Shown here: piece by piece, positions 1 to 61,879 of the stretch
How positions within the stretch are numbered: the stretch's first letter is position 1
Layout: each line of letters begins with the position of its first letter
IMG/VR virus record: IMGVR_UViG_3300047508_000126
Location: 1 to 61,879 of that record
Strand: one strand, 5' to 3'
DNA length: 61,879 bases
Source of the DNA: a virus
Notes under the pieces: model-generated
Databases searched by the model: none
The model's input: only the letters and a program-made list of their open reading frames with translations
What the model was told of the DNA's origin: nothing
Translations under genes and position numbers: made by a program

Positions 1-158
1 GGGGGTGGCCCCGGCCCCCCCCGGCCGGGGGGGGCGGGGGGGGGGGGCCCGACGGCCGTCCCCGCCGGCTGCGTAACACGGCGAGGCCGCAGCCAGCGGG
101 GAACGAACAAGGCAGCCGCGAACAAGACGACGACGATGAGACCCAGCACGCCGGCCAT
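1..158 (-). CDS. Small membrane protein, 5' part (runs off the window start)
   Basis: The ATG at 158-156 overlaps the stop of the upstream gene as TGATG. The frame encodes a hydrophobic N-terminal segment (residues about 4-19, LIVVVLFAAALF in the core) followed by RWLRPRR, so a single-pass membrane protein with a positively charged inner side. The frame stays open to position 1, but the first 46 bases are nearly pure G/C homopolymer and may be assembly noise. The codons around positions 45-56 (TAVGPP) match those that begin the truncated gene at 61879. Joined there, the protein would be about 74 residues. Function unknown. Confidence 0.6.
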   Translation of the reverse strand, partial: MAGVLGLIVVVLFAAALFVPRWLRPRRVTQPAGTAVGPPPPAPPGRGGPGPP

Positions 159-586
159 CAGGCACCATCCAGGAACCCGGCCGGCGACCGCAGCGGCCGG
201 TAGTCGAACAGCATCGGGAACCGGTGGTGCTCAGTCCGCAGGATGTGGGGGCGGAGCCGGCGGACGGTGTACGGGGCGAAATCCGTCACAGGGGCCCAGT
301 GCGCGGTCCAGTCGTCATCCATGGCCTCCACCAGGAGCCATGGGACATCCGTGCCCTCGTCGTCCCACCCGATGACCGTGTACCGTTCGGCCTCGTCGTT
401 GTCTTCCTCAGCGCGCAGGCACACATGCGCGCTGGGGCCGTACCAGCGACGGGTAGTGCGCAGCCGCCAGCCGCGGCGGGTGATCTCGTACTGGCCGGTG
501 AACCAGTCCTGGACGCCGGACAGGACGCCTCCGGCGAGCAGGCAGGCCAGGAGTCCCCAGCCAAGATTCGAGGTGGTGATGTTCAT
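158..586 (-). CDS. Hypothetical membrane-anchored protein
   Basis: 142 residues. Residues 7-25 are hydrophobic (WGLLACLLAGGVLSGV in the middle), followed by a soluble part rich in Trp, Arg and acidic residues. No catalytic motif is recognisable. The start overlaps the end of the WhiB gene by 4 nt (ATGA) and the stop overlaps the next ATG by one base, so translation is coupled through at least three genes. It belongs to the minus-strand operon that appears to continue across the map junction to the TraB-like translocase. Confidence 0.6.
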   Translation of the reverse strand: MNITTSNLGWGLLACLLAGGVLSGVQDWFTGQYEITRRGWRLRTTRRWYGPSAHVCLRAEEDNDEAERYTVIGWDDEGTDVPWLLVEAMDDDWTAHWAPVTDFAPYTVRRLRPHILRTEHHRFPMLFDYRPLRSPAGFLDGA

Positions 587-897
587 GCTGCGGCCTTCCG
601 GGGCTGCGGGATGGGTGATGGCGGGCGCTTCAGGCGGCGGCGTTCACGCTCGGACATGCCACCCCAGATCCCGAATTTCTGGTCGGTCTTCAGGGCGTAT
701 CCCAGGCACTCGAGCCGGACCTCGCAAGCACGGCAGATCCGCTTGGCTGCGCCGGTCGAGCCGCCCTTCTCCGGGAACCACGCTTCGGGATCGGCTTGGC
801 TGCAGAGCGCCTTGTCCTGCCACGTCAGGTCTTCGGGTGCGGCGGCCGGCTCGACGGCGAACTCCCGCAGGTAGGAACTGACGGCGTAAGGGTTCAT
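583..897 (-). CDS. WhiB-family iron-sulfur transcriptional regulator
   Basis: 104 residues from the ATG at 897, which overlaps the upstream TGA. The WhiB signature is complete: one Cys in DKALCSQ, the RICRAC pair of Cys, a fourth in RLECLGYA, then the FGIWGGMSERERR turn and a basic tail. WhiB-like proteins hold a 4Fe-4S cluster and modulate sigma-factor-dependent transcription, and they occur in Actinobacteria and their phages and plasmids. It sits in the operon headed by the MerR-like protein, so it may control the transfer or lysogeny genes downstream. Target unknown. Confidence 0.92.
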   Translation of the reverse strand: MNPYAVSSYLREFAVEPAAAPEDLTWQDKALCSQADPEAWFPEKGGSTGAAKRICRACEVRLECLGYALKTDQKFGIWGGMSERERRRLKRPPSPIPQPRKAAA

Positions 898-1097
898 GCT
901 GCCGCTTCCTTGATGAGCGCGCCGTACACCAGCGCTAGCCCGAACCACTCCGGCGACCCCGACGGGAACGCCCGCACCGACGGCTCCAGCCCGTCGTCGA
1001 GCCACTTCCGGGCGCGGTCCTTCCGGCCGACCCGGATCGCGATGGCAGCCTGGTAGCCGTAGTCGAGGGCGTCGGTGAGGGCGGCCATGTCGGTCAC
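894..1097 (-). CDS. Hypothetical 67-residue protein
   Basis: A small helical-looking protein (repeated Ala/Leu, two Trp) with no recognised domain. It is coupled to both neighbours: its start overlaps the stop of the 1094-1237 gene by 4 nt and its stop overlaps the WhiB start by 4 nt. Conserved spacing supports a real gene, and the role is unknown. Confidence 0.55.
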   Translation of the reverse strand: MTDMAALTDALDYGYQAAIAIRVGRKDRARKWLDDGLEPSVRAFPSGSPEWFGLALVYGALIKEAAA

Positions 1098-1237
1098 CGC
1101 CGGGCCTGGGCGGCGCGCTCGTCCGCACGCCCCGCCTCGTAGAAGATGGCCAGCTCGGTGAGGGTCACGGTGAACGTGTCCTGGGTGGGCGTGTCGGGCA
1201 CCAGCTGAATGACAGCGGTGCGTGTTACCTTGGGCAT
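1094..1237 (-). CDS. Hypothetical 47-residue protein
   Basis: The start at 1237 (MPKVTRTAV) is preferred over the longer frame because AAGGGA lies about 10 nt upstream on the minus strand. The peptide has a beta-strand-like half (TFTVTLTELAIFY) and a charged tail (RADERAAQARR). Function is not recognised. First gene of a coupled run that leads into WhiB. Confidence 0.5.
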   Translation of the reverse strand: MPKVTRTAVIQLVPDTPTQDTFTVTLTELAIFYEAGRADERAAQARR

Positions 1238-1333
1238 GCAGCAGCCGTCCCTTTGGGTGGCTGAGGATCGCAACGGCATTGACTTCGTGTCCTTCCTTGC
1301 CGGGTGGAAACAGGTCGAGCTTTGCGGGTGGAG

Positions 1334-1364
1334 ACGGGATCCGCGTTCGTGGCGCGGGTCCCGT
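1334..1364 (+). terminator. Hairpin with T-run, terminator-like
   Basis: ACGGGATCCGCG at 1334-1345 pairs with CGCGGGTCCCGT at 1353-1364 (one G-T wobble) and is followed by TTTTCG. It would act on plus-strand transcripts, although the genes on both sides are on the minus strand. It may block read-through into this operon or act as an attenuator. Confidence 0.45.
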
Positions 1365-1385
1365 TTTCGTCGTTCCAGGTGAGCG

Positions 1386-1556
1386 TCATGACGGGGTGTC
1401 CCCCGTGCGGCCGGTGTCGGGCTCGAGGATCAGGTAGATGCCGTCGGGCCGCTGGATGCGTTCGGCGCCCCTGAGCGGGCCCATGCCTTTGCCGATGTAG
1501 ATCTGCGCGTCCATCGGCTCGTCGAGAAGCGCCTGGATGAGTTCGCGGACTGTCAT
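1386..1556 (-). CDS. Hypothetical 56-residue protein
   Basis: Start MTVRELIQALLDEP overlaps the stop of the MerR-like gene as ATGA. The sequence ELIQALLDEPMDAQIYIG, then a beta-rich IYLILEPDT end, resembles small phage proteins of unknown function that begin with a LIxxLxxxxxDAxV motif. It is followed by a 148-nt gap holding a hairpin, so downstream expression may be attenuated here. Confidence 0.6.
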   Translation of the reverse strand: MTVRELIQALLDEPMDAQIYIGKGMGPLRGAERIQRPDGIYLILEPDTGRTGDTPS

Positions 1557-1741
1557 GCTGCTACCTCTGCGCGGTCGGCGATCAGGGCGCGGATCTCGGA
1601 CTCGCGGTACCGGCGGTGACCGCCGAGGGTCCGCTGCGTGTTGAGCTTCCCCTCGCGGGCCCACCGGGCAACCGTGTGAGGGTGAACCTTGAGGATGGCC
1701 GCAACCTCAGCGGTCAGGAGCCATCTGCTTGGTGCGTCCAC
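1553..1741 (-). CDS. MerR/AlpA-like helix-turn-helix protein (excisionase or BldC type)
   Basis: 62 residues from a GTG at 1741 with AGGACGG upstream. LLTAEVAAILKVHPHTVARWAREGKLNTQRTLGG is a MerR-type helix-turn-helix followed by the GGHRRYRESEI wing, the layout of BldC, AlpA and phage excisionases. It is the first gene of the minus operon and faces a divergent gene at 1870, with paired TAGACGG repeats between them, so it probably regulates that region or serves as the directionality factor of the integrase at 50461-51456. The two roles cannot be separated from sequence. Confidence 0.8.
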   Translation of the reverse strand: MDAPSRWLLTAEVAAILKVHPHTVARWAREGKLNTQRTLGGHRRYRESEIRALIADRAEVAA

Positions 1742-1773
1742 AGTGTCCGTCCTGGGGTAGTCGGGTGGTTCGT

Positions 1774-1858
1774 CCGTCTAGTCAGTAGACGGTAACCGCC
1801 GACGCGCCAGCCGTCAAGTGGCTAGACGGTCCAGGGGGGACTGTACGGTACCGTCTAG
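1774..1858. promoter_or_regulatory. Divergent control region with four TAGACGG operator half-sites
   Basis: CCGTCTA (1774-1780) and TAGACGG (1786-1792) form a 7-bp inverted repeat with a 5-nt spacer. CTAGACGGT (1822-1830) and ACCGTCTAG (1850-1858) form a second, perfect 9-bp inverted repeat. They lie between the divergent genes at 1741 and 1870, so they are likely binding sites of one of the two encoded DNA-binding proteins. Confidence 0.6.
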
Positions 1859-1869
1859 GGGCTATACGC

Positions 1870-2154
1870 TTGAAGACCGTGAACCAGGACAGCGGCGCGG
1901 GCGAAGAGCTCAACGCGCTATCGCGGGCGCTCGACCGCATCGAAGCCATGCCCGGCTCGCACGCCAAGACAGCAGCGATCCGCGACGCGGCCGTAGGGCT
2001 CGAGAAGCTCAGCGGCAGGGCGGCGGAGATCAGGAGGGCTGAGGTGCTGCGGCTACGCGACAAAGAGCAGCTCGCGCTCGCCCCGCTCGCGGAGCGGGTC
2101 GGCATGTCCAAGGCCCGCGCCGGCCAGATCGTCAAGGAGGCACGCAATGGGTGA
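1870..2154 (+). CDS. Small HTH protein (sigma-region-4-like), putative regulator
   Basis: 94 residues from a TTG at 1870 preceded by AGGGG 8 nt upstream; a GTG three codons later is an alternative start. The C-terminus (LALAPLAERVGMSKARAGQIVKEA) is a helix-turn-helix like that at the end of sigma-factor region 4 and of small actinobacterial regulators. The N-terminal half is helical. It is divergent from the MerR-like gene and separated by the operator repeats, which suggests a bistable or autoregulated pair. Confidence 0.6.
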   Translation: MKTVNQDSGAGEELNALSRALDRIEAMPGSHAKTAAIRDAAVGLEKLSGRAAEIRRAEVLRLRDKEQLALAPLAERVGMSKARAGQIVKEARNG

Positions 2155-2707
2155 GCTGATGACCGTGACCGTGGAAGTGTGGCCGGTGGCCGCCGATGAG
2201 GCGGGCATCTGGCTGGTCAGCGGCCGCGACGCCTGGCGGTTCGGCCCGGTCGAGGCGGCCAGCGACGTGCACTACGAGATCGAGCTGCTGCTGTTCCAGC
2301 ACGGCATCGACCCCGGCGACGCGGTTTTCCTCAAGCTTGCCCCCAGGGCACCGCGGGCGGAAGTGATCCACATGACGTCGGGGCGGCCGCAGGGCCCGAC
2401 GTACGTGCTGACCTACATGGCCGTCGTGGATGTTCCCGGCTACGTGCTGGAGACCTGGCCGGACGCCGCGCCCATCACCGCCGCGCTACCCGCGGCGGTC
2501 GGGAAGGCCCCGCCGCACGGAGCGGCTGAGGTGCCGGTGCCGAGGTGGGTTGACGTCCCTCTCCACGGGCTGCGGCACCTGAAGTTCCTTGCCGGCCCGG
2601 GCGGGGACGCTGAGACGGCGGCGGCGCTGGACGCGAACTGGCGGAGGCACCTGGCCCCGCTCGAGCCCGCGCTGTTCACGATGTTCAGCGAGCGGCTCGC
2701 CGGATGA
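2147..2707 (+). CDS. Hypothetical 186-residue protein
   Basis: Overlaps the preceding gene by 8 nt and the following gene by 4 nt. The N-terminal 120 residues are mixed alpha/beta (VTVEVWPVAADEAGIWLVSG, then YVLTYMAVVDVPG) and the C-terminus has a WRRHLAPLEPALF helix. No known motif. Its place behind the sigma-like protein gives a three-gene operon with 2704-2853. Confidence 0.55.
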   Translation: MGELMTVTVEVWPVAADEAGIWLVSGRDAWRFGPVEAASDVHYEIELLLFQHGIDPGDAVFLKLAPRAPRAEVIHMTSGRPQGPTYVLTYMAVVDVPGYVLETWPDAAPITAALPAAVGKAPPHGAAEVPVPRWVDVPLHGLRHLKFLAGPGGDAETAAALDANWRRHLAPLEPALFTMFSERLAG

Positions 2708-2853
2708 GCGGCTACCCGGAGGACTACCTCAAGGCCATCGAGCGCTGGCTGAACGAGGCGGCTGCGGACCTGCTGCCGGAGGGATACCGGCTCGAGTGGC
2801 GCGACACGCCGGCTACGGCAGAGCAGCCCGATCCGGGGCCGGCTGCGCAATGA
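2704..2853 (+). CDS. Hypothetical 49-residue protein
   Basis: Starts with ATGA overlapping the previous stop (2704-2707). The peptide MSGYPEDYLKAIERWLNE begins with an amphipathic helix, and the rest is polar. Last gene of the plus operon that starts at 1870; a hairpin follows at 2901. Confidence 0.5.
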   Translation: MSGYPEDYLKAIERWLNEAAADLLPEGYRLEWRDTPATAEQPDPGPAAQ

Positions 2854-2900
2854 TGGACGCGACACCCTCAGGAGGCATGTCGTGACCTAGACATGAAAAT

Positions 2901-2919
2901 GGCCCGCCTATAGCGGGCC
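2901..2919. terminator. Hairpin terminator
   Basis: GGCCCGC (2901-2907) and GCGGGCC (2913-2919) enclose a 5-nt loop. The side with a T-run is the minus strand (ATTTTC after the hairpin), but it also closes the plus operon 1870-2853, so it may work in both directions. Confidence 0.5.
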
Positions 2920-3338
2920 ACGCTCACAATTCCATCCACCAGATCCGCGCTCACCGGCGACCAACCAAGTGCGCGGGCCCTACGTCAACCGAGGCAAACA
3001 TTACACGTTGCCGTCCGGTCTGCCTAGCACTGCCTGTTTCCCCCGGCGTGTCGCCAGGCCGCTCCCCACCTTGAGCCGTCCACGCTCAACTCAGCAGTCC
3101 TGTCAAGCAGGGCGGCGAGGGACGGCTAGAAGGCACACCGCACTATGGCGTGACCTCCCGTGCTCCGGCTGCCTCCGAGTTAGTGGCTTAAGCCTGGGAA
3201 ATCAGGCGTACCGCGGGGACATCCTCCGGTGGGTAATGGCGACGGGCACGGGCTCAGGCCCCTCATGATCTCTTGGGGGGTGAGGGGGGGCGTGCCCGGA
3301 GCCTTGGGAAAAAGCATCAGGACCGTAACGCGCGCGAG
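2920..3338. other. Noncoding stretch, no supported gene
   Basis: About 420 nt between the plus operon and the minus-strand mini-peptide operon. Open frames here lack a ribosome site and have unnatural composition. There is a short imperfect hairpin near 3196-3212 (GCCTG...CAGGC). I see no tRNA. It could hold an attachment or regulatory site, but nothing specific can be shown. Confidence 0.4.
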
Positions 3339-3339
3339 G

Positions 3340-3379
3340 AAAAAATGGTGGCCGCCGACAGCCCTGCCGGCGGCCACCA
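3340..3379 (-). terminator. Strong intrinsic terminator of the minus-strand operon 3384-3655
   Basis: A perfect 12-bp stem (TGGTGGCCGCCG at 3346-3357 with CGGCGGCCACCA at 3368-3379) is followed on the minus strand by six U (A3340-3345 on the plus strand). It begins 5 nt beyond the stop of the 3384-3524 gene. Confidence 0.85.
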
Positions 3380-3383
3380 CGCA

Positions 3384-3524
3384 TCAGATGCTGTCGCGGT
3401 CGTCGGACTGGTGCGCCTCTGCGGCTTCCTCTGCGGCCGCCTCGCCGACGAGGGTGATGAGCTCGGCCTGTTCGGCGGGTGGCAGGGTGCGGAAGATGTC
3501 TTTCAGGGTTACGTCGTAGTACAT
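3384..3524 (-). CDS. Hypothetical 46-residue acidic protein
   Basis: Start MYYDVTLKDIFRTLPP overlaps the upstream stop by one base (TGATG). The rest is an acidic Ala/Glu-rich helix (GEAAAEEAAEAHQSDDRDSI). Second gene of a two-gene operon after the exported mini-peptide, ended by a strong terminator. Function unknown. Confidence 0.55.
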   Translation of the reverse strand: MYYDVTLKDIFRTLPPAEQAELITLVGEAAAEEAAEAHQSDDRDSI

Positions 3525-3655
3525 CAGCCGTGGTACCAGGTGGTGGGGGCGCCGGCGTTGATGCTGCCGCCTGTGGTGGCGGATGCGGCGGCTCCGGCTC
3601 CCAGGAGGGCTGCGGCGGCGAGGGCGATTGCGGCGATCTTGCGACGTGCAGACAT
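3524..3655 (-). CDS. Exported mini-peptide (signal peptide plus short mature part)
   Basis: 43 residues from the ATG at 3655 with AGAGAGGA 8 nt upstream. Residues 1-26 form a classic signal peptide: MSARRK basic start, hydrophobic IAAIALAAAALLGAG, and an AxA cleavage site (ASA). The predicted mature part is only about 17 residues and ends APTTWYHG. The role is unknown. A secreted peptide this small next to phage regulators could be a signal, a surface peptide or a lysogen trait. Confidence 0.65.
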   Translation of the reverse strand: MSARRKIAAIALAAAALLGAGAAASATTGGSINAGAPTTWYHG

Positions 3656-3703
3656 TGAACGGGTCCTCTCTGTGACGGCGCTTGGCCTGACCGTAACACG
3701 CCA

Positions 3704-3732
3704 TTGCGTGTCTGTCACCATGCGGTTACGCT
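3704..3732 (+). promoter_or_regulatory. Promoter of 3739-4041, apparently leaderless
   Basis: TTGCGT at 3704-3709, a 17-bp spacer, and TACGCT at 3727-3732. The ATG lies 6 nt after the -10 box, so transcription would begin at or next to the start codon. There is no Shine-Dalgarno sequence. Confidence 0.55.
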
Positions 3733-3738
3733 CGGCTA

Positions 3739-4041
3739 ATGCATGAGTCACTTAACCGGCTCCGCGATCCGGACCTCGACCTCACCTCGGTGCTCTGCCA
3801 GCTGATCCTCGACATCCGCCGCATCCTCATCCACCCGGACCTCCAGAACCACGTGAAGCTGTCCGCGATCCAGACGGCGGTTGATGAGCTCGCACCGCCG
3901 CCGCCGGTACCGGATCCCTCAACGTCCCGCCGGCCGCCCCTGGCAGGCACCCGCCTGCCCGGCACCGTTGTCCCCTATGGCGGCCGGCGGGCTACTGGGC
4001 ACGGCCCGCCACCGGGCCTACCTGGTGCTACCGTGACCTGA
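3739..4041 (+). CDS. Hypothetical 100-residue protein
   Basis: The N-terminal 50 residues are helical (LNRLRDPDLDLTSVLCQLILDIRR in part) and the second half is Pro/Arg-rich and probably disordered. It is divergent from the exported mini-peptide gene. The start fits a leaderless promoter. Function not recognised; the C-terminal half may be less constrained. Confidence 0.5.
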   Translation: MHESLNRLRDPDLDLTSVLCQLILDIRRILIHPDLQNHVKLSAIQTAVDELAPPPPVPDPSTSRRPPLAGTRLPGTVVPYGGRRATGHGPPPGLPGATVT

Positions 4042-4134
4042 CCGGGTTCCGTCCCATCCGTGACGACGGGTGACGCCGCCGGATGCCGTGGCGCGGCTAG
4101 ACAGCGCCTCCAGTCCTAGATGGAGGCATGTCTC

Positions 4135-4491
4135 ATGCAGATTCTCGAAACGCTCTTCCCTGACTTCGAGCCGGAATACCGTACCCGCGTGTACTTCGGG
4201 CTCGGCCACGACATTGAACGAGTCAAGATCGGCATCACTGGCCGCGAGAACGGGCACCGCGGCGGCGAGATGCATTTCGATGAGCTCGCTTGCATCCCCG
4301 GCGACAGGCTGATCGAGCGGCGGTACCACAGGAAGTACGCAGCGGAGCGCATCGGGACGACGGAGTGGTTCAAGCTGTCTGACCGGCTGCTCATAGACCT
4401 GATCGTCATGTGCGTCCAGCAAGGGCGTCACGGGTCAACCGAGATCCTGAAGGGTATTATGCTCGCCCGGCTGCGGCAGGCGGCAGCGTGA
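4135..4491 (+). CDS. T5orf172/MUG113-type GIY-YIG-like nuclease domain protein
   Basis: 118 residues. The start at 4135 is chosen because GGAGG lies 8 nt upstream; an in-frame ATG at 4120 overlaps that site. The sequence VYFGLGHDIERVKIGITGR, then RLIERRYHRKYAAERIGTTEWFKL, matches the T5orf172 (Mug113) variant of the GIY-YIG fold: KIGIT strand, conserved R, E.xxH helix, and EWF end. Such domains occur in mobile endonucleases and phage proteins. It overlaps the next gene by GTGA. Confidence 0.7.
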   Translation: MQILETLFPDFEPEYRTRVYFGLGHDIERVKIGITGRENGHRGGEMHFDELACIPGDRLIERRYHRKYAAERIGTTEWFKLSDRLLIDLIVMCVQQGRHGSTEILKGIMLARLRQAAA

Positions 4492-4910
4492 ACGAGAAGG
4501 GCGTGCATCCGGCAGGCTTCTACCCGAAGTACCCGGAGGTCACATGGGACCTAGCCGAGGAACGCTGGCTGGGGTACCGGTTTCCAAATAGCCGTTCGGA
4601 TGTGCTGGTGGGAGCCGTCTGCCTGACATGCGGCTGGAGCCCGGACCCTGGTGAGACGATCCTGGTCCTGGTGAAGCGCCGCCAGGTCACAGAGGTCATT
4701 ATCGAGAGCCAGCACTGGTATCAGTGCCCCGGTGATCCGCGGGTGAAGTTCTGGTGGCTTGACGAGATGAGCCGTGGCGAGGAAGGCGAGGGTAGCCCTC
4801 CGGCCACATCCGGCTTACCTTCGTTGCGTTACGGCGTGATTACGGTAACGTTAACCTGGTGCGGCGCCGGGCCCCTCCTGGCACCGCGCAGGGGCATCCG
4901 GGACGTTTGA
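4488..4910 (+). CDS. Hypothetical 140-residue protein with a Cys pair
   Basis: GTG start overlapping the previous stop (GTGA). It contains VCLTCGWSPDPG and later HWYQCPG, which could form a single zinc site, within an otherwise beta-rich sequence. The last 40 residues are irregular. Its stop codon lies inside the loop of the terminator hairpin. Function unknown. Confidence 0.5.
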   Translation: MNEKGVHPAGFYPKYPEVTWDLAEERWLGYRFPNSRSDVLVGAVCLTCGWSPDPGETILVLVKRRQVTEVIIESQHWYQCPGDPRVKFWWLDEMSRGEEGEGSPPATSGLPSLRYGVITVTLTWCGAGPLLAPRRGIRDV

Positions 4911-4930
4911 ACGGGCGGCCCGGATGCCCC
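4891..4930 (+). terminator. Terminator overlapping the gene end
   Basis: GGGGCATCCGGG (4891-4902) pairs perfectly with CCCGGATGCCCC (4919-4930), followed by CTTTCG. The TGA at 4908-4910 is in the 16-nt loop. It ends the operon 3739-4910. Confidence 0.7.
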
Positions 4931-4968
4931 CTTTCGCCTAGTACCTGCCAGGGCGTGGCGTAAACGCG

Positions 4969-5814
4969 TCACGGGCCGCCTGGGCACCCGGACGGGGTGT
5001 ACGACGGTGACGGATCGGTGCTGTGGTGCGGGCTCGGGGTGTCCGTGTATGACGGGGACGGGCTGCTGCCTGCGGCCGGGGGTGACGGGGTGTCCGTGGC
5101 CGCCGGGTCCGGTGCCGGGGCGGGCGTGTCCTGCCCGGCTGTCGCGGACGGCGACGGCTGGCCGTTCCCGTTCCCGTTCCCGTTCCCGTTCCCGTTGCCG
5201 GGCGGTGCGGAGGACTTCTTAGCCTGACCGGGCGGCGTGGGCTTCCCGGCCTGACCGGGCGGCGACGGGTTCCCGTTCCCGTTGCCGTTGTACGCCTGCG
5301 CCACGACGGACGACCCCTGATGCTGCCCCGGGGTATGAACGCGGAGCTCGGCGGTGTGCATCGCCGGGAGCGTCGCCACCACCAGCGCCGCCGCACCCAG
5401 CCCGGTCAGGGCCACCTTGTGACGGAACACGCGGCCCGCGGCGCTGCAGGCGGCCCCCGCTACGCCTACGACCCGCAGGTGCCGGCGGTCACCCGGCCCG
5501 GCGTACGGCGGTGGCGGCGCTGTTTCCTCCGCGATCCGCTGGTCATACCCGGCCCGCCAGCCCTCCGCACGCCCGGCCGCCGTAGCCTGCTCGCCGGCCT
5601 GCTGCTGCGCCTCCAGCAACGCCAGCATCTCCGAGACCCGGCCCTTCAGCAACTGCACCTGCGTGCGGAGCCCGGCCAGCTCCCGCTCCGTCGCCGCAGC
5701 CCTGCTGGCACGCTCCTGCTCGCACTCATCCAGCCGGGCACGCAGCTGCCTGATGACATCCTGCTCGCGGTCCTGCCCATGCCGCTCAACCGGCATATCC
5801 GGCACGACACCCAC
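4969..5814 (-). CDS. Membrane protein with coiled coil and Asn-Gly repeat tail
   Basis: 281 residues from a GTG at 5814 (GTG at 5805 or ATG at 5796 are alternatives). Residues about 15-90 are a coiled coil (heptads of Leu, Arg, Glu, Gln), residues about 132-150 are a transmembrane helix (VALTGLGAAALVVATLP), and the rest is a low-complexity tail of alternating Asn-Gly, Pro, Ser, Thr, likely outside the cell. The Asn-Gly blocks come from GGGAAC hexanucleotide repeats. Layout suggests a surface or cell-wall-spanning protein. Possible roles are superinfection control or envelope modification. No enzyme motif. Confidence 0.65.
   Translation of the reverse strand: MGVVPDMPVERHGQDREQDVIRQLRARLDECEQERASRAAATERELAGLRTQVQLLKGRVSEMLALLEAQQQAGEQATAAGRAEGWRAGYDQRIAEETAPPPPYAGPGDRRHLRVVGVAGAACSAAGRVFRHKVALTGLGAAALVVATLPAMHTAELRVHTPGQHQGSSVVAQAYNGNGNGNPSPPGQAGKPTPPGQAKKSSAPPGNGNGNGNGNGNGQPSPSATAGQDTPAPAPDPAATDTPSPPAAGSSPSPSYTDTPSPHHSTDPSPSYTPSGCPGGP
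5164..5193. repeat. Hexanucleotide tandem repeat (GTTCCC, five perfect copies)
   Basis: Five exact GTTCCC units, with degenerate copies on both sides and again near 5268-5290, encode the Asn-Gly runs of the membrane protein. Length changes by slippage would keep the frame. Confidence 0.85.
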
Positions 5815-5932
5815 ACCCTTCCGTGTTCCCTGTGACGTGAGACGCCGGGGTCCCGGGCATCTCTCAGGCCGGTCAGCGGAACGGGTCGCCAGGCCAGCAG
5901 TCCCCTTGGTGAAGCAACAGCCCCCCAGGCTG

Positions 5933-6577
5933 CTAGCCCGCTAGCTCTATCGGCGGCGGCGGGCTGGTGTCGCTATTCGGGCGGCGGGGCCTGACCGACC
6001 GCAGTGCGGCGATGGCCAGGACCCGCTGGTCTTCCGGCGTGAGCTCGGTGAGCCATAGATTCCTCTCAAACTTGTCCTCGAAGATCTCACGTTCGGGGAT
6101 GCCATCTTCGCGGCGGGCGGCGATGTAGTCGCGGATCTCCGCGGCGATCTCGGTCAGCCTTACGGCGACTTCCTCGCCCCGGATCCTGGTCATCTCGTCG
6201 GCGATAGCCTGCCCGATGCGGACGGTGAGGGGGTCCGTCGCAGCGGGCGCGGGGAGGATGCCGGCCAGCGTGGGCTCGTCATCCGCCGCGAGAAGATCAG
6301 CCAGGACCGCGGCGGCGTCGGGACGGCACCCCTCCGCCGCGAGCTGGGCGGGTGTCACGCCGGCGGCTCGGGCCATCTTAGCGATCGTCGCGGCCGGCGC
6401 GTTCCTGACCGCCGCGTACTCGCCAGGGCTGACGTTCTGGTAGCCCTTGACGATCTGCCGCCACCGGCCGTAGCTGATGCCCGCGCGGCGTGCCGCCTCG
6501 CGGATGGAGATGTCCAGGAGCCTGGTGGCGGCTTCAATGAGCCTCCCCTCGGGGGGCGGTTCAGGGCGTGTGTCCAT
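5933..6577 (-). CDS. HTH repressor candidate (immunity repressor)
   Basis: 214 residues from MDTRPEPPPEGRL at 6577, with AGGTAGGGA just upstream. Residues about 20-60 (SIREAARRAGISYGRWRQIV) form an XRE-like helix-turn-helix, followed by a second helical segment (MARAAGVTPAQLAAEG) and a long C-terminal helical part that may mediate oligomerisation. It is divergent from the ribbon-helix-helix and Cro-like genes and borders repeated operators, the usual arrangement of a temperate-phage repressor. No peptidase motif is seen. Confidence 0.7.
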   Translation of the reverse strand: MDTRPEPPPEGRLIEAATRLLDISIREAARRAGISYGRWRQIVKGYQNVSPGEYAAVRNAPAATIAKMARAAGVTPAQLAAEGCRPDAAAVLADLLAADDEPTLAGILPAPAATDPLTVRIGQAIADEMTRIRGEEVAVRLTEIAAEIRDYIAARREDGIPEREIFEDKFERNLWLTELTPEDQRVLAIAALRSVRPRRPNSDTSPPPPIELAG

Positions 6578-6584
6578 GTCCCTA

Positions 6585-6680
6585 CCTTCACACAGCTTCA
6601 CATGCGTGTCTACTTGTGACAGGAGTCCGCTCACAGTGTGAGCGTACAGTGCCGCGAAGGTGCTGGGAAGGTGCGTGAAC
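6585..6680. promoter_or_regulatory. Immunity operator region
   Basis: Between the divergent genes 6577 and 6698 there are CTTCACA repeats near 6593-6606, a perfect palindrome GCTCACAGTGTGAGC at 6629-6643, and GAAGGTGC boxes at 6656-6663 and 6667-6674. The TCACAGTGTGA core recurs at 17085-17095. Confidence 0.6.
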
Positions 6681-6684
6681 ACAC

Positions 6685-6690
6685 TAGAGT
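6685..6690 (+). promoter_or_regulatory. -10 box of the ribbon-helix-helix gene, leaderless type
   Basis: TAGAGT ends 7 nt before the GTG at 6698. No convincing -35 hexamer or Shine-Dalgarno sequence is present. Same geometry as at 6902 and 52521. Confidence 0.45.
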
Positions 6691-6697
6691 TGGTCCC

Positions 6698-6862
6698 GTG
6701 GCGACCACCTGGGCTCACTTCCGCATCAGCGAAGAACTCCGCGACAAGGCGAAGAAGGCAGCTGCCGCCGACCGGCGGAGCCTGTCGAACTGGTTCGCCC
6801 TCACCGTCGAGCGCGCCCTTGAGGAAGCCCCCGAGCCGCAGCCTGACCAGCCCGTGCCGTGA
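6698..6862 (+). CDS. Ribbon-helix-helix (Arc-like) DNA-binding protein
   Basis: 54 residues from GTG 6698. WAHFRISEELRDKAKKAA begins with the short beta strand (HFRIS) that inserts into the major groove, followed by two helices and a SLSNWFALTVERALEE end, the standard ribbon-helix-helix layout. It is transcribed away from the repressor gene across the shared operators and likely acts as an early or anti-repressor-type regulator. Confidence 0.75.
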   Translation: MATTWAHFRISEELRDKAKKAAAADRRSLSNWFALTVERALEEAPEPQPDQPVP

Positions 6863-6912
6863 AGGTGCGCGAAGGTGCTTGCGCTTTACGCACCTTCACA
6901 GTAGGGTGCGTG
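6861..6912. promoter_or_regulatory. Second operator cluster and leaderless promoter of the Cro-like gene
   Basis: GAAGGTGC at 6861-6868 and 6871-6878, its reverse complement GCACCTTC at 6890-6897, and GGTGCGTG at 6905-6912. The promoter TTGCGC (6879-6884), 17 bp, TAGGGT (6902-6907) is embedded in them, and the ATG follows 7 nt later. Binding of a repressor to the boxes would cover the promoter. Confidence 0.65.
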
Positions 6913-6914
6913 GC

Positions 6915-7142
6915 ATGGGAAAGCCGAACCAGCCCCTGAACCATGAGCCCGAGGCGGTGACATACGCCCGCGAGAAAGCCGGGCTCACCCAGACCGAGCT
7001 CGCGCGGCGTCTCGGCGTCTCCGAAGCGCTCATAAGCCTGATCGAAAGCGGCGGCCGCAACGCCACCCCCGCGATGCTGCTCCGCCTCGCTGCCGCGCTC
7101 AACTGCCCCGTCGTCGTGCTCGAGCGCAAACGCGCCGCCTAG
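6915..7142 (+). CDS. Cro-like XRE-family HTH protein
   Basis: 75 residues. EKAGLTQTELARRLGVSEAL and SLIESGGRNATPAMLLRLAA form a canonical five-helix XRE/Cro domain; almost nothing lies outside it. The ATG has a -10 box 7 nt upstream and no Shine-Dalgarno. Together with 5933-6577 and 6698-6862 it makes a three-regulator lysis-lysogeny switch. Confidence 0.85.
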   Translation: MGKPNQPLNHEPEAVTYAREKAGLTQTELARRLGVSEALISLIESGGRNATPAMLLRLAAALNCPVVVLERKRAA

Positions 7143-7152
7143 ACGGCAAAAA

Positions 7153-7179
7153 GGCGGGCCCCGCAACAGGGGGCCCGCC
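7153..7179. terminator. GC-rich hairpin after the Cro-like gene
   Basis: GGCGGGCCCC (7153-7162) and GGGGCCCGCC (7170-7179) form a 10-bp stem preceded by five A. There is no T-run on the plus strand, so it is a U-less terminator or a partial stop before the early operon. Confidence 0.5.
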
Positions 7180-7214
7180 GGAACACGCACCACAACTTTA
7201 CCAAGGGACACGCA

Positions 7215-7532
7215 ATGAACGGCAACCTCACACCCGCCGGCCAGTACCAGTACGCCACCAGCCCCGCACGCCGCGCCGAATTCTTCGCGCTGCTCGCCAA
7301 CATCGGCGCCTTCTACGAAACCCACCCCCGCGCACCCCTCCCCGACCACATCGTCTTCAACATCGACAACCACGGCGACGACCCCGCCGACCGGGAACAC
7401 GACGTCAAGATGACCGCGATCGAACTCGGCGTCCCCGCCGTATGGCAGGACGGCCTCTTGTGCGCAGCCCGCCGGTTCGGCCCGGCGACCCTGGAAAAGC
7501 ACACCACCCCCGCCCGGAAGGCAGCAGCGTAA
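7215..7532 (+). CDS. Hypothetical 105-residue early protein
   Basis: AAGGGACACGCA precedes the ATG. The N-terminal half resembles many small actinophage proteins that begin with YxYATSPARRAEFFALLANI and contain a conserved charged stretch (DNHGDDPADREHDVK). It opens a coupled series of early genes that runs to 14292. Function unknown. Confidence 0.6.
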   Translation: MNGNLTPAGQYQYATSPARRAEFFALLANIGAFYETHPRAPLPDHIVFNIDNHGDDPADREHDVKMTAIELGVPAVWQDGLLCAARRFGPATLEKHTTPARKAAA

Positions 7533-7714
7533 TGACAGGCCCAGAGAACTACCGCGAGGCTGAACGGCTGATCGATGAGGCCAACCACGTCGGCCACAGC
7601 GACCCTCGGCGCAGCGACGGAATGATCGCCGCCGCCCTGGTGCATGCCACGCTCGCGCTCGCCGCCGCGACAGCGAACCCGCTGGCCAGCATGTGGCAGG
7701 ACGTGGCCGCATGA
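7532..7714 (+). CDS. Hypothetical 60-residue early protein
   Basis: Start overlaps the previous stop by one base (TAATG). The sequence contains YREAERLIDEANHV and later ATLALAAATANPLASMWQDVAA, two helices of a type often seen in small Streptomyces phage proteins. Function unknown. Confidence 0.55.
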   Translation: MTGPENYREAERLIDEANHVGHSDPRRSDGMIAAALVHATLALAAATANPLASMWQDVAA

Positions 7715-8310
7715 TGAGCGCGACCTACGCCGAGAGCAACAGCGCCGCCCAGCCCCCCACCCTGCCCGGCGGCCGGTTCATCCCCGGCACCAGGCAGCCC
7801 ACCGTCTTCGCCTCCGTACTAGCCGACCCCGCATTCCCCGGCTGGGGCATCGACGCCTGCGGCCACTGCGGCACCGCGTTCACAGGCGAGGACCCCGGCC
7901 TGTTCTGCTGGGAACTCCCCCTCGAGCGGCTACGGGGGCTCGCCTACCAGGCCGGATGGGTGTACGACTCCCGGTGGATCTGGACATGCCCCGGCTGCCA
8001 GCAGGACCCTGGATGGCTGTCGCTGCACCGCACCCTGGAGGTCCGCACCCCGGACGCGCCGGCGGAACAGCCGGCCTGCGGCGGGCCCGGCGTCTCCGCC
8101 GGCCTGGCGGTTGACGTGATGCTGACATCCCACGACTACCCCGATCTGCTCCGCTCGTTCGACCGGCGGGCCAGGAAGATCCTGGGGCCGCACCGGCTCG
8201 GCGGCGAGTTCGACCCGTCGCGGTGGCGGGCGGGGCACCGGGCGCCCGTGTGGCGGCACGAGCCGCCGCTCCGGCTGCGCCGCGGCGGGCAGCGGCGGAG
8301 GGCCGCATGA
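7711..8310 (+). CDS. Zinc-ribbon protein, early region
   Basis: 199 residues, ATGA overlap with the previous gene (a second ATG follows at once). CGHCGTAF near residue 50 and TCPGCQQD near residue 94 give two Cys pairs typical of a zinc ribbon. The C-terminal third is strongly basic (RRARKILGPHRLGG, then RRGGQRRR), suggesting nucleic-acid binding. Role unknown. Confidence 0.6.
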   Translation: MMSATYAESNSAAQPPTLPGGRFIPGTRQPTVFASVLADPAFPGWGIDACGHCGTAFTGEDPGLFCWELPLERLRGLAYQAGWVYDSRWIWTCPGCQQDPGWLSLHRTLEVRTPDAPAEQPACGGPGVSAGLAVDVMLTSHDYPDLLRSFDRRARKILGPHRLGGEFDPSRWRAGHRAPVWRHEPPLRLRRGGQRRRAA

Positions 8311-8546
8311 CCGCGCTCCGCGCCATCATCCTCGACGGGCTCGGCGAAGCCGCCGACAACCGCCGCAGCAGCCACCGCCCCTGCCGCGACTGCACCCGCC
8401 ACGGCCCGTGCCCCGACCGGGCCGCCGACCTCGCCGCAGCCGACGCATTCGACGGCGCCGCAGCGCTCATCCGCCGCATCACCGGCGACCACTGGATCAT
8501 CTCCGTACTCCGCGGCGAAACCACCACCACCAGGGGGACAGCATGA
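8307..8546 (+). CDS. Hypothetical 79-residue protein with CxxC-x4-CP motif
   Basis: Starts by ATGA overlap. CRDCTRHGPCPDRAADLAAADAF is a motif seen in small actinobacterial mobile-element proteins: three Cys and a His in a short span that could bind metal. A helical C-terminus follows. Function unknown. Confidence 0.55.
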   Translation: MTALRAIILDGLGEAADNRRSSHRPCRDCTRHGPCPDRAADLAAADAFDGAAALIRRITGDHWIISVLRGETTTTRGTA

Positions 8547-9688
8547 CCGCCACAGACGCCGAACTCACCGTCTACCAGACCGCCCAGCCCGGCCAGTACC
8601 AGGCCGGGATCGTCATGACACCCGAGCAGGCCAAGGCCCTGGATGACCAGGTACGCGCCTGCACCCGCGCCGTCCTGCGCGAGGGCGTCGACTACGGCAC
8701 CACCCCCGGCACCGGCGACGACACCAAGACGCTAAAGAAGCCCGGCGCGGAAAAGCTACTCCAGTGGTTCGGCCTGGCCTACACCATGCACTGCCTCGAC
8801 ATCGACCGCGACGACGAGGGCCGCAAGCAAGGCGCCACCTACCGGTGCACCGTCGTCAAGCGGCTCGGTGACGGTCACACCGCCGAGGTTGCGACCTGCG
8901 AAGGCTACGCAGGGTTCGACGAGGCGAAGTTCTACAAGGCCGCCGAGCAGGCGCAGGCCGACGCCGAGGCCAAGGAGCGCTACTGGGCCGAGAAGGACAA
9001 GCGCGTGGCCAACCCGAACAAGTGGAAGTTCCTCGGCGAATACAAAGCGCCCTGGAACACCGTCATCAAGATGAGCCAGAAACGCGCCCTCGTCGGCGCC
9101 GCCATCGTGGCCACCGCCGCCGGCGGCCTATTCAGCCAGGAAGACGACGACGACCGCGATCCCGTGGCCGACGACGGCAGCACCTACTACGAGCAGGCCC
9201 TCGAAGCAGCCTTCACGTTCACCGACAAGGAGGCCGGGGACGCGATCTACGTCGGCGCCTTCGATGCCTACAGGAACGGCCTGTGCAACGGCAAGCAGAA
9301 GGACCACGTGCAGAACAAGGTCAGGCAGCGCCAGAAGCTTCTCAAGACCGCTAAGTCCGTCGCCGTGGAAGACCTCCCCCAGGCCGCGGACGGACCGGAC
9401 GACCCCGGCACGGCCACCACGCCGCAGATCGGCGCCATCTGGACAATCCTCACCACCGTGTTCAAGTTCGGCAAGGACGAGAAAGACCAGGCCCGCGCCG
9501 TCTGCTCCTACATCACGCAGCGCGCCATCAGCTCAACCAAGGACATGAGCCTGAACGAGGCGATGGCCGTCCTCGACACGCTGGCCAGCTGGCAGGAAAC
9601 CGCCGAGCAGCACGACGAGCAGCCCCGCGAGTTCCTGATCGAGCTGATGGCCACAGCCGAGGATGACGGCGGCGGCGATGAGCAATAG
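8543..9688 (+). CDS. Putative phage recombination protein (single-strand annealing type)
   Basis: 381 residues, ATGA overlap. Residues about 45-75 carry GVDYGTTPGTG and KKPGAEKLLQWFGLAY, a signature of a broad phage family often found in the recombination slot and thought to be related to single-strand annealing proteins. The C-terminal part (TTPQIGAIWTILT to DMSLNEAMAVLDTLASW) matches the tail domain that many actinophage RecT/ERF-like proteins share. No exonuclease is recognised next to it. Family assignment is by memory of motifs and should be read as probable. Confidence 0.55.
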   Translation: MTATDAELTVYQTAQPGQYQAGIVMTPEQAKALDDQVRACTRAVLREGVDYGTTPGTGDDTKTLKKPGAEKLLQWFGLAYTMHCLDIDRDDEGRKQGATYRCTVVKRLGDGHTAEVATCEGYAGFDEAKFYKAAEQAQADAEAKERYWAEKDKRVANPNKWKFLGEYKAPWNTVIKMSQKRALVGAAIVATAAGGLFSQEDDDDRDPVADDGSTYYEQALEAAFTFTDKEAGDAIYVGAFDAYRNGLCNGKQKDHVQNKVRQRQKLLKTAKSVAVEDLPQAADGPDDPGTATTPQIGAIWTILTTVFKFGKDEKDQARAVCSYITQRAISSTKDMSLNEAMAVLDTLASWQETAEQHDEQPREFLIELMATAEDDGGGDEQ

Positions 9689-9827
9689 CGGGCCCGCGTA
9701 CGTCACCATCCCCGACGACGACTTCGGGTGGCTCGCGGCGGTCCTCAACATCCGGTACGCGCTCGCCGAGGCCGCCGCCCTCGGCGTGGCCATCCTCGAA
9801 GCCGCCGGGGCGGAGGCAACCCCGTGA
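9678..9827 (+). CDS. Hypothetical 49-residue protein
   Basis: Begins inside the end of the annealing-protein gene (11-nt overlap) and ends in a GTGA overlap. Sequence contains PAYVTIPDDDFGWLAAVL and a long Ala-rich helix (RYALAEAAALGVAIL). Too short for a domain call; coupling supports it. Confidence 0.5.
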   Translation: MSNSGPAYVTIPDDDFGWLAAVLNIRYALAEAAALGVAILEAAGAEATP

Positions 9828-10015
9828 ACGCGACAAGCCCCGCATGGGTTCTGTGCTGGGAACTCACCGCCATCGCCGTCGCAGCCGCCGCCGGCTACGG
9901 CCTCACCAAGCTCCGCGACCGCCGCCACACACGCGAGCGGGACCGCCGCGACGCCATGTTCTGCGCCGCCCACGACATCGACTGGACCCGCACCGCCGGG
10001 GAGAGGACACCGTGA
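9824..10015 (+). CDS. Small single-pass membrane protein
   Basis: 63 residues, GTGA overlap. Residues about 8-24 (VLCWELTAIAVAAAAGYGL) are a membrane helix, followed by a very basic stretch (KLRDRRHTRERDRRD) facing the cytoplasm. Role unknown. Confidence 0.55.
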   Translation: MNATSPAWVLCWELTAIAVAAAAGYGLTKLRDRRHTRERDRRDAMFCAAHDIDWTRTAGERTP

Positions 10016-10383
10016 CCATCCGCCCCGACCTCACCAACAGCGACGAGCACATCCCCCTTGTGCTGCAGCAGCTAGCCGGAGCCATCGGCGAAGCGGCCCG
10101 CCGCCGGGAGGAAGCAGAACGCCGCCGGAAAGCGGAAGAGGACGCCCTGGGTGAGCTGATGATCCGGCGGCTCGCCAACCGCCACGACCACCGCCGCCTC
10201 CCGTGCCGGTCCGGCGGCTGGCATGAGGTCTGCCCCGACCCGCAAGCCCACGCCGCCGACGCCGCCGCCATGGCCACCGTCCTCGAGGCATGCGGATTCA
10301 TCCCCTACGAGCACGGCCGGCCCGACATCACCCCGGACGGGTGCAGGCGCACCATCACCAACTACCAGAGGCCAGGCCGGTGA
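10012..10383 (+). CDS. Hypothetical 123-residue protein
   Basis: GTG start in GTGA overlap. Residues about 25-55 form a highly charged helix (EAARRREEAERRRKAEEDAL). The C-terminal half has two Cys and three His (HDHRRLPCRSGGWHEVCPD) that could form a metal site. Function unknown. Confidence 0.5.
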   Translation: MTIRPDLTNSDEHIPLVLQQLAGAIGEAARRREEAERRRKAEEDALGELMIRRLANRHDHRRLPCRSGGWHEVCPDPQAHAADAAAMATVLEACGFIPYEHGRPDITPDGCRRTITNYQRPGR

Positions 10384-10607
10384 GCATGTTCCTGCGCGGT
10401 GAGCGTCCCCCGCGACCCGGCATACCCCGCGGCCACCCCCTCGCCGGGCTCCGCGTCGCCGACCCCGAGTGGCAGCCCGCCTGGTGCCGCGGCCCCGTCG
10501 ACCCGGAGTGGGATCCCTGCGGCCGCCCGGCCCCGCCATTCCAGGCACCCGGCCGCCGCAAGAGTGCCGCCACGCTCATCGCCGCCATGGGCCGGTACGC
10601 GCGGTGA
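10380..10607 (+). CDS. Hypothetical 75-residue protein
   Basis: GTG start in GTGA overlap; an ATG lies two codons later. The sequence is Pro/Arg-rich with a repeated DPEW motif (ADPEWQPAWC and VDPEWDPCG). No known domain. Coupled to 10604. Confidence 0.45.
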   Translation: MSMFLRGERPPRPGIPRGHPLAGLRVADPEWQPAWCRGPVDPEWDPCGRPAPPFQAPGRRKSAATLIAAMGRYAR

Positions 10608-10963
10608 GCACCCCCGAAGACCGCGCGGACGACACCCCCCCCGTCCGCGCTGCCCGCACCGCAGCCCTCCGGGCTGGTGCGGGGTCACCGGCCGGCCCTG
10701 CCACCCCCCCGGCAGGGCCGGCCACCCGAACGTCCCCTCCGGTGCCGTCTCCCAAGACCCCCGCGCCGGAGGGGACCCAGACCCCGGCTAGGGCTGCGCT
10801 TGATGCGGACGGTGCAGCCCTAGCCGGCCAGGCATGGCGCAAGGCAGCCAAAGCCGCCCAGTCCGACTGGAACGCCGCCCTCAGACGCGGACGATTCACC
10901 CGGGCACCCAGGCGGACCGGCCCCGGCATGATCCGCAAACCCCCACCAGGTGATGCCACGTGA
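10604..10963 (+). CDS. Hypothetical 119-residue protein, disordered N-terminus
   Basis: GTG start in GTGA overlap. Residues 1-65 are Pro/Ala/Thr-rich and probably unstructured; residues about 70-100 (ALAGQAWRKAAKAAQSDW) are a helix. Function unknown. Confidence 0.45.
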   Translation: MSTPEDRADDTPPVRAARTAALRAGAGSPAGPATPPAGPATRTSPPVPSPKTPAPEGTQTPARAALDADGAALAGQAWRKAAKAAQSDWNAALRRGRFTRAPRRTGPGMIRKPPPGDAT

Positions 10964-11106
10964 CCATCGACCAGCTCCGCGCCGCCATCAGCTGCACCCT
11001 CCGCTTCTACGGCGCCCCCGTAAGCCGCGACGTCCTCGACGAGCTCGTCAGCATCGCCGACCACCACGCCGCCGAAGAAGCAGCCGCAGCCGTTGAAATC
11101 CGCTAA
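10960..11106 (+). CDS. Hypothetical 48-residue protein
   Basis: GTG start in GTGA overlap, two amphipathic helices (TIDQLRAAISCTLRFYG and DVLDELVSIADHHAAEE). Ends 24 nt before the next gene. Function unknown. Confidence 0.5.
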   Translation: MTIDQLRAAISCTLRFYGAPVSRDVLDELVSIADHHAAEEAAAAVEIR

Positions 11107-11130
11107 CCGAGGGGACAGGACGGAGGCTAA

Positions 11131-11622
11131 GTGGCACGCCCCAACTGGAACTACATCCGCGTCGACGTAGACCTCCCCGACCACGAAAAGACCGACGACC
11201 TGTCCGACAAGGCATTCCGCACCCTGATCGAGATGTGGTGCTGGTGCGGCCGGCAACTCAACGACGGGTTCATCCGCGACGCCAAGTGGAAAACGTTCGG
11301 CACCCAGGTAGCCCGCGATCAGCTCCTGCGCGTTCCGCCGGGCTACGAGCACGGGTTCGCGGAACGGGTGACCGGCGGCTACCAGATGCACGACTACACC
11401 GGGCCGGATGGTCACCAGAGGTCACGCGCCGAAGTCGACGAGAAACGCGCGCAACGCTCCGAAGCGGGCAAGCGCAGTGCCGCCGCGCGGGCCGCAGCAC
11501 GTGCTTCGCCGCTACGGCTCGTTGAGCAAAACGGCAACGAGTCGTTGAACGGTTCGTCGCACGAGTCGTTCAACAAAACTCCAACAGAGGCAGAGGCAGA
11601 GGCAGATACAACCCGTTCCTGA
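11131..11622 (+). CDS. Replication-type winged-helix protein (phage replisome organiser N-domain)
   Basis: 163 residues from a GTG preceded by GGAGG. The opening NYIRVDVDLPDHEKTDDL, then FRTLIEMWCWCGR and DGFIRDAKWK, is the N-terminal domain found in many actinobacterial phage and plasmid replication-associated proteins. A basic stretch (AGKRSAAARAAAR) and an acidic disordered tail follow. The catalytic or helicase-loader part usual in longer relatives is absent, so it may be a DNA-binding accessory. No polymerase or helicase gene is recognised in the window, implying dependence on host replication. Confidence 0.65.
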   Translation: MARPNWNYIRVDVDLPDHEKTDDLSDKAFRTLIEMWCWCGRQLNDGFIRDAKWKTFGTQVARDQLLRVPPGYEHGFAERVTGGYQMHDYTGPDGHQRSRAEVDEKRAQRSEAGKRSAAARAAARASPLRLVEQNGNESLNGSSHESFNKTPTEAEAEADTTRS

Positions 11623-11710
11623 CGGAACGACGGGTGCAAGCACCTGTTTTTGATCTTGGAAGCGAAATGTCCGATCTGACGGTAACTGTCCCAGGAAAGC
11701 CGGATTTGAA

Positions 11711-12049
11711 ATGATTTGCTTTGGCTGCCGCGCCGAAGGCCACATCGAGGCCAACTGCCCGAACGCCGCCATCGACGACGGCCGGCCGCCATGGTGCGGG
11801 TTCTGCGACGAGAAGACCCGCCTCATCGACCACGGCGACTCGGTTAGCCGCTGCCAGCAATGCCATCCGGCTGCCCGCAAGCAGCTGCGGCAGTGCCGCA
11901 AGTGCCCGCATTGCCACGTCACCGTCTACGAGTGGGACCAGGCCCCGTGCGGGAGCCACGCCGGTCCGTCGGCACCTGACCGGCGGCCGGACCGGGAAAC
12001 CATCCGTGGTGTCATCGCTGCTGAGTACGAGCCTAAGGACGCGGCGTGA
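11711..12049 (+). CDS. Multi-zinc protein with CCHC zinc knuckle
   Basis: 112 residues. CFGCRAEGHIEANC is an exact C-x2-C-x4-H-x4-C zinc knuckle of the retroviral nucleocapsid type. It is followed by WCGFC, RCQQC and QCRKCPHC pairs, so two further zinc ribbons are likely. Such proteins bind single-stranded nucleic acid. It follows the replication-type protein after 88 nt with no other gene, and overlaps the next gene by GTGA. Exact role unknown. Confidence 0.7.
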   Translation: MICFGCRAEGHIEANCPNAAIDDGRPPWCGFCDEKTRLIDHGDSVSRCQQCHPAARKQLRQCRKCPHCHVTVYEWDQAPCGSHAGPSAPDRRPDRETIRGVIAAEYEPKDAA

Positions 12050-12291
12050 TGGCGCCCCGCTGCGGTAAGCCCATGCGCCGCTACGAAGCCTGCGGACGAC
12101 CGGAGGGACACAACGGGCCGTGCCGGTCAGCTCCCGCGGTCGCGCGTTCATACAGGGCGTCGAATGCCCGGCTCGCCATGATCACCCAGCCGTGCGCGTG
12201 CGGCTGCGGGGAAATGGCGCTGTGGGGTCACCGGTACCGGAAAAATCACCAGCCGCGTGACGAGTGGGGCTGCTGGAGGGCTGCCGCGTGA
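12046..12291 (+). CDS. Cys-rich small protein, putative zinc binding
   Basis: 81 residues, GTG-ATG start overlapping the previous stop. CGKPMRR, ACGRPEGHNGPC and PCACGCGEMALWGHRYRKNH give seven Cys and several His in two groups; the second resembles the CxCGC motif of small phage proteins that often start HNH modules. Basic and probably DNA or RNA binding. Confidence 0.55.
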   Translation: MMAPRCGKPMRRYEACGRPEGHNGPCRSAPAVARSYRASNARLAMITQPCACGCGEMALWGHRYRKNHQPRDEWGCWRAAA

Positions 12292-12713
12292 TGGCGTGGG
12301 AGGCGATCCGCCTCACCGTCATCCTCGCCGGGCTGCTGGTCGCCGCAGGCTGGGTGGGGTACACGGGTGCGGAGGCGGTGTTCGGCGGCACCCCGGTCAT
12401 GGTCCCGGCTGCGGTGTCCCCGTCAGCGTCTGCGGTGCCGAAGTGGCATCCGTCCCCGGCCCCGCACCGGTCGGCCATGGTGCCGGCGTCTGTGGGACCG
12501 GTGTCGGCGGTTCCCGTCCGCACCCGCCACCCGCCGAGAACACACGCACCTTCACCCCCCTGGACGACGCCCAGGACGACGGTGAGCGTTTCACCCACAC
12601 CGACCCCCACGCCCACCCCGCCAGCGCCGCCCACGGCCACGTCAGAGCCGCCCACGGCCACTCCCACCGAGACGCCGCCGCTACCTGGCGCCGGATCCGG
12701 GAGCGGCACATGA
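12288..12713 (+). CDS. Membrane-anchored Pro/Thr-rich protein
   Basis: 141 residues. Residues about 6-28 (IRLTVILAGLLVAAGWVGYTG) are a transmembrane or signal-anchor helix; everything after is Pro, Thr, Ser and Val-rich and likely extracellular. GTGA overlap with the previous gene, ATGA with the next. Function unknown. Confidence 0.55.
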   Translation: MMAWEAIRLTVILAGLLVAAGWVGYTGAEAVFGGTPVMVPAAVSPSASAVPKWHPSPAPHRSAMVPASVGPVSAVPVRTRHPPRTHAPSPPWTTPRTTVSVSPTPTPTPTPPAPPTATSEPPTATPTETPPLPGAGSGSGT

Positions 12714-12862
12714 CCGGCTGCCCGTTCAGGACCATGTGCGAAGGCATGCGCCGGCTCTCCTGCCGCGACAACGCCAAGGGCACCATGCAGCAGGCCATCG
12801 AAGCCTGCACGGGCGGCGAGTGCTTCGTGATCTTCGGACGGGGGCCACATGAGCCCGATTAA
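12710..12862 (+). CDS. Hypothetical 50-residue Cys-containing protein
   Basis: ATGA overlap with the previous gene. Five Cys in 50 residues (TGCPFRTMCEGM, LSCRDN, EACTGGECF). May be metal binding. It overlaps the next small gene by 14 nt. Confidence 0.45.
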   Translation: MTGCPFRTMCEGMRRLSCRDNAKGTMQQAIEACTGGECFVIFGRGPHEPD

Positions 12863-12971
12863 ACGAAACAAAGTAACAGGAACTCCGTCCGATCCCGCCG
12901 CCGCGCTCGGACCCAACCTCGCCCGCCCCCGCTACCCGCCACCGCTGCCCGCCGCCGGAAGCCCGCCATAA
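12849..12971 (+). CDS. Hypothetical 40-residue Pro-rich peptide
   Basis: Short frame MSPIKRNKVTGTPSD with a Pro-rich end. Supported only by overlap with the gene before and by the good ribosome site directly after it. Could be spurious. Confidence 0.35.
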   Translation: MSPIKRNKVTGTPSDPAAALGPNLARPRYPPPLPAAGSPP

Positions 12972-12981
12972 GGAGAACGAC

Positions 12982-13293
12982 ATGAGCCGCGCCTGCATCT
13001 GCGACCGCCCCCTACTCGCCCACACCGGAGGAAAACGACCCGACCGCACAGCCCTCCGCGACGCCATCAAAATCTGGCTCTGGCAGCACACCCAGAAATA
13101 CCCCCGCCTGTGGTTCACCCCCGTCGAACTCGCCCGCGTCATCGCCGAGCAGTACGCCTGCGAACCGCAGCCCTGGCGGGTCTCGTTCTGGGGCCGCGGC
13201 CGCACCGTCATCTCCTGCCTCGAGGAACTCGAAACCCTCGGCGACGTGATCCGCAGCGACGACGGCACGCAGTGGAAAGCCGCCCCCGCGTGA
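12982..13293 (+). CDS. Hypothetical winged-helix-like protein
   Basis: 103 residues with AAGGAGAACGAC before the ATG, the strongest ribosome site of the early operon. CICDRPLL at the start, then WFTPVELARVIAEQY and RTVISCLEELETLGDVIRSD, fit a winged-helix fold in which the last helix and wing contact DNA. No family can be named. Confidence 0.55.
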   Translation: MSRACICDRPLLAHTGGKRPDRTALRDAIKIWLWQHTQKYPRLWFTPVELARVIAEQYACEPQPWRVSFWGRGRTVISCLEELETLGDVIRSDDGTQWKAAPA

Positions 13294-13457
13294 CCCCGGC
13301 ACCGGGCCAGGAGGCGCTGTTCGAACGCGCCGATGTCTGCCCTGACGACGGTGAGGATGACGCGGTGGCGGTGCCGGCCTACCCGGCGTCGCTCAAACGG
13401 GCAATCGCCGAGACGCGCCGCGCGCTGTTCGCCGACCCCCCGCAACCGCCGCCGTGA
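13290..13457 (+). CDS. Hypothetical 55-residue protein
   Basis: GTGA overlap with both neighbours. Acidic middle (DVCPDDGEDDAVAVP) and a helix (SLKRAIAETRRALF). Function unknown. Confidence 0.45.
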   Translation: MTPAPGQEALFERADVCPDDGEDDAVAVPAYPASLKRAIAETRRALFADPPQPPP

Positions 13458-13675
13458 CCGCCGGCCCGGTTGCCGCGTTCGGATCCAACCTCACCCGCCA
13501 CCGCACCAGCCGCGGCTGGTCCCAGGAGGAAGCCGCCCTGCGGACCGGTCTCGGCATCGCCACCATCAACCGCACCGAGCACGGAGGCGGCTGCTACCTG
13601 TCCACCGCCATCGCCCTAGCGCAGGCGTACGGCACCACCATCGATGCCCTGCTGCATCAGGAGCCGCCACCATGA
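13454..13675 (+). CDS. XRE-family HTH protein
   Basis: 73 residues. FGSNLTRHRTSRGWSQEEAA, then ALRTGLGIATINRTEHGGGC and LSTAIALAQAYGTTIDALL, is a full Cro/C1-type domain. It sits inside the early operon rather than next to the operators, so it may be a late-acting repressor of early genes. Confidence 0.8.
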   Translation: MTAGPVAAFGSNLTRHRTSRGWSQEEAALRTGLGIATINRTEHGGGCYLSTAIALAQAYGTTIDALLHQEPPP

Positions 13676-14292
13676 CGGACATCGCTGATACGGTCGCCGA
13701 GCTCGCCGGCCTCTGGCATGCCCTCGCCGCCGCCCTCGCCCGCGACACCACCAGCACCGACGGCCCCGCAGCACGCACCTGGACAGCCGCAGCCGTCGTC
13801 AACCCCGACGTACTCGCCGCCATCATCACCCTCGACCAGGATGTCCCCGCCGCCGTCGCCAGGGCCTGCGCCGACATCAGCGAACCATGGCGGCATAGGG
13901 ACACCGACGGCTGCCTCCGCCAGCTCCCCAGACTCGCCTCCCGCATGCACGACCTCGGCCACATCAACGCCGAACAGCACCTCACCTGGCAGGCGGGCGG
14001 ATGGCTCCGCATGGTCAAACGCGCCCTCGGCCTCCGCAAACCAGACGTCCCAGTCGGCTATCCCTGCCCGTGGGCTGACAGCCGCCCCGAATGCCACCAG
14101 TACGGCGCGGTGATGCTGTTCATGGCCGGCCGCGACGGGTTCCTCCGCACCGGCCCGGACGGGCCGTGGGTGCAGTGGGTGGACTCCGGCCTGATCTACT
14201 GCACGTCGGACACGTGCGGGGCGTCATGGGGCCCGGCGCAATGGCCAATGCTAGGCCGTCTGCTGAAACAAGCAGCAGGCGAGGCAGCGTAG
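13672..14292 (+). CDS. Hypothetical 206-residue protein
   Basis: ATGA overlap. N-terminal two thirds are helical (TVAELAGLWHALAAALAR; DVLAAIITLDQDVPAAVA), the C-terminal third has CPWADSRPECHQYGAVMLF and YCTSDTCGASWGPAQWPML, four Cys likely holding a metal. This layout is common in Streptomyces mobile elements, with unknown role. Confidence 0.55.
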   Translation: MTDIADTVAELAGLWHALAAALARDTTSTDGPAARTWTAAAVVNPDVLAAIITLDQDVPAAVARACADISEPWRHRDTDGCLRQLPRLASRMHDLGHINAEQHLTWQAGGWLRMVKRALGLRKPDVPVGYPCPWADSRPECHQYGAVMLFMAGRDGFLRTGPDGPWVQWVDSGLIYCTSDTCGASWGPAQWPMLGRLLKQAAGEAA

Positions 14293-14375
14293 TGAATACG
14301 GTAAAATGTACGAATAGGCCCCGGCGACCGTGCGACCGGCCCCGGGGCGTGGCCACACCTGGTAAGAGGTGCAGC

Positions 14376-14915
14376 GTGCCTGATGCTACCCCCGAGTCCT
14401 GGAAGCCGATCGCCGGCTATGAGGGCTTTTACGAAGTCTCCGATCTCGGCCGAGTCCGCAATGTCCGCACGAGCCGCATCATCGCCCAATGCCTCAGGGG
14501 ATACAGCGGGATTACCGGAAGAGGCGTGGGTTATCTCACCGTCAAGCTATGCCGTGACGGGATAGTCAAGCGCTACAAGGTTCACCGGCTAGTCGGCGAG
14601 GCGTTCATCGGCCCGCTGCCGCCCGGCATGCAGACCCGCCATGGTCCGGGCCGGACGCTCGACAACCGGCTCGTCAACCTCTCCTACGGCACGCCACGTG
14701 AGAACATTCACGACCAGATACGCGATGGTGTGGACACCCGTGGCGGCGCTAACGCGCAGGCGAAGCTCACCAATAAGGCCGTCGCCGCTATCCGCGTCCG
14801 CTATGCGGCGGGTGAACTTCAGGATGCGCTGGCCCGCGAGTTCGGCGTCACCCAGACCACGATAAGTCGTGTGATCCGCGGCGCGAGCTGGACCGTAATC
14901 AGGGGAACGCCGTGA
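14376..14915 (+). CDS. NUMOD4-HNH homing endonuclease with C-terminal HTH
   Basis: 179 residues from a GTG with AAGAGG 7 nt upstream; an upstream GTG at 14292 is possible but has no ribosome site. WKPIAGYEGFYEVSDLGRVR is a NUMOD4 DNA-binding motif, YKVHRLVGEAFIGPLP and TLDNRLVNLSYGTPRENIHDQ form the HNH core, and the end (ALAREFGVTQTTISRVIRG) is an HTH typical of phage HNH proteins. A free-standing selfish gene placed between an early gene and the methyltransferase. Confidence 0.85.
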   Translation: MPDATPESWKPIAGYEGFYEVSDLGRVRNVRTSRIIAQCLRGYSGITGRGVGYLTVKLCRDGIVKRYKVHRLVGEAFIGPLPPGMQTRHGPGRTLDNRLVNLSYGTPRENIHDQIRDGVDTRGGANAQAKLTNKAVAAIRVRYAAGELQDALAREFGVTQTTISRVIRGASWTVIRGTP

Positions 14916-15676
14916 CCGATCCGTACTACGCCGACGAGCGCGTGACCCTCTACCACGGCGACATGCTGGAAACGCCGATTCCGGCCCTGGCCGATGCATT
15001 CATCGCCGATCCGCCATACTCCCGCGCTGGCGCTCTGCACACCGGCCGCATGAACAGCCAAGCCGACCTAGTCGGCTCCGATCAGTTCTGGCTGCACTGG
15101 TTCAACGCCGCAGCGAAGAGAATCACCGACCGGACTAGGCCCGACGGGCACGGATTCATCTTCACCGACTACCGCACGGTCGCACTGGTCGAACGCGCAT
15201 TCCTGGCCGCTGGCGCGGGCTGGTACGTCTCCCAGTGCCTTGTCTGGGACCGTGAGTCGATCGGCATGGGCTCACCGTTCCGCGCGTCCCACGAACTGAT
15301 CGCTTTCATCCGGGGGCCTAAGTTCGAATGGAAAGGCAAGCGCGACATGGGCAACGTCATCCGCTGCCGCTGGCCGTACCTCGCCCACGAGAACCACGAG
15401 GCGGAGAAGCCGGTGCCGCTACTGGAACGCTTGGCCGAGACGACTCCTGCCGGGGCGCTGATCCTTGACCCCTTCGCCGGGTCGGGGTCAACCCTCGTCG
15501 CGGCGCGGAACCTCGGCCGCCGTGCTCTCGGCGTTGAGCTTGAGGAACGCTATTGCGAGGTCGCCGTGCGGCGTCTCTCGCAGTCAACCCTCGGCGAGAC
15601 CGCCCCAGCGCCGGAGGTGGCCATGCCGGTCACGCCGACCACGTTTGACCTGTTCAATGATGACGATGCCGCATGA
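14912..15676 (+). CDS. DNA methyltransferase (DPPY type, N6-adenine or N4-cytosine)
   Basis: 254 residues, GTGA overlap with the HNH gene. Motif IV (DPPY, residues 33-36) precedes motif I (DPFAGSGST, residues 186-194), the beta-class order of type II-like methyltransferases. The SAM-binding FAGSGST and catalytic DPPY are intact. No cognate restriction gene is nearby, so it is an orphan enzyme, probably protecting phage DNA from host restriction or marking it. Target site cannot be read from sequence. Confidence 0.88.
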   Translation: MTDPYYADERVTLYHGDMLETPIPALADAFIADPPYSRAGALHTGRMNSQADLVGSDQFWLHWFNAAAKRITDRTRPDGHGFIFTDYRTVALVERAFLAAGAGWYVSQCLVWDRESIGMGSPFRASHELIAFIRGPKFEWKGKRDMGNVIRCRWPYLAHENHEAEKPVPLLERLAETTPAGALILDPFAGSGSTLVAARNLGRRALGVELEERYCEVAVRRLSQSTLGETAPAPEVAMPVTPTTFDLFNDDDAA

Positions 15677-15718
15677 ACGATTCCCGCACCATGAGCCGCC
15701 TGCGGCACCATAGACGCC

Positions 15719-15931
15719 ATGCCGCACCTGGCCGACACCCAGGCCATCGCCTACATGCTCAAACGCAAACCCGCCACCATCCGCACCTGGGCGTTCCGCT
15801 ACCCCGACCTCATGCCACGCAGAGGCACCGGCAAACACCACAGAGCCCTCTACGACGTTGAAGAAGCCGAACTCATCGCCGCCCTCATCGACCACCATGG
15901 TGGGAACACGCGCCGAACTGTGCAACACTGA
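15719..15931 (+). CDS. MerR/HTH_17-like DNA-binding protein
   Basis: 70 residues. ADTQAIAYMLKRKPATIRTW, then AFRYPDLMPRRGTGKHHRALYDVEEAELIA, is a winged HTH of the type that reads a short operator. No ribosome site is obvious. A regulator of the following small genes or of the late region is possible. Confidence 0.6.
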   Translation: MPHLADTQAIAYMLKRKPATIRTWAFRYPDLMPRRGTGKHHRALYDVEEAELIAALIDHHGGNTRRTVQH

Positions 15932-15974
15932 AAGTCCGCGCGGTAGCCTGCCCGGAAACGGAAGGAACCGCCCG

Positions 15975-16109
15975 ATGCTCACCGTCCACGGCCTCATGAT
16001 CGAGAACGCACCCGCGGACATCGACCTCAACGGTGCCATAGTCGAACTCCGCGTCGACGGCGACCTGTTCATCGCTGAGATCCGCATCCCCGGCCCCCCA
16101 GCACCCTGA
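15975..16109 (+). CDS. Hypothetical 44-residue protein
   Basis: AAGGAACCGCCCG precedes the ATG. The peptide alternates beta strands (LTVHGLMIEN, AIVELRVDGDLFIAEIRI). Function unknown. Confidence 0.5.
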   Translation: MLTVHGLMIENAPADIDLNGAIVELRVDGDLFIAEIRIPGPPAP

Positions 16110-16112
16110 CCC

Positions 16113-16286
16113 ATGGCTGACCCGCTAACCGTGGCCTGCCCCCACTGCGGCCAACTGGCCGGTCAGCGGTGCGCATCCCTGTCCGACTGGGCACGCCAGC
16201 CGCACCGCGACCGCATCAAAGCAGCTGAGGCGCTCGACGCGTACCAGGAAGCGTCCAACGAGATCCACTACCTGACCGGAGACTGA
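16113..16286 (+). CDS. Zinc-finger mini-protein
   Basis: 57 residues. ACPHCGQLAGQRC, then WARQPHRDRIKAAEALDAY, is a common phage motif: two Cys pairs and a His held by a helix that carries basic residues. Likely binds DNA or a host RNA-polymerase partner; unproven. Confidence 0.6.
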   Translation: MADPLTVACPHCGQLAGQRCASLSDWARQPHRDRIKAAEALDAYQEASNEIHYLTGD

Positions 16287-16305
16287 CCATGGGAGGCGAC
16301 GACCG

Positions 16306-16398
16306 ATGCCGCGCTGGCTGATCTTCCTCATCGCCATCCTCGTCATCCTGCTCATCGCCGTGATCATCGTCGAGCACACCCACTTCGGCATCCACTGA
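16306..16398 (+). CDS. 30-residue single-pass membrane peptide
   Basis: GGGAGG lies 10 nt upstream. MPRW, then an unbroken hydrophobic helix LIFLIAILVILLIAVIIV, then EHTHFGIH. Very short membrane peptides are frequent in phages and may affect membrane enzymes or lysis timing. Confidence 0.5.
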   Translation: MPRWLIFLIAILVILLIAVIIVEHTHFGIH

Positions 16399-16400
16399 CC

Positions 16401-16550
16401 ATGGCCGGATGCAGTGCGACCATCCGATACACCGGGGGCCCGCCGTTCACATGCACCCTGACGGCCGGGCATAAAGGCCCGCACTGGGCCGCCGAAGCCC
16501 CGTTGAGCTGGACGTGCAGCGTCGCGGTCGTCCAGCCCCGGAAGTGGTGA
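16401..16550 (+). CDS. Hypothetical 49-residue protein
   Basis: ATG 2 nt after the previous stop. Cys at residues 4, 18 and 39 and GHKGPHW suggest a small metal site, similar to short phage proteins that begin AGCSATIRYTGG and FTCTLTAGHKGPH. Function unknown. Confidence 0.5.
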   Translation: MAGCSATIRYTGGPPFTCTLTAGHKGPHWAAEAPLSWTCSVAVVQPRKW

Positions 16551-16552
16551 CC

Positions 16553-16843
16553 ATGCGCGTACCCCGGGGCAAGACAGCAGCCCGGGGATACGGCGGCCCC
16601 CACGCACGCCTCAGAGCCCAGTGGAAACCCACCGTAGACGCAGGCCAGGCCATCTGCCACGCCGCCATCTGCCTCCACCCCACCCGCTGGATCCAGCCAG
16701 GCACACCATGGCACCTCGGCCACACACCCGACCGCACCGCATGGACCGGCCCCGAACACGCCCTCTGCAATGACGCCGACGGTGGCAGGCGCTCCCGCAT
16801 GCAAGGCAGGCAGCGGCCATGGCAGACATCACGCGCATGGTGA
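16553..16843 (+). CDS. Small HNH endonuclease
   Basis: 96 residues. TAARGYGGPHARLRAQWKPTV, then ICHAAICLHPTRWIQP, WHLGHTPDRTAWTGPEHALC and NDADGGRR, match the phage HNH family that often sits beside terminase and cos. It is a shorter relative of the C-terminal part of the HNH at 17249-17881; the two flank a 405-nt repeat-rich noncoding stretch. Confidence 0.8.
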   Translation: MRVPRGKTAARGYGGPHARLRAQWKPTVDAGQAICHAAICLHPTRWIQPGTPWHLGHTPDRTAWTGPEHALCNDADGGRRSRMQGRQRPWQTSRAW

Positions 16844-16915
16844 CCAGGCCGCAGGTAATGGCGAGGCAGTAACCATCACAAGCCATGCATGCATAGTCAT
16901 GCATGATCATTAACA

Positions 16916-16933
16916 GATCATGATCATGATCAT
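16916..16933. repeat. Three tandem GATCAT units in an AT-rich block
   Basis: GATCAT repeats at 16916, 16922 and 16928, with a further copy at 16905-16910 and an ATGCATGCAT run just upstream. Strikingly AT-rich for this genome, so it may melt easily. Confidence 0.85.
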
Positions 16934-16972
16934 GAACGATTCAAGATCACGAACGGTCAAAGCCAGACCGCG

Positions 16973-17006
16973 ACGGCTGACCACCCGCCACGGCTGACCA
17001 CCCGCC
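16973..17006. repeat. Tandem 17-bp direct repeat
   Basis: ACGGCTGACCACCCGCC occurs twice without a gap (16973-16989 and 16990-17006). Candidate protein-binding site in the packaging or origin region. Confidence 0.85.
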
Positions 17007-17083
17007 GGATGGTCGATGGTCAGCCCAACCACCCCAAGCAGGCATCGCCGCAGGTCAGGCGGGTAGGGGGGCGGGGTCACGAC

Positions 17084-17096
17084 GTCACAGTGTGAC
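17084..17096. promoter_or_regulatory. Palindrome GTCACAGTGTGAC, candidate repressor operator
   Basis: A perfect 6-1-6 palindrome. Its TCACAGTGTGA core is identical to the centre of the palindrome at 6629-6643 in the immunity region, so the same repressor may also silence the late region. Confidence 0.5.
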
Positions 17097-17123
17097 CACA
17101 TGACCCACACGGTCATCTCGATA

Positions 17124-17158
17124 TTTACTCGCCGGTAGATTTTCGGGGTGCGAGTAAA
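17124..17158. repeat. Inverted repeat with 9-bp arms
   Basis: TTTACTCGC (17124-17132) and GCGAGTAAA (17150-17158) around a 17-nt loop containing ATTTTC. TTGACG starts right after at 17160, so this may be an operator next to the late promoter, or a structured cos element. Confidence 0.6.
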
Positions 17159-17172
17159 CTTGACGTGACAGT

Positions 17173-17191
17173 CCGCGGTTGATCACCGCGG
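17173..17191. repeat. Inverted repeat CCGCGGT / ACCGCGG
   Basis: A 7-bp perfect stem (17173-17179 and 17185-17191) around TGATC, 16 nt before the hairpin that covers the HNH ribosome site. Confidence 0.6.
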
Positions 17192-17207
17192 GTTAGGCGG
17201 CGCTCGT

Positions 17208-17243
17208 CTCCTGGAGAGCGGGCGCTGCCGCCATCTCCAGGAG
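17208..17243 (+). promoter_or_regulatory. Hairpin sequestering the Shine-Dalgarno of the HNH gene
   Basis: CTCCTGGAGA (17208-17217) is the exact reverse complement of TCTCCAGGAG (17234-17243), which contains most of the AGGAGG ribosome site (17239-17244) of the gene at 17249. Folding would block initiation until the helix opens. Confidence 0.6.
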
Positions 17244-17248
17244 GTTTC

Positions 17249-17881
17249 ATGCGCGGAGTCTGCGAGTCGTGCGGTGCTGCGACCAGCAACGAGGGAAGAG
17301 TCCTGTGCTGCAGGTGCAATCCATCGGACCGCGAGACGCCGCTGCCGCCTGGCTATATCGCGCCGAGCAGGCGCGGCACCTGCTCGCGGTGCGGGAAGAC
17401 CATTCAGCTCTGCCCAACCTCGGCTGCGGAGCCTGTGTGTCAGCCGTGCCGGCGAGAGATGCGGCCACAGCCCCAGCCGAGATCCTGTGAGTTGTGCGAG
17501 AGGATCTACACTCCCGGCGTGAGAGCGGACTCCCTGCCGCAGCAGCGATTCTGCTCGGCCTCTTGCGCGTGGGCGTGGAAGAACGGCGCGCGGCCTCCGT
17601 ATATCCGGGTAAAGCGGAAGAGGTCGTACGGCAAGAAAGCCAAGACGGTAGCCCGCGGTTATGGCGCACGTCACCAGGCCGAGCGGCAACGCCTCCTTAT
17701 GTTGTGGCAGCCAGGCGACCCGTGTGCCCGCTGCGGCCTGCCGATGTGGGGACCGTCGTCCATGATGGACCTCGGTCATACCGCTGACAGGTCGGGCTGG
17801 ACCGGGCTAGAGCACGCCTTGTGCAACCGCAGTGAAGCCGGCCGCCGGGGCAATCCCAAGCGATCAGGGGCCGTCGTGTGA
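17249..17881 (+). CDS. HNH endonuclease with N-terminal zinc ribbons, packaging-associated
   Basis: 210 residues. Residues 1-115 hold four Cys-rich groups (CESCGAA, CCRCNPS, CSRCGKT with CQPC, CELCERI with FCSASC), i.e. zinc ribbons. Residues about 130-205 are the HNH: ARGYGARHQAERQRLL, CARCGLPM, MDLGHTADRSGWTGLEHALC, N, EAGRRG. HNH proteins directly before terminase small subunits act with terminase in cos cleavage in several HK97-like phages, which is the likely role here. GTGA overlap with the small subunit. Translation may be held back by the hairpin upstream. Confidence 0.85.
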   Translation: MRGVCESCGAATSNEGRVLCCRCNPSDRETPLPPGYIAPSRRGTCSRCGKTIQLCPTSAAEPVCQPCRREMRPQPQPRSCELCERIYTPGVRADSLPQQRFCSASCAWAWKNGARPPYIRVKRKRSYGKKAKTVARGYGARHQAERQRLLMLWQPGDPCARCGLPMWGPSSMMDLGHTADRSGWTGLEHALCNRSEAGRRGNPKRSGAVV

Positions 17882-18126
17882 GGACCACGAACCGGGGTCA
17901 GCTCGAGCAGACGCTGAAGGAGCTGCGCCGCCAGGAGCGCATCGGGAAGATCGACGCGGCGGCCGTGCAGGCGGTCCGGTCGATGGCCGCCGCGCTGGAC
18001 GGCGACCCGGTGAACGCGGCGCTGTGGCGGCAGTACCGGGAGGCGCTGAGGGAGCTGACGGCGGATGACGATCACGGCTCCGTCGACTCGGCTCTTGCCG
18101 ACCTGTTCGCCGAAGTGGGCGACTAG
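17878..18126 (+). CDS. Terminase small subunit (putative)
   Basis: 82 residues, GTG in GTGA overlap with the HNH gene and a 62-nt overlap with the large subunit. Entirely helical, with a basic N-terminus (LEQTLKELRRQERIGKIDAA) and an acidic end. The length and position match the small helical proteins that precede HK97-like terminases in actinophages. Homology is not visible by motif, so the call rests on position. Confidence 0.65.
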   Translation: MRTTNRGQLEQTLKELRRQERIGKIDAAAVQAVRSMAAALDGDPVNAALWRQYREALRELTADDDHGSVDSALADLFAEVGD

Positions 18127-19651
18127 GCGCACCGGCCGGGAGTCGTTCGGCGGTGAGCTGGCGAAGATCGCGGCCAAGCTCGGGCAGCCGTTCATGCCGT
18201 GGCAGGGTGATGCGGCGATGGTCGGCTGCGAGATCGACGACGAGACTGGCCTTCCGGCGTACCGCAAGGTGATCATCACGGTACCCAGGCAGCAGGGGAA
18301 GACCACGCTGTACGTGTCGTGGCAGCTGGACCGGTGCCTGTCTCCGCGGTGGGCGCAGCCGCAGCGGTCGGTGTTCACCGCGCAGTCGGGTAAGGACGCG
18401 CGGGACAAGTGGATGGACGAGATTTTCCCGCTGATCCGCCGGTCCCGGGCGCTGAAACCGGGTGCGGGCCTGACAGCCCGGATTTACGAGGGCATGGGGA
18501 ACGAGTACATCAAGTTCACGAACGGGTCGCTGATCCGGCTGCTGTCCACCTCGTCATCGTCGGGGCATTCCAAGACGCTGCATCAGGCGGTGCTGGATGA
18601 GATCTGGCATGACCAGGACAGCCGGCGGGAGCAGGGGCTGGGGCCGTCGATGCTGACGATCGCGGATGCGCAGGTGCTGATGTGCTCGACGGCGGGGACG
18701 GACGCGTCGGTGGTCCTGGACCGGTACATGGAGCTGGGCCGGGCGGCTGTGCAGGCGGATTCGGGGAGCGGGATCGCGTATATCGAGTATTCGGCGCCGG
18801 ACGGGTGGGATCCGGCTGATGAGGATTCGTATTTCGGGTTCATGCCGGCGTTGTGCCCGGCTCCGCCGTGCCGCTGCGGCGGGGGGAAGTGGCGGCACAC
18901 GATCACGATGGACGCGATCCGCAGTGAGCGGGCGTCGATGGAGCCGGCGGAGTTCGCGCGGGCGTACGGGAACGTCCCGGACCGGTCGGGGCAGCGGGCG
19001 AGCATGATGTCAGGCGGGTGGGCGGCCCGCGCCGACCCGTCGTCGCAGATCAGCGGGCCGGTGGCGCTGGCGTTCGCGGTGGCGTCGGATGAGTCGCCGT
19101 GGGCGGGTGCCACGTCGATCGCCGTGTCCGGGCGGCGGGCTGACGGGCTGGGGCATGGTGAGCTGACGGAGCCGCCCCGGGCGGGGACGGCGGGGCTGGT
19201 GGACCGGCTGGTGGAGCTGGCCGGCCGGCATGACGCGTGCGTGCTGGTGATGAACGGGGCCGGCGCGGCTGCCGCGTTCGGCAAGGAGCTGCTCGAGCGC
19301 GGGTTCGCGGTGGTGGCGCCGGGGAAGGACCCGCCGCCGGGGAAGCGGCGGCTGCAGGTCGTGGGGGCGCGGGAGTACGCCCAGGGCTGCGGGGCGCTGG
19401 TGCAGGACGTGGGCAACGACCGGTGGCGTCACCTTGGCCAGGAGCCCCTGGATAAGGCTGTGGCGGGTGCGCGGACGCGGCCGCTGGCCGATGCGTGGGC
19501 GTGGTCGTGGCGGGGTGCCAAGGCCGATATAGGCCCGCTCGAGGCGGTCACCCTGGCCCGGCACGGGTTCATGACCCACGGGACGACCCCGCCAGCACCG
19601 TTTTTCGGATCGTGGCGCTTAGGAAGGTCTCACATTGACGTCTGTCACTGA
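18065..19651 (+). CDS. Terminase large subunit
   Basis: 528 residues. The ATG at 18065 is preceded by AGGGAGC and gives the LPTCSPKWATRR opening that this family shows before its MPWQ box (residues 44-47). Walker A is VPRQQGKT (73-80), the Walker B and catalytic acid are AVLDE (175-179), and a C-terminal RNase H-like nuclease follows with Asp-containing strands (AVASDESPW and CVLVMNGAG). The ATPase and nuclease drive DNA packaging at the portal. Length is normal. Confidence 0.93.
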   Translation: MTITAPSTRLLPTCSPKWATRRTGRESFGGELAKIAAKLGQPFMPWQGDAAMVGCEIDDETGLPAYRKVIITVPRQQGKTTLYVSWQLDRCLSPRWAQPQRSVFTAQSGKDARDKWMDEIFPLIRRSRALKPGAGLTARIYEGMGNEYIKFTNGSLIRLLSTSSSSGHSKTLHQAVLDEIWHDQDSRREQGLGPSMLTIADAQVLMCSTAGTDASVVLDRYMELGRAAVQADSGSGIAYIEYSAPDGWDPADEDSYFGFMPALCPAPPCRCGGGKWRHTITMDAIRSERASMEPAEFARAYGNVPDRSGQRASMMSGGWAARADPSSQISGPVALAFAVASDESPWAGATSIAVSGRRADGLGHGELTEPPRAGTAGLVDRLVELAGRHDACVLVMNGAGAAAAFGKELLERGFAVVAPGKDPPPGKRRLQVVGAREYAQGCGALVQDVGNDRWRHLGQEPLDKAVAGARTRPLADAWAWSWRGAKADIGPLEAVTLARHGFMTHGTTPPAPFFGSWRLGRSHIDVCH

Positions 19652-19856
19652 GCGCATCCCCCTGGACCGCATCGAGGCGCGGGCGAGGCGGGCGCATCCC
19701 GGCCGCGTGCTGCTCACCGCGATCGCCGCGGTCCTGTTCGCCCTCGGCTGGCTCGCATTCAAACTCTGCGCGGTCGCGTGGCTCGCCGCCGCCTGGTGCG
19801 GTTCCGCGGTCATTGAAGGCTGGCAGCAGGCCCGCACCGGGCAGGAAGCACCCTAA
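19635..19856 (+). CDS. Small membrane protein between terminase and portal
   Basis: 73 residues from a TTG with AGGAAGG 7 nt upstream. A hydrophobic stretch (VLLTAIAAVLFALGWLAFKL and AVAWLAAAWCGSAVI) spans the membrane once or twice. Proteins of this kind occupy the same slot in many actinophages and may help DNA entry or exclusion; function unproven. Confidence 0.65.
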   Translation: MTSVTERIPLDRIEARARRAHPGRVLLTAIAAVLFALGWLAFKLCAVAWLAAAWCGSAVIEGWQQARTGQEAP

Positions 19857-19877
19857 AACGGTCGAGGGAGGCCATCT

Positions 19878-21353
19878 ATGGGCGTCCTCGACCGGGTAAA
19901 CGCCCGCGCCGCACGCCGCGGCCGGGGTGACGAGTCCCGGTACTCGATCGACACGTGGATCAGTGATTTCCTGATCCCGTCGGGCGGCCAGTTCACCTAC
20001 GGGAACTCGAGCTACCCGTTCGGGCTGGGTCAGCAGTCCCTAGCGGGGAACCGGGCGGCGGAGATCGCGAACAGCCTCCCGGGGTACCGTGCGGCGCTGC
20101 AATCCTGCCCGCCGGCGTTCGCCGCGCAGATGGTCCGCGCCCTGGTCCTGTCCCAGGCCCGGTTTACGTTCAGGAACCCGCCGTGGCACCCGACGAAGCC
20201 GCGGCGGACGTTCGGCAACCCCGACCTGGGGCTGCTCGAGAGGCCGTGGACGAACGGGACGACCGGGGAGCTGGTCAGCCGGGCGGAGTGGCATGCCGGG
20301 CTGGCGGGGAACGCGTTCGTGTACCGGCAGGCGCAGCGGCTGCGGCTGCTGCGCCCCGACTGGACCGCGATCATCTACGGGTCGCAGTCGGAGCCGGAGT
20401 GGCCGTCGGGGGCTTTGGATGCGGAGCTGCTCGGCTACGTGTACGCGAACCGGGGCATCGGGGTGGGGAAACCCGAGTTCCTGCTGCCGAAAGACGTTGC
20501 CCACTGGGCTCCGCTGCCTGACCCGGAGATGACGGGTCTCGGGATGTCGTGGCTGACCCCGGCGATCCGCGAAATGCAGGGTGACCGGCTCGCGAGCGAG
20601 CACAAGATCCGTTTCTTCGAGAACGGGGCGACGCCGAACCTGGTGGTGAAGGGGATCCCGGCGCTAGACCGGCCGGTGTTCGAGCAGCTGGTGAACGACA
20701 TGGAGGAACGCCACGCGGGCGTATCCAACGCCTATCGCACCCTGTACCTGACGGCGGGCGCGGATGCCAGCGTGATCGGCAGCAATATGGCGGAGCTGGA
20801 CCTGAAGGCGGTTCAGGGGACGAACGAGACGCGGCTGTCGGTGCTGTCGCGGGTCCCGGCGGCGCTCTTGGGCATATCTGAGGGGCTGAGCGGCAGTTCA
20901 CTGAATGCCGGTAACTTCTCCGCGGCGCGGCGGAACTTCGCCGACACGTGGGTGTACCCGACATTGCAGGACCTGGCGAACTCCCTGGCCGCGGTGGTGA
21001 CCGTCCCGGCTGACGCGGAACTGTGGTTCGACCCGGCCGACATGCCCATTTTGCGTGAGGACGCGAAGGATGCCGCTGATATCGAGGCGGTGAAGGCGTC
21101 GACGATCAACAGTTACCTGCGGGAGGGGTTTACCGCGGAGTCGGCTATCGCGGCGGTCCGCGGGCAGGACGTCTCGCTCTTGCGGCACACGGGTTTGATC
21201 AGCGTTCAGCTTCAGCCGCCGGGGACGGTGCTGCCGGGCGGGGCCCCCGCGGCGCTGCCGCCAGGTAATGGCACGGTGCCCCCGGCTAAGCCGAAGCCGC
21301 CCCCGCCGGCGGTACCGGCAGCTAACGGCGCAGGAGGAACAGGCGATGGCTGA
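19878..21353 (+). CDS. Portal protein (HK97-like)
   Basis: 491 residues, with GAGGGAGG before the ATG. Typical elements: an N-terminal segment with SYPFGL, the conserved middle LAGNAFVYRQAQRLRLLRPDW, LLPKDVAHWAPLPDPEMTGLGMSWL, and the RVPAALLGISEGLSGSSLNAGNF region near residue 330. A Pro-rich tail ends the protein. It forms the dodecameric DNA channel at one capsid vertex. Overlaps the protease gene by 8 nt. Confidence 0.93.
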   Translation: MGVLDRVNARAARRGRGDESRYSIDTWISDFLIPSGGQFTYGNSSYPFGLGQQSLAGNRAAEIANSLPGYRAALQSCPPAFAAQMVRALVLSQARFTFRNPPWHPTKPRRTFGNPDLGLLERPWTNGTTGELVSRAEWHAGLAGNAFVYRQAQRLRLLRPDWTAIIYGSQSEPEWPSGALDAELLGYVYANRGIGVGKPEFLLPKDVAHWAPLPDPEMTGLGMSWLTPAIREMQGDRLASEHKIRFFENGATPNLVVKGIPALDRPVFEQLVNDMEERHAGVSNAYRTLYLTAGADASVIGSNMAELDLKAVQGTNETRLSVLSRVPAALLGISEGLSGSSLNAGNFSAARRNFADTWVYPTLQDLANSLAAVVTVPADAELWFDPADMPILREDAKDAADIEAVKASTINSYLREGFTAESAIAAVRGQDVSLLRHTGLISVQLQPPGTVLPGGAPAALPPGNGTVPPAKPKPPPPAVPAANGAGGTGDG

Positions 21354-22353
21354 CAGCAAGCCCTACGGCAACGTGACCTACGCCGACCCGAAGAACGGCA
21401 AGTACCCCATCGACACGGCCGCCCACGCCAAAGCGGCCCTCTCGTATATCTCGATGCCGAAGAACGCCTCCCAGTACCCGCTGAACGGCGTGACCCTCGC
21501 GTCGGTGAAGGCGCGGATCATCGCGGCGTGCAAGAAGTTCGGCATCACCGTCAGCCAGTCGAACGCCGCCCACTTCGCGCCGGACCTGGATGTGGTCCGC
21601 TCCGGCGGCGACCTGGAACTCCGCGCCGCGGACGAGCCGCCGCCGGACGGGTCGCTGGGGACGCTGACCGGCCGGTTCAGCGAGACCGGCCGCTGGTACA
21701 AGGTGTCATCCCGGTATGAGGGCGACTTCATGGAGCGTGTCGCCGAGGGCGCGACCGCCGACACGATCCGCGACAACCGGGACGGGATGCGGGTCCTGTT
21801 CGATCACGGGATGGACGCCCAGATCGGCAACAAGGTGCTGGGCCCGATCGACACGCTCGAGGAAAAGTCCGACGGCCCGCATTATGAGGTGCCGCTGTTC
21901 GACACGTCCTACAACCGGGACCTGCTGCCGGGGCTGAAGGCAGGCGTGTACGGGGCGTCGATGCGGATGAGGGTCACCGCCGATGAGTGGGATGACGAGC
22001 CCGCCAAGTCCGATGCGAACCCGGACGGGATCCCGGAGCGGACGATCACCCGGATGAAGGTGCTCGAGTTCGGGCCGGTGACGTTCCCCGCTAACCCCGG
22101 CGCGTCGGCCGGGGTCCGGTCGGGCACCGACGAGTTCTACCACCGGCTTCAGCAGGTGAACGCCCCCGCGTTTGAGGACGCGGTGCGGGCGGCCGGCCTG
22201 AGCCTCGATGACTTCACCGGGCGGGACGGCGCGCGGAGCGCCCCCGGCGGCGAGGAAGACGACGCCAGCCAGGCAAACGGCGGGACGTCACCCACCCGAT
22301 CAGCGGTCCTGCGGGACCGCGCCTGGCGCATGAGAGGACAGCCACATGGCTGA
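21346..22353 (+). CDS. Prohead protease fused to N-terminal DUF6582-type domain
   Basis: 335 residues, AGGAGGAACAGGCG before the ATG. Residues 1-66 (KPYGNVTYADPKNGKYPIDT to KKFGI) match a small domain often carried by actinophage proteases. Residues about 100-260 are the HK97 U35-type serine protease: His 154 (VLFDHGMD), Ser 205 (VYGASMRMRV) and the LEFGPVTFPANPGAS end. A disordered tail may act as scaffold. It cleaves the capsid N-terminal segment during maturation. Confidence 0.9.
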   Translation: MADSKPYGNVTYADPKNGKYPIDTAAHAKAALSYISMPKNASQYPLNGVTLASVKARIIAACKKFGITVSQSNAAHFAPDLDVVRSGGDLELRAADEPPPDGSLGTLTGRFSETGRWYKVSSRYEGDFMERVAEGATADTIRDNRDGMRVLFDHGMDAQIGNKVLGPIDTLEEKSDGPHYEVPLFDTSYNRDLLPGLKAGVYGASMRMRVTADEWDDEPAKSDANPDGIPERTITRMKVLEFGPVTFPANPGASAGVRSGTDEFYHRLQQVNAPAFEDAVRAAGLSLDDFTGRDGARSAPGGEEDDASQANGGTSPTRSAVLRDRAWRMRGQPHG

Positions 22354-23827
22354 CAAGACCACCGACCCCCCCCAGGAGTTCATGCCGGAGAGCATGGACG
22401 ACCTCCGCGGCCGGACCCCCGATGAGCTCCGCAAGATGGCGGAAGTCCTGGACGCGCACCTGAAGGCGCTCCACCAGACCGACGAGGGCGAGCTCCGCGA
22501 CCTGTCCGACGACGAGGAATCCGCGTTCAACCTCGGGATGCAGCTCCGCACCGCGATCCTGGACCGGCTCGACGAGCACACCAAGATCGCCGAGGTGTTC
22601 CGCCGCCGTCCCGCCGTGGTGCAGCAGGCCATGGCGAACATCCGGTACGGCCTCGACGACCCGGCCGGGGACACCCGGCGGCTCACCAACCCGGAGGCCC
22701 GGGACAAGGCGCTGCGGGTCCTGGACTCCCGCGACGCCGGGGACCTGTCCGACGCGCAGAAGACGCAGGTGGACAAGATGCTCCGCCGCGACACGGTCAT
22801 GGCCCGCCGGATCCTCGTTACCGAGAACGAGGACTACCGGTCCGCGTGGATGAAGATGGTCACCGACGTCCACCCGGTCCTGACGCCGGAGGAGAACCGG
22901 GCGGTCCAGGCGTGGTACGAGTTCCGTGCGCTGGGTGACTGGACGACCACGGCGGGTGGTTTTGGCATCCCCGTTTTCATTGATCCTTCAATCATTTTGA
23001 CCGCACAGGAAAGCGGCAATCCGTTCCTGAGCATCGCCAAGCAGGTCACGGTCAACACGAACCAGTGGAAGGGCGTGTCGAGCGCGGGTGTCACCTGGGC
23101 ATTCCAGACTGAAGCCGCGACGACGACGGACAACTCCCCGGTCCTGGCGCAGCCGACCGTGCTGGTCCACATGGCCCGCGGGTTCATCCCCTACTCGATC
23201 GAGGTCGGGATGGACTACCCGGGGTTCGCCTCGGAAATGGGCACGCTCCTCGCCCAGGGGTACGACGAGCTGCTCGTGCAGAAGTTCACCGTCGGGTCCG
23301 GCACGAACGAGCCGAAGGGCATCCTCACCGCGATCTCCGCGGTGTCCGGGGACCGGGTGAAGGTCACCACCGGCGGCACCATCGGCGCCCCCGACCCCTA
23401 CCTGGTGTGGAAGGCGCTGCCGCAGAAGTACCGGCGGAACGCGTCCTGGCTGATGAGCGTGGGCGTGAACAACGCGATCCGGCAGATCGGCGCGGCCAAC
23501 GTGTTCCACGGCTACACCGTCAACCTGCCGGAAGGGTGGGCGGACCAGCTGTTCAACCGGCCCGTCTACGAGTCGGCGTACATGCCCGACACCACCACGT
23601 GGACGACCACCGCCGAGGGCCAGGCCATTGTCGGGGACTTCTCCAACTTCGTCGTGGCCCGGAACGGGGGGATGAGCGTCGAGCTCGTCCCGCAGCTGTT
23701 CCAGCAGGTCACGGCGGGCTCTGGGCCCGCGACTCCGACCGGCCAGCGCGGCTGGTTTGCGTACGCGAGGATCGGCAGCGATTCGAGCAACACGGCCGGG
23801 TTCCGCCTCCTGGTGGCGAACTCGTAA
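22346..23827 (+). CDS. Major capsid protein (HK97 fold) with N-terminal delta domain
   Basis: 493 residues. Residues 1-190 are charged and helical (scaffolding delta domain), and the mature fold starts near EFRALGDWTTTAGGFGIPVF. Typical strands follow (GVTWAFQTEAATTTDNSP; MARGFIPYSIEVGMDYPGF; LLVQKFTVGSGTNEPKGIL). The cleavage site cannot be fixed but should lie near residue 190. Overlaps the protease gene by 8 nt. Confidence 0.93.
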   Translation: MADKTTDPPQEFMPESMDDLRGRTPDELRKMAEVLDAHLKALHQTDEGELRDLSDDEESAFNLGMQLRTAILDRLDEHTKIAEVFRRRPAVVQQAMANIRYGLDDPAGDTRRLTNPEARDKALRVLDSRDAGDLSDAQKTQVDKMLRRDTVMARRILVTENEDYRSAWMKMVTDVHPVLTPEENRAVQAWYEFRALGDWTTTAGGFGIPVFIDPSIILTAQESGNPFLSIAKQVTVNTNQWKGVSSAGVTWAFQTEAATTTDNSPVLAQPTVLVHMARGFIPYSIEVGMDYPGFASEMGTLLAQGYDELLVQKFTVGSGTNEPKGILTAISAVSGDRVKVTTGGTIGAPDPYLVWKALPQKYRRNASWLMSVGVNNAIRQIGAANVFHGYTVNLPEGWADQLFNRPVYESAYMPDTTTWTTTAEGQAIVGDFSNFVVARNGGMSVELVPQLFQQVTAGSGPATPTGQRGWFAYARIGSDSSNTAGFRLLVANS

Positions 23828-24027
23828 TGGCCGAGCAGCCGAGGCAGGCCGACAAGCCGCAGCAGCAGGCGGGCAAGGCGCCGCTGGGCAGTGCGGGCGC
23901 GTCGAGCAGCCCGCTGGTGCACCAGCTGCTGGCGGAGCGGGCGATCATGGCCAGCGTCGACGACAAGGACGCGGTGAAGGCCCTGGACACGAAGCTGGCG
24001 GATCTCGGCGTCAGCGTCGAGGCCTGA
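23827..24027 (+). CDS. Hypothetical 66-residue virion-region protein
   Basis: TAATG overlap with the capsid gene. A Gln/Lys/Ala-rich N-terminus precedes a helical end (LLAERAIMASVDDKDAVKALDTKLADLG). Could be a head accessory protein. Function unknown. Confidence 0.5.
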   Translation: MAEQPRQADKPQQQAGKAPLGSAGASSSPLVHQLLAERAIMASVDDKDAVKALDTKLADLGVSVEA

Positions 24028-24050
24028 CGTAGGGGGAAGGGGCCAGGCCT

Positions 24051-24206
24051 GTGGCTACCTACCAGCCTGCGGGTGACTCGTGCAACGCCGCGGTGCAGTT
24101 CCTGATGGCGCAGTGGCTGATCTTCACCGAGAACGGCCAGGCGTCGCTGGCCGCCGGCGTGGAGACGCAGCTGAACGCGCTGGGCGCGTCGATGACCGGC
24201 GCGTGA
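24051..24206 (+). CDS. Hypothetical 51-residue protein
   Basis: GTG with GGAAGGGG upstream. One long helix (CNAAVQFLMAQWLIFTENGQ, then SLAAGVETQLNALGASM). Possibly a head or connector accessory peptide. Confidence 0.45.
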   Translation: MATYQPAGDSCNAAVQFLMAQWLIFTENGQASLAAGVETQLNALGASMTGA

Positions 24207-24211
24207 CAACT

Positions 24212-24247
24212 GGCGGCCCGGGGCTCCCCGAGGTGCCCCGGGCCGCC
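24212..24247 (+). terminator. Stable hairpin after the capsid genes
   Basis: GGCGGCCCGGGG (24212-24223) and CCCCGGGCCGCC (24236-24247), a 12-bp perfect stem without a T-run. It may partly terminate, or protect the 3' end of abundant capsid mRNA. Confidence 0.5.
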
Positions 24248-24271
24248 GCCAGTCCCCGGGAGGGGTGACGC

Positions 24272-24682
24272 ATGGCGGTTATCGTGGCGACGGGCAGCCT
24301 GGTCCCGGGGAGCTTCGGCGTCAAGGCGCCGGGCACCAGCACGGCGAGCCTGTCATCGGCGCAGGCCGGCAACGGCCCGTCGGCGAACGTCCTGGACCGG
24401 GGCGGCTCCACCGGGCCTGTCCTGCTGCGGCTGACCACGGCCGCGGGCGCGACACCGACGTGCACGTACGCGGTGGAGGGGTCGCCGGACAACGTGAACT
24501 TCTTCGCGGTGCAGTACGCCGACTCGGCGTCCCCGCAGACGCTGGTCATCACCACGTTCGTCATCTCATCGGCGGTCACGGTGCTGAAGCTGATCCCGGC
24601 GCTGATCCCGGTGCGGTTCCTGCGGGTGACGTACAGCGCGAATACGAACGTGACGAACACGCTGGACGCCTTCGTCTACTAG
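24272..24682 (+). CDS. Virion-surface-type beta protein
   Basis: 136 residues, Ser/Thr/Val-rich, all beta in appearance (GPVLLRLTTAAGATPTCTYA; VRFLRVTYSANTNVTNTLDA). Comparable small beta proteins decorate actinophage heads or tails. No known family named. Confidence 0.5.
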   Translation: MAVIVATGSLVPGSFGVKAPGTSTASLSSAQAGNGPSANVLDRGGSTGPVLLRLTTAAGATPTCTYAVEGSPDNVNFFAVQYADSASPQTLVITTFVISSAVTVLKLIPALIPVRFLRVTYSANTNVTNTLDAFVY

Positions 24683-24708
24683 GCGCGGGCCCTACCTCGG
24701 GAGTGATC

Positions 24709-24948
24709 ATGGATGTCGTGTACGTGAAGTACAACGCCTATGTGGCGGAGGCGCACCGGGCCATCCGCCAGGGTGAGCACTGGCCCGCTGATGACCCGGT
24801 GGTGAAGGCGATGCCGGACGCGTTCTCGCCGGACCCGCGGTACGGCGTCCAGTGGTCCGGCGACCCGCCGCCCGAGCTGGCCGAGCCGCCGGTGGAGCAG
24901 GCGACGGCCGGGCCGGGCGAGAAGCGGGCCGCGGTGCGGCGTGGCTGA
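24709..24948 (+). CDS. Hypothetical 79-residue protein
   Basis: GGGAGTGATC precedes the ATG. Sequence YVKYNAYVAEAHRAIRQGEHWPADDPVV resembles small actinophage proteins placed near capsid genes. Acidic, Pro-rich end. Overlaps the glycosyltransferase start by 8 nt. Confidence 0.5.
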   Translation: MDVVYVKYNAYVAEAHRAIRQGEHWPADDPVVKAMPDAFSPDPRYGVQWSGDPPPELAEPPVEQATAGPGEKRAAVRRG

Positions 24949-26368
24949 GGTCACCCCGGAGGACCGGGCGGGCGCGGTCGCCGTCGGGTACGTCTACAAC
25001 GGCAAGGACGTCGCCTACTCCTGGCACCACTCCGTCATCGAGCTGATCGGGTGGGACTTCGCGCATGAGGCGCGGATCCTGCGCGGCGGGTACGTGGCGT
25101 ACAAGTGCGGCACCGACGGGCTCGCCTCCGCGCGGAACAACGCGGTGAGGCTGTTCCTCGAGGAACGGCAGGCCGACTGGCTGTTCTGGATCGACACCGA
25201 CATGGGGTTCGCCCCGGACACCATAGACCGGCTCCTCGCCGCGGCCGACCCCGTAGAGCGCCCGATCGTCGGCGGCCTGGCGTTCACCCAGCAGGAAGTC
25301 GACCCCGACGGGATGGGCGGGTGGCGGTGCCGCGCCGCGCCTACCGTGTTCGACTGGGCGGTCCTGGACGACGGGCAGATGGGCTTCGTGATCCGGTGGA
25401 AGTACCCGCCGGACGCCCTGACCCGGGTCGGCGGTACCGGCTCGGCGTGCGTCCTGATCCACCGCAGCGTGTTCGAGCGGGTGCAGGAGAAATTCGGGCC
25501 CGTCTGGTATGACCGGGTGCCGAACACGACGACCGGGCAGCTCCTGTCCGAGGACCTGGCGCTGTGCCTGCGCGCCGGGGCGCTGGACATCCCGATCCAC
25601 GTCCACACCGGGGTGCAGACGACGCACCAGAAGACGCTGTGGCTCGCGCAGGACGACTACTACGGGCAGGTCGCGCTGTCGCAGCTGACCCCGCCGGTGC
25701 CGCCTGCGACGGAGGAGACGGCGGTCATCGTCCCCGTGCTGGGCCGGCCGCAGAACGCAGCCCCGTTCATGGCGTCGCTGGTGGCGTCCGACACGCTCGC
25801 GCGGGTGTACGCGGTCGCCGATGCTGACGACGAGGAGACGGCGCGGGCCTGGAAGGAAGCCGGGGCGCAGGTCCTGACCTGGCACGGCCCCAGTCCGGGG
25901 ACGTTCGCGCAGAAGGTCAACATCGGCTACGCGGTCACAGACGAGCCGTGGCTGCTGCTGACCGGCGACGACGTGAAGTTCCACCCGGGCTGGCTTGACC
26001 AGGCGCAGCACGCCGCCCGCGACGGTGCGGACGTGGTCGGCACGAACGACCTGCACAACCCGCGGGTGACCGCCGGGGAGCACTCGCCGCACCCGATGAT
26101 CCGCCGCGCCTACATCGACGAGCAGGGCGCCTCCTGGGACGGCCCGGGGGTCGTCTGTCATGAGGGGTACGGGCACTGGTTTGTTGACGATGAGCTGGTG
26201 ACGGCGGCGAAGCAGCGGGGCGCGTGGGCAGCGGCCCCGCACGCCAAGGTCGAGCACCTGCACCCGCTGTGGGGCCTGGCCGCCGACGACGAGACATACG
26301 CGCTGGGCCGCGGGCACATCGAGGCCGACAAGGCGCTGTTCGAGAAGCGGCTGGCCGAGCACAGCTAG
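24941..26368 (+). CDS. Two-domain glycosyltransferase (GT-A type, tandem)
   Basis: 475 residues from a GTG. Domain 1 (about 10-225): SARNNAVRLFLEERQADWLF then WIDTDMGF, where DTD (85-87) is the metal-binding DxD. Domain 2 (about 262-475): AVIVPVLGRPQNAAPFMAS, a nucleotide-binding start, then LLLTGDDVKFHPGW with an acidic metal site. Two GT-A folds in one chain in the capsid region suggest glycosylation of virion proteins, whose Ser/Thr-rich members lie just downstream. Sugar and acceptor are unknown. Confidence 0.8.
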   Translation: MAEVTPEDRAGAVAVGYVYNGKDVAYSWHHSVIELIGWDFAHEARILRGGYVAYKCGTDGLASARNNAVRLFLEERQADWLFWIDTDMGFAPDTIDRLLAAADPVERPIVGGLAFTQQEVDPDGMGGWRCRAAPTVFDWAVLDDGQMGFVIRWKYPPDALTRVGGTGSACVLIHRSVFERVQEKFGPVWYDRVPNTTTGQLLSEDLALCLRAGALDIPIHVHTGVQTTHQKTLWLAQDDYYGQVALSQLTPPVPPATEETAVIVPVLGRPQNAAPFMASLVASDTLARVYAVADADDEETARAWKEAGAQVLTWHGPSPGTFAQKVNIGYAVTDEPWLLLTGDDVKFHPGWLDQAQHAARDGADVVGTNDLHNPRVTAGEHSPHPMIRRAYIDEQGASWDGPGVVCHEGYGHWFVDDELVTAAKQRGAWAAAPHAKVEHLHPLWGLAADDETYALGRGHIEADKALFEKRLAEHS

Positions 26369-26387
26369 CCGCCCCACCAAGATCTGG

Positions 26388-26452
26388 GAGCCCGTCATCC
26401 TTCCCTGGAGTGGCGGGCTTCCTCATATCCACATCCAGGGAGATCCAGGGAG
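26388..26452 (+). promoter_or_regulatory. Weak hairpin and duplicated Shine-Dalgarno before 26459
   Basis: A 6-bp stem AGCCCG / CGGGCT (26389-26394, 26414-26419) with a TCCTC end is a weak terminator. Just after it ATCCAGGGAG is repeated in tandem (26433-26442, 26443-26452), so two AGGGAG ribosome sites stand before the ATG. Confidence 0.4.
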
Positions 26453-26458
26453 ACGACT

Positions 26459-27115
26459 ATGAGGCTCGGAGAGTACGGCAGGATCGAACGCGAGATCTCG
26501 GCGGCCGGGAACGGCACCATCTACCACCGCTGGCGCTATGGGCGGCGGATGCTGTGCGACACGGAAGTCACCACGCCGAACGGAAATTTCAGGCACGGTG
26601 TCATCGAGAAGATAGTGCGCGCGAGTGGCGGAAAGCTCACAGAGCGCGAGCTTCGTGCCCGTCGCCAGTGCGGTAAGGCGTATCCAGGGCGGTCTCAAAT
26701 CCGTCAGGCTCTGACGGATTTCGAGACCTGGAATCAGCTCCTGGACGCCAGTTTTCCGCCCTACGACGGCGAGGAAGACGAGCTGCCGCACAACCCGCTC
26801 GACACCGAGGAACTCATCAAGCAGCACGGGACCGAAGAGAGCCGGCGCGACGAAGACAGCCGGTACGAAGAAGGCGGCCTCTACCCGCGCGATGAGTGCG
26901 GGACAGAAGCCATCATCCCGCGCGACACCTACGGCGACAGCACGCCGCTGCATGAGGTCGACAGGTGGGCCGATGAAGAACTCGAACTCGCTGCTCGCCA
27001 CACCGGCCGCGCCGAGAAGCGCCGCCGCTACGTCGACAGCCTCATCAAGGCCGTCAACGGCGACCTGAACGTCACCCTCGGCGAGGCCGAGCGCCGCCTG
27101 CACGGCAATGACTGA
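26459..27115 (+). CDS. Hypothetical 218-residue protein
   Basis: Hydrophilic, strongly charged, few aliphatic residues. The region KLTERELRARRQCGKAYPGR and the acidic stretch EESRRDEDSRYEEGG have no known match. The composition is less GC-rich in feel than its neighbours, and it forms a pair with the VRR-NUC gene (8-nt overlap), so the two look like an inserted cassette. Confidence 0.5.
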   Translation: MRLGEYGRIEREISAAGNGTIYHRWRYGRRMLCDTEVTTPNGNFRHGVIEKIVRASGGKLTERELRARRQCGKAYPGRSQIRQALTDFETWNQLLDASFPPYDGEEDELPHNPLDTEELIKQHGTEESRRDEDSRYEEGGLYPRDECGTEAIIPRDTYGDSTPLHEVDRWADEELELAARHTGRAEKRRRYVDSLIKAVNGDLNVTLGEAERRLHGND

Positions 27116-27398
27116 GCGGGGCCTCCAGGCGAGCATCATTGAGATGTGCAGGCTCTTTGGCGTCGCCTGGTATCACACCTTCGACAGCCGCCGGTCCGCT
27201 AGAGGCTGGCCCGACCTGGCCCTATGCGGCAATCGCGGATTCATCACGCGCGAGCTCAAGTCCGACAGCGGGGCCGTGACCGCCGAGCAGGAGAGCTGGG
27301 GAGTCAGGCTCCGGCAAGCGGGCGTCGACTGGGGCGTGTGGCGCCCGGCCGATCTCCGTTCGGGACGGATCGAGAACGAGCTGCGGGCGATCAGATGA
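27108..27398 (+). CDS. VRR-NUC domain nuclease
   Basis: 96 residues. SARGWPDLALCG, then FITRELKSDSGAVTAEQESW and LRQAGVDWGVWRPADL, has the PD-(D/E)XK core: D in GWPDL, E and K in RELKS, Q in EQESW. Stand-alone VRR-NUC proteins are structure-specific nucleases usual in phage replication modules. Its place among virion genes is uncommon. It may resolve DNA branches before packaging. Confidence 0.82.
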   Translation: MTERGLQASIIEMCRLFGVAWYHTFDSRRSARGWPDLALCGNRGFITRELKSDSGAVTAEQESWGVRLRQAGVDWGVWRPADLRSGRIENELRAIR

Positions 27399-27407
27399 GG
27401 TGCCGCG

Positions 27408-27941
27408 ATGCATGATGCGGCCCTGGAGTGGATCAGGAAGCAGTACGCGCCGGTGCTCCGCAAACGGCTGCAGCTCGGTATCGAGCGGGCGACGGTGCTG
27501 GACATCGGGGGCCGGGACGTGAACGGCTCCCTCAGGAAACTGCTCTTCGACGCGAACGCCTGCACGGTGCTGGACATCCGGCCGGGTGACGGCGTGGACA
27601 TCGTGGCTGACGCCGCCACCTGGGACCCGGCCGGGCAGCAGTGGGATCTGATCATCGCGGCCGAGACGTTCGAGCACACCGCGAACTGGCGGGCGATCTG
27701 CCGCACCGCGTACGCGGCATGCGCCCCGGGCGGCCGGCTCATCGTCACCACGGCCGCGCCAGGCCGCCCGCCGCATTCGGCGGTGGACGGGGAGTTCCGG
27801 CTGCTGCCCGGCGAGCATTACGCCAACATCCGCCCCGCCGAACTTGAGCGGGTGCTGACGGCTGCGGGCTGGGCGGATGTGGTGATCGACGTCCAGCCCG
27901 CCCCGGCAGACGTCCGCGCCACCGCAGTGAAGGAGCCCTAG
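27408..27941 (+). CDS. SAM-dependent methyltransferase (class I)
   Basis: 177 residues. Motif I is VLDIGGRDVNGS, motif II VLDIRPGDGVDI, then LIIAAETFEHTANW and APGGRLIVTTAAP. Such small enzymes next to glycosyltransferases usually act on sugars or small molecules, so it may methylate the virion glycan. No substrate-binding part is recognisable. Confidence 0.8.
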   Translation: MHDAALEWIRKQYAPVLRKRLQLGIERATVLDIGGRDVNGSLRKLLFDANACTVLDIRPGDGVDIVADAATWDPAGQQWDLIIAAETFEHTANWRAICRTAYAACAPGGRLIVTTAAPGRPPHSAVDGEFRLLPGEHYANIRPAELERVLTAAGWADVVIDVQPAPADVRATAVKEP

Positions 27942-28142
27942 ATGCATCTGCTCGGCACCGCGAAGCTCGTGCTGCCCGAATGGGAACCCGACCAGGGATG
28001 GCGGGTCCTCGACCCCGACGGGCACCTGGTCGACGCGGGCGGCCGGACGATCATCCGGGTGGAGCTCTCGTTCACGCATGAGTTCACGGATGAGTTCGGC
28101 GTGGACGGTAACCGGGTGCCGCTGCTGCGGCAGGTGTCCTGA
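27942..28142 (+). CDS. Hypothetical 66-residue protein with GWRVLDPDG motif
   Basis: Starts directly after the methyltransferase stop. GWRVLDPDGHLVDAGG is repeated almost exactly in the next gene. Beta-hairpin-like; the rest contains RVELSFTHEFTDEFG. Function unknown. Confidence 0.5.
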   Translation: MHLLGTAKLVLPEWEPDQGWRVLDPDGHLVDAGGRTIIRVELSFTHEFTDEFGVDGNRVPLLRQVS

Positions 28143-28274
28143 ATGACTGAGGGGCTGGCGTTCGAGCCGGAAGACGAGACGGAAGGCTGGCGGGTTCTCG
28201 ACCCGGACGGCCACGTGGTCGCGTCCGGCGGGCAGACGGTGACGGAAGCGTCCGCGGACGCAGGGCAGGAGTAA
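28143..28274 (+). CDS. Hypothetical 43-residue protein, paralogue of the previous one
   Basis: ATG directly after the previous stop. Contains GWRVLDPDGHVVASGG, sharing 12 of 16 residues with the 27942 protein, so the two arose by tandem duplication. Small acidic ends. Function unknown. Confidence 0.5.
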   Translation: MTEGLAFEPEDETEGWRVLDPDGHVVASGGQTVTEASADAGQE

Positions 28275-28277
28275 TAA

Positions 28278-28721
28278 ATGGCAGCCATCGACAACACCCT
28301 GATCGCGACCCTGCTGAACTACCTGACGCCGACCGGGGTGGCGGGCGTCAACGGGACCGCGATCGGCACCCCGCTGGGCACCACCGCGATGAAACTCCGG
28401 CTCAACACGACGCTGAGCACGGGTGCGGCGTTCGGCACCGAGATCGCCAACGGCACCGGGTACGCGGCGGGCGGGTTCACGTCGCTGGGACAGTCCACCT
28501 CGACTGGCACCCCGATCGTGGTGGGCGTGCCGCTCACCACCCAGTCAGCGACGGCCACGTCCGCCTGGTCGATCGCGTCGTTCGACCTGACCGGCAACGC
28601 GGCCCAGCGGGGGTTCTGGGGGCCGTTCAACGCCCAGCCCGTCGTCGTGGGAATCGGGAACACGTTCCAGATCACGGGCGGCGCGGCTGCGGCCGCGGGC
28701 ATCCAGATCTCCCTGACGTGA
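28278..28721 (+). CDS. Virion protein, beta-rich (paralogue of 45475-45924)
   Basis: 147 residues, rich in Thr, Gly, Ala. MKLRLNTTLSTG, GTEIANGTGYAAGGFTSLGQ and the WSIASFDLTG to FWGPF segment match the layout of the tail-region protein at 45475. This family is common in actinophage tail or minor virion proteins. It probably lies on the particle surface. Confidence 0.55.
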   Translation: MAAIDNTLIATLLNYLTPTGVAGVNGTAIGTPLGTTAMKLRLNTTLSTGAAFGTEIANGTGYAAGGFTSLGQSTSTGTPIVVGVPLTTQSATATSAWSIASFDLTGNAAQRGFWGPFNAQPVVVGIGNTFQITGGAAAAAGIQISLT

Positions 28722-28730
28722 GGTGACAGC

Positions 28731-29315
28731 ATGCCGGCAACGTTCTGGTCCGCCCCGACGCAGGAGGGCAACCCGGCGCCGTTCGTCCAGTCCACCATCA
28801 CTGCTGCGGTGCTGGACGTCTCCCCCGGCCAGTACCTGATCCCGGCGGGGATGCTGGACGTGGGCACCCGGCTGCGGATCTCCGCGTGGGGCCAGTACAT
28901 CGCCACCACCACCGCCTCCACGATCACGTGGGGGTTCTACATGGGCAACGTCGGCGGGACGATCCTGGCGACCCCGGTAACGCTGACCCTCGGCCCGGCT
29001 ATCACCTGCGTGGCCACAACGATGCCGTGGGAACTGGAGTACAAGGGCACCATCTCGGCGGCGTCGGTGGCCGCGAACGCGACCACCGGGCAGGTCATCG
29101 GCCGGGGCCGGTTCTTCTGCCCTGTGACCAGCTGGGTGACGGGAGGGAACTGGGTGATCACCCCGCAGTCGGCCGCTAACCAGACCGTCCAGCAGACCAC
29201 CGGCGGGATGAACACCGCCACCACGCAGAACATCTTCGTCGGCGCCACGGTCACCACCGCCACCGGCCTGACGTCCATCACCACGAATGAGCTGACCTGC
29301 GAGATCCTCGGCTGA
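28731..29315 (+). CDS. Virion-surface beta protein
   Basis: 194 residues, Thr/Ala/Val-rich, jelly-roll-like (VGTRLRISAWGQYIATTT; ITWGFYMGNVGGTILATP; FFCPVTSWVTGGNW). Similar proteins form capsid or tail decorations in actinophages. No catalytic motif. Confidence 0.55.
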   Translation: MPATFWSAPTQEGNPAPFVQSTITAAVLDVSPGQYLIPAGMLDVGTRLRISAWGQYIATTTASTITWGFYMGNVGGTILATPVTLTLGPAITCVATTMPWELEYKGTISAASVAANATTGQVIGRGRFFCPVTSWVTGGNWVITPQSAANQTVQQTTGGMNTATTQNIFVGATVTTATGLTSITTNELTCEILG

Positions 29316-29327
29316 CAGGAGTTTTAC

Positions 29328-29702
29328 GTGGCCACGACCCTGACTATCCCGCTGCTCACTCTCCCGGTGGGGTCGCGGACATTCGGGCCGCACACCGCCG
29401 CCGACGCCGAGACGAAGATCACCCTCTCGATTGACCGGACCGTGACCGGGGGGCTGAACTCGCTCACCGCCGCGTCCGCGATCGAGGTGGATGTGCAGCA
29501 GTCCGCCGATGGCGGCGCGACCTGGCAGGACCTGGGTGCCTGGACATCAGTCGGCGGTATCTACATCGACCGTCACGGCATCACAGGCGCCGTGTCGCTG
29601 GGTATCTGGCCGCTGTTCCCGGGGACATCCCGGAAGCTGCAGGCCACGGTCACAGTCGCCGGCACTCCGATCGCTGTGGCGGGGAGCCTCGTCACGCAGT
29701 AA
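29328..29702 (+). CDS. Virion-surface beta protein
   Basis: 124 residues from a GTG with CAGGAG 6 nt upstream. Contains KITLSIDRTV and EVDVQQSADGGATWQDLGAW, an Ig-like or BNR-like sandwich motif. Probably a decoration protein. Confidence 0.5.
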   Translation: MATTLTIPLLTLPVGSRTFGPHTAADAETKITLSIDRTVTGGLNSLTAASAIEVDVQQSADGGATWQDLGAWTSVGGIYIDRHGITGAVSLGIWPLFPGTSRKLQATVTVAGTPIAVAGSLVTQ

Positions 29703-29714
29703 CGGGGTGAGCGC

Positions 29715-31871
29715 GTGGCCGTCGCCTTCGACGCGGTAGGCCCGGTTGGCGGCGGCGGCACGTTCTCCACCGTTGTCACGTCCATTACCTGGACGCACAC
29801 GAACGTCGCGTCCGGGGTCGCGGTGGCCGCCGGGGTCGCCTACAGCGGGGCCGGGACCGTCTCGCTGACCATCGGCGGGTCGGCGGCGACGCTGCTGTCC
29901 GGCACGGTAAATAACGCCCAGCTGTTCGGGCGGGCTAACGTCGGGTCCGGGGCGCAGACCGTCGTCTACACGGCCTCGTCCCTCGGCGACATGATCGGCG
30001 GGTCGGTTTCCTACACGGGGGCCGGGGCTACGGTGGGGGCGGCGTTCGGGACCCCCGCGACGCCCACGACCGGGAACAGCACCGCCCCGGCGATCACCCT
30101 GGCCGGCACGACCGCCGGGAACATGGTGACCGGGGCGTGCGCGTGCGGCAGCGGCGTCCTGACGAACCCGGCGACGAGCCGGTGGGTTGACAACGCGTCT
30201 ACCGGGTCGGGGATCGGCAACGCGGGGCAGGCGGATAAGGCCGCTGGCGGGTCGGTTACGTTCACCTGGGCGCAGTCGTCCGGTGATATCTGGGCGTGCG
30301 CCGCGGTTGAGGTGCTGGCCGGTGCCGCTGCGGCTGCGGCTGCCGTGACCGCTGCCCCGCGGTACGCTCCCGGCTGGCATCCGGGCTGGCGGCTGCCGGG
30401 CCTGCCAGGCGGGACGCCGTTCTGGACGCCGCCCTCCAGCGCCGCCGCCGGCGCGGTCACCTTCACCGGCACCGCCTCGGCCGCCGGCGCGGCCGCTGTC
30501 ACGGCGGTTGTCACGCAGGACGCTGGCATATTGACGTCCGCGGCGGGTGCGGGCGCGGCTACCGCCGCGGGAACGCAGATCGCGGCGGCTACGGCGGCTG
30601 GTGCGGGGTCGGTCACGGCGAAGGCCGTCCAGATCGCCCCGGCCGCCGCGGCTGGCGCTGGCACGGTAGCCGCAGTCCCTGTTACCCAGATCGCTGTCGC
30701 ATCGGCCGCCGGCGCCGGGTCGGCCGCTACGGTCGTCACCCAGATCGCCCCGGGCGCCGCGGCTGGCGCGGGGTCTGTTACGGCGGCCGTCACGCAGATC
30801 GCCCCGGCTACGGCGGCCGGGGCGGGTGCCGTCACTGATGTCGTCACGCAGATCGCTACGGCGTCCGCTGCTGCCGCGGGCGCGTGCACGGCGGCGGGGT
30901 CGGTGTCGGGCGCGTCTACCGCCTCAGTCGCCGGCGCGGGGTCTGTCACCGCGGTTGTCACGCAGATCGCCCCCGCGACCGGGGCTGGCGCGGGTGCTGT
31001 CACTACGGCTGTCACCCAGGCCGCGACGGCAGCCGCGGCGGGTGCCGGGACGGCCGGTCCCGCCCCTGTCACGCAGATCGTCCCCGCGACCGCCGCGGGT
31101 GCCGGCGCTGTCACGACAGCCGTCACCCAGGCTGTCATCGCGTCCGCCGCCGGGGCAGGGTCTGTCACGGCCAAGGCCGTCCAGATCGCCGGTGCCGCCG
31201 CCGCCGGCGCCGGGCTGGCGGGGCCGTCACCTGCCACCCAGATCGCCCCCGCGACGTCGGCTGGCGCCGGGGCCGTCACTGATGTCGTCACCCAGATCGC
31301 TGTCGCGTCAGCAGCGGCCGCCGGGTCGGTCACCGCTGCGGGCAGCGTCACCGGCGCCGGCGCCACCGCGTCCGCCGCCGGGGCCGGGGCCACCTCAGCC
31401 GTCGTCACGCAGATCGCCCCGGCTACGGCGGCCGGGGCGGGTGCCGTCACCGCTGCCGCGACCCAGATCGCCGGGGCTACGGCGGCTGGCGCGGGGTCGG
31501 TCACGGCGGCCGGGCAGATCACCGGCACCGCGAGCGTGGCCGGGGCGGGCGCGGCCACCGCCAAGGCCGCCCAGGCTGCCCCAGCCTCGGCGGCTGGCGC
31601 CGGGGTCCTGTCCGCCCTGGCCACCCAGCGGGCTATCGCCGTCCTCACCGCCGCCGGGTCGGTCACCGCCGCTGCGACCAGCACGGCACCCATCACGTAC
31701 GGGACCGCCCGGCAAGCCGTCATGACCATCCCCGCCGCGACCGCCGGGCAGTCTGCCCTCGCGCACGCCGGGTCCGGGACCGCCAGCCTGGCCACCCCGG
31801 CCGCCAGGTCCGGGCAGACCACCAGCCCGCACGCCCAGGACGGGCAGATGCCGCAGCCCCGCGCACAGTAA
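29715..31871 (+). CDS. Large repeat protein, adhesin-like N-domain plus Ala-rich repeats
   Basis: 718 residues from a GTG. Residues 1-200 form a beta domain (TWTHTNVASGVAVAAGVAYSG; GGSAATLLSG; AGNMVTGACACGSG) similar in plan to the N-domain of the tail protein at 42902. Residues about 240-690 are roughly twenty degenerate repeats of 18-20 residues with the consensus TQIAxATAAGAGxVTAxV. The repeat DNA is equally periodic. It could be a long fibre, a tether or a host-surface binder. Size probably varies among relatives by recombination. Confidence 0.6.
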   Translation: MAVAFDAVGPVGGGGTFSTVVTSITWTHTNVASGVAVAAGVAYSGAGTVSLTIGGSAATLLSGTVNNAQLFGRANVGSGAQTVVYTASSLGDMIGGSVSYTGAGATVGAAFGTPATPTTGNSTAPAITLAGTTAGNMVTGACACGSGVLTNPATSRWVDNASTGSGIGNAGQADKAAGGSVTFTWAQSSGDIWACAAVEVLAGAAAAAAAVTAAPRYAPGWHPGWRLPGLPGGTPFWTPPSSAAAGAVTFTGTASAAGAAAVTAVVTQDAGILTSAAGAGAATAAGTQIAAATAAGAGSVTAKAVQIAPAAAAGAGTVAAVPVTQIAVASAAGAGSAATVVTQIAPGAAAGAGSVTAAVTQIAPATAAGAGAVTDVVTQIATASAAAAGACTAAGSVSGASTASVAGAGSVTAVVTQIAPATGAGAGAVTTAVTQAATAAAAGAGTAGPAPVTQIVPATAAGAGAVTTAVTQAVIASAAGAGSVTAKAVQIAGAAAAGAGLAGPSPATQIAPATSAGAGAVTDVVTQIAVASAAAAGSVTAAGSVTGAGATASAAGAGATSAVVTQIAPATAAGAGAVTAAATQIAGATAAGAGSVTAAGQITGTASVAGAGAATAKAAQAAPASAAGAGVLSALATQRAIAVLTAAGSVTAAATSTAPITYGTARQAVMTIPAATAGQSALAHAGSGTASLATPAARSGQTTSPHAQDGQMPQPRAQ
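30500..31690. repeat. Degenerate 54-60-bp direct repeats inside the Ala-rich protein
   Basis: Units around GTCACGCAGATCGCC and GCGGCTGGCGCGGGG recur about every 54-60 bp. They code for the protein repeats and are not separated by unique spacers, so they are not a CRISPR array. Confidence 0.75.
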
Positions 31872-31883
31872 GGGAGGACCGCC

Positions 31884-32021
31884 GTGAAGACCGCCACATG
31901 CCGGTGCGGCCACGGCCGGTCCGTGCATGCCCACTACCGGGCCGGTGACGACTGCGGACTGTGTGACTGCCGCCGCTGGCGCCGCCGGATCCGGTCACTC
32001 TGGCCCTGGAACGGGGGGTAA
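31884..32021 (+). CDS. Zinc mini-protein (CxCGH..CxxCxC)
   Basis: 45 residues from a GTG with AGGGAGG upstream. CRCGHGRSVHAHYRAGDDC, then GLCDC, is a frequent actinophage and actinobacterial motif holding one zinc. The basic end WRRRIRSLWPW may bind nucleic acid or membrane. Confidence 0.6.
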   Translation: MKTATCRCGHGRSVHAHYRAGDDCGLCDCRRWRRRIRSLWPWNGG

Positions 32022-32024
32022 GCC

Positions 32025-32870
32025 ATGATCAGCGCCGGCGGGATGTACCAGATTGCCTTTGACGTTCTCGACGCTTCGGGCGTCCTCACCCACGCCGCCA
32101 CGGTCACCCTCACGATCACCCTGCCCGACGGGACCACCGCCACCCCCGTCATCACCGACACGGTAACCGGGCAGTACCGGCTCACCTACCAGACGACCAT
32201 CCCCGGCCGGTACACCGCCCACGCCGTCACCACCTCGCCGGTCACGTCCTGGGACGATGAGTGGGACGCCGCCGCGACGCCGTGGCCCGCGATGGTCAGC
32301 CTCACCGACGCGAAGAACCACCTGAACCTGCCCCTGTCCGTCCACACCTACGACGACGAACTCCGCGACTACATCGCCGGCGTCACCGGCGCCGTCGAAG
32401 AGTACAAGCACGAGACGATCGTCCGCCGCACCGTCACCGACGAACTCGACCTGTGGAACCAGGCCGGCTACGGGTACGGCTACGGGTACGGGCAGCGGCG
32501 GCAGCAGAAGTTCTGGCTCCGCCGCGCCCCGGTGATCTCCCTGACCTCCGTCATCTCCTGGGACGGCGCCGTCACCTGGGACGTCACCCAGATGCGGGTG
32601 TCCCCGTCGGGGCTGGTCAAGGTCATGGGCGGCCTCCCCGTCAGCGGCCTCACCGACATCACCTATGTTGCCGGGCTGACCGTGATCCCGGCCCGGTACA
32701 AGATCGGCGCCCTCGTCGTGCTGGCTCACGTGTGGGAGACCCAGCGGGGGCAGGGCGGCGTCATGTCCGGGGTCACCGGCCCCGAGGAATTCCGGCAGCC
32801 CCGCGAGTTTTATACGATTCCCGGCAAGGCGAAGGAATACCTCGGGCCGCCGCTGGTGATGATGGCGTGA
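32025..32870 (+). CDS. Head-tail connector protein with N-terminal Ig-like domain
   Basis: 281 residues. Residues 1-75 look Ig-like (YQIAFDVLDASGVLTHAATV to GQYRLTYQ). From residue 88 the connector pattern appears: MVSLTDAKNHLNLPLSVHTYDDELRDYIAGV, then VISLTSVISWDG, as in gp6-type adaptors. A Gly-Tyr run (GYGYGYGYG) precedes the strand-rich end. It joins the portal to the tail. GTGA overlap with the next gene. Confidence 0.75.
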   Translation: MISAGGMYQIAFDVLDASGVLTHAATVTLTITLPDGTTATPVITDTVTGQYRLTYQTTIPGRYTAHAVTTSPVTSWDDEWDAAATPWPAMVSLTDAKNHLNLPLSVHTYDDELRDYIAGVTGAVEEYKHETIVRRTVTDELDLWNQAGYGYGYGYGQRRQQKFWLRRAPVISLTSVISWDGAVTWDVTQMRVSPSGLVKVMGGLPVSGLTDITYVAGLTVIPARYKIGALVVLAHVWETQRGQGGVMSGVTGPEEFRQPREFYTIPGKAKEYLGPPLVMMA

Positions 32871-33334
32871 CCTATTACTCGTCGGTTCCCGCCGCGATGG
32901 CCGGCCTGGTGGCCGCGTTCAGGACGTCGACGGGGCTGGGTCTCGCCGGGGTGGTGGTCCGCGACGGCCCCGTGGTCACCGCCGACCCCGCCCTGGAAGC
33001 CGTCGCCGTCGGGTACGCCGGCGACCCGAACCAGGATGTCGTGACCGGCACTGCATCCCCGGAGGGCATGGGCGGGGGGCAGGACCGGGAACGGTACGCG
33101 GTCACCTGCACCATTGAGGTTCTCGACCCGGGCGGTGACATCGTGGCGGCGCGGGTGCGGGCGTACCAGCTCCATGCGGCGTGCGGCGCGGCGGTCGGGA
33201 CGGACCGGAAGCTGGGCGGCGCGGTGCTGCAGGCGTCGATCGGGATCGGGTCGCTGCGGCAGCAGCAGACACCAGGCGGCGCCCTGGCCCGGGTCTCGTT
33301 CCCCGTTAATTGCGAGGCGTACACCGTCCGCTGA
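32867..33334 (+). CDS. Head-tail joining or tail terminator protein
   Basis: 155 residues, GTG in GTGA overlap. The pattern of N-terminal helix (AAMAGLVAAFRTSTGL), VVVRDGPVV, VAVGYAGDP, then RERYAVTCTIEVLDPGGD and a last beta strand fits tail terminator/neck proteins of siphophages, and the position between connector and major tail protein agrees. Confidence 0.65.
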   Translation: MTYYSSVPAAMAGLVAAFRTSTGLGLAGVVVRDGPVVTADPALEAVAVGYAGDPNQDVVTGTASPEGMGGGQDRERYAVTCTIEVLDPGGDIVAARVRAYQLHAACGAAVGTDRKLGGAVLQASIGIGSLRQQQTPGGALARVSFPVNCEAYTVR

Positions 33335-33338
33335 CCTG

Positions 33339-33653
33339 TCATCCGTCAGCGACGACGTACCGGTCGCCCTTGCTGTCGATGCCGGTGAACTGGCTGGCCG
33401 CGGCTATCCACTTGTCCCGCAGGGCATCGGTGCGGAACGTCGCGATGTCCACCGTCTTCCCGTGCAGGGTGGCGGTCACCTCGTCGTAGGCGTACAGCGT
33501 CGGGTCCATGGCCTGCACGTCAGTGGCACCGAGCTGGTCGGCGATCACCGATGCGGCCGGCGGCGCGGCGGCCGTGCTGGTCGCGGCTGATCCGCCGCAT
33601 CCGGCGAGGGCGAGCACGGCGATGGCTAGCGCGGCGATCCTGGTCCTGTTCAC
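33339..33653 (-). CDS. Lipoprotein, minus-strand cargo gene
   Basis: 104 residues from a GTG (33653) with GGGAAG upstream. MNRTRIAALAIAVLALAGCGG is a lipoprotein signal with lipobox LAGC. The mature part (about 85 residues) contains VQAMDPTLYAYDEVTATLHG and KWIAAASQFTGI. Phage lipoproteins on the opposite strand of the late operon are often superinfection-exclusion factors expressed by lysogens, which is plausible here but not shown. Confidence 0.7.
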   Translation of the reverse strand: MNRTRIAALAIAVLALAGCGGSAATSTAAAPPAASVIADQLGATDVQAMDPTLYAYDEVTATLHGKTVDIATFRTDALRDKWIAAASQFTGIDSKGDRYVVADG

Positions 33654-33835
33654 GGCTTCTGCTTCCCGTTCTCCCGGATCGGCTCGAACTCCGCGCAGAT
33701 GGCCCTGGCCGCCTGATGGTAGACCGTCGGCACGAGCTTGATGTAGGCCGCGTTCCAGCCGTCGCCGTGGATGCTGTCCCATTCGGCGAATGACTTCTCG
33801 ATCAGGAACGCGATGCGTTTCCCGGCCTCTGTCAT
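33650..33835 (-). CDS. Hypothetical 61-residue protein of the minus-strand cassette
   Basis: Start overlaps the upstream gene (ATGA), stop overlaps the lipoprotein start. Contains RIAFLIEKSFAEWDSIHGD and YHQAARAICAEFEP, two helices. Cytosolic, function unknown. Confidence 0.55.
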   Translation of the reverse strand: MTEAGKRIAFLIEKSFAEWDSIHGDGWNAAYIKLVPTVYHQAARAICAEFEPIRENGKQKP

Positions 33836-33996
33836 GGCTTCTCTTCCTGCTCTTTTTCCATGATCGCGATGGCCGCGTTGATGGCGGCGACGGCGATCTG
33901 ATTCATGGGCGTATGGGCCTCGAAGGCGAGGCGGCGCAGCTTCTCGTATGTCGGTCCTGGTAGCCGGATGGTCATCGGCTGCACGTCTCCTGTCAT
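33832..33996 (-). CDS. Ribbon-helix-helix regulator of the minus-strand cassette
   Basis: 54 residues. PMTIRLPGPTYEKLRRLAFE, then HTPMNQIAVAAINAAIAIME, is a CopG/Arc-like fold. First gene of a three-gene operon that ends in the lipoprotein, so it probably autoregulates the cassette. The promoter lies in the 37-nt gap to the divergent virion gene. Confidence 0.7.
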   Translation of the reverse strand: MTGDVQPMTIRLPGPTYEKLRRLAFEAHTPMNQIAVAAINAAIAIMEKEQEEKP

Positions 33997-34002
33997 GCCA
34001 CC

Positions 34003-34031
34003 ACGCTACCACGCAACCGGAGGTACCTAAA
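34003..34031 (-). promoter_or_regulatory. Promoter of the minus-strand cassette, leaderless type
   Basis: On the minus strand: TTTAGG (34031-34026), 17 bp, TAGCGT (34008-34003), then 6 nt to the ATG at 33996. The cassette therefore has its own promoter and can be expressed from a silent prophage. Confidence 0.5.
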
Positions 34032-34033
34032 CC

Positions 34034-34387
34034 ATGGCGGCAACCGCTTTCACGGTGCAGGTCGCACCGCACGCAGGATTGAACCCGGTAACCCAGACAG
34101 CCGGGCTCGCCACGTTCACCCACACCGCGCCCTGCGGCGCCGGCATCGGCCTCATGCTCATCAACGGCGCCGCGTCCACCGTCGCGATCACGCTCCACGT
34201 CCCGGCCGCCACCACGTTCGACGGGCTGGTCATCCCCAACCGGACGGTGACGCTCCCGGCGACCATCGGCGCCATCACCATCATCCCGCTGCCCGCCGTC
34301 ACCTACGGCGACCCCGTAACCGGGCTCTGCACGTTCGACGTCGCAGCGGGCACCGTCAGCGGCGCCGTCGTCTTCATCAGCAGCTAG
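34034..34387 (+). CDS. Virion-region beta protein
   Basis: 117 residues with GGAGGTACCTAAACC before the ATG. Thr/Val/Ala-rich, strands such as GIGLMLINGAASTVAITLHV and LPAVTYGDPVTGLCTFDVAA. Likely a head or tail decoration protein; no family known. Confidence 0.5.
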   Translation: MAATAFTVQVAPHAGLNPVTQTAGLATFTHTAPCGAGIGLMLINGAASTVAITLHVPAATTFDGLVIPNRTVTLPATIGAITIIPLPAVTYGDPVTGLCTFDVAAGTVSGAVVFISS

Positions 34388-34401
34388 AAGGGGAGCCTCC
34401 A

Positions 34402-34608
34402 GTGAGCGAGCCCGCAGTGAGCGAATGGGTGCAGGTCATCCACCCGGAAACCGGCGGCACCGCCGAGGTGAACCGGTCATCCCTCACCCAGCTTTACGCG
34501 TCGGGGTGGCGGCTGCTCGCCCCGGACGAGATACCGGACCCGGAACCGCCGCCGGTGCCGCCGCCGATGACCAGGGCCGAGGCCACCGACCCCGAAACGG
34601 AGAACTGA
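34402..34608 (+). CDS. Hypothetical 68-residue virion-region protein
   Basis: GTG with AGGGGAG upstream. VQVIHPETGGTAEVNRSSLTQLYASGWRLL is a short motif typical of small proteins found between neck and tail genes of actinophages. Pro-rich tail. Function unknown. Confidence 0.55.
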   Translation: MSEPAVSEWVQVIHPETGGTAEVNRSSLTQLYASGWRLLAPDEIPDPEPPPVPPPMTRAEATDPETEN

Positions 34609-34609
34609 C

Positions 34610-35089
34610 ATGCCCCCGTCGCCATTGACGCCCACCGTCCGGTACGTCCCCCTCGGCACCCGGAAGGTCTACTGGATCACCACGATCGCCACCTACACGT
34701 CGCCGTCCCGCGGTGAGCTGAACGCCGGGATCGACCTCACCCCGGAGCTGGCGGAGATGAACGGGTTCTCCGTCACCTCCGCGAGCGTGGACACCCCGGA
34801 CCTGTCCAGCAGGTTCACGTCCAAGATCCCCGGGCCGATCACCGCGGACAACTCGTCGATCACCTGCTGGGCGTCCTCGACGTCCAACGACGTGCGGACG
34901 GTGCTGCCCCGTGACACGTCCGGGTTCGTCGTGATCTTGCCGGAGGGTGATGTCACGTCACAGAAGATGGACGTCTACCCGGCGAAGGTCGCCTCGACGG
35001 CGGTTGACACCACCATCGGGGACCCGTCGAAGGTGCTGGTCACGTTCACGATCACCAAGGTTCCGGCGCTGAACGTGGCGATCCCGTAG
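34610..35089 (+). CDS. Major tail protein
   Basis: 159 residues, ATG just after the previous stop. Position before the chaperones and the pattern (VYWITTIATYTSPSRGELN; AGIDLTPELAEMNGFSVTSA; FVVILPEGDVTSQKMDVYPA; VLVTFTITKVPALN) fit the tail-tube beta sandwich of siphophages. Stop TAG overlaps the next GTG by one base. Confidence 0.85.
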   Translation: MPPSPLTPTVRYVPLGTRKVYWITTIATYTSPSRGELNAGIDLTPELAEMNGFSVTSASVDTPDLSSRFTSKIPGPITADNSSITCWASSTSNDVRTVLPRDTSGFVVILPEGDVTSQKMDVYPAKVASTAVDTTIGDPSKVLVTFTITKVPALNVAIP

Positions 35090-35466
35090 TGGGGTCATAT
35101 CTCGGGCGGGACGCGATCCTGAAGGCCGCCGCCCTCAAGACCGAGGACGTGCCGGTCCCCGAATGGGGCGGGTCGGTCCTCGTCCGGGAGCTCCGCGGGC
35201 GCGAACGGGACGAGTGGGAAGCCAGCCTGGCGGTGCAGCGGGGCCGTCAGATGGTCCCCGACGTCGCGAACATGCGCGCCAAGCTCGCCGCCCGCACCAT
35301 CGTCGACGCCGACGGCGAGCCGCTGTTCACCCAGCAGGACGTCGCCGCCCTCGGCGAATTGTCCGCCGCCGCGCTCGACCGCGTGTTCGAGGTCGCGTCC
35401 CGGCTGTCCGGGCTTAACCCGGCCGACGTGGAAGAGATGGGAAAAGCCTCCGCTCCAACCCCGTGA
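35089..35466 (+). CDS. Tail assembly chaperone (G-like)
   Basis: 125 residues, GTG start overlapping the tail-protein stop. VLVRELRGRERDEWEASLAVQ, then LAARTIVDADGEPLFTQQDV and LSGLNPADVEEMGK, is typical of the first chaperone. A slippery heptamer near the end links it to the next frame (see 35439-35445), giving a longer fusion that helps coat the tape measure during tail assembly. Confidence 0.88.
   Translation: MGSYLGRDAILKAAALKTEDVPVPEWGGSVLVRELRGRERDEWEASLAVQRGRQMVPDVANMRAKLAARTIVDADGEPLFTQQDVAALGELSAAALDRVFEVASRLSGLNPADVEEMGKASAPTP
35439..35445 (+). promoter_or_regulatory. Programmed -1 ribosomal frameshift site
   Basis: GGGAAAA in the phase ATG-GGA-AAA-GCC is a canonical X XXY YYZ heptamer. 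A -1 slip at the AAA codon continues as SLRSNPVRRFCFGLA into the next gene, giving a protein of about 181 residues. Eleven codons remain before the zero-frame stop. Confidence 0.85.
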
Positions 35467-35633
35467 GGCGGTTCTGCTTCGGGCTGGCGTCCGAGCTGGG
35501 CTGCACCGTCGCCGAGCTCCTGGACCGCATCTCATCGGCGGAGCTGACCGAGTGGATGGCGTGGTACCGGGTGGAGGACGAGGACCGGGCTGAGGCGGAG
35601 AAACGCGAGCAGGGAAGGCGGCGGGATGGCTGA
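35463..35633 (+). CDS. Tail assembly chaperone T part (made by -1 frameshift)
   Basis: A GTG at 35463 exists, but the real product is likely the C-terminal extension of the G-like chaperone. RRFCFGLASELGCTVAELLD, then SAELTEWMAWYRVEDEDR, is the conserved motif of the GT chaperone extension that contacts the tape measure. Overlaps the next gene by 8 nt. Confidence 0.82.
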   Translation: MRRFCFGLASELGCTVAELLDRISSAELTEWMAWYRVEDEDRAEAEKREQGRRRDG

Positions 35634-36105
35634 CCTGGCGAGCGAACTGGAGGCTGTCGCGTTCCGGCTGCGCCGCGCGGGCGATGAGGATCTGGGCCGG
35701 GAGCTCACCAAGGCGATGCGCGACGCGGTTGATCCGGTGCCGGATGAGATCCGCGCCGGGCTGCGGTCGCGCCTGCCCGACCGGTACGCCGACACCCTCA
35801 ACACCGACCTGGACATCAAGACCATCACCCGGAACAGCGGCGGGGCCGATGCTGACGCCGCGGTGTCGGTCTACGCGCAGAACAGCGGGAAGAGCCGCGC
35901 GCTCAGGAAGCTCGACGCCGGCATCCTCCGGCATCCCCTGTTCGGCGACCGGGAGCACTGGTACACGCAGGCCGGCGGGGCCGGCACGGGACCGGGGATG
36001 CATTCCGGCTGGTTCACCAGCCCCTGCGAGGACGCCGCGTCCCGGGTCGCCGCCGGCCTCGAGCAGGCGCTGGGCGACGTCTCCGGTAAAGCGGCTGGCG
36101 GGTGA
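35626..36105 (+). CDS. Minor tail or neck-type protein (HK97 gp10-like)
   Basis: 159 residues. LASELEAVAFRLRRAGDEDL, then GRELTKAMRDAVDPVPDEI and HPLFGDREHWYTQAG with a WFTSPCEDAA end, match the HK97-gp10-like family, which normally lies before the major tail gene. Here it follows the chaperones, an unusual order also seen in some actinophages. Confidence 0.65.
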   Translation: MADLASELEAVAFRLRRAGDEDLGRELTKAMRDAVDPVPDEIRAGLRSRLPDRYADTLNTDLDIKTITRNSGGADADAAVSVYAQNSGKSRALRKLDAGILRHPLFGDREHWYTQAGGAGTGPGMHSGWFTSPCEDAASRVAAGLEQALGDVSGKAAGG

Positions 36106-36108
36106 CCG

Positions 36109-39102
36109 GTGGCCACCCAGTCGATCCGGTTTGACTTCCTGTCCTCCGGCGCCGCGCGTCTCGCAGCCGACTTCCGCAACACCGGCGACTCGGCGTCCTC
36201 CGCGGCGCGGGGCGCGGGGGTCCTGCAGAAGGTCATCGCGGACCTGGGGCAGAAGGAGAACCGCACCGCGGCGGAGTCGGTGGCCCTAGCGAAGGCGCTG
36301 CGGCTGACCGGCGACGCGGAAGACCGGGCCGCCGCGAAGGCCCTGGCGGCTGACATCGCGATCCGGCGACTCGACGACGCGCTGAAGGACTCAGGCAAGA
36401 GCGCTGGCGGAGCCAGGGGCGGGTTCGCGAGCCTGGCCGGGGAGGTCACCGGGTTCGGCGCCGCCTCCGACGCCGCGACCAGCGGGGGCAACAAGTTCAA
36501 GCTCGCCCTGGCCGGGATCAACCTCGCGTCCGGGGTCCTCGAGCCCGCCCTGGCCGGGGCCGTGGTAGCCGTCGGCGGGCTGGCGGCGGGCCTCGCGGCG
36601 GCCGGCGCGGGGATCGGCGTGTTCGGGATCGTCGCCAAGACGGTGTTCTCGGAGGCGTCCAAGGCAGCCACCGCCTATGCCACCGCCCAGGCCAAGTACG
36701 CGTCGGCCACTACCTCCGCGCAGCGCACAGCCGCGCTGAAAGCCGAGGCGGCCGCGTACGCCGGATTGTCCCCGCCCATCAAGACCCTCGCCGTCGAACT
36801 CGGCACCGCCCAGAGCCAGTGGCAGAAGTTCACCGACGCCGCCGCACCCGGCGTCGTCGGGGTCATCAGCGGCGGCCTCGGGCTGCTGCCGAAGATCCTC
36901 GCGTCGATGAAACCGTTCCTCGCCCCCGTCGAGGCGGCGCTGCGCGGCATCATCGGGCAGCTGAACACCGGCCTGTCATCGACGGGGTTCAAGTCGTTCA
37001 TCGACCTGCTCGCGAAGAACACGGGACCGGCGATCACGAAAATCGCCATTGCGGTCGGTAACGTGATCAAGGGGGTCGCCGGGATCCTGTCGGCGTTCAT
37101 GCCGGTGTCGCAGGGGATGCTGTCCGGGATCGACAAGATCACCGCGAAGTTCGCGGAGTGGGGCAAGTCCCTGTCCGGCGGTACCGGGTTCCAGTCCCTG
37201 ATGACCACCTTCAAGACGGAGACGCCGCAGGCCCTGAAGATCCTGACGAACCTCGGCGCGGTGATCGCCAACGTCGGCAAGGCCATGTTCGGCCTGTCCA
37301 CGTTCTCGAACTCGCGGTTGCTGCTGGGCGCGCTGCTGCCCCTGTCCGGGGTCCTCGCGTCGCTGTCGAAGAACACGGACCTGGTGCGGGTCGCGATGTA
37401 CGCGCTGCTCGCGGTGAAGATCGGGCAGCAGTTCTCCTGGATCGCCCCCGCATGGCAGGGCCTCGTCAAGTTCGCCGCCGCCGCCGACGGCGCCACCATC
37501 GCGGAGACGATCGCCGCCGCCGCGACCCGGGCGTGGGGCCTGGCGATGGATGCCCTGCCGTGGGTCGCGCTCGCCGCCGCCGTCATCGCCGTCGCGGTGC
37601 TGATCATCAAGTACCACCAGCAGATCTGGGTGTTCGCGCAGAAGGTGTGGCATGACGTCCTCGCCGTGATCATGGCCGTGTGGACCTGGGTGAAGGTCAA
37701 CTGGCCGCTGCTGCTCGCCATCATCACCGGGCCGATCGGCCTGGCGATCTTGTGGGTCGTTACCCATTTCGGTGAGATCACCACCGCGGTCAAGACGGTC
37801 CTGACCGCCGTCAAGACGGCGTGGGACGTCGCGTGGGCTGCGATCACGGCCGCGTTCCGCACGGTCATCAGCGCCGGGATCATCGCCCCGTTCAATACGA
37901 TCACGGGTGCGGTCAGGACAGTGCTGGGTGCCGTGTCGTCGGCGTGGAACTCGACGTGGAACACGCTGAAGGCCGCGTTCCGCGTGTTCGTCGTCGACGG
38001 GATCCTCGGCCCGCTGGGGCTGATCATCAACGGGGCCGCGGCGGCGTTCGGGTGGATCCCCGGCCTGGGCTCCAAGCTGAAGACGGCCGCGGCGGCGTTC
38101 AACACGTTCCGCGCCGGGGTGAACGCGGCGCTGGGCGGGATCAACGGGCGGACCGTCACCCTCACCGTCGCGATGCTGTCCGGGCAGGGCCTGGGCGTGC
38201 AGGGCCCCCCGCCGGGAGTGAAGAAGGCGGCGGGCGGCATCATCACCGGCGGCATCCCCGGCCGGGATTCCGTGCTGATCCGGGCGATGCCCGGCGAGGT
38301 TGTCGTCCCCACGAACATGGTGCGGGCCGGGGCTGTGGATCACCTCCGCGGGAAACTGCCCGGGTTCGCGGCCGGCGGCGTGGTCGGCGTGAACGTCGCC
38401 ACGCACACCCCGACACCCGCGCAGGTCCAGTCGACGCTGATGGCCCCCCTGATGAAGCTGGCCGTCGCGTTCGCGAAAGCCGCCGTGGCCGCGGCGAAGG
38501 CGGCATCCGGCGGCGTCTCCGGGGCCGGGCCGACCGGTGGCGACGCCGCGGTGAACCTGGCGCTGGCCAAGAAAATGTTCCCGTGGGGCGCGTCCCAGTG
38601 GGCTCCGTTCAACACCCTGGAAATGCACGAGGCCGGATACAACCGGTTCGCCCGTAATGCCAGCTCGGGAGCGTACGGCATCCCGCAGGCATATCCCCCC
38701 ACGAAGATGCCGTTCGCGGCGCAGGCCGGCGGCGGATCGCACGCCGGGCCGCAGCTGTCATGGATGTTCAGCTACATAGCCGGCCGGTACGGCACCCCGT
38801 CGGCGGCGTGGGCGCAGTATTTCCAGCACCCCGGCGGGGAGGGCTCGTATGACCAGGGCGGGTGGCTCATGCCCGGCGCGACCCTCGCGGTGAATAACAC
38901 CGGCCGGCCGGAGGCGGTCATCACCGGCGCCGGCCTCGACGGGATCACCGCCGAGCTGCGGGCGCTCCGCGCGGAGCTCCGGCAGCTCACCGGCGTCGCC
39001 GCCGGGATCCCCGCCGCGACCGGCCGCCACGTCGGCGGGGCCATCAGCGGCTCCGCCGGCGCGGCGTCGTTCCGGAACAGGTATCCAGTCGGGGGAGCCT
39101 GA
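36109..39102 (+). CDS. Tape measure protein with lysozyme-like C-domain
   Basis: 997 residues from a GTG, far the longest helical protein, setting tail length. Hydrophobic segments lie near residues 145-175 (AGAVVAVGGLAAGLAAAGAG) and 480-560 (LPWVALAAAVIAVAVLIIKY). Near residue 845 the motif NTLEMHEAGYNRFARNASSG, then AYGIPQAYP, is a transglycosylase-like domain with the catalytic Glu, followed by FSYIAGRYGTPSAAWAQY. This would open the peptidoglycan during DNA injection. Confidence 0.9.
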   Translation: MATQSIRFDFLSSGAARLAADFRNTGDSASSAARGAGVLQKVIADLGQKENRTAAESVALAKALRLTGDAEDRAAAKALAADIAIRRLDDALKDSGKSAGGARGGFASLAGEVTGFGAASDAATSGGNKFKLALAGINLASGVLEPALAGAVVAVGGLAAGLAAAGAGIGVFGIVAKTVFSEASKAATAYATAQAKYASATTSAQRTAALKAEAAAYAGLSPPIKTLAVELGTAQSQWQKFTDAAAPGVVGVISGGLGLLPKILASMKPFLAPVEAALRGIIGQLNTGLSSTGFKSFIDLLAKNTGPAITKIAIAVGNVIKGVAGILSAFMPVSQGMLSGIDKITAKFAEWGKSLSGGTGFQSLMTTFKTETPQALKILTNLGAVIANVGKAMFGLSTFSNSRLLLGALLPLSGVLASLSKNTDLVRVAMYALLAVKIGQQFSWIAPAWQGLVKFAAAADGATIAETIAAAATRAWGLAMDALPWVALAAAVIAVAVLIIKYHQQIWVFAQKVWHDVLAVIMAVWTWVKVNWPLLLAIITGPIGLAILWVVTHFGEITTAVKTVLTAVKTAWDVAWAAITAAFRTVISAGIIAPFNTITGAVRTVLGAVSSAWNSTWNTLKAAFRVFVVDGILGPLGLIINGAAAAFGWIPGLGSKLKTAAAAFNTFRAGVNAALGGINGRTVTLTVAMLSGQGLGVQGPPPGVKKAAGGIITGGIPGRDSVLIRAMPGEVVVPTNMVRAGAVDHLRGKLPGFAAGGVVGVNVATHTPTPAQVQSTLMAPLMKLAVAFAKAAVAAAKAASGGVSGAGPTGGDAAVNLALAKKMFPWGASQWAPFNTLEMHEAGYNRFARNASSGAYGIPQAYPPTKMPFAAQAGGGSHAGPQLSWMFSYIAGRYGTPSAAWAQYFQHPGGEGSYDQGGWLMPGATLAVNNTGRPEAVITGAGLDGITAELRALRAELRQLTGVAAGIPAATGRHVGGAISGSAGAASFRNRYPVGGA

Positions 39103-42100
39103 TGACGAGTTCGCTCATACTCGGCAACGCGATCGAGCTCCTGGGTGCTGAGGGCGGCGTCCCGTCGGTCAACCCCGCATGTGCCGGGGCGATCTTCCTC
39201 CTGGCGGATGACGGGTCCTACGACCTGGGTGCTGCCCAGCCCACCTCGAGCTACGTCGCGTCGCTGATCCTCGACGGCGAGCGGCCGTTCGGGCGGCGTG
39301 CCAGCAACAGGCAGATCGTGCTGCCGGTGAAGATCGTCGCGCCTAACGGCAGCCTGCAGCTCCTGGCCGCCGCCCGGGAGTTTTTGCAGCAGACCGTCGA
39401 CCAGGACGTGTGGACGATCACCTGGGTGCGTGACCCCGGGCCCGGCGGGACGCCGACGCCGCTGATCATCGACTGTTTCCGCGCTCAGCCGTCCAAGCCG
39501 GCGTATGCGCCGCTGGCTGAGGCGCAGGGTGTCATGCGGATCAACCTGGTCATCCCGGCGTTGCCCTACGGCCGGTCTGATGTGCAGTCGCAGATCGCGT
39601 TCGCGGCGCCGATCCCGCAGACCCCCCCGCCACCCCCCGCACCGGTTGTCATCGACACGTTCTCGACGATCTCGAGCACGCAGCATTTCCAGTCGGACCG
39701 GTGCATCGTCGGCCCCCGCTCGTGCGGGTGGGATCCTGATGATGCGCGGGTGGGTGACCCGGGCGGGCAGGCTAACCGGTTCCTGTACACGAACGCCAGC
39801 CTGGCGACGACGCTGAACCTGACGGGCATGACATCCGTCGCGATGTGGCTCGGGTTCGGCAGCAGGTATTACACCGCGTTGGAATACCACGGGAAGATCC
39901 ACGGGGTTTCCCTGTATGTCACGCTGGCGGACACGAGCGGGAACACGCTCGGGATGAGCCGCACCGGGCTGCGTCTCCCGGTGTCCCCGGATGCGCAGCA
40001 GCCCGTGTTCTCCCGGGTGTCGATGCCCATCCCGGCCAGCACCACGTTCAATTACTCGAGCGTGGGCGGGTACACGATCGAGATCCTCAACCGTCACGAC
40101 CGGATCCGGCGGCTGTCCTGGGTGACCGCGTTCGTCGACGCGCTCACCGCCTATCCGCCGTCGCAGACCGCGAACCCGGTGACCCGCGGCGCCCTCTACA
40201 CGCTGTACGGGCTGCAGGGGACGGCTAGGTCGGCGATGACGCTGGCGTTCCAGCAGCCCCCCACCGCCGGGACGGTGGTCCCGGTCACCTTGACGGGGGC
40301 CGGGAACTTCACCGTCCCGGCGCTGACCTCGTGGCTGAAAGTGGAGGCGGTCGGCGGCGGGGGTGCCGGGTCGTCGCTGACCGCGACCGGGAACGGCGGA
40401 GGCGGCGGCGGAGGCGGTTACGCCGCCGAATACGTGTTCCCCGCTACGCCGGGCCAGGTCATCCCGTATTACGTGGGTCTCGGCGGCACGGCCGGCGCTT
40501 CTCCGGTTGACGGGCAGCCGACCGTGTTCGGCCCGGGGCCGTCCGGCCCGATGGCCGTCACCGCGAACGGCGGGAAGTCCGCCCTGCAGAACTCCGCGAC
40601 CGGGGCGCTCGGCGGGCTGGCGTCCGGGAACGCGGTCACCTTCCCCGGCGGCACCGGCCGGACCGCCACCGGCAGCGTGGGCGGCGGCGGCGGCAGCTCC
40701 GGCGGGAACGCCTCGGCGGGCCTGTCCCCCACCGGCACCGCCGCGACCGTGTTCACCTCACCCGGCACCGCGACTTGGACGTGCCCGGCCGGAGTGACCC
40801 AGGTCTACGCGGAATGCTGGGGGTCCGGCGGGTCCGGGGCCCTGGGAGCGTCCGGCGGCGGGAACGGCGGCGGCGGAGGCGGAGGCGAGTACGCGGCCGC
40901 CTTCGTCAATGTCACGCCAGCGGGTGTGTACTCATATACGGTCGCGGCGGGCGGCGCGGCCGTGTCCACCTCCGGCACGAACGGGAACAACGGGGCCAGC
41001 TCGACGTTCACCGGGGACGCCGCCGTCACGGTCACCGGGCACGGCGGCGGCGCGGGCCTGTACCGGACCAGCAGCGGCGGCAACGGGGCCGCTGGCACCG
41101 GGTCGTCCGGTATCCATTTCAACGGCGGCACGGGCGGGTCCGCCTTTCCGTACAGCGGGTCGGGCGGGTCCTCGGCTGGCCAGGCGTCGGCGGGCAACAA
41201 CGGCAACGGGTACGGCAGCGCGACCCCGGCCCCGACCGGCGGCGGCGCGGGCGGTGCCGGGACCGGGGCGACCACCGGCAACGGCACCGCCGGGACGGCA
41301 CCCGGCGGCGGCGGCGGCGGCACCTACACCAGCCCGGGAACCTCCGGGGCGGGCGCACCCGGCCAGGTCAGGCTCACCTTCCCCGGCGGCCTGGGCGCCC
41401 CGACGAACAACGGCGCCGCAGCCGTGTCCGGCGGGGGTGCTGGCGGGGCGGGCGGCCCGTCCGCCAACACCGTCGGGTCCGCGGGATCCCAGCCGGGAGG
41501 CGCGGGCGGCGGGGCGTGCTCCACCGGCACCGCCGAGGCAGGCGGCGCCGGCGGGGCCGGGAAGATCACCATCACCCCCTACTCGTCCGCCCCGTTCAAG
41601 AGCTTGATCGTGCACCGGCCGCCGCTCGGCGCGCTGAAGACATTCGTGCCGCTCATCCCGGTCGGCGCCGGGATCGACGCGCCGGACGGCACCCACCAGT
41701 ACACGGTGCCGCAGCCTGTGACCGGCGTGAACGCCGACTTCGGCGGGACCTACACCCTGTACCTGATCGCCTCGTCGCTGCACGGCAGCGCGGCCAGGAC
41801 GATCACCGTCACCGTGACGCAATATGAGTACGCGGGCGGCCCGTCGTACTCGGTCAGCACCCTGCCGGTCACCGTCACCCCAGCGCAGATCACCAATAAC
41901 ATCCTGACCGCAGGCGTTCTGACGCTTCCGGTCAAGGCGGTCGCGGCCGACAACTCAGGCGGCTACTACAGCGTCTCAGTTACTGACAGTGACACTCTAG
42001 ACCGCTGGAATGACTGCCTGGCGCTTGATACCCAGGGCCAGACGGTGGTGATCAACGGCACCGGCAGTTACATCAACTACTACCTCGACGCGCCGGAACC

Positions 42101-42311
42101 CAACCTGGACCTGGGCCTGATCATGGGGTCCTCCCAGGGCCGCCCCTCTGCGGTGTCCGTGTTCGACGCCTGCCAGGCGATCAGCGGCGGCGCCATGGCC
42201 ATCGAGCCCGCTGACGGGGAGAACGCCTTGTTTGCCTACAGCGCGGATGCGTCGGCTCCTAATATCTCCGTCAGCTACTACCCGTCCTGGTTCTTTGACC
42301 GGACCCAGTGA
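39102..42311 (+). CDS. Distal tail protein with two inserted glycine-rich modules
   Basis: 1069 residues, TGATG overlap with the tape measure. Residues 1-190 are Dit-like (SSYVASLILDGERPFGRRAS; FLQQTVDQDVWTITWVRDPG). Residues 200-380 are a beta domain. About 395-545 and 548-826 are two glycine-rich modules, each starting with a Trp strand (FTVPALTSWLKVEAVGGGG; TWTCPAGVTQVYAECWGSGG) and rich in GGG and GxGG turns. Residues 830-1069 are a further beta domain. Polyglycine modules of this kind resemble phage adhesins, so this protein may bind the host wall. Confidence 0.78.
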   Translation: MTSSLILGNAIELLGAEGGVPSVNPACAGAIFLLADDGSYDLGAAQPTSSYVASLILDGERPFGRRASNRQIVLPVKIVAPNGSLQLLAAAREFLQQTVDQDVWTITWVRDPGPGGTPTPLIIDCFRAQPSKPAYAPLAEAQGVMRINLVIPALPYGRSDVQSQIAFAAPIPQTPPPPPAPVVIDTFSTISSTQHFQSDRCIVGPRSCGWDPDDARVGDPGGQANRFLYTNASLATTLNLTGMTSVAMWLGFGSRYYTALEYHGKIHGVSLYVTLADTSGNTLGMSRTGLRLPVSPDAQQPVFSRVSMPIPASTTFNYSSVGGYTIEILNRHDRIRRLSWVTAFVDALTAYPPSQTANPVTRGALYTLYGLQGTARSAMTLAFQQPPTAGTVVPVTLTGAGNFTVPALTSWLKVEAVGGGGAGSSLTATGNGGGGGGGGYAAEYVFPATPGQVIPYYVGLGGTAGASPVDGQPTVFGPGPSGPMAVTANGGKSALQNSATGALGGLASGNAVTFPGGTGRTATGSVGGGGGSSGGNASAGLSPTGTAATVFTSPGTATWTCPAGVTQVYAECWGSGGSGALGASGGGNGGGGGGGEYAAAFVNVTPAGVYSYTVAAGGAAVSTSGTNGNNGASSTFTGDAAVTVTGHGGGAGLYRTSSGGNGAAGTGSSGIHFNGGTGGSAFPYSGSGGSSAGQASAGNNGNGYGSATPAPTGGGAGGAGTGATTGNGTAGTAPGGGGGGTYTSPGTSGAGAPGQVRLTFPGGLGAPTNNGAAAVSGGGAGGAGGPSANTVGSAGSQPGGAGGGACSTGTAEAGGAGGAGKITITPYSSAPFKSLIVHRPPLGALKTFVPLIPVGAGIDAPDGTHQYTVPQPVTGVNADFGGTYTLYLIASSLHGSAARTITVTVTQYEYAGGPSYSVSTLPVTVTPAQITNNILTAGVLTLPVKAVAADNSGGYYSVSVTDSDTLDRWNDCLALDTQGQTVVINGTGSYINYYLDAPEPNLDLGLIMGSSQGRPSAVSVFDACQAISGGAMAIEPADGENALFAYSADASAPNISVSYYPSWFFDRTQ

Positions 42312-42317
42312 GCGGCG

Positions 42318-42542
42318 CTAGCCGTCCACGGTGCGCTTGATTACGCGCACGCAGTCGCCCTCCGTGCCGTAGGGGATATAGAGCACCCAGCCGGCTTTGC
42401 GCATGGCTTCGTTGAGCTCGGCAGGCAGGTCCCCGTCGTCCACCTGGGACCGGGCGTACGCGGCGGCGCGATCCTCGCTGCTGAACGGCACCGGGTCAAC
42501 ATCGGAATGCCGGTCCTCGACCAGGACGATCCAGATTTCCAC
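42318..42542 (-). CDS. Hypothetical 74-residue protein, minus-strand cargo
   Basis: Compact, acidic, with IWIVLVEDRHSDVDPVPFSS, EDRAAAYARSQV and GWVLYIPYGTEGD. Resembles short beta-alpha-beta proteins of lysogens. Second of two minus-strand genes placed between tail genes. Function unknown. Confidence 0.55.
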   Translation of the reverse strand: MEIWIVLVEDRHSDVDPVPFSSEDRAAAYARSQVDDGDLPAELNEAMRKAGWVLYIPYGTEGDCVRVIKRTVDG

Positions 42543-42551
42543 CAGCCGATC

Positions 42552-42839
42552 TTACCGGCGAGACGGAATGGCGACAGTAGCCATCGGCGGGAACTCCTGC
42601 GAGTGATGCCAGTGGCCGCAGGGACGGTTCGGCTTGTCCCACGTCCCGTACGGCTCGCCGGGCATCCCGCCGTTACAGAACCGCCATTGCCAGTGCTCGA
42701 CGGTGCCTAGGTAGCTGGTGTGATCGAAGTGCTGCCAGCAGCACGTCCAGTCCAGCCAGGGCGCGTGTGCCAGCACGTTCAGGTCGCTGGCGAGGCGGCC
42801 GAGCATCGACTGCCTGGCGGCGGCCCTTAGATCACCCAC
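42552..42839 (-). CDS. Hypothetical 95-residue protein, minus-strand cargo
   Basis: Trp-rich and His-rich (LDWTCCWQHFDHTSYLGTVE; HWQWRFCNGGMPGEPYG; CGHWHHSQEF), with four Cys, so a metal site is likely. It opens a two-gene cassette against the late operon. No known family. Confidence 0.5.
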   Translation of the reverse strand: MGDLRAAARQSMLGRLASDLNVLAHAPWLDWTCCWQHFDHTSYLGTVEHWQWRFCNGGMPGEPYGTWDKPNRPCGHWHHSQEFPPMATVAIPSRR

Positions 42840-42901
42840 CGCCGCATTCTAACGCTGGCGGAGCCTGATGCCGACCCGCTGTACGTGGAGGTGAGCGCGG
42901 C

Positions 42902-45061
42902 GTGAGCCTGTCCTACCGGGCCGCCCCCGCGTTCACCAACACCGGCAGCACCGGCGTCACCAGCACCAGCGTCACCAAGCAGGCCGGCACCGCGGCCGGC
43001 GACTGGATCTTCATCTACGTGTTCGCCGGCACCGCCTCGATGGCGTGCACGGGGTTCACCTCCAAACCCGACGGGAACGGGTTCGGCGGCCTGCTGTACC
43101 GCCTCGCGGACGGCTCCGAAGGATCCTCGTTCAGCATCACCGGGCTGGCCGGGAACCGGGCCAGCACGATGATCGTCACGGTCGCCGGCGGGGCCGCGAC
43201 GCTCGACCCGGCCACCGTCGGGACGCCCACGTCCGGCGGGGCGGGCACATCCATCGCCGTCGCGTCGATCACCCTGGCCAACAGCACCGACTGGCTCCTG
43301 TGGTTCGCCGCGAACCAGAACGGCTACTCCGGCGCGGGGATGGCGATCACCCCGCCGTCCGGGTTCTCGAGCCAGGGCACCAACGGGGCCCTCGCCTCCA
43401 ACTCGACCATCATGCTGGCCGACAACGAGTCGGTTGCCAGCGGGGCGACCGGCACGAAGACCGGCACGTTCACCAGCTCCACGTTCTACTCCGGCGTGAT
43501 GGTCGGGATCACCCCCGCCGCGGGCACGACGCACAGCGCCACGGCCGCCCTGTCCGGTTCCGGGACCCTGGGCGGGGCGGGGGTGTTCGCCGGGGCGGCG
43601 GCGCTGTCCGGGATCGGGACGCTGGGCGGGACCGCGACCCACGTTACCGGCCACGGCCGCGGCACCGCCGCGCTGTCCGGCTCCGGGACCCTGGGCGCCT
43701 CCCGGACCTTCGCGTTCTCCCGGGTCGCCGCGCTTGACGGCAACGGCACCCTGAACGCCACCTGGACCGGCGTCCTCGCCCAGCCCCCCGCCGTCCTGTC
43801 CGGCACCGGCACCCTGAACCTGTCCGGGTTCATCCTCAGCGTCCCGGCCGGGCTGTCCGGCAACGGCACCCTGTCCGTCCTGCAGGCCACCGGCGGGCTC
43901 GTGTTCGCCAGCCCCGGCGCGGCCGTCCCGTACGCCTACCCGCTGTCGTCCCAGGTGATGGTCGCCCCCCCGGGCACGTCGGCGTGGCGGCCCCTCGGAT
44001 CCGTCGGCTCCGTCACCGCCCTCACCTACTCCTACACCTGCCCCGGCGGGGCCGACAAGATGACCTGCACCGTCATGGCCCCCGCCGCCTACCGCACCCA
44101 GCTGTTCAACCCGGGATGGCAGGTGAAGATCACTAGGGGCGGCCACCAGGTGTGGACCGGGAAACTCGACGAGCCGCAGCCATCCGCCGCCGGGTGGACG
44201 CTCACCGCCGTCGGCACCGGGAACCGCGGCACCGACTTCACCGCCGTCTACACCAGCACCTGGCCATCCGGCGAACCAGACCAGGCCATCAACGCCGCGA
44301 TAGGACGCGGGCTCCCCTGGATCAACCCCGGTGTCGGCACCCCGTCCGGGGCCTGGTTCGGGCAGGAAGTCGACCCCGGCTCCCAGACCATCACCGGGCT
44401 GCTCAACCTCATCTGCACTAGGGGCGGCCTCACCTGGTACGTCAACAGCCAGCCCGGCGGGATCCCCGGCGACGACCTGGCTGTTTTCCCCCTCCCCACC
44501 GTGGTGAACCGGCTGCTGGTCTGCACGCAGCCCGTAGCCAGGACCCTCGGCGGGGACATCAACACCATCCAGATCCGCTACCAGTCCGCCGCCGACGACA
44601 CCACCAGCGGCACCCCCGCCACCTACGCCCTCACCTCCGTGACCAGCGCCGCCAGCGTCACCGCCCACGGCGTCATCGAGACGTACATTGACCTGTCCAG
44701 TGCCGGGGTCATGTCCGCGGGCGCCGCGCAGGCGGTCGGCAATAAGGTGCTGGCCATCTACCAGCGGGCGTCGTTTGCGGGTCCATTTGTGGCCCGCTAT
44801 GGGCAGCTCACCACCACCGGCGGAGTCCCGCTTGACCCCGGCACCGACCAAGCCGGGACTGCGGTCAAGCTGATCCTCACCGACTTCGGCTACGGCGGGG
44901 AAGTGCTGCCGAACCTGCCCATCACGTTCATCGTCGGCTCATACGAGTGGGATGACCTGGCGCAGACCGCCACCATCACGCCGTATCAATCAGTGAACGC
45001 CAGCCTTCAAGGCCTGCTCTCCCTGGCCAGCCAAGGACTGACACCGATCACGGTCGCCTAA
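42902..45061 (+). CDS. Baseplate (Tal-like) protein with adhesin-like N-domain
   Basis: 719 residues from a GTG with GGAGGTGAG upstream. Residues 1-205 form a beta domain (SVTKQAGTAAGDWIFIYVFA; WLLWFAANQNGYSGAGMAIT). Residues 205-320 hold about six AALSGSGTLG-like repeats. From residue 335 to the end there is a gp27/Tal-like part (WQVKITRGGHQVWTGKLDEP; LINAA-type turns; GEVLPNLPITFIVGSYEWDD). It should close the tail tip and touch the host. Confidence 0.72.
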   Translation: MSLSYRAAPAFTNTGSTGVTSTSVTKQAGTAAGDWIFIYVFAGTASMACTGFTSKPDGNGFGGLLYRLADGSEGSSFSITGLAGNRASTMIVTVAGGAATLDPATVGTPTSGGAGTSIAVASITLANSTDWLLWFAANQNGYSGAGMAITPPSGFSSQGTNGALASNSTIMLADNESVASGATGTKTGTFTSSTFYSGVMVGITPAAGTTHSATAALSGSGTLGGAGVFAGAAALSGIGTLGGTATHVTGHGRGTAALSGSGTLGASRTFAFSRVAALDGNGTLNATWTGVLAQPPAVLSGTGTLNLSGFILSVPAGLSGNGTLSVLQATGGLVFASPGAAVPYAYPLSSQVMVAPPGTSAWRPLGSVGSVTALTYSYTCPGGADKMTCTVMAPAAYRTQLFNPGWQVKITRGGHQVWTGKLDEPQPSAAGWTLTAVGTGNRGTDFTAVYTSTWPSGEPDQAINAAIGRGLPWINPGVGTPSGAWFGQEVDPGSQTITGLLNLICTRGGLTWYVNSQPGGIPGDDLAVFPLPTVVNRLLVCTQPVARTLGGDINTIQIRYQSAADDTTSGTPATYALTSVTSAASVTAHGVIETYIDLSSAGVMSAGAAQAVGNKVLAIYQRASFAGPFVARYGQLTTTGGVPLDPGTDQAGTAVKLILTDFGYGGEVLPNLPITFIVGSYEWDDLAQTATITPYQSVNASLQGLLSLASQGLTPITVA

Positions 45062-45085
45062 AAACCTGTGAGAGCCGGGAGAGTA

Positions 45086-45110
45086 GGCGCGTAGCGGCGC
45101 CTCGTTCTTA
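45086..45110 (+). terminator. Weak terminator after the baseplate gene
   Basis: GGCGC (45086-45090) and GCGCC (45097-45101), followed by TCGTTCTTA. It lies in a 209-nt noncoding gap (45062-45270) where I see no other feature. Confidence 0.4.
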
Positions 45111-45270
45111 AGCCGCAGCCAAGACGCCATCCTCCGCCCGGTTTCCCGGACATCACCAAGCTCTGGCCTGCCTGCTCGTTTAGGGGACCTGCCCTAGTAC
45201 CCGGCGGCGGCCTCTCCCGGCCCCCGCTGCATCTTAACGAGGACCGGGAACCAGGACAAAGGAGTATCCG

Positions 45271-45471
45271 ATGGCACGCGTCATCACCTGCAAGGGCTGC
45301 GGGACCTCAGTCACCCTGTATGCAGATGAAGATCCGCACGCCGCGCTGACGTGCGGGTGCTGCGAAGAGGACCACCACCACGGGCAGGCCACCGAAGCCA
45401 CCGGCGTGCCCTGCCGGCCAGTCCACCACATCTACACCGGCCAGCTGGGCGCGCCGGGAACCGGAGGCTGA
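45271..45471 (+). CDS. Small zinc-binding protein in the tail region
   Basis: 66 residues, AAAGGAG 7 nt before the ATG. ITCKGCGTSVTLY, CGCCEEDHHHGQ and PCRPVHHIY give five Cys and many His, enough for two metal sites. Position among tail genes is typical for small actinophage zinc proteins. Function unknown. Confidence 0.6.
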   Translation: MARVITCKGCGTSVTLYADEDPHAALTCGCCEEDHHHGQATEATGVPCRPVHHIYTGQLGAPGTGG

Positions 45472-45474
45472 CCC

Positions 45475-45924
45475 ATGGCCAACATGACAGAGCAGCTGCG
45501 GGTCAACGCCATCCTGCAGGCCCTGTTCACCAGCTCCACCACGTTCACGATCACCCCGGGCACCGGCGGCGGCTCCGCGTTCATCATCACCCCCCCGTAC
45601 AAGCTGCGGCTCATGAACGCGCAGGGCTCCAACGCCTCCAACGGCACCGAGATCACCACCTCCCCCGGGTACACCGCCGGCGGGAACAGCCTCGGCACCA
45701 CGTTCTGCGCCGCGCCGTCCGCCGGCACCCAGTCCAACTCCAACGCCGTGTCCTGGTCCGCCACCGGCACCTGGCAGACCGTCAACGCCATCGAGATCTG
45801 GGACTCCGCCGGCACCCCCCTGCGGTGGCTACAGGGAGCTATCACCGCGATCACCGGGGTAGTCAACGGTGACACTGTGAGTTTTGCTATAGGCTCGATT
45901 ACAATAAATAGCTCGCAGTGGTAA
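45475..45924 (+). CDS. Minor tail or virion protein (paralogue of 28278-28721)
   Basis: 149 residues. PPYKLRLMNAQGSNASNGTE, then ITTSPGYTAGGNSLGTTFC, WSATGTWQTVNAIEIWDSAG and VVNGDTVSFAIGSITI, is a known actinophage tail-protein pattern, shared with the protein at 28278. The last 40 nt of the gene are unusually AT-rich and overlap the arm of an inverted repeat. Confidence 0.65.
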   Translation: MANMTEQLRVNAILQALFTSSTTFTITPGTGGGSAFIITPPYKLRLMNAQGSNASNGTEITTSPGYTAGGNSLGTTFCAAPSAGTQSNSNAVSWSATGTWQTVNAIEIWDSAGTPLRWLQGAITAITGVVNGDTVSFAIGSITINSSQW

Positions 45925-45965
45925 TGGCTGGTCAGAAGATATAAATCGAACAATCGAGCCTATAG
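45887..45965. repeat. 14-bp perfect inverted repeat around an AT-rich island
   Basis: CTATAGGCTCGATT (45887-45900) and AATCGAGCCTATAG (45952-45965) flank 51 nt of AT-rich DNA containing the stop of 45475-45924. The island runs to the start of the HNH gene at 45998. Confidence 0.85.
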
Positions 45966-45985
45966 AAGTTGAAGACAAGCTGTGC

Positions 45986-45991
45986 TATAGT
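45986..45991 (+). promoter_or_regulatory. -10 box of the HNH gene, leaderless type
   Basis: TATAGT ends 6 nt before the ATG at 45998. No Shine-Dalgarno sequence is present. The gene thus has its own promoter inside the late operon. Confidence 0.5.
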
Positions 45992-45997
45992 TACTGT

Positions 45998-46948
45998 ATG
46001 ACCAAAGAATACACGCATGACAATGATGCCGAGATCGCGGCCCTTTACCTATCCGGTGAGACCGGTAAGGCGCTCGGGCGCCGGTTCGGCACCACCGATG
46101 TGACTGTCTTCAGGGCACTGGAGCGGCAGGGGATCCCCCGGCGGCCAGCTCACCCGCGGCTTGGCTGGGAAGCCACCGAAGACAATCGCCGGGCACTGGT
46201 CGCCGCGTATGAGGCCGGGGAATCTATCCGGGCCATAGCCAAACGCCTGCACACCAATTCAAGTCGGGTGATGCGGGTCCTGGACGAGTCCGGACTGGGC
46301 TGGCGCCACCCCGGCGGGAAACGCCGGTTCGGTGACGATGAGGCGGCAGAGTTTGCCCGCGCTTACCGGTCAGGTGAGAGCCTGACGCAGATCGCCCTCC
46401 AGCACGAGGTAAGCGCCAAGGTCGTCCGTGATTACCTGATCCGGTCCGGTGTCCAGATCCGCCCGCTAGGGGCGCCTGCGTTCTGGACGGACGAGCGGAA
46501 AGCCGAGGCGACCCGCCGGTACCAGGCCGGGGAGCAACTGCAGGACATAGCGAAGGTAATGGGCTGCGGAACCAGCACCCTGACGAGGACCCTCGTGGAG
46601 CTAGGCGTCCATGAGAAGCCGCCGAGGCGGAGCGGGGAGACCCATCATTCCTGGCAGGGCGGCCGGGTCGTCAGAGAAGACGGGTACGTCCAGGTCAGGG
46701 TGACTGACGCCGATCGTCACCTGGCGGATCCAGTCAGAAACGGCTACATGCTGGAGCACCGGCTGGTGATGGCCCGGATGCTCGGCCGCCGCCTGCTGCC
46801 CGGCGAGACGGTGCATCACATCGACAATGACCGGCAGCACAACGATCCCGGGAACCTCCAGCTGCGGCAGGGTAAGCACGGTAAGGGCGCTGTCTTCCGC
46901 TGTGCGTCCTGCGGGTCGCGCGATATCGAGGCCGTCGCCCTGACCTGA
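45998..46948 (+). CDS. HNH endonuclease with four N-terminal HTH repeats
   Basis: 316 residues. Four similar helix-turn-helix units occupy about 8-50 (EIAALYLSGETGKALGRRFG), 62-105 (ALVAAYEAGESIRAIAKRLH), 113-155 (EFARAYRSGESLTQIALQHE) and 165-212 (EATRRYQAGEQLQDIAKVMG). The HNH core follows (YMLEHRLVMARMLGRRLLPG, ETVHHIDNDRQHND, NLQL) and a CASCGSRD ribbon ends the protein. The HTH array probably reads a long DNA site. It looks like a mobile gene inserted among tail genes. Confidence 0.85.
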   Translation: MTKEYTHDNDAEIAALYLSGETGKALGRRFGTTDVTVFRALERQGIPRRPAHPRLGWEATEDNRRALVAAYEAGESIRAIAKRLHTNSSRVMRVLDESGLGWRHPGGKRRFGDDEAAEFARAYRSGESLTQIALQHEVSAKVVRDYLIRSGVQIRPLGAPAFWTDERKAEATRRYQAGEQLQDIAKVMGCGTSTLTRTLVELGVHEKPPRRSGETHHSWQGGRVVREDGYVQVRVTDADRHLADPVRNGYMLEHRLVMARMLGRRLLPGETVHHIDNDRQHNDPGNLQLRQGKHGKGAVFRCASCGSRDIEAVALT

Positions 46949-46972
46949 CGGCACGTAGACAAGGAGAACCCG

Positions 46973-47638
46973 GTGGGCGTGCGCGTGACCCTGCTGATCC
47001 TGGCCCGCCGCGCAGCCGGGCCCGCATGGGCGGTCACCGCGGAACTCGCCTGGCACCTCGCCGGGCAGGCGTGGGCGTTCACCGTCCTCGCCGCCGGCCT
47101 GGGCTGGCTCGCCACCCGGCTGCCCGCCGCAGTCGCCGCCGCGTCGTCGAAGGCGTACGCGGTCGAGGCGCGGGTCGACGGCCTCGTCCCCGCCGTCGCC
47201 AACGCGAAGGGCCTCGCGCAGACCGCCCAGTCCACCGCATCCACCGCCCAGTCCGCCGCGAACTCCGCGATGACCGTCGCGAACAATGCGCTGCCCAAAG
47301 GCGGCGGGACCGTCAGCGGGTCGCTCACCGTCAACGGCGACCTGAACGTCAACGGCACCCTGACCGGGTTCTCCAGCTTCGGCATCCACGGCAACGCGAC
47401 CATCCTGGGGACTCTCGGCGTGCAGTCCGACACGACACTCCAGACGCTGACCTCGGGGAACCTCGGCGTGCACGGCGGTGCGACCGTCACCGGCGGGCTG
47501 AATGCCGGCGGGGACATCAACGGGAACACGGTCACCGGCAGCTTCCTGGTGTCGAATAACTCGACGACTGTGTTTGGCGCCCTGGGTGTTCACGGGAACA
47601 CGACGATGCTGGGGAACCTGAACGGGCACACCCCGTAA
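46973..47638 (+). CDS. Tail fibre protein (beta-helix type)
   Basis: 221 residues from a GTG with AAGGAG upstream. Residues 1-60 are hydrophobic and helical, 60-105 are a coiled-coil-like stretch (AQTAQSTASTAQSAANSAMT), and 110-221 contain SLTVNGDLNVNGTLTG-like repeats of a fibre shaft with His-Gly-Asn turns. Trimeric fibre or tip protein. Confidence 0.7.
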   Translation: MGVRVTLLILARRAAGPAWAVTAELAWHLAGQAWAFTVLAAGLGWLATRLPAAVAAASSKAYAVEARVDGLVPAVANAKGLAQTAQSTASTAQSAANSAMTVANNALPKGGGTVSGSLTVNGDLNVNGTLTGFSSFGIHGNATILGTLGVQSDTTLQTLTSGNLGVHGGATVTGGLNAGGDINGNTVTGSFLVSNNSTTVFGALGVHGNTTMLGNLNGHTP

Positions 47639-47656
47639 GACGCCCGGGAGGGGGCC

Positions 47657-48421
47657 ATGAGCGAGACGCACCCGCCGGGGCAGGGCTGGTGGGTCACCCA
47701 GGACCCCACCGCCCTGACCAACTCAGCCGTGGACGCGGCCAAGGACGACCTCCGCCGCGAGCTCGCCAGCATGCAGCAGCTCCTGTCTGAGCGGATCCTG
47801 CGGACCGAGACGATCCTGCGGGACCTCGACATCCGCTCCAAGGCCGAGATCTCCGACAGCATCAACGCCCTCGAGGCGATCCTGTCCCAGCGGATCGCCG
47901 GGCTCGAGAAGATCCTGAAGCTCCTGGACACCGCGCTGAACCGGGGACCGGAACAGGCCGATGATCTCCGGGAACGGCTCCAGACCGACATCAAGATCGC
48001 CGTCGAAGGCCTCCGCCAGCTGCATGAGGAACGCTTCAACGCGATCCAGCAGCAGTTCAACGAACGCGACACGCGAGGCGACCAGGAGAAAAAGGCATCC
48101 AAGGAGGCACTCGACGCGGCGCTGCTCGCCCAGAAAGAATCGGTGGCGCAGCAGAACGACGCGAACACCACCGCCGCCGCGAAAACTGAGCTGAACTTCA
48201 CCAAGCAAAACGATCAGACTGCTGTCCTGATTTCCACCCTGGAGAAGAGCCTCTCGGATCGGCTGACCGAGCTGAAGGAGAGAATCGACCGGGGGGAAGG
48301 CAGCAACGCGGGCGCCGCTGGCACCCGCATCGACCAGCGGGCCAGCATCGGCACGATCATCGCGGCTGTCGCCACCCTCGTCGCCGTGATCAGCTTCGTG
48401 TTGTACGTCGTGAAGAAATAG
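47657..48421 (+). CDS. Coiled-coil membrane protein, lysis-region
   Basis: 254 residues. Residues 25-215 form a long coiled coil (LRRELASMQQLLSERILRTE; LTELKERIDRGEG) and residues 228-252 are one transmembrane helix (IIAAVATLVAVISFVLYVVK). Such proteins stand before the holin in many actinophages and may serve in lysis or tip anchoring. Confidence 0.65.
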   Translation: MSETHPPGQGWWVTQDPTALTNSAVDAAKDDLRRELASMQQLLSERILRTETILRDLDIRSKAEISDSINALEAILSQRIAGLEKILKLLDTALNRGPEQADDLRERLQTDIKIAVEGLRQLHEERFNAIQQQFNERDTRGDQEKKASKEALDAALLAQKESVAQQNDANTTAAAKTELNFTKQNDQTAVLISTLEKSLSDRLTELKERIDRGEGSNAGAAGTRIDQRASIGTIIAAVATLVAVISFVLYVVKK

Positions 48422-48426
48422 ACGAA

Positions 48427-48453
48427 GGCCGCGCCGAGGGGGTTGGCGCGGCC
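48427..48453 (+). terminator. Hairpin between membrane protein and holin
   Basis: GGCCGCGCC (48427-48435) and GGCGCGGCC (48445-48453), 9-bp stem without a T-run. May act as a partial terminator. Confidence 0.5.
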
Positions 48454-48540
48454 TCGCATCCCTTCCGATGTTGCGTGGCCCGCAATGGCGTACTTCTAGC
48501 GGAGCACGCCGCAGGCGTCCTGTAAAGAGGCGGAGGCCCA

Positions 48541-48849
48541 GTGGCACAGGTCGAACGCAAAGTCACGGCCAGCACGGGGGCGGCAGCGGTATCCGGGCTC
48601 GCGCTCTGGGCGCTTGGAACGTACGTGTTCAAAGGCGCTGTGCCGGATGTGGTGGTGTCCTGGACGTATGTGATCGTCCCGGCGGTGCTGACGTTCGCTG
48701 CGGGGTACCTCGCGAAGCACACGCCGCGGGGCGGCCCGGCCGTGCTGCCGGGCATCCCGTACGCGCCCGCATGGCCGCCCAAGACGCTGATCCCCCCGGA
48801 TCCGGCACCCCCGGCCGGGACACCGCAGCCTCCCGCCGCCCCGGAGTGA
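48541..48849 (+). CDS. Holin candidate
   Basis: 102 residues from a GTG with GAGGCGGAGG upstream. Two hydrophobic segments (GAAAVSGLALWALGTYVFKG; VVVSWTYVIVPAVLTFAAGY) and a Pro-rich tail, the usual layout of a two-segment actinophage holin. It lies in front of the endolysin candidate. Confidence 0.65.
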   Translation: MAQVERKVTASTGAAAVSGLALWALGTYVFKGAVPDVVVSWTYVIVPAVLTFAAGYLAKHTPRGGPAVLPGIPYAPAWPPKTLIPPDPAPPAGTPQPPAAPE

Positions 48850-48934
48850 CCCGCCGCGGCGGGAGCCAGGCGGACACCACCCGATCCCTGCTGCCCCGGA
48901 CCCTGGCAGCCCTGGCCGCCTGAAGGGGGCTGCC

Positions 48935-49072
48935 ATGGCCTACTGCTGCCGCTGCGGCAACTGGGCCGCCCTCGAGCCGGACACTAAGATGTGCTGGCGC
49001 TGCCGTCTCGGCTGGCGGCCGTCCGCACCGGCAGGCCCCGACCTCGGAACCCGCAGGCAGCCGAGAGGCTAG
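48935..49072 (+). CDS. Zinc-ribbon mini-protein
   Basis: 45 residues, AAGGGGGC before the ATG. YCCRCGNWAALEPDTKMCWRC is a two-pair zinc ribbon, with a basic tail. Convergent with the minus gene 49069-49353 (4-nt overlap). Function unknown. Confidence 0.55.
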   Translation: MAYCCRCGNWAALEPDTKMCWRCRLGWRPSAPAGPDLGTRRQPRG

Positions 49073-49353
49073 GGCTCCCAGTCCTGCAGGTAGTCTGGGT
49101 GATCGCTGTCGACGGCGGCGAGGTTCGGCAGCACGAAATCCTCATATTCCCGCGCCTGGTCCCTGGCCACCCCCGCCGGGTAGTCGTCGTCCTCCATCCG
49201 CGCCAGGGTGTCGGCGTACCGCGCCAGGATCATCCGCCCGGCATGGACCTCGCGGAGCACGCGAGCCCGGTTCTTAGCGGGCAGCCGGGCAACGCGGGCG
49301 AACTGCTCCTTCTCGTTGAGGCGGGCGTTCAGGAACGCCACTACGTCATCCAT
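49069..49353 (-). CDS. DUF6221-like protein, minus-strand cargo
   Basis: 94 residues. MDDVVAFLNARLNEKEQFAR, then RVLREVHAGRMILARYADTL and YEDFVLPNLAAVDSDHPDY, match a family very common in actinobacterial phages and elements (DUF6221 by memory of its LxARLxEdE start and LrEVxAkR motif). Function unknown. It lies between holin and endolysin on the opposite strand. Confidence 0.7.
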   Translation of the reverse strand: MDDVVAFLNARLNEKEQFARVARLPAKNRARVLREVHAGRMILARYADTLARMEDDDYPAGVARDQAREYEDFVLPNLAAVDSDHPDYLQDWEP

Positions 49354-49391
49354 GCCGTCATCGTCTCACCCGCCGCGTCGTTAGGAGCCCT

Positions 49392-50156
49392 ATGACGATC
49401 GCCACCACCACAGTCTGCGACGCCATCAGGACCAATATCAGCCACCTCCCCAAAGGCCCCGCCGCCGGCTACACAACCGGCTCCGGGCCGGTGCCGTGGG
49501 GTCCGGCTGACTGGCGGGCGCACCCCGGCGCGGTCCGCATCTGCCAGGACCCCTCCGCCAGCGACACCACCGCCGACGTACTTGACGTCGAGGCAGGCGC
49601 TGCGACCATCCGTGTCGCCGCGCCCTGGGCTGAGGCCGCCGCCACCAACGTCGCCAGCGGCCGCAGACCCGGGCAGCGGCACCCCGCCGTCTACATGAGC
49701 CTCGCCAGCGTCACCCCCGTCGTCAACGCGCTGGCCGCCGGCGGGATCAGCTCCGGCGTGTCCCTGTGGGTGGCGAACTGGAACCTCACCTCCGCTGAGG
49801 CCACCGCGCTCGTCCAGCACGCTGGCGGCCCCTTCCCCATCGTGGCCGTCCAGTACCGCAACGCCGGCCTGTACGACGTCAGCGTGTTCAGCAAGCCGTG
49901 GCTGTCGGCCGTCTCCGGCGACCCGCCCGCACCGCCCCCGGCGAAGTTCCACGGCGAATGGGTCACCAAGGGGGAACTGTCCCTCGCCCAGCTCGCCGCC
50001 ACGTTCAGCCTGAAACCATCCACCCTGCTCCGCGAGACTGCCGTGCACTACGGCCAGTTCGGGCCCGAGCTCGCCGGGTACATCAACGCGGTCCACGACG
50101 GCACCCTGCGCGTCTCGTCACCGCTCCCGGCGGGTAGCAAACTGTGGGTGGACTGA
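49392..50156 (+). CDS. Endolysin candidate (glycoside-hydrolase-like plus LysM-like domain)
   Basis: 254 residues. Residues 15-175 have the strand-acid pattern of a TIM-barrel hydrolase (AVRICQDPSASDTTADVLDV; HPAVYMSLASVTPVVNALAA; VSLWVANWNLTSAEATAL; PIVAVQYRNAGLYDVSVF), with Asp/Glu residues at strand ends. Residues 185-254 (WVTKGELSLAQLAATFSLKP, then LPAGSKLWVD) resemble a LysM-like wall-binding end. Position after the holin supports peptidoglycan hydrolysis. Confidence 0.7.
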   Translation: MTIATTTVCDAIRTNISHLPKGPAAGYTTGSGPVPWGPADWRAHPGAVRICQDPSASDTTADVLDVEAGAATIRVAAPWAEAAATNVASGRRPGQRHPAVYMSLASVTPVVNALAAGGISSGVSLWVANWNLTSAEATALVQHAGGPFPIVAVQYRNAGLYDVSVFSKPWLSAVSGDPPAPPPAKFHGEWVTKGELSLAQLAATFSLKPSTLLRETAVHYGQFGPELAGYINAVHDGTLRVSSPLPAGSKLWVD

Positions 50157-50237
50157 CAGGAGGCGACTGAGGTGAGACGACGGAACCAGCCCGAAACCCG
50201 GCACTGCGACGGCGGCGCATTACCAGCGAACAACGGG

Positions 50238-50274
50238 ACCGGCCCGGGAGGCATCACGCCCCCGGGCCGGTTTC
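50238..50274 (+). terminator. Terminator of the late operon
   Basis: ACCGGCCCGGG (50238-50248) and CCCGGGCCGGT (50261-50271) form an 11-bp perfect stem ending in TTTCC. It separates the plus-strand late genes from the converging integrase operon. Confidence 0.8.
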
Positions 50275-50281
50275 CGCATGT

Positions 50282-50461
50282 TCAGGGGCCGGGGACTTCC
50301 TTGACGCCGAGGAACTGCAGGGGCGTCCGCTTGCCGGGATCGGTCCACCCGCAGCGCGGACAGGGGTTCTGCACCCCGTCGTGCGGGCAGTGGTTCGTGA
50401 TCCGCGAGTGGCCGCAGGCCGGGCAGGTGTACGGGTAGTCGAACGGGCAGTCGCAGTTCAT
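50282..50461 (-). CDS. Zinc-ribbon protein behind the integrase
   Basis: 59 residues, ATG overlapping the integrase stop by one base (TGATG). CDCPFDYPYTCPACGHSRIT, then HCPHDGVQNPCPRCGWTD, forms two zinc ribbons. Coupling to the integrase hints at a role in integration or excision, unproven. Confidence 0.65.
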   Translation of the reverse strand: MNCDCPFDYPYTCPACGHSRITNHCPHDGVQNPCPRCGWTDPGKRTPLQFLGVKEVPGP

Positions 50462-51456
50462 CAGGTGTCCTTTCTGGAGCCGAACCGGGTGGCGAGGACG
50501 TGGGCGGGGTGCCGGTCGAGGTTGTGGCGGGACCGGTCGTAGCGGCGGGTGGTGCGCGGGTCGGCGTGTCCCATGGCGTCCTGAAGGTCGCGGAGGTTCC
50601 CGCCGGCGTCGAGGTAGTCGGTGGCGAACGTGTGCCGCAGCGAGTGGGGTGACAGGTCCGGGGCGGCGGGGATGCCGGCGTTGCGGGCGAGGCGGCGTAC
50701 GAGGTCGTACAGGTACGGTTCGCTGAGCCTGCGGCCGGTGCGGGTGACGAACAGCAGCCCCCGGGCGGGGTTCCCCCGGGCGGCGAGGTAGGTGTCGAGG
50801 GCGTCACCGAGCGCGGGGACGATGGGGACCTTGCGGACCTTGCCGCCTTTCATGCGGACGGTCAGGGTGCGGTACCCCCGGTCATGGCCGAGATCCGTGA
50901 TGTTGGCGGTGAGCGCGGACCCGCAGCGGAGACCGCCGTACAGCAGGAGGCGGATGAGGGCGGACGAGCGGGGCCCGTCAGCGTCGGCGGCCTGGCACAG
51001 CCGGTCGGCCTCGGCGGTGGACAGGCCGACGGTCTCGGAGTTGTCGGGGTCGATGATGGGCCGGCCGTCGGTGTCGGCAGGGTTGGTGAACGCGAGCGGG
51101 CGGGGGTCGTCTTTGGTGTTGCGGTAGAGGTATTTGTACCAGGATGAGACGGCGGCGACCCTGCGGGCGATGCTGGCCTCGGCGGCGGGGCGGCCGTCGC
51201 CGCGGACGCCGTCCTGCCGCTGGGTGGCGATCCAGGCGTCCATGTGCATCATCCGGGCGGCCATCGGGCTGACGTGACAGTGGTCGCACCACCGCCACCA
51301 GTGGCCGAGATCCTGGCGGTACTCGCGCTGGGTGTTAGGGCTGCGCCGGGCGAGCCACGCGGCGGTGAGTGCCCTGATCCGGTCGGCGTCATCCGGCCAC
51401 GCGACGCCAACGTCAACGGCGGGGAGGACACGCCCGGACAGCTCAAGGTCAGTCAC
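50461..51456 (-). CDS. int: Tyrosine integrase
   Basis: 331 residues from GTG 51456 (GTGA overlap with the upstream gene). Residues 25-115 are the SAM-like core-binding domain (RRSPNTQREYRQDLGHWWRW). The catalytic domain has Arg 177 (YGGLRCGS), Lys at 203-206 (MKGGKVRK), His 271 and Arg 274 (HSLRHTFA), His 297 (AMGHADP) and nucleophile Tyr 306 (TTRRYDRS). All are intact. It would insert the phage into the host chromosome; no attP is obvious next to it. Confidence 0.95.
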   Translation of the reverse strand: MTDLELSGRVLPAVDVGVAWPDDADRIRALTAAWLARRSPNTQREYRQDLGHWWRWCDHCHVSPMAARMMHMDAWIATQRQDGVRGDGRPAAEASIARRVAAVSSWYKYLYRNTKDDPRPLAFTNPADTDGRPIIDPDNSETVGLSTAEADRLCQAADADGPRSSALIRLLLYGGLRCGSALTANITDLGHDRGYRTLTVRMKGGKVRKVPIVPALGDALDTYLAARGNPARGLLFVTRTGRRLSEPYLYDLVRRLARNAGIPAAPDLSPHSLRHTFATDYLDAGGNLRDLQDAMGHADPRTTRRYDRSRHNLDRHPAHVLATRFGSRKDT

Positions 51457-51605
51457 GGCTTCCACTCGGAGTGGCTCGCGTCTAGGTGGCAGTTGCACTC
51501 GCACCTGCGCGACGAGCAGGTGCCGCATTCACCGCGAGCGCACGCGGCAGACAGGGTGAGGCAGCAGCCCGGCAGGTGGATGCCGATGCGGTGCAGAATG
51601 CCCAT
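51453..51605 (-). CDS. Cys-rich 50-residue protein
   Basis: Eight Cys and two His in 50 residues (GCCLTLSAACARGECGTC, then RRCECNCHLDASH), probably a zinc cluster. Its end overlaps the integrase start (GTGA). It overlaps the 51482-51877 frame by 124 nt, so one of the two may be wrong or the two may be expressed alternatively. Confidence 0.45.
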   Translation of the reverse strand: MGILHRIGIHLPGCCLTLSAACARGECGTCSSRRCECNCHLDASHSEWKP

Positions 51606-51877
51606 AACCCGGGGCCAACGACCGTGACGCGGACTCGACCCCGGCGAGCCATCAGGGATTGATCCGGGCCGTGCACGGCGGGGTCGTAGTCTTCCGGGTC
51701 GACGCCGCCGCATGTCAGGCACATGTCTCCCTGGATGAGGCACGGGCTGCCGGGCCAGAACGCGGGACCGTGCATGCCGGGGTTCAGTGCTAGCCACGTG
51801 GTGAGGTAGCTGTCGTAGGCGTCTAGTTCGCACGGGACCGGGTGAACCGGCACGTAGTCCGGGAACAGGTCAGTCAT
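51482..51877 (-). CDS. Hypothetical protein, overlapping frame upstream of the integrase
   Basis: 131 residues. The first 95 residues look real (TDLFPDYVPVHPVPCELDAY; PGMHGPAFWPGSPCLIQGDM; CLTCGGVDPEDYDPAVHGPD). The C-terminal part, overlapping 51605-51453, is unnatural in composition. A frameshift or a shorter true end is possible. Its start overlaps the upstream stop by 8 nt. Confidence 0.5.
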   Translation of the reverse strand: MTDLFPDYVPVHPVPCELDAYDSYLTTWLALNPGMHGPAFWPGSPCLIQGDMCLTCGGVDPEDYDPAVHGPDQSLMARRGRVRVTVVGPGLWAFCTASASTCRAAASPCLPRALAVNAAPARRAGASATAT

Positions 51878-52058
51878 GGTGGACGGCACATGCCGGGTTC
51901 TGCTCGATCAGGTGCCATCCTCCGCCGTCGAACCACGCCGGGCAGATGCAGCCCTCGGCGGCGAGGTTCCGGCCGGGAGCGTAATGATGCCGGCAGCCGG
52001 GCAGTTCGCAGCCGGATTCAGACGTTGCGGAGGCGAGGGCTATCTTAGCGTCATTCAT
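51870..52058 (-). CDS. Small Cys/His protein heading the integrase operon
   Basis: 62 residues with GGAGGAAAAC before the ATG. Contains CELPGCRHHYAPGRN, CICPAWF and ACAVHH, a likely zinc site. Divergent from the plus frame at 52088. Function unknown. Confidence 0.6.
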   Translation of the reverse strand: MNDAKIALASATSESGCELPGCRHHYAPGRNLAAEGCICPAWFDGGGWHLIEQNPACAVHHD

Positions 52059-52087
52059 GTTTTCCTCCAGTGTTAAGAGGGTGGCTG

Positions 52088-52276
52088 ATGCTTGTGTCTT
52101 GGGGCTGGGACGAGCCGGTTAAGTGCGCCGAGCATGGCTTGCTTACGAACGAACCGCTGGAGACCCACGACGCGGGAATCGTGGCGCTCAAGCATCTGCG
52201 TGACGTGCACGGCATGAGCGCGGAGAGTGCCGACGGTGCAATCGCGAAGGTGGAAGCCCACCAGGCCCAGACATAG
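52088..52276 (+). CDS. Hypothetical 62-residue protein
   Basis: AAGAGGG precedes the ATG. Sequence contains PVKCAEHGLLTNEPLETHDA and LKHLRDVHGMS, a C2H2-like Cys-His spacing. It overlaps the convergent gene 52188-52430 by 89 nt, so confidence is limited. Confidence 0.45.
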   Translation: MLVSWGWDEPVKCAEHGLLTNEPLETHDAGIVALKHLRDVHGMSAESADGAIAKVEAHQAQT

Positions 52277-52430
52277 GCTCGACGTCCGCATGCATTGCAC
52301 ACCACTCATGCTCGCCGATGTGCTCGTGGATGCATCCGGCGGTGATGATCTCGACGACCGGCATCGGGCACGGGCGGCGGTCGATCCGGTCGGAACCGCT
52401 GAAAGCGGTATAGCCGTCACAGGTTTTCAT
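52188..52430 (-). CDS. Hypothetical 80-residue protein with Cys/His motif
   Basis: The minus-strand ATG at 52430 lies 6 nt after TAGACT (52442-52437), a leaderless-type promoter. Residues 1-50 (CDGYTAFSGSDRIDRRPCPM; CIHEHIGEHEWCAMH) look like a small zinc protein common in actinobacterial elements. The last 30 residues overlap the plus frame 52088-52276 and are irregular. Confidence 0.5.
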   Translation of the reverse strand: MKTCDGYTAFSGSDRIDRRPCPMPVVEIITAGCIHEHIGEHEWCAMHADVEPMSGPGGLPPSRLHRRHSPRSCRARHADA

Positions 52431-52436
52431 GCCTAT

Positions 52437-52442
52437 AGTCTA
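52437..52442 (-). promoter_or_regulatory. -10 box of 52188-52430, leaderless type
   Basis: TAGACT on the minus strand ends 6 nt before the ATG. CGGGATAATGCA just upstream of it is repeated at 53147-53158. Confidence 0.4.
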
Positions 52443-52483
52443 ACGTGCATTATCCCGTACCTTCGGGCGGCGCGCTTACCGGA

Positions 52484-52526
52484 TACTTGACGGCTACTTG
52501 ACAGGCCCCCCCTTGTGATGTAGAGT
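52484..52526 (+). promoter_or_regulatory. Consensus promoter of 52534-52677 with TACTTGAC repeats
   Basis: TTGACA (52498-52503), 17-bp spacer, TAGAGT (52521-52526), then 7 nt to the ATG. TACTTGAC occurs at 52484-52491 and 52495-52502, overlapping the -35 box, so a repressor could bind there. The best promoter match in the window. Confidence 0.7.
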
Positions 52527-52533
52527 GATGCAC

Positions 52534-52677
52534 ATGGATGAACTACGGAGCGAGCGGTTCTCCGTCAGCCTCACCCCGTCCGCGCTGGCGAAGCTGGACG
52601 CCTACGCGGCGGAGCACCGCTGGACACGAAGCACCGCAGCCGCCGACCTGATCGAGCGCGGACTGGAAGAGGACTGA
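52534..52677 (+). CDS. Ribbon-helix-helix regulator
   Basis: 47 residues. SERFSVSLTPSALAKLDAYA, then RSTAAADLIERGLEE, is an Arc/MetJ-like domain with nothing else. It starts with a leaderless-type promoter and may bind the TACTTGAC repeats over that promoter. Confidence 0.72.
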   Translation: MDELRSERFSVSLTPSALAKLDAYAAEHRWTRSTAAADLIERGLEED

Positions 52678-52680
52678 CCC

Positions 52681-53115
52681 ATGCCCGATGTGACCCACGA
52701 CCCCCGCGCCGAATCGCGCATCGTATCGTTCGACCTGATACCCAAAGACCCCGACTACTACTTCGTCCTGACCGAGGCGCTCCGCGAGTTCGCCGCCCGC
52801 CAGCACGCCGAAGCCGAGGATGAGGCCGAGACCGATCCGGCGGAGTCACGCTGGCGGTGGGCCAAGACCGCCGAGGCGATGCTCGACCAGATCGAGAAAA
52901 CACTGAGCGCGCCCGCCGCGGTGCCTGATGACCTGACCGCCTTTGAGTACGCCTCCGAAGAAGTAGGCGAGGCGTTCACCGAATGGTGCGGCAGCGAAGG
53001 CATCGAAGCGCGCGACGACCAGGAGTACCGGGTGATACGTAGCGCCTTCACGGCGGGCATGAACGAGGTAAGCAGGTACGTCCGGTTCCGCGAGATCATC
53101 GGGAAGGAGTCATGA
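52681..53115 (+). CDS. Hypothetical 144-residue protein
   Basis: Follows the ribbon-helix-helix gene after 3 nt. Acidic and helical (YYFVLTEALREFAARQHAEA; WRWAKTAEAMLDQIEKTLSA; YRVIRSAFTAGMNEVSRYVR). The pair resembles small two-gene operons with a DNA-binding first gene, as in some toxin-antitoxin systems, but no toxin motif is visible. Confidence 0.5.
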   Translation: MPDVTHDPRAESRIVSFDLIPKDPDYYFVLTEALREFAARQHAEAEDEAETDPAESRWRWAKTAEAMLDQIEKTLSAPAAVPDDLTAFEYASEEVGEAFTEWCGSEGIEARDDQEYRVIRSAFTAGMNEVSRYVRFREIIGKES

Positions 53116-53196
53116 CCAACCCATGATCTGGCGTGTCCGGCTGGTCTGCATTATCCCGCGTTCCCCGTCCCTGACTGCCCGAGCCGCTAGCAGCAC

Positions 53197-53202
53197 TAGC
53201 CT
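53197..53202 (+). promoter_or_regulatory. -10 box of the XRE gene, leaderless type
   Basis: TAGCCT ends 6 nt before the GTG at 53209. The -35 region is weak. Confidence 0.35.
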
Positions 53203-53208
53203 TGTCTC

Positions 53209-53439
53209 GTGCGTCCCTCCGACCTCGCCACCGCCAACCGCACCCGCGCCGAGCTCCACTCGGGAGCCGCCCGGAAGCAGCGGGAAGCAGCCGGAGTCAC
53301 CATGGCAGACATCGCTAGGGTCCTCGGCGTCACCAAACAGGCCGTCCACTACTGGGAGACCTACAAGTCCGTCCCCACCGTCGAGCACGCCCTCGCCTAC
53401 GGCCGCCTCCTCACCGCACTCACCCGGAAAGCCGCCTAG
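53209..53439 (+). CDS. XRE-family HTH protein
   Basis: 76 residues from a GTG. RKQREAAGVTMADIARVLGV, then TKQAVHYWETYKSVPTVEHA and YGRLLTALTRK, is a complete HTH with the first helix preceded by a basic N-terminus. Probably another regulator of the lysogeny region. Confidence 0.72.
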   Translation: MRPSDLATANRTRAELHSGAARKQREAAGVTMADIARVLGVTKQAVHYWETYKSVPTVEHALAYGRLLTALTRKAA

Positions 53440-53442
53440 CGC

Positions 53443-53970
53443 CTACGGGAAGTTCAGCCTCGCGAAAGCACCGAAGAACTCGCGTGCCGCAGCGTCATAG
53501 GCACGGGCAGCATCGTCCTCGTCAGCGAAGTACCCGAGATGCTTATAGTGGCCATTCTGTGTCATGTAAGCGCGCCATCTTCCGGCGGGCTTAAACCAGC
53601 CCACGCCCTTCCATCGCGAGGAGACAACTCGGCCGTCATGGGACCGGGCTTTGCGGCGGTTTCCCTGGTTCTGCCTGCCGGTGGCGGCCCGCAGGTTCGA
53701 CCGCTGATTGTTCAGGCCGTCGGTGTCTTCATGGTCGACATTGGAAGCGCCGGGCATCAGCAGCTGGTGCATCCACACGATGCGAGTGCGTCCGTCGTCA
53801 CGCGGCACGCTCGTGAAGGCGTACGGGCCGATCTTGCGCTGCCCATTCGAGCGCTGACGTTCCTGTACATTCCAGCGGTGCTGCATGACCAGCTCATAGT
53901 CGGCGTCATCAACCATGGCTACCCGCCCAGCCGCGACCTTGCCGTACAGCGGTACTGTCTTCACAGCCAC
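53443..53970 (-). CDS. HNH-AP2 homing endonuclease
   Basis: 175 residues. ADYELVMQHRWNVQERQRSN is the NUMOD-like start, IVWMHQLLMPGASNVDHEDT and DGLNNQRSNLRAATGRQNQG form the HNH core, and SRWKGVGWFKPAGRWRAYMT to LGYFADEDDAARAYDAAARE is an AP2 DNA-binding domain. A free-standing mobile gene, convergent with the XRE gene (3 nt apart). Confidence 0.92.
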   Translation of the reverse strand: MAVKTVPLYGKVAAGRVAMVDDADYELVMQHRWNVQERQRSNGQRKIGPYAFTSVPRDDGRTRIVWMHQLLMPGASNVDHEDTDGLNNQRSNLRAATGRQNQGNRRKARSHDGRVVSSRWKGVGWFKPAGRWRAYMTQNGHYKHLGYFADEDDAARAYDAAAREFFGAFARLNFP

Positions 53971-54047
53971 TCCTAGCTAGTGGTCAGGTCCGGGAGCAAC
54001 GGCGTTCCAGCGCCGCCCGGGCCGTTCTATTCTACCTGGTCAGATGA

Positions 54048-54080
54048 CTCAGCCCCGGCATGGAGAAGGCCGGGGCTGAG
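54048..54080 (-). terminator. Hairpin after the secreted-protein gene
   Basis: CTCAGCCCCGGC (54048-54059) pairs with GCCGGGGCTGAG (54069-54080). It lies 22 nt beyond the stop of the minus gene 54102-54941. No T-run. GGTCAGATGA is repeated on both sides. Confidence 0.55.
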
Positions 54081-54101
54081 CGGAGAAGCTAGGTCAGATG
54101 A

Positions 54102-54941
54102 TCAGGGGCATAGCTGGTATGAGCCGACGTTCAGCAGGTCCGCCGGGTGGGTGCACCCCAAGACCGTCCACTCTTCCCACAGCGCGTCATGCCCCGGGAA
54201 CGCCAGCAGCCGCGACCCCGCACCCCCAGCACCCTGGATGTCGAGCACGTAGTCCACGTTGAACTTGTTCCGCAGGCTCGTGTTGATCAGCTCGAGGCCG
54301 TTCGACCCGATCGCGGGGGCCCATAGCTGCCACCGGTTCGCGTGGCTGAACGTGACGGCGTTCTCGGTGGGGGCGGCGGCGGTGTCGGTGCCGATGGTGA
54401 AGCTGCCGTTCGTGTTGCAGTTCCGGAGGACGGCGGCCCAGCGGAGCGCGCCGTGCGGGCCGACCGGCTGCTGGGTGACGGATACGCAGAAGTCGGTGGC
54501 GCCCGCGGTGAACGTCTCGCCGGGGGCGGGCTGCGACACGCCCGTCGGGCCGGAGACGTGGGTCCAGGACTGGATGTGGCCGAGGGGCGTGTACATGGCG
54601 ACGTACCGGCCGAGGTTGCCGGGGCCGCCGGTGATCGCGCCGGACAGCGCGAACACGGTGAAGTCCTCGCGGCTGTTGCCCTGAGAGTCGGCCTGGACGC
54701 CGACGGGGCTGTTGTAGTAGTTGCCGCTGGCGGTGCCGGTGCCGAGGACGGCCATGTCGAGAGTGCCGTGGGCGGTGTAGGCGGACTGGGCGCCGCCGCA
54801 TCCGATGGGGACGGTGACCGCCCCGGCGAGGTGGGTGCAGGTGAGGGTGGTCGCTCCGGCGCCGGTGGCCAGGCCGGCTGCGGCCAGGAGCCCGGCGGCG
54901 GCCGCGACGGCGGCACCCCAGATGGTGGTACGTCTGCGCAT
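54102..54941 (-). CDS. Secreted protein (lysogen cargo), function unknown
   Basis: 279 residues, GGGAG before the ATG. A clear signal peptide: MRRRT, hydrophobic AAVAAAAGLLAAAGLATG, cleavage near AGA-TTL. The mature part has four to six Cys (probable disulfides) and beta-rich segments; the last 70 residues (NRWQLWAPAIGSNGLELINT; VDYVLDIQGAGGAGSRLLAF; WTVLGC) resemble beta-trefoil-like binding domains of actinobacterial secreted proteins. Single gene with its own hairpin at each end, so probably expressed from the prophage. Confidence 0.65.
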   Translation of the reverse strand: MRRRTTIWGAAVAAAAGLLAAAGLATGAGATTLTCTHLAGAVTVPIGCGGAQSAYTAHGTLDMAVLGTGTASGNYYNSPVGVQADSQGNSREDFTVFALSGAITGGPGNLGRYVAMYTPLGHIQSWTHVSGPTGVSQPAPGETFTAGATDFCVSVTQQPVGPHGALRWAAVLRNCNTNGSFTIGTDTAAAPTENAVTFSHANRWQLWAPAIGSNGLELINTSLRNKFNVDYVLDIQGAGGAGSRLLAFPGHDALWEEWTVLGCTHPADLLNVGSYQLCP

Positions 54942-54995
54942 TGCGGGTACTCCCGGTGTGTGGGGTTGTGTCAGGTTCCGGGGGTACCGTACCGC

Positions 54996-55015
54996 AACCG
55001 GGGTATCCCCCGGTT
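54996..55015. promoter_or_regulatory. Inverted repeat upstream of the secreted-protein gene
   Basis: AACCGGGG (54996-55003) and CCCCGGTT (55008-55015) around TATC, in the gap between 54941 and 55056. It can be a terminator of the upstream minus operon or an operator for the secreted protein. Confidence 0.5.
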
Positions 55016-55055
55016 AGACGCGCCGGGATGTGTCCAGGTTGACACCCGCCGCTGG

Positions 55056-55298
55056 TCAGTCCGGCCACTCGCCGACATATGCGCGGTGGAGGGGCACATA
55101 CTCGCCGATGCGGTAGATCACGGTGCGGTTGACCGCGCGGATCTTCAGCAGGTCACCGTCATAAGTGGCGCACCCGGCTAGGTCCAACCACGCCGTGCGC
55201 GGGCCAGCGCCGTTGACGGCATCGAGCAGCTCGGCGGCGATGAGAACGCGCGGGTCGGCGCGGACGATGCGGAGGCCGCCATCCGCGAGCCGGGTCAT
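55056..55298 (-). CDS. Hypothetical 80-residue protein
   Basis: Starts at MTRLADGGLRIVRADP; an upstream ATG at 55325 is possible. Contains RVLIAAELLDAVNGAGPRTA and VIYRIGEYVPLHRAYVGEWP, mixed alpha/beta, common in small Streptomyces element proteins. Function unknown. Confidence 0.5.
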   Translation of the reverse strand: MTRLADGGLRIVRADPRVLIAAELLDAVNGAGPRTAWLDLAGCATYDGDLLKIRAVNRTVIYRIGEYVPLHRAYVGEWPD

Positions 55299-55331
55299 GA
55301 TGCATTCACCGTCCACAACCCCCATCCTCCC

Positions 55332-55493
55332 TCACGCCGCCAGCTGGCCGCCCTCACCCGGATCCGGCTCCAGGACCATCAGCTCCGCATCCGCCACATC
55401 CGGGACAGCCGGCGGCCGGCCCGTCGTGCACGCGTAACCGATCAGCCCGCACATCAGCGCGAAGTAGACGGCGAACAGCAGGAAGGGCAGCAC
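55332..55493 (-). CDS. Small membrane protein
   Basis: 53 residues from a GTG with GAGG 4 nt upstream. LPFLLFAVYFALMCGLIGYA is a transmembrane helix, followed by an acidic Pro-containing tail. Too short for a family call. Confidence 0.5.
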   Translation of the reverse strand: MLPFLLFAVYFALMCGLIGYACTTGRPPAVPDVADAELMVLEPDPGEGGQLAA

Positions 55494-55552
55494 AGCGCCT
55501 CACACGCGGGGTCCGGGCGTGACAGGTGGTGGCCGAGTGGCCGGGGATAATC

Positions 55553-55711
55553 CTACTGATCCGGCTCGGGCGGCTTGACCGCTACCAGCGTGTAGTCCTC
55601 GAACCCGACGTTCTCGTCCTCGCACTCCACACAGAACCCGTCACCGCCGAGGCCGAACGCGACCATCCCGCCGCAGCCGTTATGGAAGGCCCGGTACCCA
55701 GAATTAGTCAT
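55553..55711 (-). CDS. Hypothetical 52-residue protein
   Basis: Overlaps the upstream gene by 8 nt. NGCGGMVAFGLGGDGFCVEC, then ENVGFEDYTLVAV, contains three Cys and one His nearby, a likely single zinc site. Last closely coupled gene of the transfer operon. Confidence 0.55.
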   Translation of the reverse strand: MTNSGYRAFHNGCGGMVAFGLGGDGFCVECEDENVGFEDYTLVAVKPPEPDQ

Positions 55712-55826
55712 CGTTGTCCTCCGGTGCGTGTGAGTGGTAGTACCAGACGGCCCACGCGACCACCAGCAGCAGCCCCGCGAACCACACAAAGTCAACACGG
55801 GGCCACCCGAACAGGTCACCCGTCAT
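55704..55826 (-). CDS. 40-residue membrane peptide
   Basis: MTGDLFGWPRV, then FVWFAGLLLVVAWAVWYYH, a single membrane helix, then an acidic end. Overlaps both neighbours by 8-11 nt. Confidence 0.5.
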   Translation of the reverse strand: MTGDLFGWPRVDFVWFAGLLLVVAWAVWYYHSHAPEDNDD

Positions 55827-56202
55827 CGCCGGCCTCTTCGGCGGCGGCCTCCGCGCACGTCCCGCACAGAGGACCGCGGCTGAGGTCCACGTCCGGGCTG
55901 CCGCAGCCAGGACACACCAGGCCGGGACCGTCCTCCCGGGCACGCTCGAGCAGCTCAGCCGACCGGCCCATCGCGATGTCATCGCTGACCCGCATCTCCG
56001 ACACCAGCCGGACCCGCATCACATGCAGCGCGGCGAGCATCTCATCGATCGCGGCCAGGGCGTCGCCCGCGGCGTGGCGGAGATGCGGCTGCGCCCTGGT
56101 TTCGTCGCGGGTCTCCCACTGGGCCAGGCCGACAGCCGCGACGCCTAGCATGTCTTCCAGCGAGCCCGTGTCGTAGGGGATGCGGTCCGTGGCGTCACTC
56201 AT
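55816..56202 (-). CDS. Hypothetical 128-residue protein with C-terminal zinc ribbon
   Basis: Residues 1-90 are helical (LEDMLGVAAVGLAQWETRDE; ALAAIDEMLAALHVMRVRLV). Residues 96-122 (VCPGCGSPDVDLSRGPLCGT, C) are a zinc ribbon. Its start overlaps the previous stop by ATGA and that overlap also codes for the ribosome site. Function unknown. Confidence 0.6.
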   Translation of the reverse strand: MSDATDRIPYDTGSLEDMLGVAAVGLAQWETRDETRAQPHLRHAAGDALAAIDEMLAALHVMRVRLVSEMRVSDDIAMGRSAELLERAREDGPGLVCPGCGSPDVDLSRGPLCGTCAEAAAEEAGDDG

Positions 56203-56531
56203 GACGTGCTCCTGTCGTCGGGTGGCGGGATCCGGGTGACGCCCAGGATGAACCGGGCCATCCTCCCCGCCGCAGTAGACATGCCATGCTGCGCCCAGAA
56301 CCCCGCGCAGACAGCAGGGCCGAAGTCCGGGTGACCGCCATACGGGAGCGTGGCATGGCAGGTGAGAAGCGCCCCGGCGTCCACGTTACGGCGGACGACA
56401 TCCTCGAACCGGGCCTGCGTCAGGTGCATCAGCGCGCCGGGCCGGAAAATGCACGTGCCGCAGCGGCGAGACAGGACCCGGACCTGGCCGTCGTCGCCGA
56501 GCATATCGGTGGCGGCGCGGGCGTCACTCAT
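56199..56531 (-). CDS. Hypothetical protein of the CGTCIFRPG family
   Basis: 110 residues. RRCGTCIFRPGALMHLTQAR, then CHATLPYGGHPDFGPAVCAG and FWAQHG, is a well-conserved pattern in actinobacterial phages and plasmids; the four Cys and His probably bind metal. The function of the family is unknown to me. The C-terminus DDRSTS is dictated by the next gene's ribosome site. Confidence 0.65.
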   Translation of the reverse strand: MSDARAATDMLGDDGQVRVLSRRCGTCIFRPGALMHLTQARFEDVVRRNVDAGALLTCHATLPYGGHPDFGPAVCAGFWAQHGMSTAAGRMARFILGVTRIPPPDDRSTS

Positions 56532-56773
56532 GTCGCGCTCCCGTCTGCGGCAGCCTTGGCGCCGGCCGGGGTGAGCCTGTAATACCGGCGGTGACTGTGG
56601 GCATCCTCCCAATCGCTGGTCACCCAGCCCACCCGCTCGAGCCACGCCAGCGCCGCGTAAATGCTGCCAGGCTTCAGCCCCGCAGCCTCGGCTATCTCCA
56701 GGCCATAGTGGTCCCGGTCCGGGTGCGCCAGGAACACGCCCAGGACAGCAGCCTTCCGGTCCGTCTCGCTCAT
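56528..56773 (-). CDS. PadR-like winged-helix regulator
   Basis: 81 residues. VLGVFLAHPDRDHYGLEIAE, then LKPGSIYAALAWLERVGWVT and RRYYRLTPAGAKAAAD, is the PadR N-terminal winged helix without the usual coiled-coil tail. Likely controls the transfer operon in which it lies. ATGA overlaps both sides. Confidence 0.78.
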   Translation of the reverse strand: MSETDRKAAVLGVFLAHPDRDHYGLEIAEAAGLKPGSIYAALAWLERVGWVTSDWEDAHSHRRYYRLTPAGAKAAADGSAT

Positions 56774-56994
56774 GTCGTGCTCCTGTCTGCGGCGGCCTTG
56801 GCGGGATTTTCGGCGTGGCGGCAGCGGTCCCGCCAGTAATCGGAGTTGCTGGCGCTGACAACTATCGTGCAGGCGAGCAGGATGATCTCGGCTGTCGTGG
56901 CGGCATGGCCGCCGGTTAGCGCTGACACGATTACGCCTGCCATCAGCACCGCCATCACGGCGGTCCGCCAGTACTTCTTTATGAACGGGGTCAT
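56770..56994 (-). CDS. Membrane protein of the transfer operon
   Basis: 74 residues, AGGAGCACGAC before the ATG. Two hydrophobic helices (WRTAVMAVLMAGVIVSALTG; AATTAEIILLACTIVVSAS) and a charged end. Small membrane proteins beside traB in Streptomyces plasmids act in plasmid spreading (Spd); such a role is plausible. Confidence 0.55.
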   Translation of the reverse strand: MTPFIKKYWRTAVMAVLMAGVIVSALTGGHAATTAEIILLACTIVVSASNSDYWRDRCRHAENPAKAAADRSTT

Positions 56995-57884
56995 GTCGTG
57001 CTCCTGCTCTTGGCGCGGCGACGCTGGACGGTACGCACCGACACGTTGTCACGCGCCGCCTCCGCCTCAACCGTCAGTCTCGGCTTCACGGTGACGGGCT
57101 TGTCGCGGGCTGGCGGCGGGGGTGACACGGTGTCGTCCTGCGTGTCGTCCTGCGTGTCGCCGGGCATGTCACCCCCCGTTACCAGCGCAGGCGCGGCGGC
57201 CGGCGGGAACCGGCCGGCGATGGCCTCACCCGGCTTAGTCACCCCATGCCACGTCGCCCACGACATGACACGCACCGCCCGGACCGGATGCCACAGCCAC
57301 CGCGTCATCCCCAGCCTGACAGCATGCTTCTCCAGATCCCCGGTAGCCAGCAGCGCATCCCGGCTCACCCGCCGCGAATGCACCGACCACAGCCACGGCG
57401 ACGACACCGACATCAGCCCGAACGTCACCGCCGCGAACGTCGGCCGCCAATGTGGCGCCATCCAATGCGAGTAGTTCATCACCCCGATGACCAGCGCAAA
57501 CCCGTATGCGGCCAGCCGCAGCCGCAGGGCGCTGTCACCCGCGACCAGGGCGAGGTGCGCCTGCCACGCCAGGTAGACGGCCACGGACTCGAGGGTGACA
57601 GCGACCAGTACCTGACCCGCGAGGGGCCATGGGAGGTGGACGCGGAGGAACGCCATCTGCCCGCAGAACGCGACAGCGTTGACCAGGACGATGGGGACGG
57701 CGGCGAGCCACGGTAGCGACACGGTGAGGGCGGGGCTGCCGCGGCGAGGGTGTCGCCCGCGGCCCGCGTGCACTCGGTTGCCCCGCCTGTCATCCACCAT
57801 ACGGCGTCCGGGGTCGTCCTGCGGCATGGCCGCCGGCGGCCATGGGGGCGTGCCGTTGGCGTGCCCGTTCAACGTCGCCGTCAT
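56991..57884 (-). CDS. DUF2637 membrane protein, spread-protein-like
   Basis: 297 residues. Four hydrophobic helices between residues 52 and 165 (LPWLAAVPIVLVNAVAFCGQ; GQVLVAVTLESVAVYLAWQA; LAAYGFALVIGVMNYSHW; TFAAVTFGLMSVSSPWLWSV) match the DUF2637 layout seen in plasmid and integrative-element Spd-region proteins of Actinobacteria. The C-terminal third is cytoplasmic with a DTQDDTQDD run and an HTH-like end (ARDNVSVRTVQRRR). Next to the TraB-like gene it probably assists intercellular DNA movement. Confidence 0.75.
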   Translation of the reverse strand: MTATLNGHANGTPPWPPAAMPQDDPGRRMVDDRRGNRVHAGRGRHPRRGSPALTVSLPWLAAVPIVLVNAVAFCGQMAFLRVHLPWPLAGQVLVAVTLESVAVYLAWQAHLALVAGDSALRLRLAAYGFALVIGVMNYSHWMAPHWRPTFAAVTFGLMSVSSPWLWSVHSRRVSRDALLATGDLEKHAVRLGMTRWLWHPVRAVRVMSWATWHGVTKPGEAIAGRFPPAAAPALVTGGDMPGDTQDDTQDDTVSPPPPARDKPVTVKPRLTVEAEAARDNVSVRTVQRRRAKSRSTT

Positions 57885-58033
57885 GACGGGTCAGCCTTGA
57901 TTACCTCAAATGCCTGAACCTTCCTCATGATCGTCTCGTTCGCGACCCGCATCGCGTCGATCTCGTCGGCATAGACACCGATGATCTTTATGGTCCCGAG
58001 CATCGTCATCTCGAGCACTACGTGCACTGTCAT
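57881..58033 (-). CDS. Hypothetical 50-residue protein
   Basis: AAGGGGACACGC precedes the ATG at 58033. MTVHVVLEMTMLGTIKIIGV, then YADEIDAMRVANETI, is a beta-beta-alpha unit like small regulators of mobile elements. ATGA overlap with the DUF2637 gene. Confidence 0.55.
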   Translation of the reverse strand: MTVHVVLEMTMLGTIKIIGVYADEIDAMRVANETIMRKVQAFEVIKADPS

Positions 58034-58137
58034 GCGTGTCCCCTTCGTGGCGGGAGTGGTGCCGCCCATCCTGCCCCCCGGCCGTGACGGAGCCGGGTAG
58101 GCCAGCCCTCGTGTCGCACCCGTTCATCGCCGTCCGT

Positions 58138-58263
58138 AACTGTCGCCAACTGTCCAGACTGTCCGCAGGAAGTGTCCAGATGGACAGTTCCTCGCGCGCA
58201 CGCGCGTACGCCTGCGCGCGTAGGGACACGGGACGGGACGCCCGCGGACAGTCCCGGACAGTT
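58138..58263. repeat. ACTGTCC/GGACAGT repeat cluster, candidate TraB recognition (clt) site
   Basis: Copies of (A)ACTGTCC or its complement: 58138, 58148, 58158, 58171 (AGTGTCC), 58182, 58224 (GGGACAC), 58246 and 58256. Two groups flank an alternating GCGCGC block (58191-58221). The cluster ends at the stop codon of the TraB-like gene, where the conjugation locus of some Streptomyces plasmids lies. The region 58034-58264 has no gene. Confidence 0.6.
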
Positions 58264-58264
58264 G

Positions 58265-60424
58265 TCACGCTGCGTTGACCTTCTGCCGGGCTTCCCGGGC
58301 CAGCCTGGCATTCCGCGCCTTGATCTCAGCTAGGCCCTGCCGGATGCTCATGCCGGGCACCGGGGCGTACTGACCGTAGCTGACCTGGGTGACATAGCCG
58401 ATCTCGAGCAGGGCGCCGACCTGATCATGGACCCAGCTGCGGCTCCGCCCGGATTCCCGGCTGAGGTCCCTCGGCGTTGCGGGGGAGTCCGCCGCCGCGC
58501 CCTGCAGCGCCTCAGCGAACCGTTCCTCCTGCCCGGCGATCACCTGGGGGAGACGCCTGACGAGCTCCGGGTCGGGGCGGAAATCATCCGGGACGCGGGC
58601 CATCAGGGCGGCACCGTCGGCGGCGATCCTGGCGGCGGCTTCCTGCCCGGTGCCGGCGCCGGGGGCGGGGGAGGGCACGGTCCCGGCGGCCTGCCGCGCC
58701 TCAGCGGCCACCGCCGCCGCGGCGTGCGGGGAGTCCGCGACAGCAGCCTGATACTGGGGGCTGATCGCATGGAACGCGTCGTCGAGGCGGAGCCAGCGGG
58801 TGTCCCACCATTCCTGCCAGGTGACATCCCGGTCCCCGGCCCGGAACGCGGTCTCAGCACCGCAGTACAGCCGCAGCGGCGGCCGGGCGCCGATCAGCGC
58901 CACGTTCTGCGCGGCGACCCGGTAGAACAGGTCGTGGTCCATCTTCGGGGCGCGGACCTGCTCCGGGAACATGTCCGGGCCGTCCTTGATGTAGCAGGTG
59001 CCCTTTTCCTCGAGCCGGGACGCGTCGAGCCGCTGGTACTCGGGGATCACGTAGGCGCCGTGGCGGGCCTCCGCGACCCGGTAGGCGACACGGCACAGCA
59101 GGTTCCCGCGGGTCTGCTCGGTCTGGACCGATTCCTCCAGGGAGCCGTTCTGGGTGTAGACCTCCACGTAGCCTTCCAGGCCGCTGGCAAGGCTGGATAC
59201 CAGGGCGAGCAGCTTCGCGCATTCGCTGTCCCCGTTCGCCGCCGAGGTCAGGCCGTGGGTCTCGTCGATCATCGTGTGCAGCGCGGGGGTGTCCTCGTCG
59301 GCCAGGAGCTGCTCATCACCGGTGTAGGCGTACTTGGCGCGGGCCTTCCCCTCGGCCACGGCCATCCGCAGGTACGTCCGCGCCTCGTCGATCTCGGTGA
59401 TCACGTACTCGGCGCTGGCGGCTTTCAGGACCGGGCGGGCGGACCGGCCGCCCTTCAGGTCAATGAGGATCTGCCGGTCATCCCGGCACCCGGACAGGCC
59501 GGCGAGGCGGACGAGCAGGTGGTTGCTCTTCCCGGTGCGGGTGGCGCCGATGACGAAGCAGTTGACCCGCTGGGAGAGCATCTTCCACGCGCCCGTCTCG
59601 GACTTCCCGATCGGCGCGGCCTCGTGGACGGAGCGGGGGGCGAGGCTCATGTCGTACTCGATGATCTCGCGGAGCGGGTTCTCCTGCTTCAGGAAGATGT
59701 CGACCTCGGACGGGTACCCCTTGACGGGTTCGATGCGGACGAGGCCGATGTCGGCGTGGCCTTCGGCGGCCGATTCGATCAGCGGGAGGGCCTGCCGGAA
59801 GTGCTGCAGCGTATGGAGGCCGGGGATGCCCCTGACCCTGATGCGGAGGGTAACGCCAGACACCTGCGCGTCCTTCGCGAACGAGCCGCCCAGGTTCCAC
59901 CGCCAGCAGTGGGACTGCCACCACGTGTCGGCCTGGGCGATGAGCCGGTCCCGTTTACGCTGCCCCCTAGGGCGTTTGTGCCGCCACCAGAAGAACCCCC
60001 ACGCGGCACCCCCGGCGGCCAGGGTGCTGGCCAGGACGATGCCGGTCACCTCGCCGCTGAGCGGGCCCGCCGTGGAGGCGGCGATGAGCCACAGCACGGC
60101 CCCGATGACGGACAGCCGGGCATACCAGACCTCTGGTTCCCGGTCCCATTTGTGCGGGGCGAAGTAGCAGACGGCGACAGCGAGGATGATCCCGGCGCCG
60201 GCGACGTAGCCAGCGAGATACGCCTGGTAGAACACCAGGCCGGCCAGCCACATGACGGGCGGGATGGCGAGCGGGACGGTGACATGCCCGTTCCGCCGCA
60301 CCCACCGGGCGATCGTCTTGACCGCCGCCTCGGACTCGCGGGGCTTGTCCTGCGGCCACGGCGGCGAGGCCACGGCGGCGGGCGCGTACCCGGACGGGCT
60401 GAGCACGATTTCCTTGCCGGACAT
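58265..60424 (-). CDS. TraB/FtsK-SpoIIIE-like DNA translocase
   Basis: 719 residues. Four N-terminal membrane helices (about 49-65, 72-90, 103-118, 125-147), then a soluble domain. Walker A is GATRTGKS (293-300), Walker B TMIDE (384-388), with LIDLKGGRS between them. Near residue 635-700 a winged helix (PRDLSRESGRSRSWVHDQVG, ALLEIGYVTQVSYGQYA) takes the place of the FtsK gamma domain, as in TraB of Streptomyces plasmids, which move double-stranded DNA between cells as a single protein. Chromosome-type FtsK is longer and less likely. Confidence 0.9.
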   Translation of the reverse strand: MSGKEIVLSPSGYAPAAVASPPWPQDKPRESEAAVKTIARWVRRNGHVTVPLAIPPVMWLAGLVFYQAYLAGYVAGAGIILAVAVCYFAPHKWDREPEVWYARLSVIGAVLWLIAASTAGPLSGEVTGIVLASTLAAGGAAWGFFWWRHKRPRGQRKRDRLIAQADTWWQSHCWRWNLGGSFAKDAQVSGVTLRIRVRGIPGLHTLQHFRQALPLIESAAEGHADIGLVRIEPVKGYPSEVDIFLKQENPLREIIEYDMSLAPRSVHEAAPIGKSETGAWKMLSQRVNCFVIGATRTGKSNHLLVRLAGLSGCRDDRQILIDLKGGRSARPVLKAASAEYVITEIDEARTYLRMAVAEGKARAKYAYTGDEQLLADEDTPALHTMIDETHGLTSAANGDSECAKLLALVSSLASGLEGYVEVYTQNGSLEESVQTEQTRGNLLCRVAYRVAEARHGAYVIPEYQRLDASRLEEKGTCYIKDGPDMFPEQVRAPKMDHDLFYRVAAQNVALIGARPPLRLYCGAETAFRAGDRDVTWQEWWDTRWLRLDDAFHAISPQYQAAVADSPHAAAAVAAEARQAAGTVPSPAPGAGTGQEAAARIAADGAALMARVPDDFRPDPELVRRLPQVIAGQEERFAEALQGAAADSPATPRDLSRESGRSRSWVHDQVGALLEIGYVTQVSYGQYAPVPGMSIRQGLAEIKARNARLAREARQKVNAA

Positions 60425-60449
60425 GGATCACTCCAGAGAAAAGGGCGGG

Positions 60450-61295
60450 TCAGCGGGCGCCGGACTCAGACAGTTCCTGATGGTGCGGGGCCTGCCGCGG
60501 GGACTTCGCCAGGTCACCGACCGTCATGTTGATCAGCGTCGAGATGGCCGCGTCGGCTTCGGACAGGGACATCGCGGCGGCCTGGTGATGCTGCCCCGCC
60601 TGCCCGAGGGGCTCGGTGATCTCCGGGCCGTAGTTCTGGCCCGGCTCGGACATCTGCCGGGCGAGCATCTGCACCATCGCGGCGAACCGGACCGACCCCT
60701 CATGGGCGGCCTTGACGGCTTCCTGCTTGGCGTGGATGCCGCCGGCCTGGGCGTGGGCGTGGATCTCGTTGATGCCCTCGATGAGCTTCTCCGCGCTGGC
60801 CGTGCTCGTTCCTGCTGCCACTGGGTTTCCTCCGTTATATCTGGGTTTGCCGCCAGCCCCGTAATTGGGCGTCGCTATATTGCCGGGAGTTCCTGCCACT
60901 GGGTTTCCTCCGTTAGTGCTAGGCGGTGCTTGCGGCGGCGGGGACGCGGCCGGGGTGGACCGGGTGAGCCGCTGGCGCAGGGTCTGCCTCGGCGGAGCGG
61001 CCGCCGTGGTGGTGCCGTTCGTGCGGGCGTGACGCTGCTGCTCAATCCAGTCCGTCGTAATCGCCTGCGTCCACAACCGGTGCGCGTCGGCTTTCGCCTG
61101 GGCGCGGATAGCGGCAGCCGCCGACCGGATGGGTGTCCGGCCCGGACCCGGGGACCGGGACTGACCGCGGGGCGCCGGAGAACGCGACCGCATCCCCTTG
61201 GTCCGCGGGCCCGTCCACGCGCGGCGGCGGGCATCCTGGATGGCCTTGTTCGCGAAGTACGCGCAGACGACTACGACGATGATCCCGAGCAGCAT
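60450..61295 (-). CDS. Membrane-anchored protein of the transfer operon
   Basis: 281 residues. MLLGIIVVVVCAYFANKAIQ is an N-terminal membrane helix; a basic linker follows, then an Asn-Gly-rich part with NGGNPVA twice, and a helical C-domain (LIEGINEIHAHAQAGGIHAK; SLSEADAAISTLINMTVGDL). Proteins with this layout stand beside traB in actinobacterial integrative elements. It may be a partner in pore formation; not proven. Confidence 0.6.
   Translation of the reverse strand: MLLGIIVVVVCAYFANKAIQDARRRAWTGPRTKGMRSRSPAPRGQSRSPGPGRTPIRSAAAAIRAQAKADAHRLWTQAITTDWIEQQRHARTNGTTTAAAPPRQTLRQRLTRSTPAASPPPQAPPSTNGGNPVAGTPGNIATPNYGAGGKPRYNGGNPVAAGTSTASAEKLIEGINEIHAHAQAGGIHAKQEAVKAAHEGSVRFAAMVQMLARQMSEPGQNYGPEITEPLGQAGQHHQAAAMSLSEADAAISTLINMTVGDLAKSPRQAPHHQELSESGAR
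60816..60915. repeat. 22-bp direct repeat inside 60450-61295
   Basis: Identical 22-bp segments at 60816-60837 and 60894-60915 encode the two NGGNPVA motifs. A recent in-frame duplication. Confidence 0.85.
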
Positions 61296-61297
61296 GA

Positions 61298-61762
61298 CTA
61301 ACCCCCAGCCCACGTCGAGATACTCGACACGACATGCTGCGCCGGCGCGGCGGTAGCCACGAACAGGTTGTGGGCCGCGCCCGCCGGGGCGAGGGCGAAG
61401 ACAAGCGGGGCGGCCAGCGCAACATAGGCGTACTGCGCTGACGGCGACCAGATCAGCGCCACGATCACGGTGGCAGCCATCGCCAGCGCCGCAAGAGTGA
61501 TCAGCGCCCATCCCAGGCCGCTGCCCGGCGCGGTGGACGCGCCGACAAGACCGAAAGCGCTCTCGATATGGGAGATGACCCACTGGCCGCCGGGGGTGAG
61601 GACCGCGACGGCACCAGCGCAGTACATGCCGATGATCACGAGGCGGTGCAGCCACGGGTGAGTGCCGGACGGCAGGTGGTTCAGGTGGCGGAGCAGCAGC
61701 CAGCACACCCCTGCCGTGACGAGCGCGACACCTGAACCGACCAGGGAAACGATCCCGCTCAC
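61298..61762 (-). CDS. Four-helix membrane protein of the transfer operon
   Basis: 154 residues from a GTG in GTGA overlap with the gene upstream. Helices near residues 5-25, 42-58, 83-108 and 111-135 (LVIIGMYCAGAVAVLTPGG; ALITLAALAMAATVIVALIW; YVALAAPLVFALAPAGAAHN). Position beside the TraB-like gene suggests a spread or channel protein. Function unproven. Confidence 0.6.
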   Translation of the reverse strand: MSGIVSLVGSGVALVTAGVCWLLLRHLNHLPSGTHPWLHRLVIIGMYCAGAVAVLTPGGQWVISHIESAFGLVGASTAPGSGLGWALITLAALAMAATVIVALIWSPSAQYAYVALAAPLVFALAPAGAAHNLFVATAAPAQHVVSSISTWAGG

Positions 61763-61879
61763 GGCTTATCCCCGATCTTCAGGCCGTCGTCGTAAGCGAA
61801 CGGGCGGGTCGCCTCATCGCGCGGCGGTGCTGGTACCGTCGTCCCCCCCGCAGCTGGCGGACGCTGCGGGGGGCCGACG
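61759..61879 (-). CDS. 3' part of a small membrane protein (continues at position 158-1)
   Basis: The frame enters from the window edge as VGPPQRPPAAGGTTVP and ends RPFAYDDGLKIGDKP with a TGA overlapping the next GTG. It has no start inside this end. Codons GTC-GGC-CCC match GTC-GGG-CCC read on the minus strand near position 50, so the two ends are one gene of about 74 residues on a circular map. Confidence 0.6.
   Translation of the reverse strand, partial: VGPPQRPPAAGGTTVPAPPRDEATRPFAYDDGLKIGDKP
61844..61873. repeat. Very stable GC hairpin at the window end
   Basis: CCCCCCGCAGC (61844-61854) and GCTGCGGGGGG (61863-61873) form an 11-bp stem with an 8-nt loop. It lies inside the junction gene and may explain the poor homopolymer sequence in the first 46 bases of the window. 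Confidence 0.75.

Follow-up and report, generated by a model that had tools for sequence, protein, structure and literature searches.

Plasmid TraB proteins move double-stranded DNA, and their winged helix binds 8-bp repeats. The clt sites described so far are built from direct and inverted repeats, and in pWTY27 clt adjoins traA. The spd genes are highly diverse; their functions concern intramycelial spread, and they affect plasmid stability. A tailed-phage counterpart is pZL12 (phage ZL12, NC_013420), a plasmid-phage described as capable of conjugal transfer as well as of a lytic phage cycle. Here we describe a 61,879-nucleotide stretch of viral DNA (the window) that combines a tailed-phage genome with a TraB-type module. 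We consider it somewhat probable that this module represents the TraB/Spd system for dsDNA transfer of actinobacteria in a phage-borne form, and that it moves phage DNA from cell to cell.

Genome and gene content

The window is assigned to a tailed phage because it encodes a terminase large subunit (Table 1). An earlier note on this DNA had described a full siphovirus set. Terminase, portal, major capsid and tape measure proteins were indeed matched, but family searches of the window proteins supported no lysis gene. Phage genes and a tyrosine integrase occur together, which is relevant to the phage-plasmid class. The source is a soil phage genome, and megablast of the window against phages gave no match.

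Table 1. Features of the window, by position
Feature	Position	Strand	Basis or remark
142-aa protein, between WhiB gene and contig end	158..586	-	ORF
WhiB regulator	583..897	-	in relatives, the gene immediately preceding the 154-aa homologue
Terminase large subunit (phrog_9)	18065..19651	+	family match
Portal through major capsid protein	19878..23827	+	family match
Tape measure protein	36109..39102	+	family match
Tyrosine integrase	50461..51465	-	family match
Small membrane proteins, 1 TM each	55332..55493 and 55704..55826		TM prediction
Four short overlapping ORFs	55553..56531	-	ORFs
PadR-like regulator, 81 aa	56528..56773	-	Pfam E 6.5e-11
74-aa protein, 2 TM segments	56770..56994	-	TM prediction
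DUF2637 membrane protein, HTH-like C-terminus	56991..57884	-	Pfam, PHROG, tblastn
62-aa protein, DUF7336-like below cut-off	57881..58069	-	Pfam
Non-coding gap following traB, candidate clt/loading site	58070..58264	-	repeat arms around core
TraB/FtsK-type translocase, 719 aa, ORF intact	58265..60424	-	profile, tree, fold
287-aa single-TM (YGPE) protein	60450..61313	-	always directly upstream of traB, same order in relatives
154-aa protein, 4 predicted TM segments	61298..61762	-	kept in module at 30-42% identity

At least six more viral contigs carry the same traB gene (44-62% identity) in an operon of the same kind, and a terminase large subunit was confirmed in six of these seven genomes, from two families. 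No relative turned up in 84,980 genomes scanned twice for short exact peptides. The WhiB gene of the window is probably the upstream part of the traB module, joined to it across the contig ends. Since this gene and the adjoining 142-aa ORF lie at the other end, where relatives have WhiB directly ahead of the 154-aa homologue, the contig probably represents either a circle that was cut open or a nearly complete genome.

Genes from position 58069 down to 55553 overlap by 4-11 bp. A distance of 195 bp sets traB apart from them, so what the earlier note called one coupled operon is really two blocks. The DUF2637 protein, the PadR regulator and several small membrane proteins named in the same note were all recovered, by Pfam, PHROG and tblastn searches or by TM prediction. 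The DUF2637 match to Pfam falls just under the cut-off (E 5e-4, 20.4 bits against 22.8) and is accompanied by phrog_10376 (E 3e-6); tblastn returned DUF2637 and hypothetical proteins of Streptomyces plasmids, with E values down to 7e-13. This match is weak in the window and strong in the relative L021, and the protein at the same position in L007 has no Pfam match. The 287-aa protein combines a basic linker with a conserved helical domain (YGPEITEP...PHHxELSE). By eye, the 128-aa ORF at 55816-56202 resembles a 98-aa ORF at the equivalent place in relative G001.

Affiliation of the translocase

The TraB/FtsK-like translocase reported in the earlier note was borne out. An N-terminal transmembrane region is followed by a HerA/FtsK motor (residues ~180-505) and a C-terminal winged helix (~635-700). 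Walker A (GATRTGKSN) begins at residue 293 and Walker B (..MIDE) lies at 387-388; GxTxxGKSN and DE are invariant in all seven viral sequences. The N-terminal hydrophobic segments are present, with weaker hydropathy peaks in some family members. Structure prediction confidently gave the winged helix (pLDDT about 80-90), as the note had proposed; Pfam matches of this domain to HTH_IclR/TrmB (E 1e-3 to 6e-3) lie under the cut-offs. The protein also matches PHROG 31069 'FtsK/SpoIIIE-like' (E 7e-11).

A profile built from the seven viral proteins scored highest on TraB of the S. albidoflavus plasmid p7 (64.1 bits, collinear over motor and winged helix) and second on pZL12.71c, the FtsK-like protein of pZL12 (33.9 bits). 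Scores were 12.4 bits for E. coli FtsK, 11.4 for SpoIIIE, 10.2 for a TcpA-like protein and only 14 for TraB of pIJ101, and the highest among 251 reported shuffles was 1.4 bits. In the tree, chromosomal FtsK, TcpA-like and Dnd-FtsK proteins form a group with 100/100 support that leaves the viral family outside. pZL12.71c and Hiyaa are the entries closest to that family, a placement subject to long-branch warnings, and p7 TraB is not firmly placed. Fold search returned TcpA (E 1e-12), the FtsK motor (7e-11) and EccC (5e-8), and no terminase among its matches. Profile scores, tree and fold search support a TraB-type translocase over chromosomal FtsK and over packaging ATPases; the grouping with either of the latter that the earlier note had considered was not seen. 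The similarity to plasmid proteins is remote, and tblastn of the window TraB against plasmids found nothing at E 1e-3.

A repeat element directly after traB

In each of the seven genomes, traB is followed immediately by a non-coding gap of 150-212 bp with a GC-rich core between short repeats. These repeats are largely inverted, and their sequence differs from genome to genome. In the window, ACTGTCC arms flank the core TACGCGCGCAGGCGTACGCGCG at 58201-58222, and five of the nine copies of ACTGTCC in the genome fall within the gap. Fold prediction for the gap gave z -5.45 as single-strand DNA and z -6.29 as RNA. Arm complementarity is significant over the seven genomes (Fisher p 1.6e-8), with L021 failing the arm test. 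The gap motif, which was chosen afterwards, is enriched 26-657 fold, and repeat statistics for single genomes are modest. A scan of the whole window for clustered 7-9-mers did not single out the gap; its top matches were coding repeats at 29715-31871 and 42902-45061, in proteins of the tail region, and at 4969-5805.

The core pattern had nine matches over viral contigs, in four known members and five new contigs. No TraB of the viral family was found in the stretches searched of the five (the whole record for L035), so traB cannot be predicted from the core by itself. L035 is the sole actinophage among them with similar repeat arms and a homologue of the protein at the DUF2637 position.

By its repeats and position, the gap is a candidate clt (transfer-initiation) site, which strengthens the idea of transfer raised in the earlier note. 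The element could alternatively be an operator, a terminator or an RNA structure. A purely regulatory role, as operator or attenuator of the downstream operon and perhaps of the module, is possible but on the unlikely side, and is compatible with the other readings. The element separates two blocks of genes on the transcribed strand, and RNA folds of the gaps reach z from -0.9 to -6.3. However, the structure is not common in detail to the genomes, Rfam has no matching family, and what the genomes do share is repeats in inverted arrangement on both sides of one core; the position and make-up of the gap fit a clt.

Possible functions of the module

The translocase might instead act inside the infected cell, in dimer resolution, segregation or clearing of replicating phage DNA, with no transfer between cells. 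Its motor family is common to FtsK, and in many cultured phages of Streptomyces, of which some seem to be lytic, a single FtsK-like gene lies close to genes for replication or a resolvase; the Geonosis authors suggested for it, as a guess, a role in replication. In G001, L018, L019 and L020 the module precedes the terminase and shares its strand, which is also consistent with this. We nevertheless regard such a role as unlikely: the nearest proteins by profile are plasmid TraB and pZL12.71c rather than FtsK, a conserved multi-gene membrane operon with DUF2637 is unexpected for a segregation motor, and the window encodes a tyrosine integrase. Still less probable is that TraB serves prophage maintenance by carrying an episomal prophage into spores or from one compartment to another within a single mycelium, rather than between separate colonies. 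The intramycelial function of Spd proteins, the effect of spd genes on stability and the identity of the TraB fold with that of septal pumps would suit it, but family searches covering part of the small ORFs identified no par or rep genes in the window.

HerA/FtsK-fold ATPases occur in defence systems, and the membrane partners of the translocase could belong to a superinfection exclusion or defence complex of this kind. This is very improbable, given that PADLOC returned one negligible match (mad8, E 0.009, no stretch passing alone), that we identified no fused nuclease or effector, and that neither the conserved winged helix nor the repeat array would be needed. Co-occurrence on one contig is all that would favor a packaging ATPase or an assembly chimera of phage and plasmid, and both are practically excluded. 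The genome has a separate, true terminase large subunit and the fold matches contain no terminase, which rules out the former. The same module accompanies phage genes in six other contigs, with two terminase families, and thus is not a product of misassembly.

If the module is a phage-borne TraB/Spd system, as we prefer, the TraB-like protein would be a membrane-seated ring motor of the FtsK type, and its winged helix would load it onto the repeat array directly behind its own gene. The 4-TM, single-TM (YGPE) and DUF2637 membrane proteins would be its partners and may form a pore. Circular phage or prophage DNA would then be pumped uncut into a neighboring cell or hyphal compartment of a host that is presumably a filamentous actinobacterium, and no particles would be needed for the phage to spread within a mycelium or colony. 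Should TraB work here, a tailed phage would have two ways of horizontal spread, by particles and by dsDNA transfer on contact. The latter could bring a prophage past receptor barriers within the mycelium and could mobilize host DNA. With the phage-specific repeat arrays behind traB, DNA-binding assays could address this directly even in the absence of the original host, and the TraB-bearing phage-plasmids of cultured Streptomyces open the way to a test in living cells.

Divergence among members is faster in the winged helix (identity about 0.27-0.52) than in the motor (about 0.45-0.68), and the repeats change between genomes. Two of the seven genomes encode a GIY-YIG protein that carries the winged helix of TraB. 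It is conceivable, but distinctly doubtful, that these phages form a lineage with a complete dsDNA conjugation system of its own, in which TraB and clt array co-diverge as a private loading code and some members place a GIY-YIG nuclease at clt. If true, the phage would possess a site-specific nuclease next to a translocase, in a system believed to transfer its DNA without cutting.

Comparison with known systems

The best solved-structure matches, TcpA of pCW3 and FtsK/SpoIIIE, have low sequence scores (10-12 bits), and FtsK differs in being chromosomal. TcpA acts in another conjugation system, of the T4SS type. FtsK-like proteins of the cultured Streptomyces phages Gilgamesh, TP1604/Woodruffvirus and Hiyaa share the motor superfamily. 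However, they score only 15-29 bits, and the WhiB/4-TM/YGPE/DUF2637 operon is absent from the annotations examined; in related cultured phages the ftsK-like gene is often isolated. Among Streptomyces phage-plasmids of 125-133 kb, five carry a Gilgamesh-type terminase large subunit and a TraB-like gene.

Like the window, pZL12 is a tailed-phage genome with a membrane FtsK-like protein, pZL12.71c, which we infer to be its tra gene, beside the low-complexity 72c and the membrane protein 73c. It differs in having ParA/ParB, partner proteins that are not homologous by profile, and only a terminator-like hairpin, rather than a comparable repeat array, in the gap after 71c.

The plasmid TraB/Spd modules of pSVH1, pIJ101, pWTY27 and p7 share with the phage module a membrane FtsK-type motor, a C-terminal winged helix, small membrane partners and a repeat array adjoining the tra gene. 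The phage module differs in residing in tailed phages, and its YGPE, 4-TM and WhiB genes were unmatched in the plasmids examined. Profiles of the YGPE and DUF2637-position proteins against genes of pIJ101, pZL12 and p7 gave noise only, and apart from DUF2637 no partner is detectably homologous to accessory genes of pIJ101 or pZL12. The 7-kb Streptomyces plasmid p7 has the order TraB - 98 aa - DUF2637, with its DUF2637/Spd-type gene placed as in the window; this order and the DUF2637 protein support a plasmid-like neighborhood. Dual transfer as a concept is not new, given pZL12 and the Gilgamesh-like phage-plasmids with a TraB-like gene. What is new here is the repeat-flanked gap directly after traB in each of the seven genomes.

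Phage genome and proposed transfer module

The window contains the complete IMG/VR record (61,879 bases), and its phage identity is solid. We identified TerL (phrog_9, E 4e-35) and genes for portal, major capsid, tape measure and tyrosine integrase (PHROG families). The TraB reading frame is unbroken. A translocase shares one molecule with tailed-phage genes, as the earlier note claimed. Past the 195-bp gap behind traB is a chain of genes, including those for a DUF2637 protein and a PadR regulator, in which neighbours overlap by 4-11 bp. In relatives, WhiB is encoded directly in front of the 4-TM gene or with one gene in between, so the two ends of the contig are probably parts of one region.

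Scans of viral contigs yielded six further traB carriers (27, 17, 98, 98, 33 and 40 kb; 44-62% identity), the last scan adding none. TerL was confirmed in six of the seven traB contigs and falls into two families, phrog_9 and phrog_2/979. The remaining contig encodes a large phage-family protein. The gene order 4-TM, single-TM/YGPE, TraB, with WhiB at the head, recurs wherever a contig spans the region upstream of traB. The module is a phage trait; two scans over 84,980 genomes, of limited sensitivity, found no relative.

Module genes and other features (L019 and L021, viral stretches with the traB module; L005 and L006, stretches of the traB-carrying phage contig G001; L035, a 57-kb actinophage contig)
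Stretch	Positions	Strand	Feature
Window	61298-61762		4-TM protein, module gene
Window	60450-61313		Single-TM protein with conserved helical domain, module gene
Window	58265-60424	-	TraB translocase, 719 aa, module gene
Window	583-897	-	WhiB, at window start
Window	29715-31871	+	718-aa tail-region protein of ~54-base coding repeats, Ala- and Gly-rich
Window	16880-17060		Non-coding, upstream of TerL; AT-rich palindrome (TGATCAT repeats) plus ACGGCTGACCACCCGCC in tandem; perhaps an origin or pac site
L021	8062-8307	+	81 aa, two TM, between WhiB and 4-TM gene; weak TrbC/VirB2 pilin match (E 0.005)
L021	12367-12930	+	GIY-YIG + winged helix, right behind candidate clt
L006	11218-11790	-	GIY-YIG + winged helix, right behind candidate clt
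L006	3657-4481	-	Transposase-like ORF between transfer module and terminase; IS110-like by eye, no Pfam match
L005	10632-12176	-	Animal-type haem peroxidase (PF03098, E 7e-11), Tat-like N-terminus, among head genes
L019	12596-12910	+	Small S13-like H2TH protein (PF22525, E 2e-27) just past candidate clt, looking like actinobacterial integration host factor
L035	7915-9124		Similar core between GGGCACT/AGTGCCC repeats, homologue of DUF2637-position protein; no TraB of the window's family

Identity of the translocase

Searched as a single sequence, the window TraB matched weakly (PHROG FtsK-like, E 7e-11), with no clear match in Pfam or PDB. With a profile built from relatives, the match is to the pCW3 coupling protein TcpA (E 5e-5). 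In the AlphaFold model (mean pLDDT 62), the motor lies mostly at 60-85 and the C-terminal winged helix, whose prediction had been proposed, at 80-90. Fold matches of the model include TcpA (1e-12), FtsK (7e-11) and EccC (5e-8) and no terminase, which together with the separate TerL rules out a packaging ATPase.

The proposed profile comparison with FtsK and TraB was run using a seven-member viral TraB profile scored against known proteins. The best score was that of the p7 plasmid TraB from S. albidoflavus (64 bits), followed by pZL12.71c (34), TP1604 (29), Hiyaa (28), phage-plasmid NBC_01278 (24), S. longwoodensis TraB (18), Gilgamesh (15), pIJ101 TraB (14), E. coli FtsK (12), SpoIIIE (11) and TcpA-like (10); the highest among the 251 shuffled controls listed was 1.4. 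In the tree, chromosomal FtsK, TcpA-like and Dnd-FtsK are set apart at 100/100, and the viral family (100/100) is placed next to pZL12.71c and Hiyaa, a position that carries long-branch warnings. The score of 64 against 12 bits and the separate FtsK group support the earlier assignment as TraB-type rather than FtsK.

A candidate loading site

A gap of 150-212 bp follows the traB stop codon in all seven genomes. Its GC-rich core, near WACGCGCGYAGGCGNRYGCGCG in most members and diverged in L002 and L021, is flanked on either side by short, mostly inverted repeats that vary by genome: ACTGTCC (window), TGTTCGC (L018), CGTCCAC (L002), GTGTCCA (L019), TTTTCCA (L007), TTTCCGG (L020) and TTGTCCA (L021). 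With motifs picked after the fact, five of nine genome-wide ACTGTCC copies in the window and six of seven TGTCCA copies in L019 are inside the gap. Arm complementarity exceeded shuffles across the seven (Fisher p 1.6e-8; none in L021, marginal in L002); an unbiased tile test was weaker (10/2452 window tiles reach the gap's 7-mer count).

Published clt sites contain direct and inverted repeats, that of pWTY27 comprising 16 bases of traA and 159 adjoining bases; the winged helix of pSVH1 TraB, which moves dsDNA, binds 8-bp repeats. By analogy, the gap is a candidate clt. The gap may also have an RNA or regulatory role, given the unusual stability of its single-strand folds in most genomes; an Rfam search of the gap gave no match. 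Each TraB may read its own repeat, which would fit the faster divergence of the winged helix than of the motor in the viral family.

Immediately past the gap, L021 and G001 encode a GIY-YIG protein fused to a C-terminal winged helix similar to the one in the adjacent TraB (43% over 63 aa, E 1e-12, and 28% over 75 aa, E 6e-5, respectively). This protein may be active at the DNA site that TraB would use. The window has no GIY-YIG gene at that position.

Relation to known systems

Dual transfer of the window phage, in particles and by conjugation, is plausible, and we give it an even chance. The idea of a phage also transferring by conjugation is already known: one report describes pZL12 as a plasmid-phage with conjugal transfer (PMC4487206), and its record includes the FtsK-like gene 71c with two neighbours. 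Five Streptomyces plasmids of 130-133 kb (CP108441, CP108533, CP070374, CP107821, CP122459) encode both a Gilgamesh-type TerL (76-92% identity) and a TraB-like protein, and appear to be phage-plasmids. The passages found in the phage-plasmid literature mention mobilisation genes and not TraB modules. What this analysis adds is the viral TraB family with its conserved operon, the array of repeats and the nuclease bearing a winged helix.
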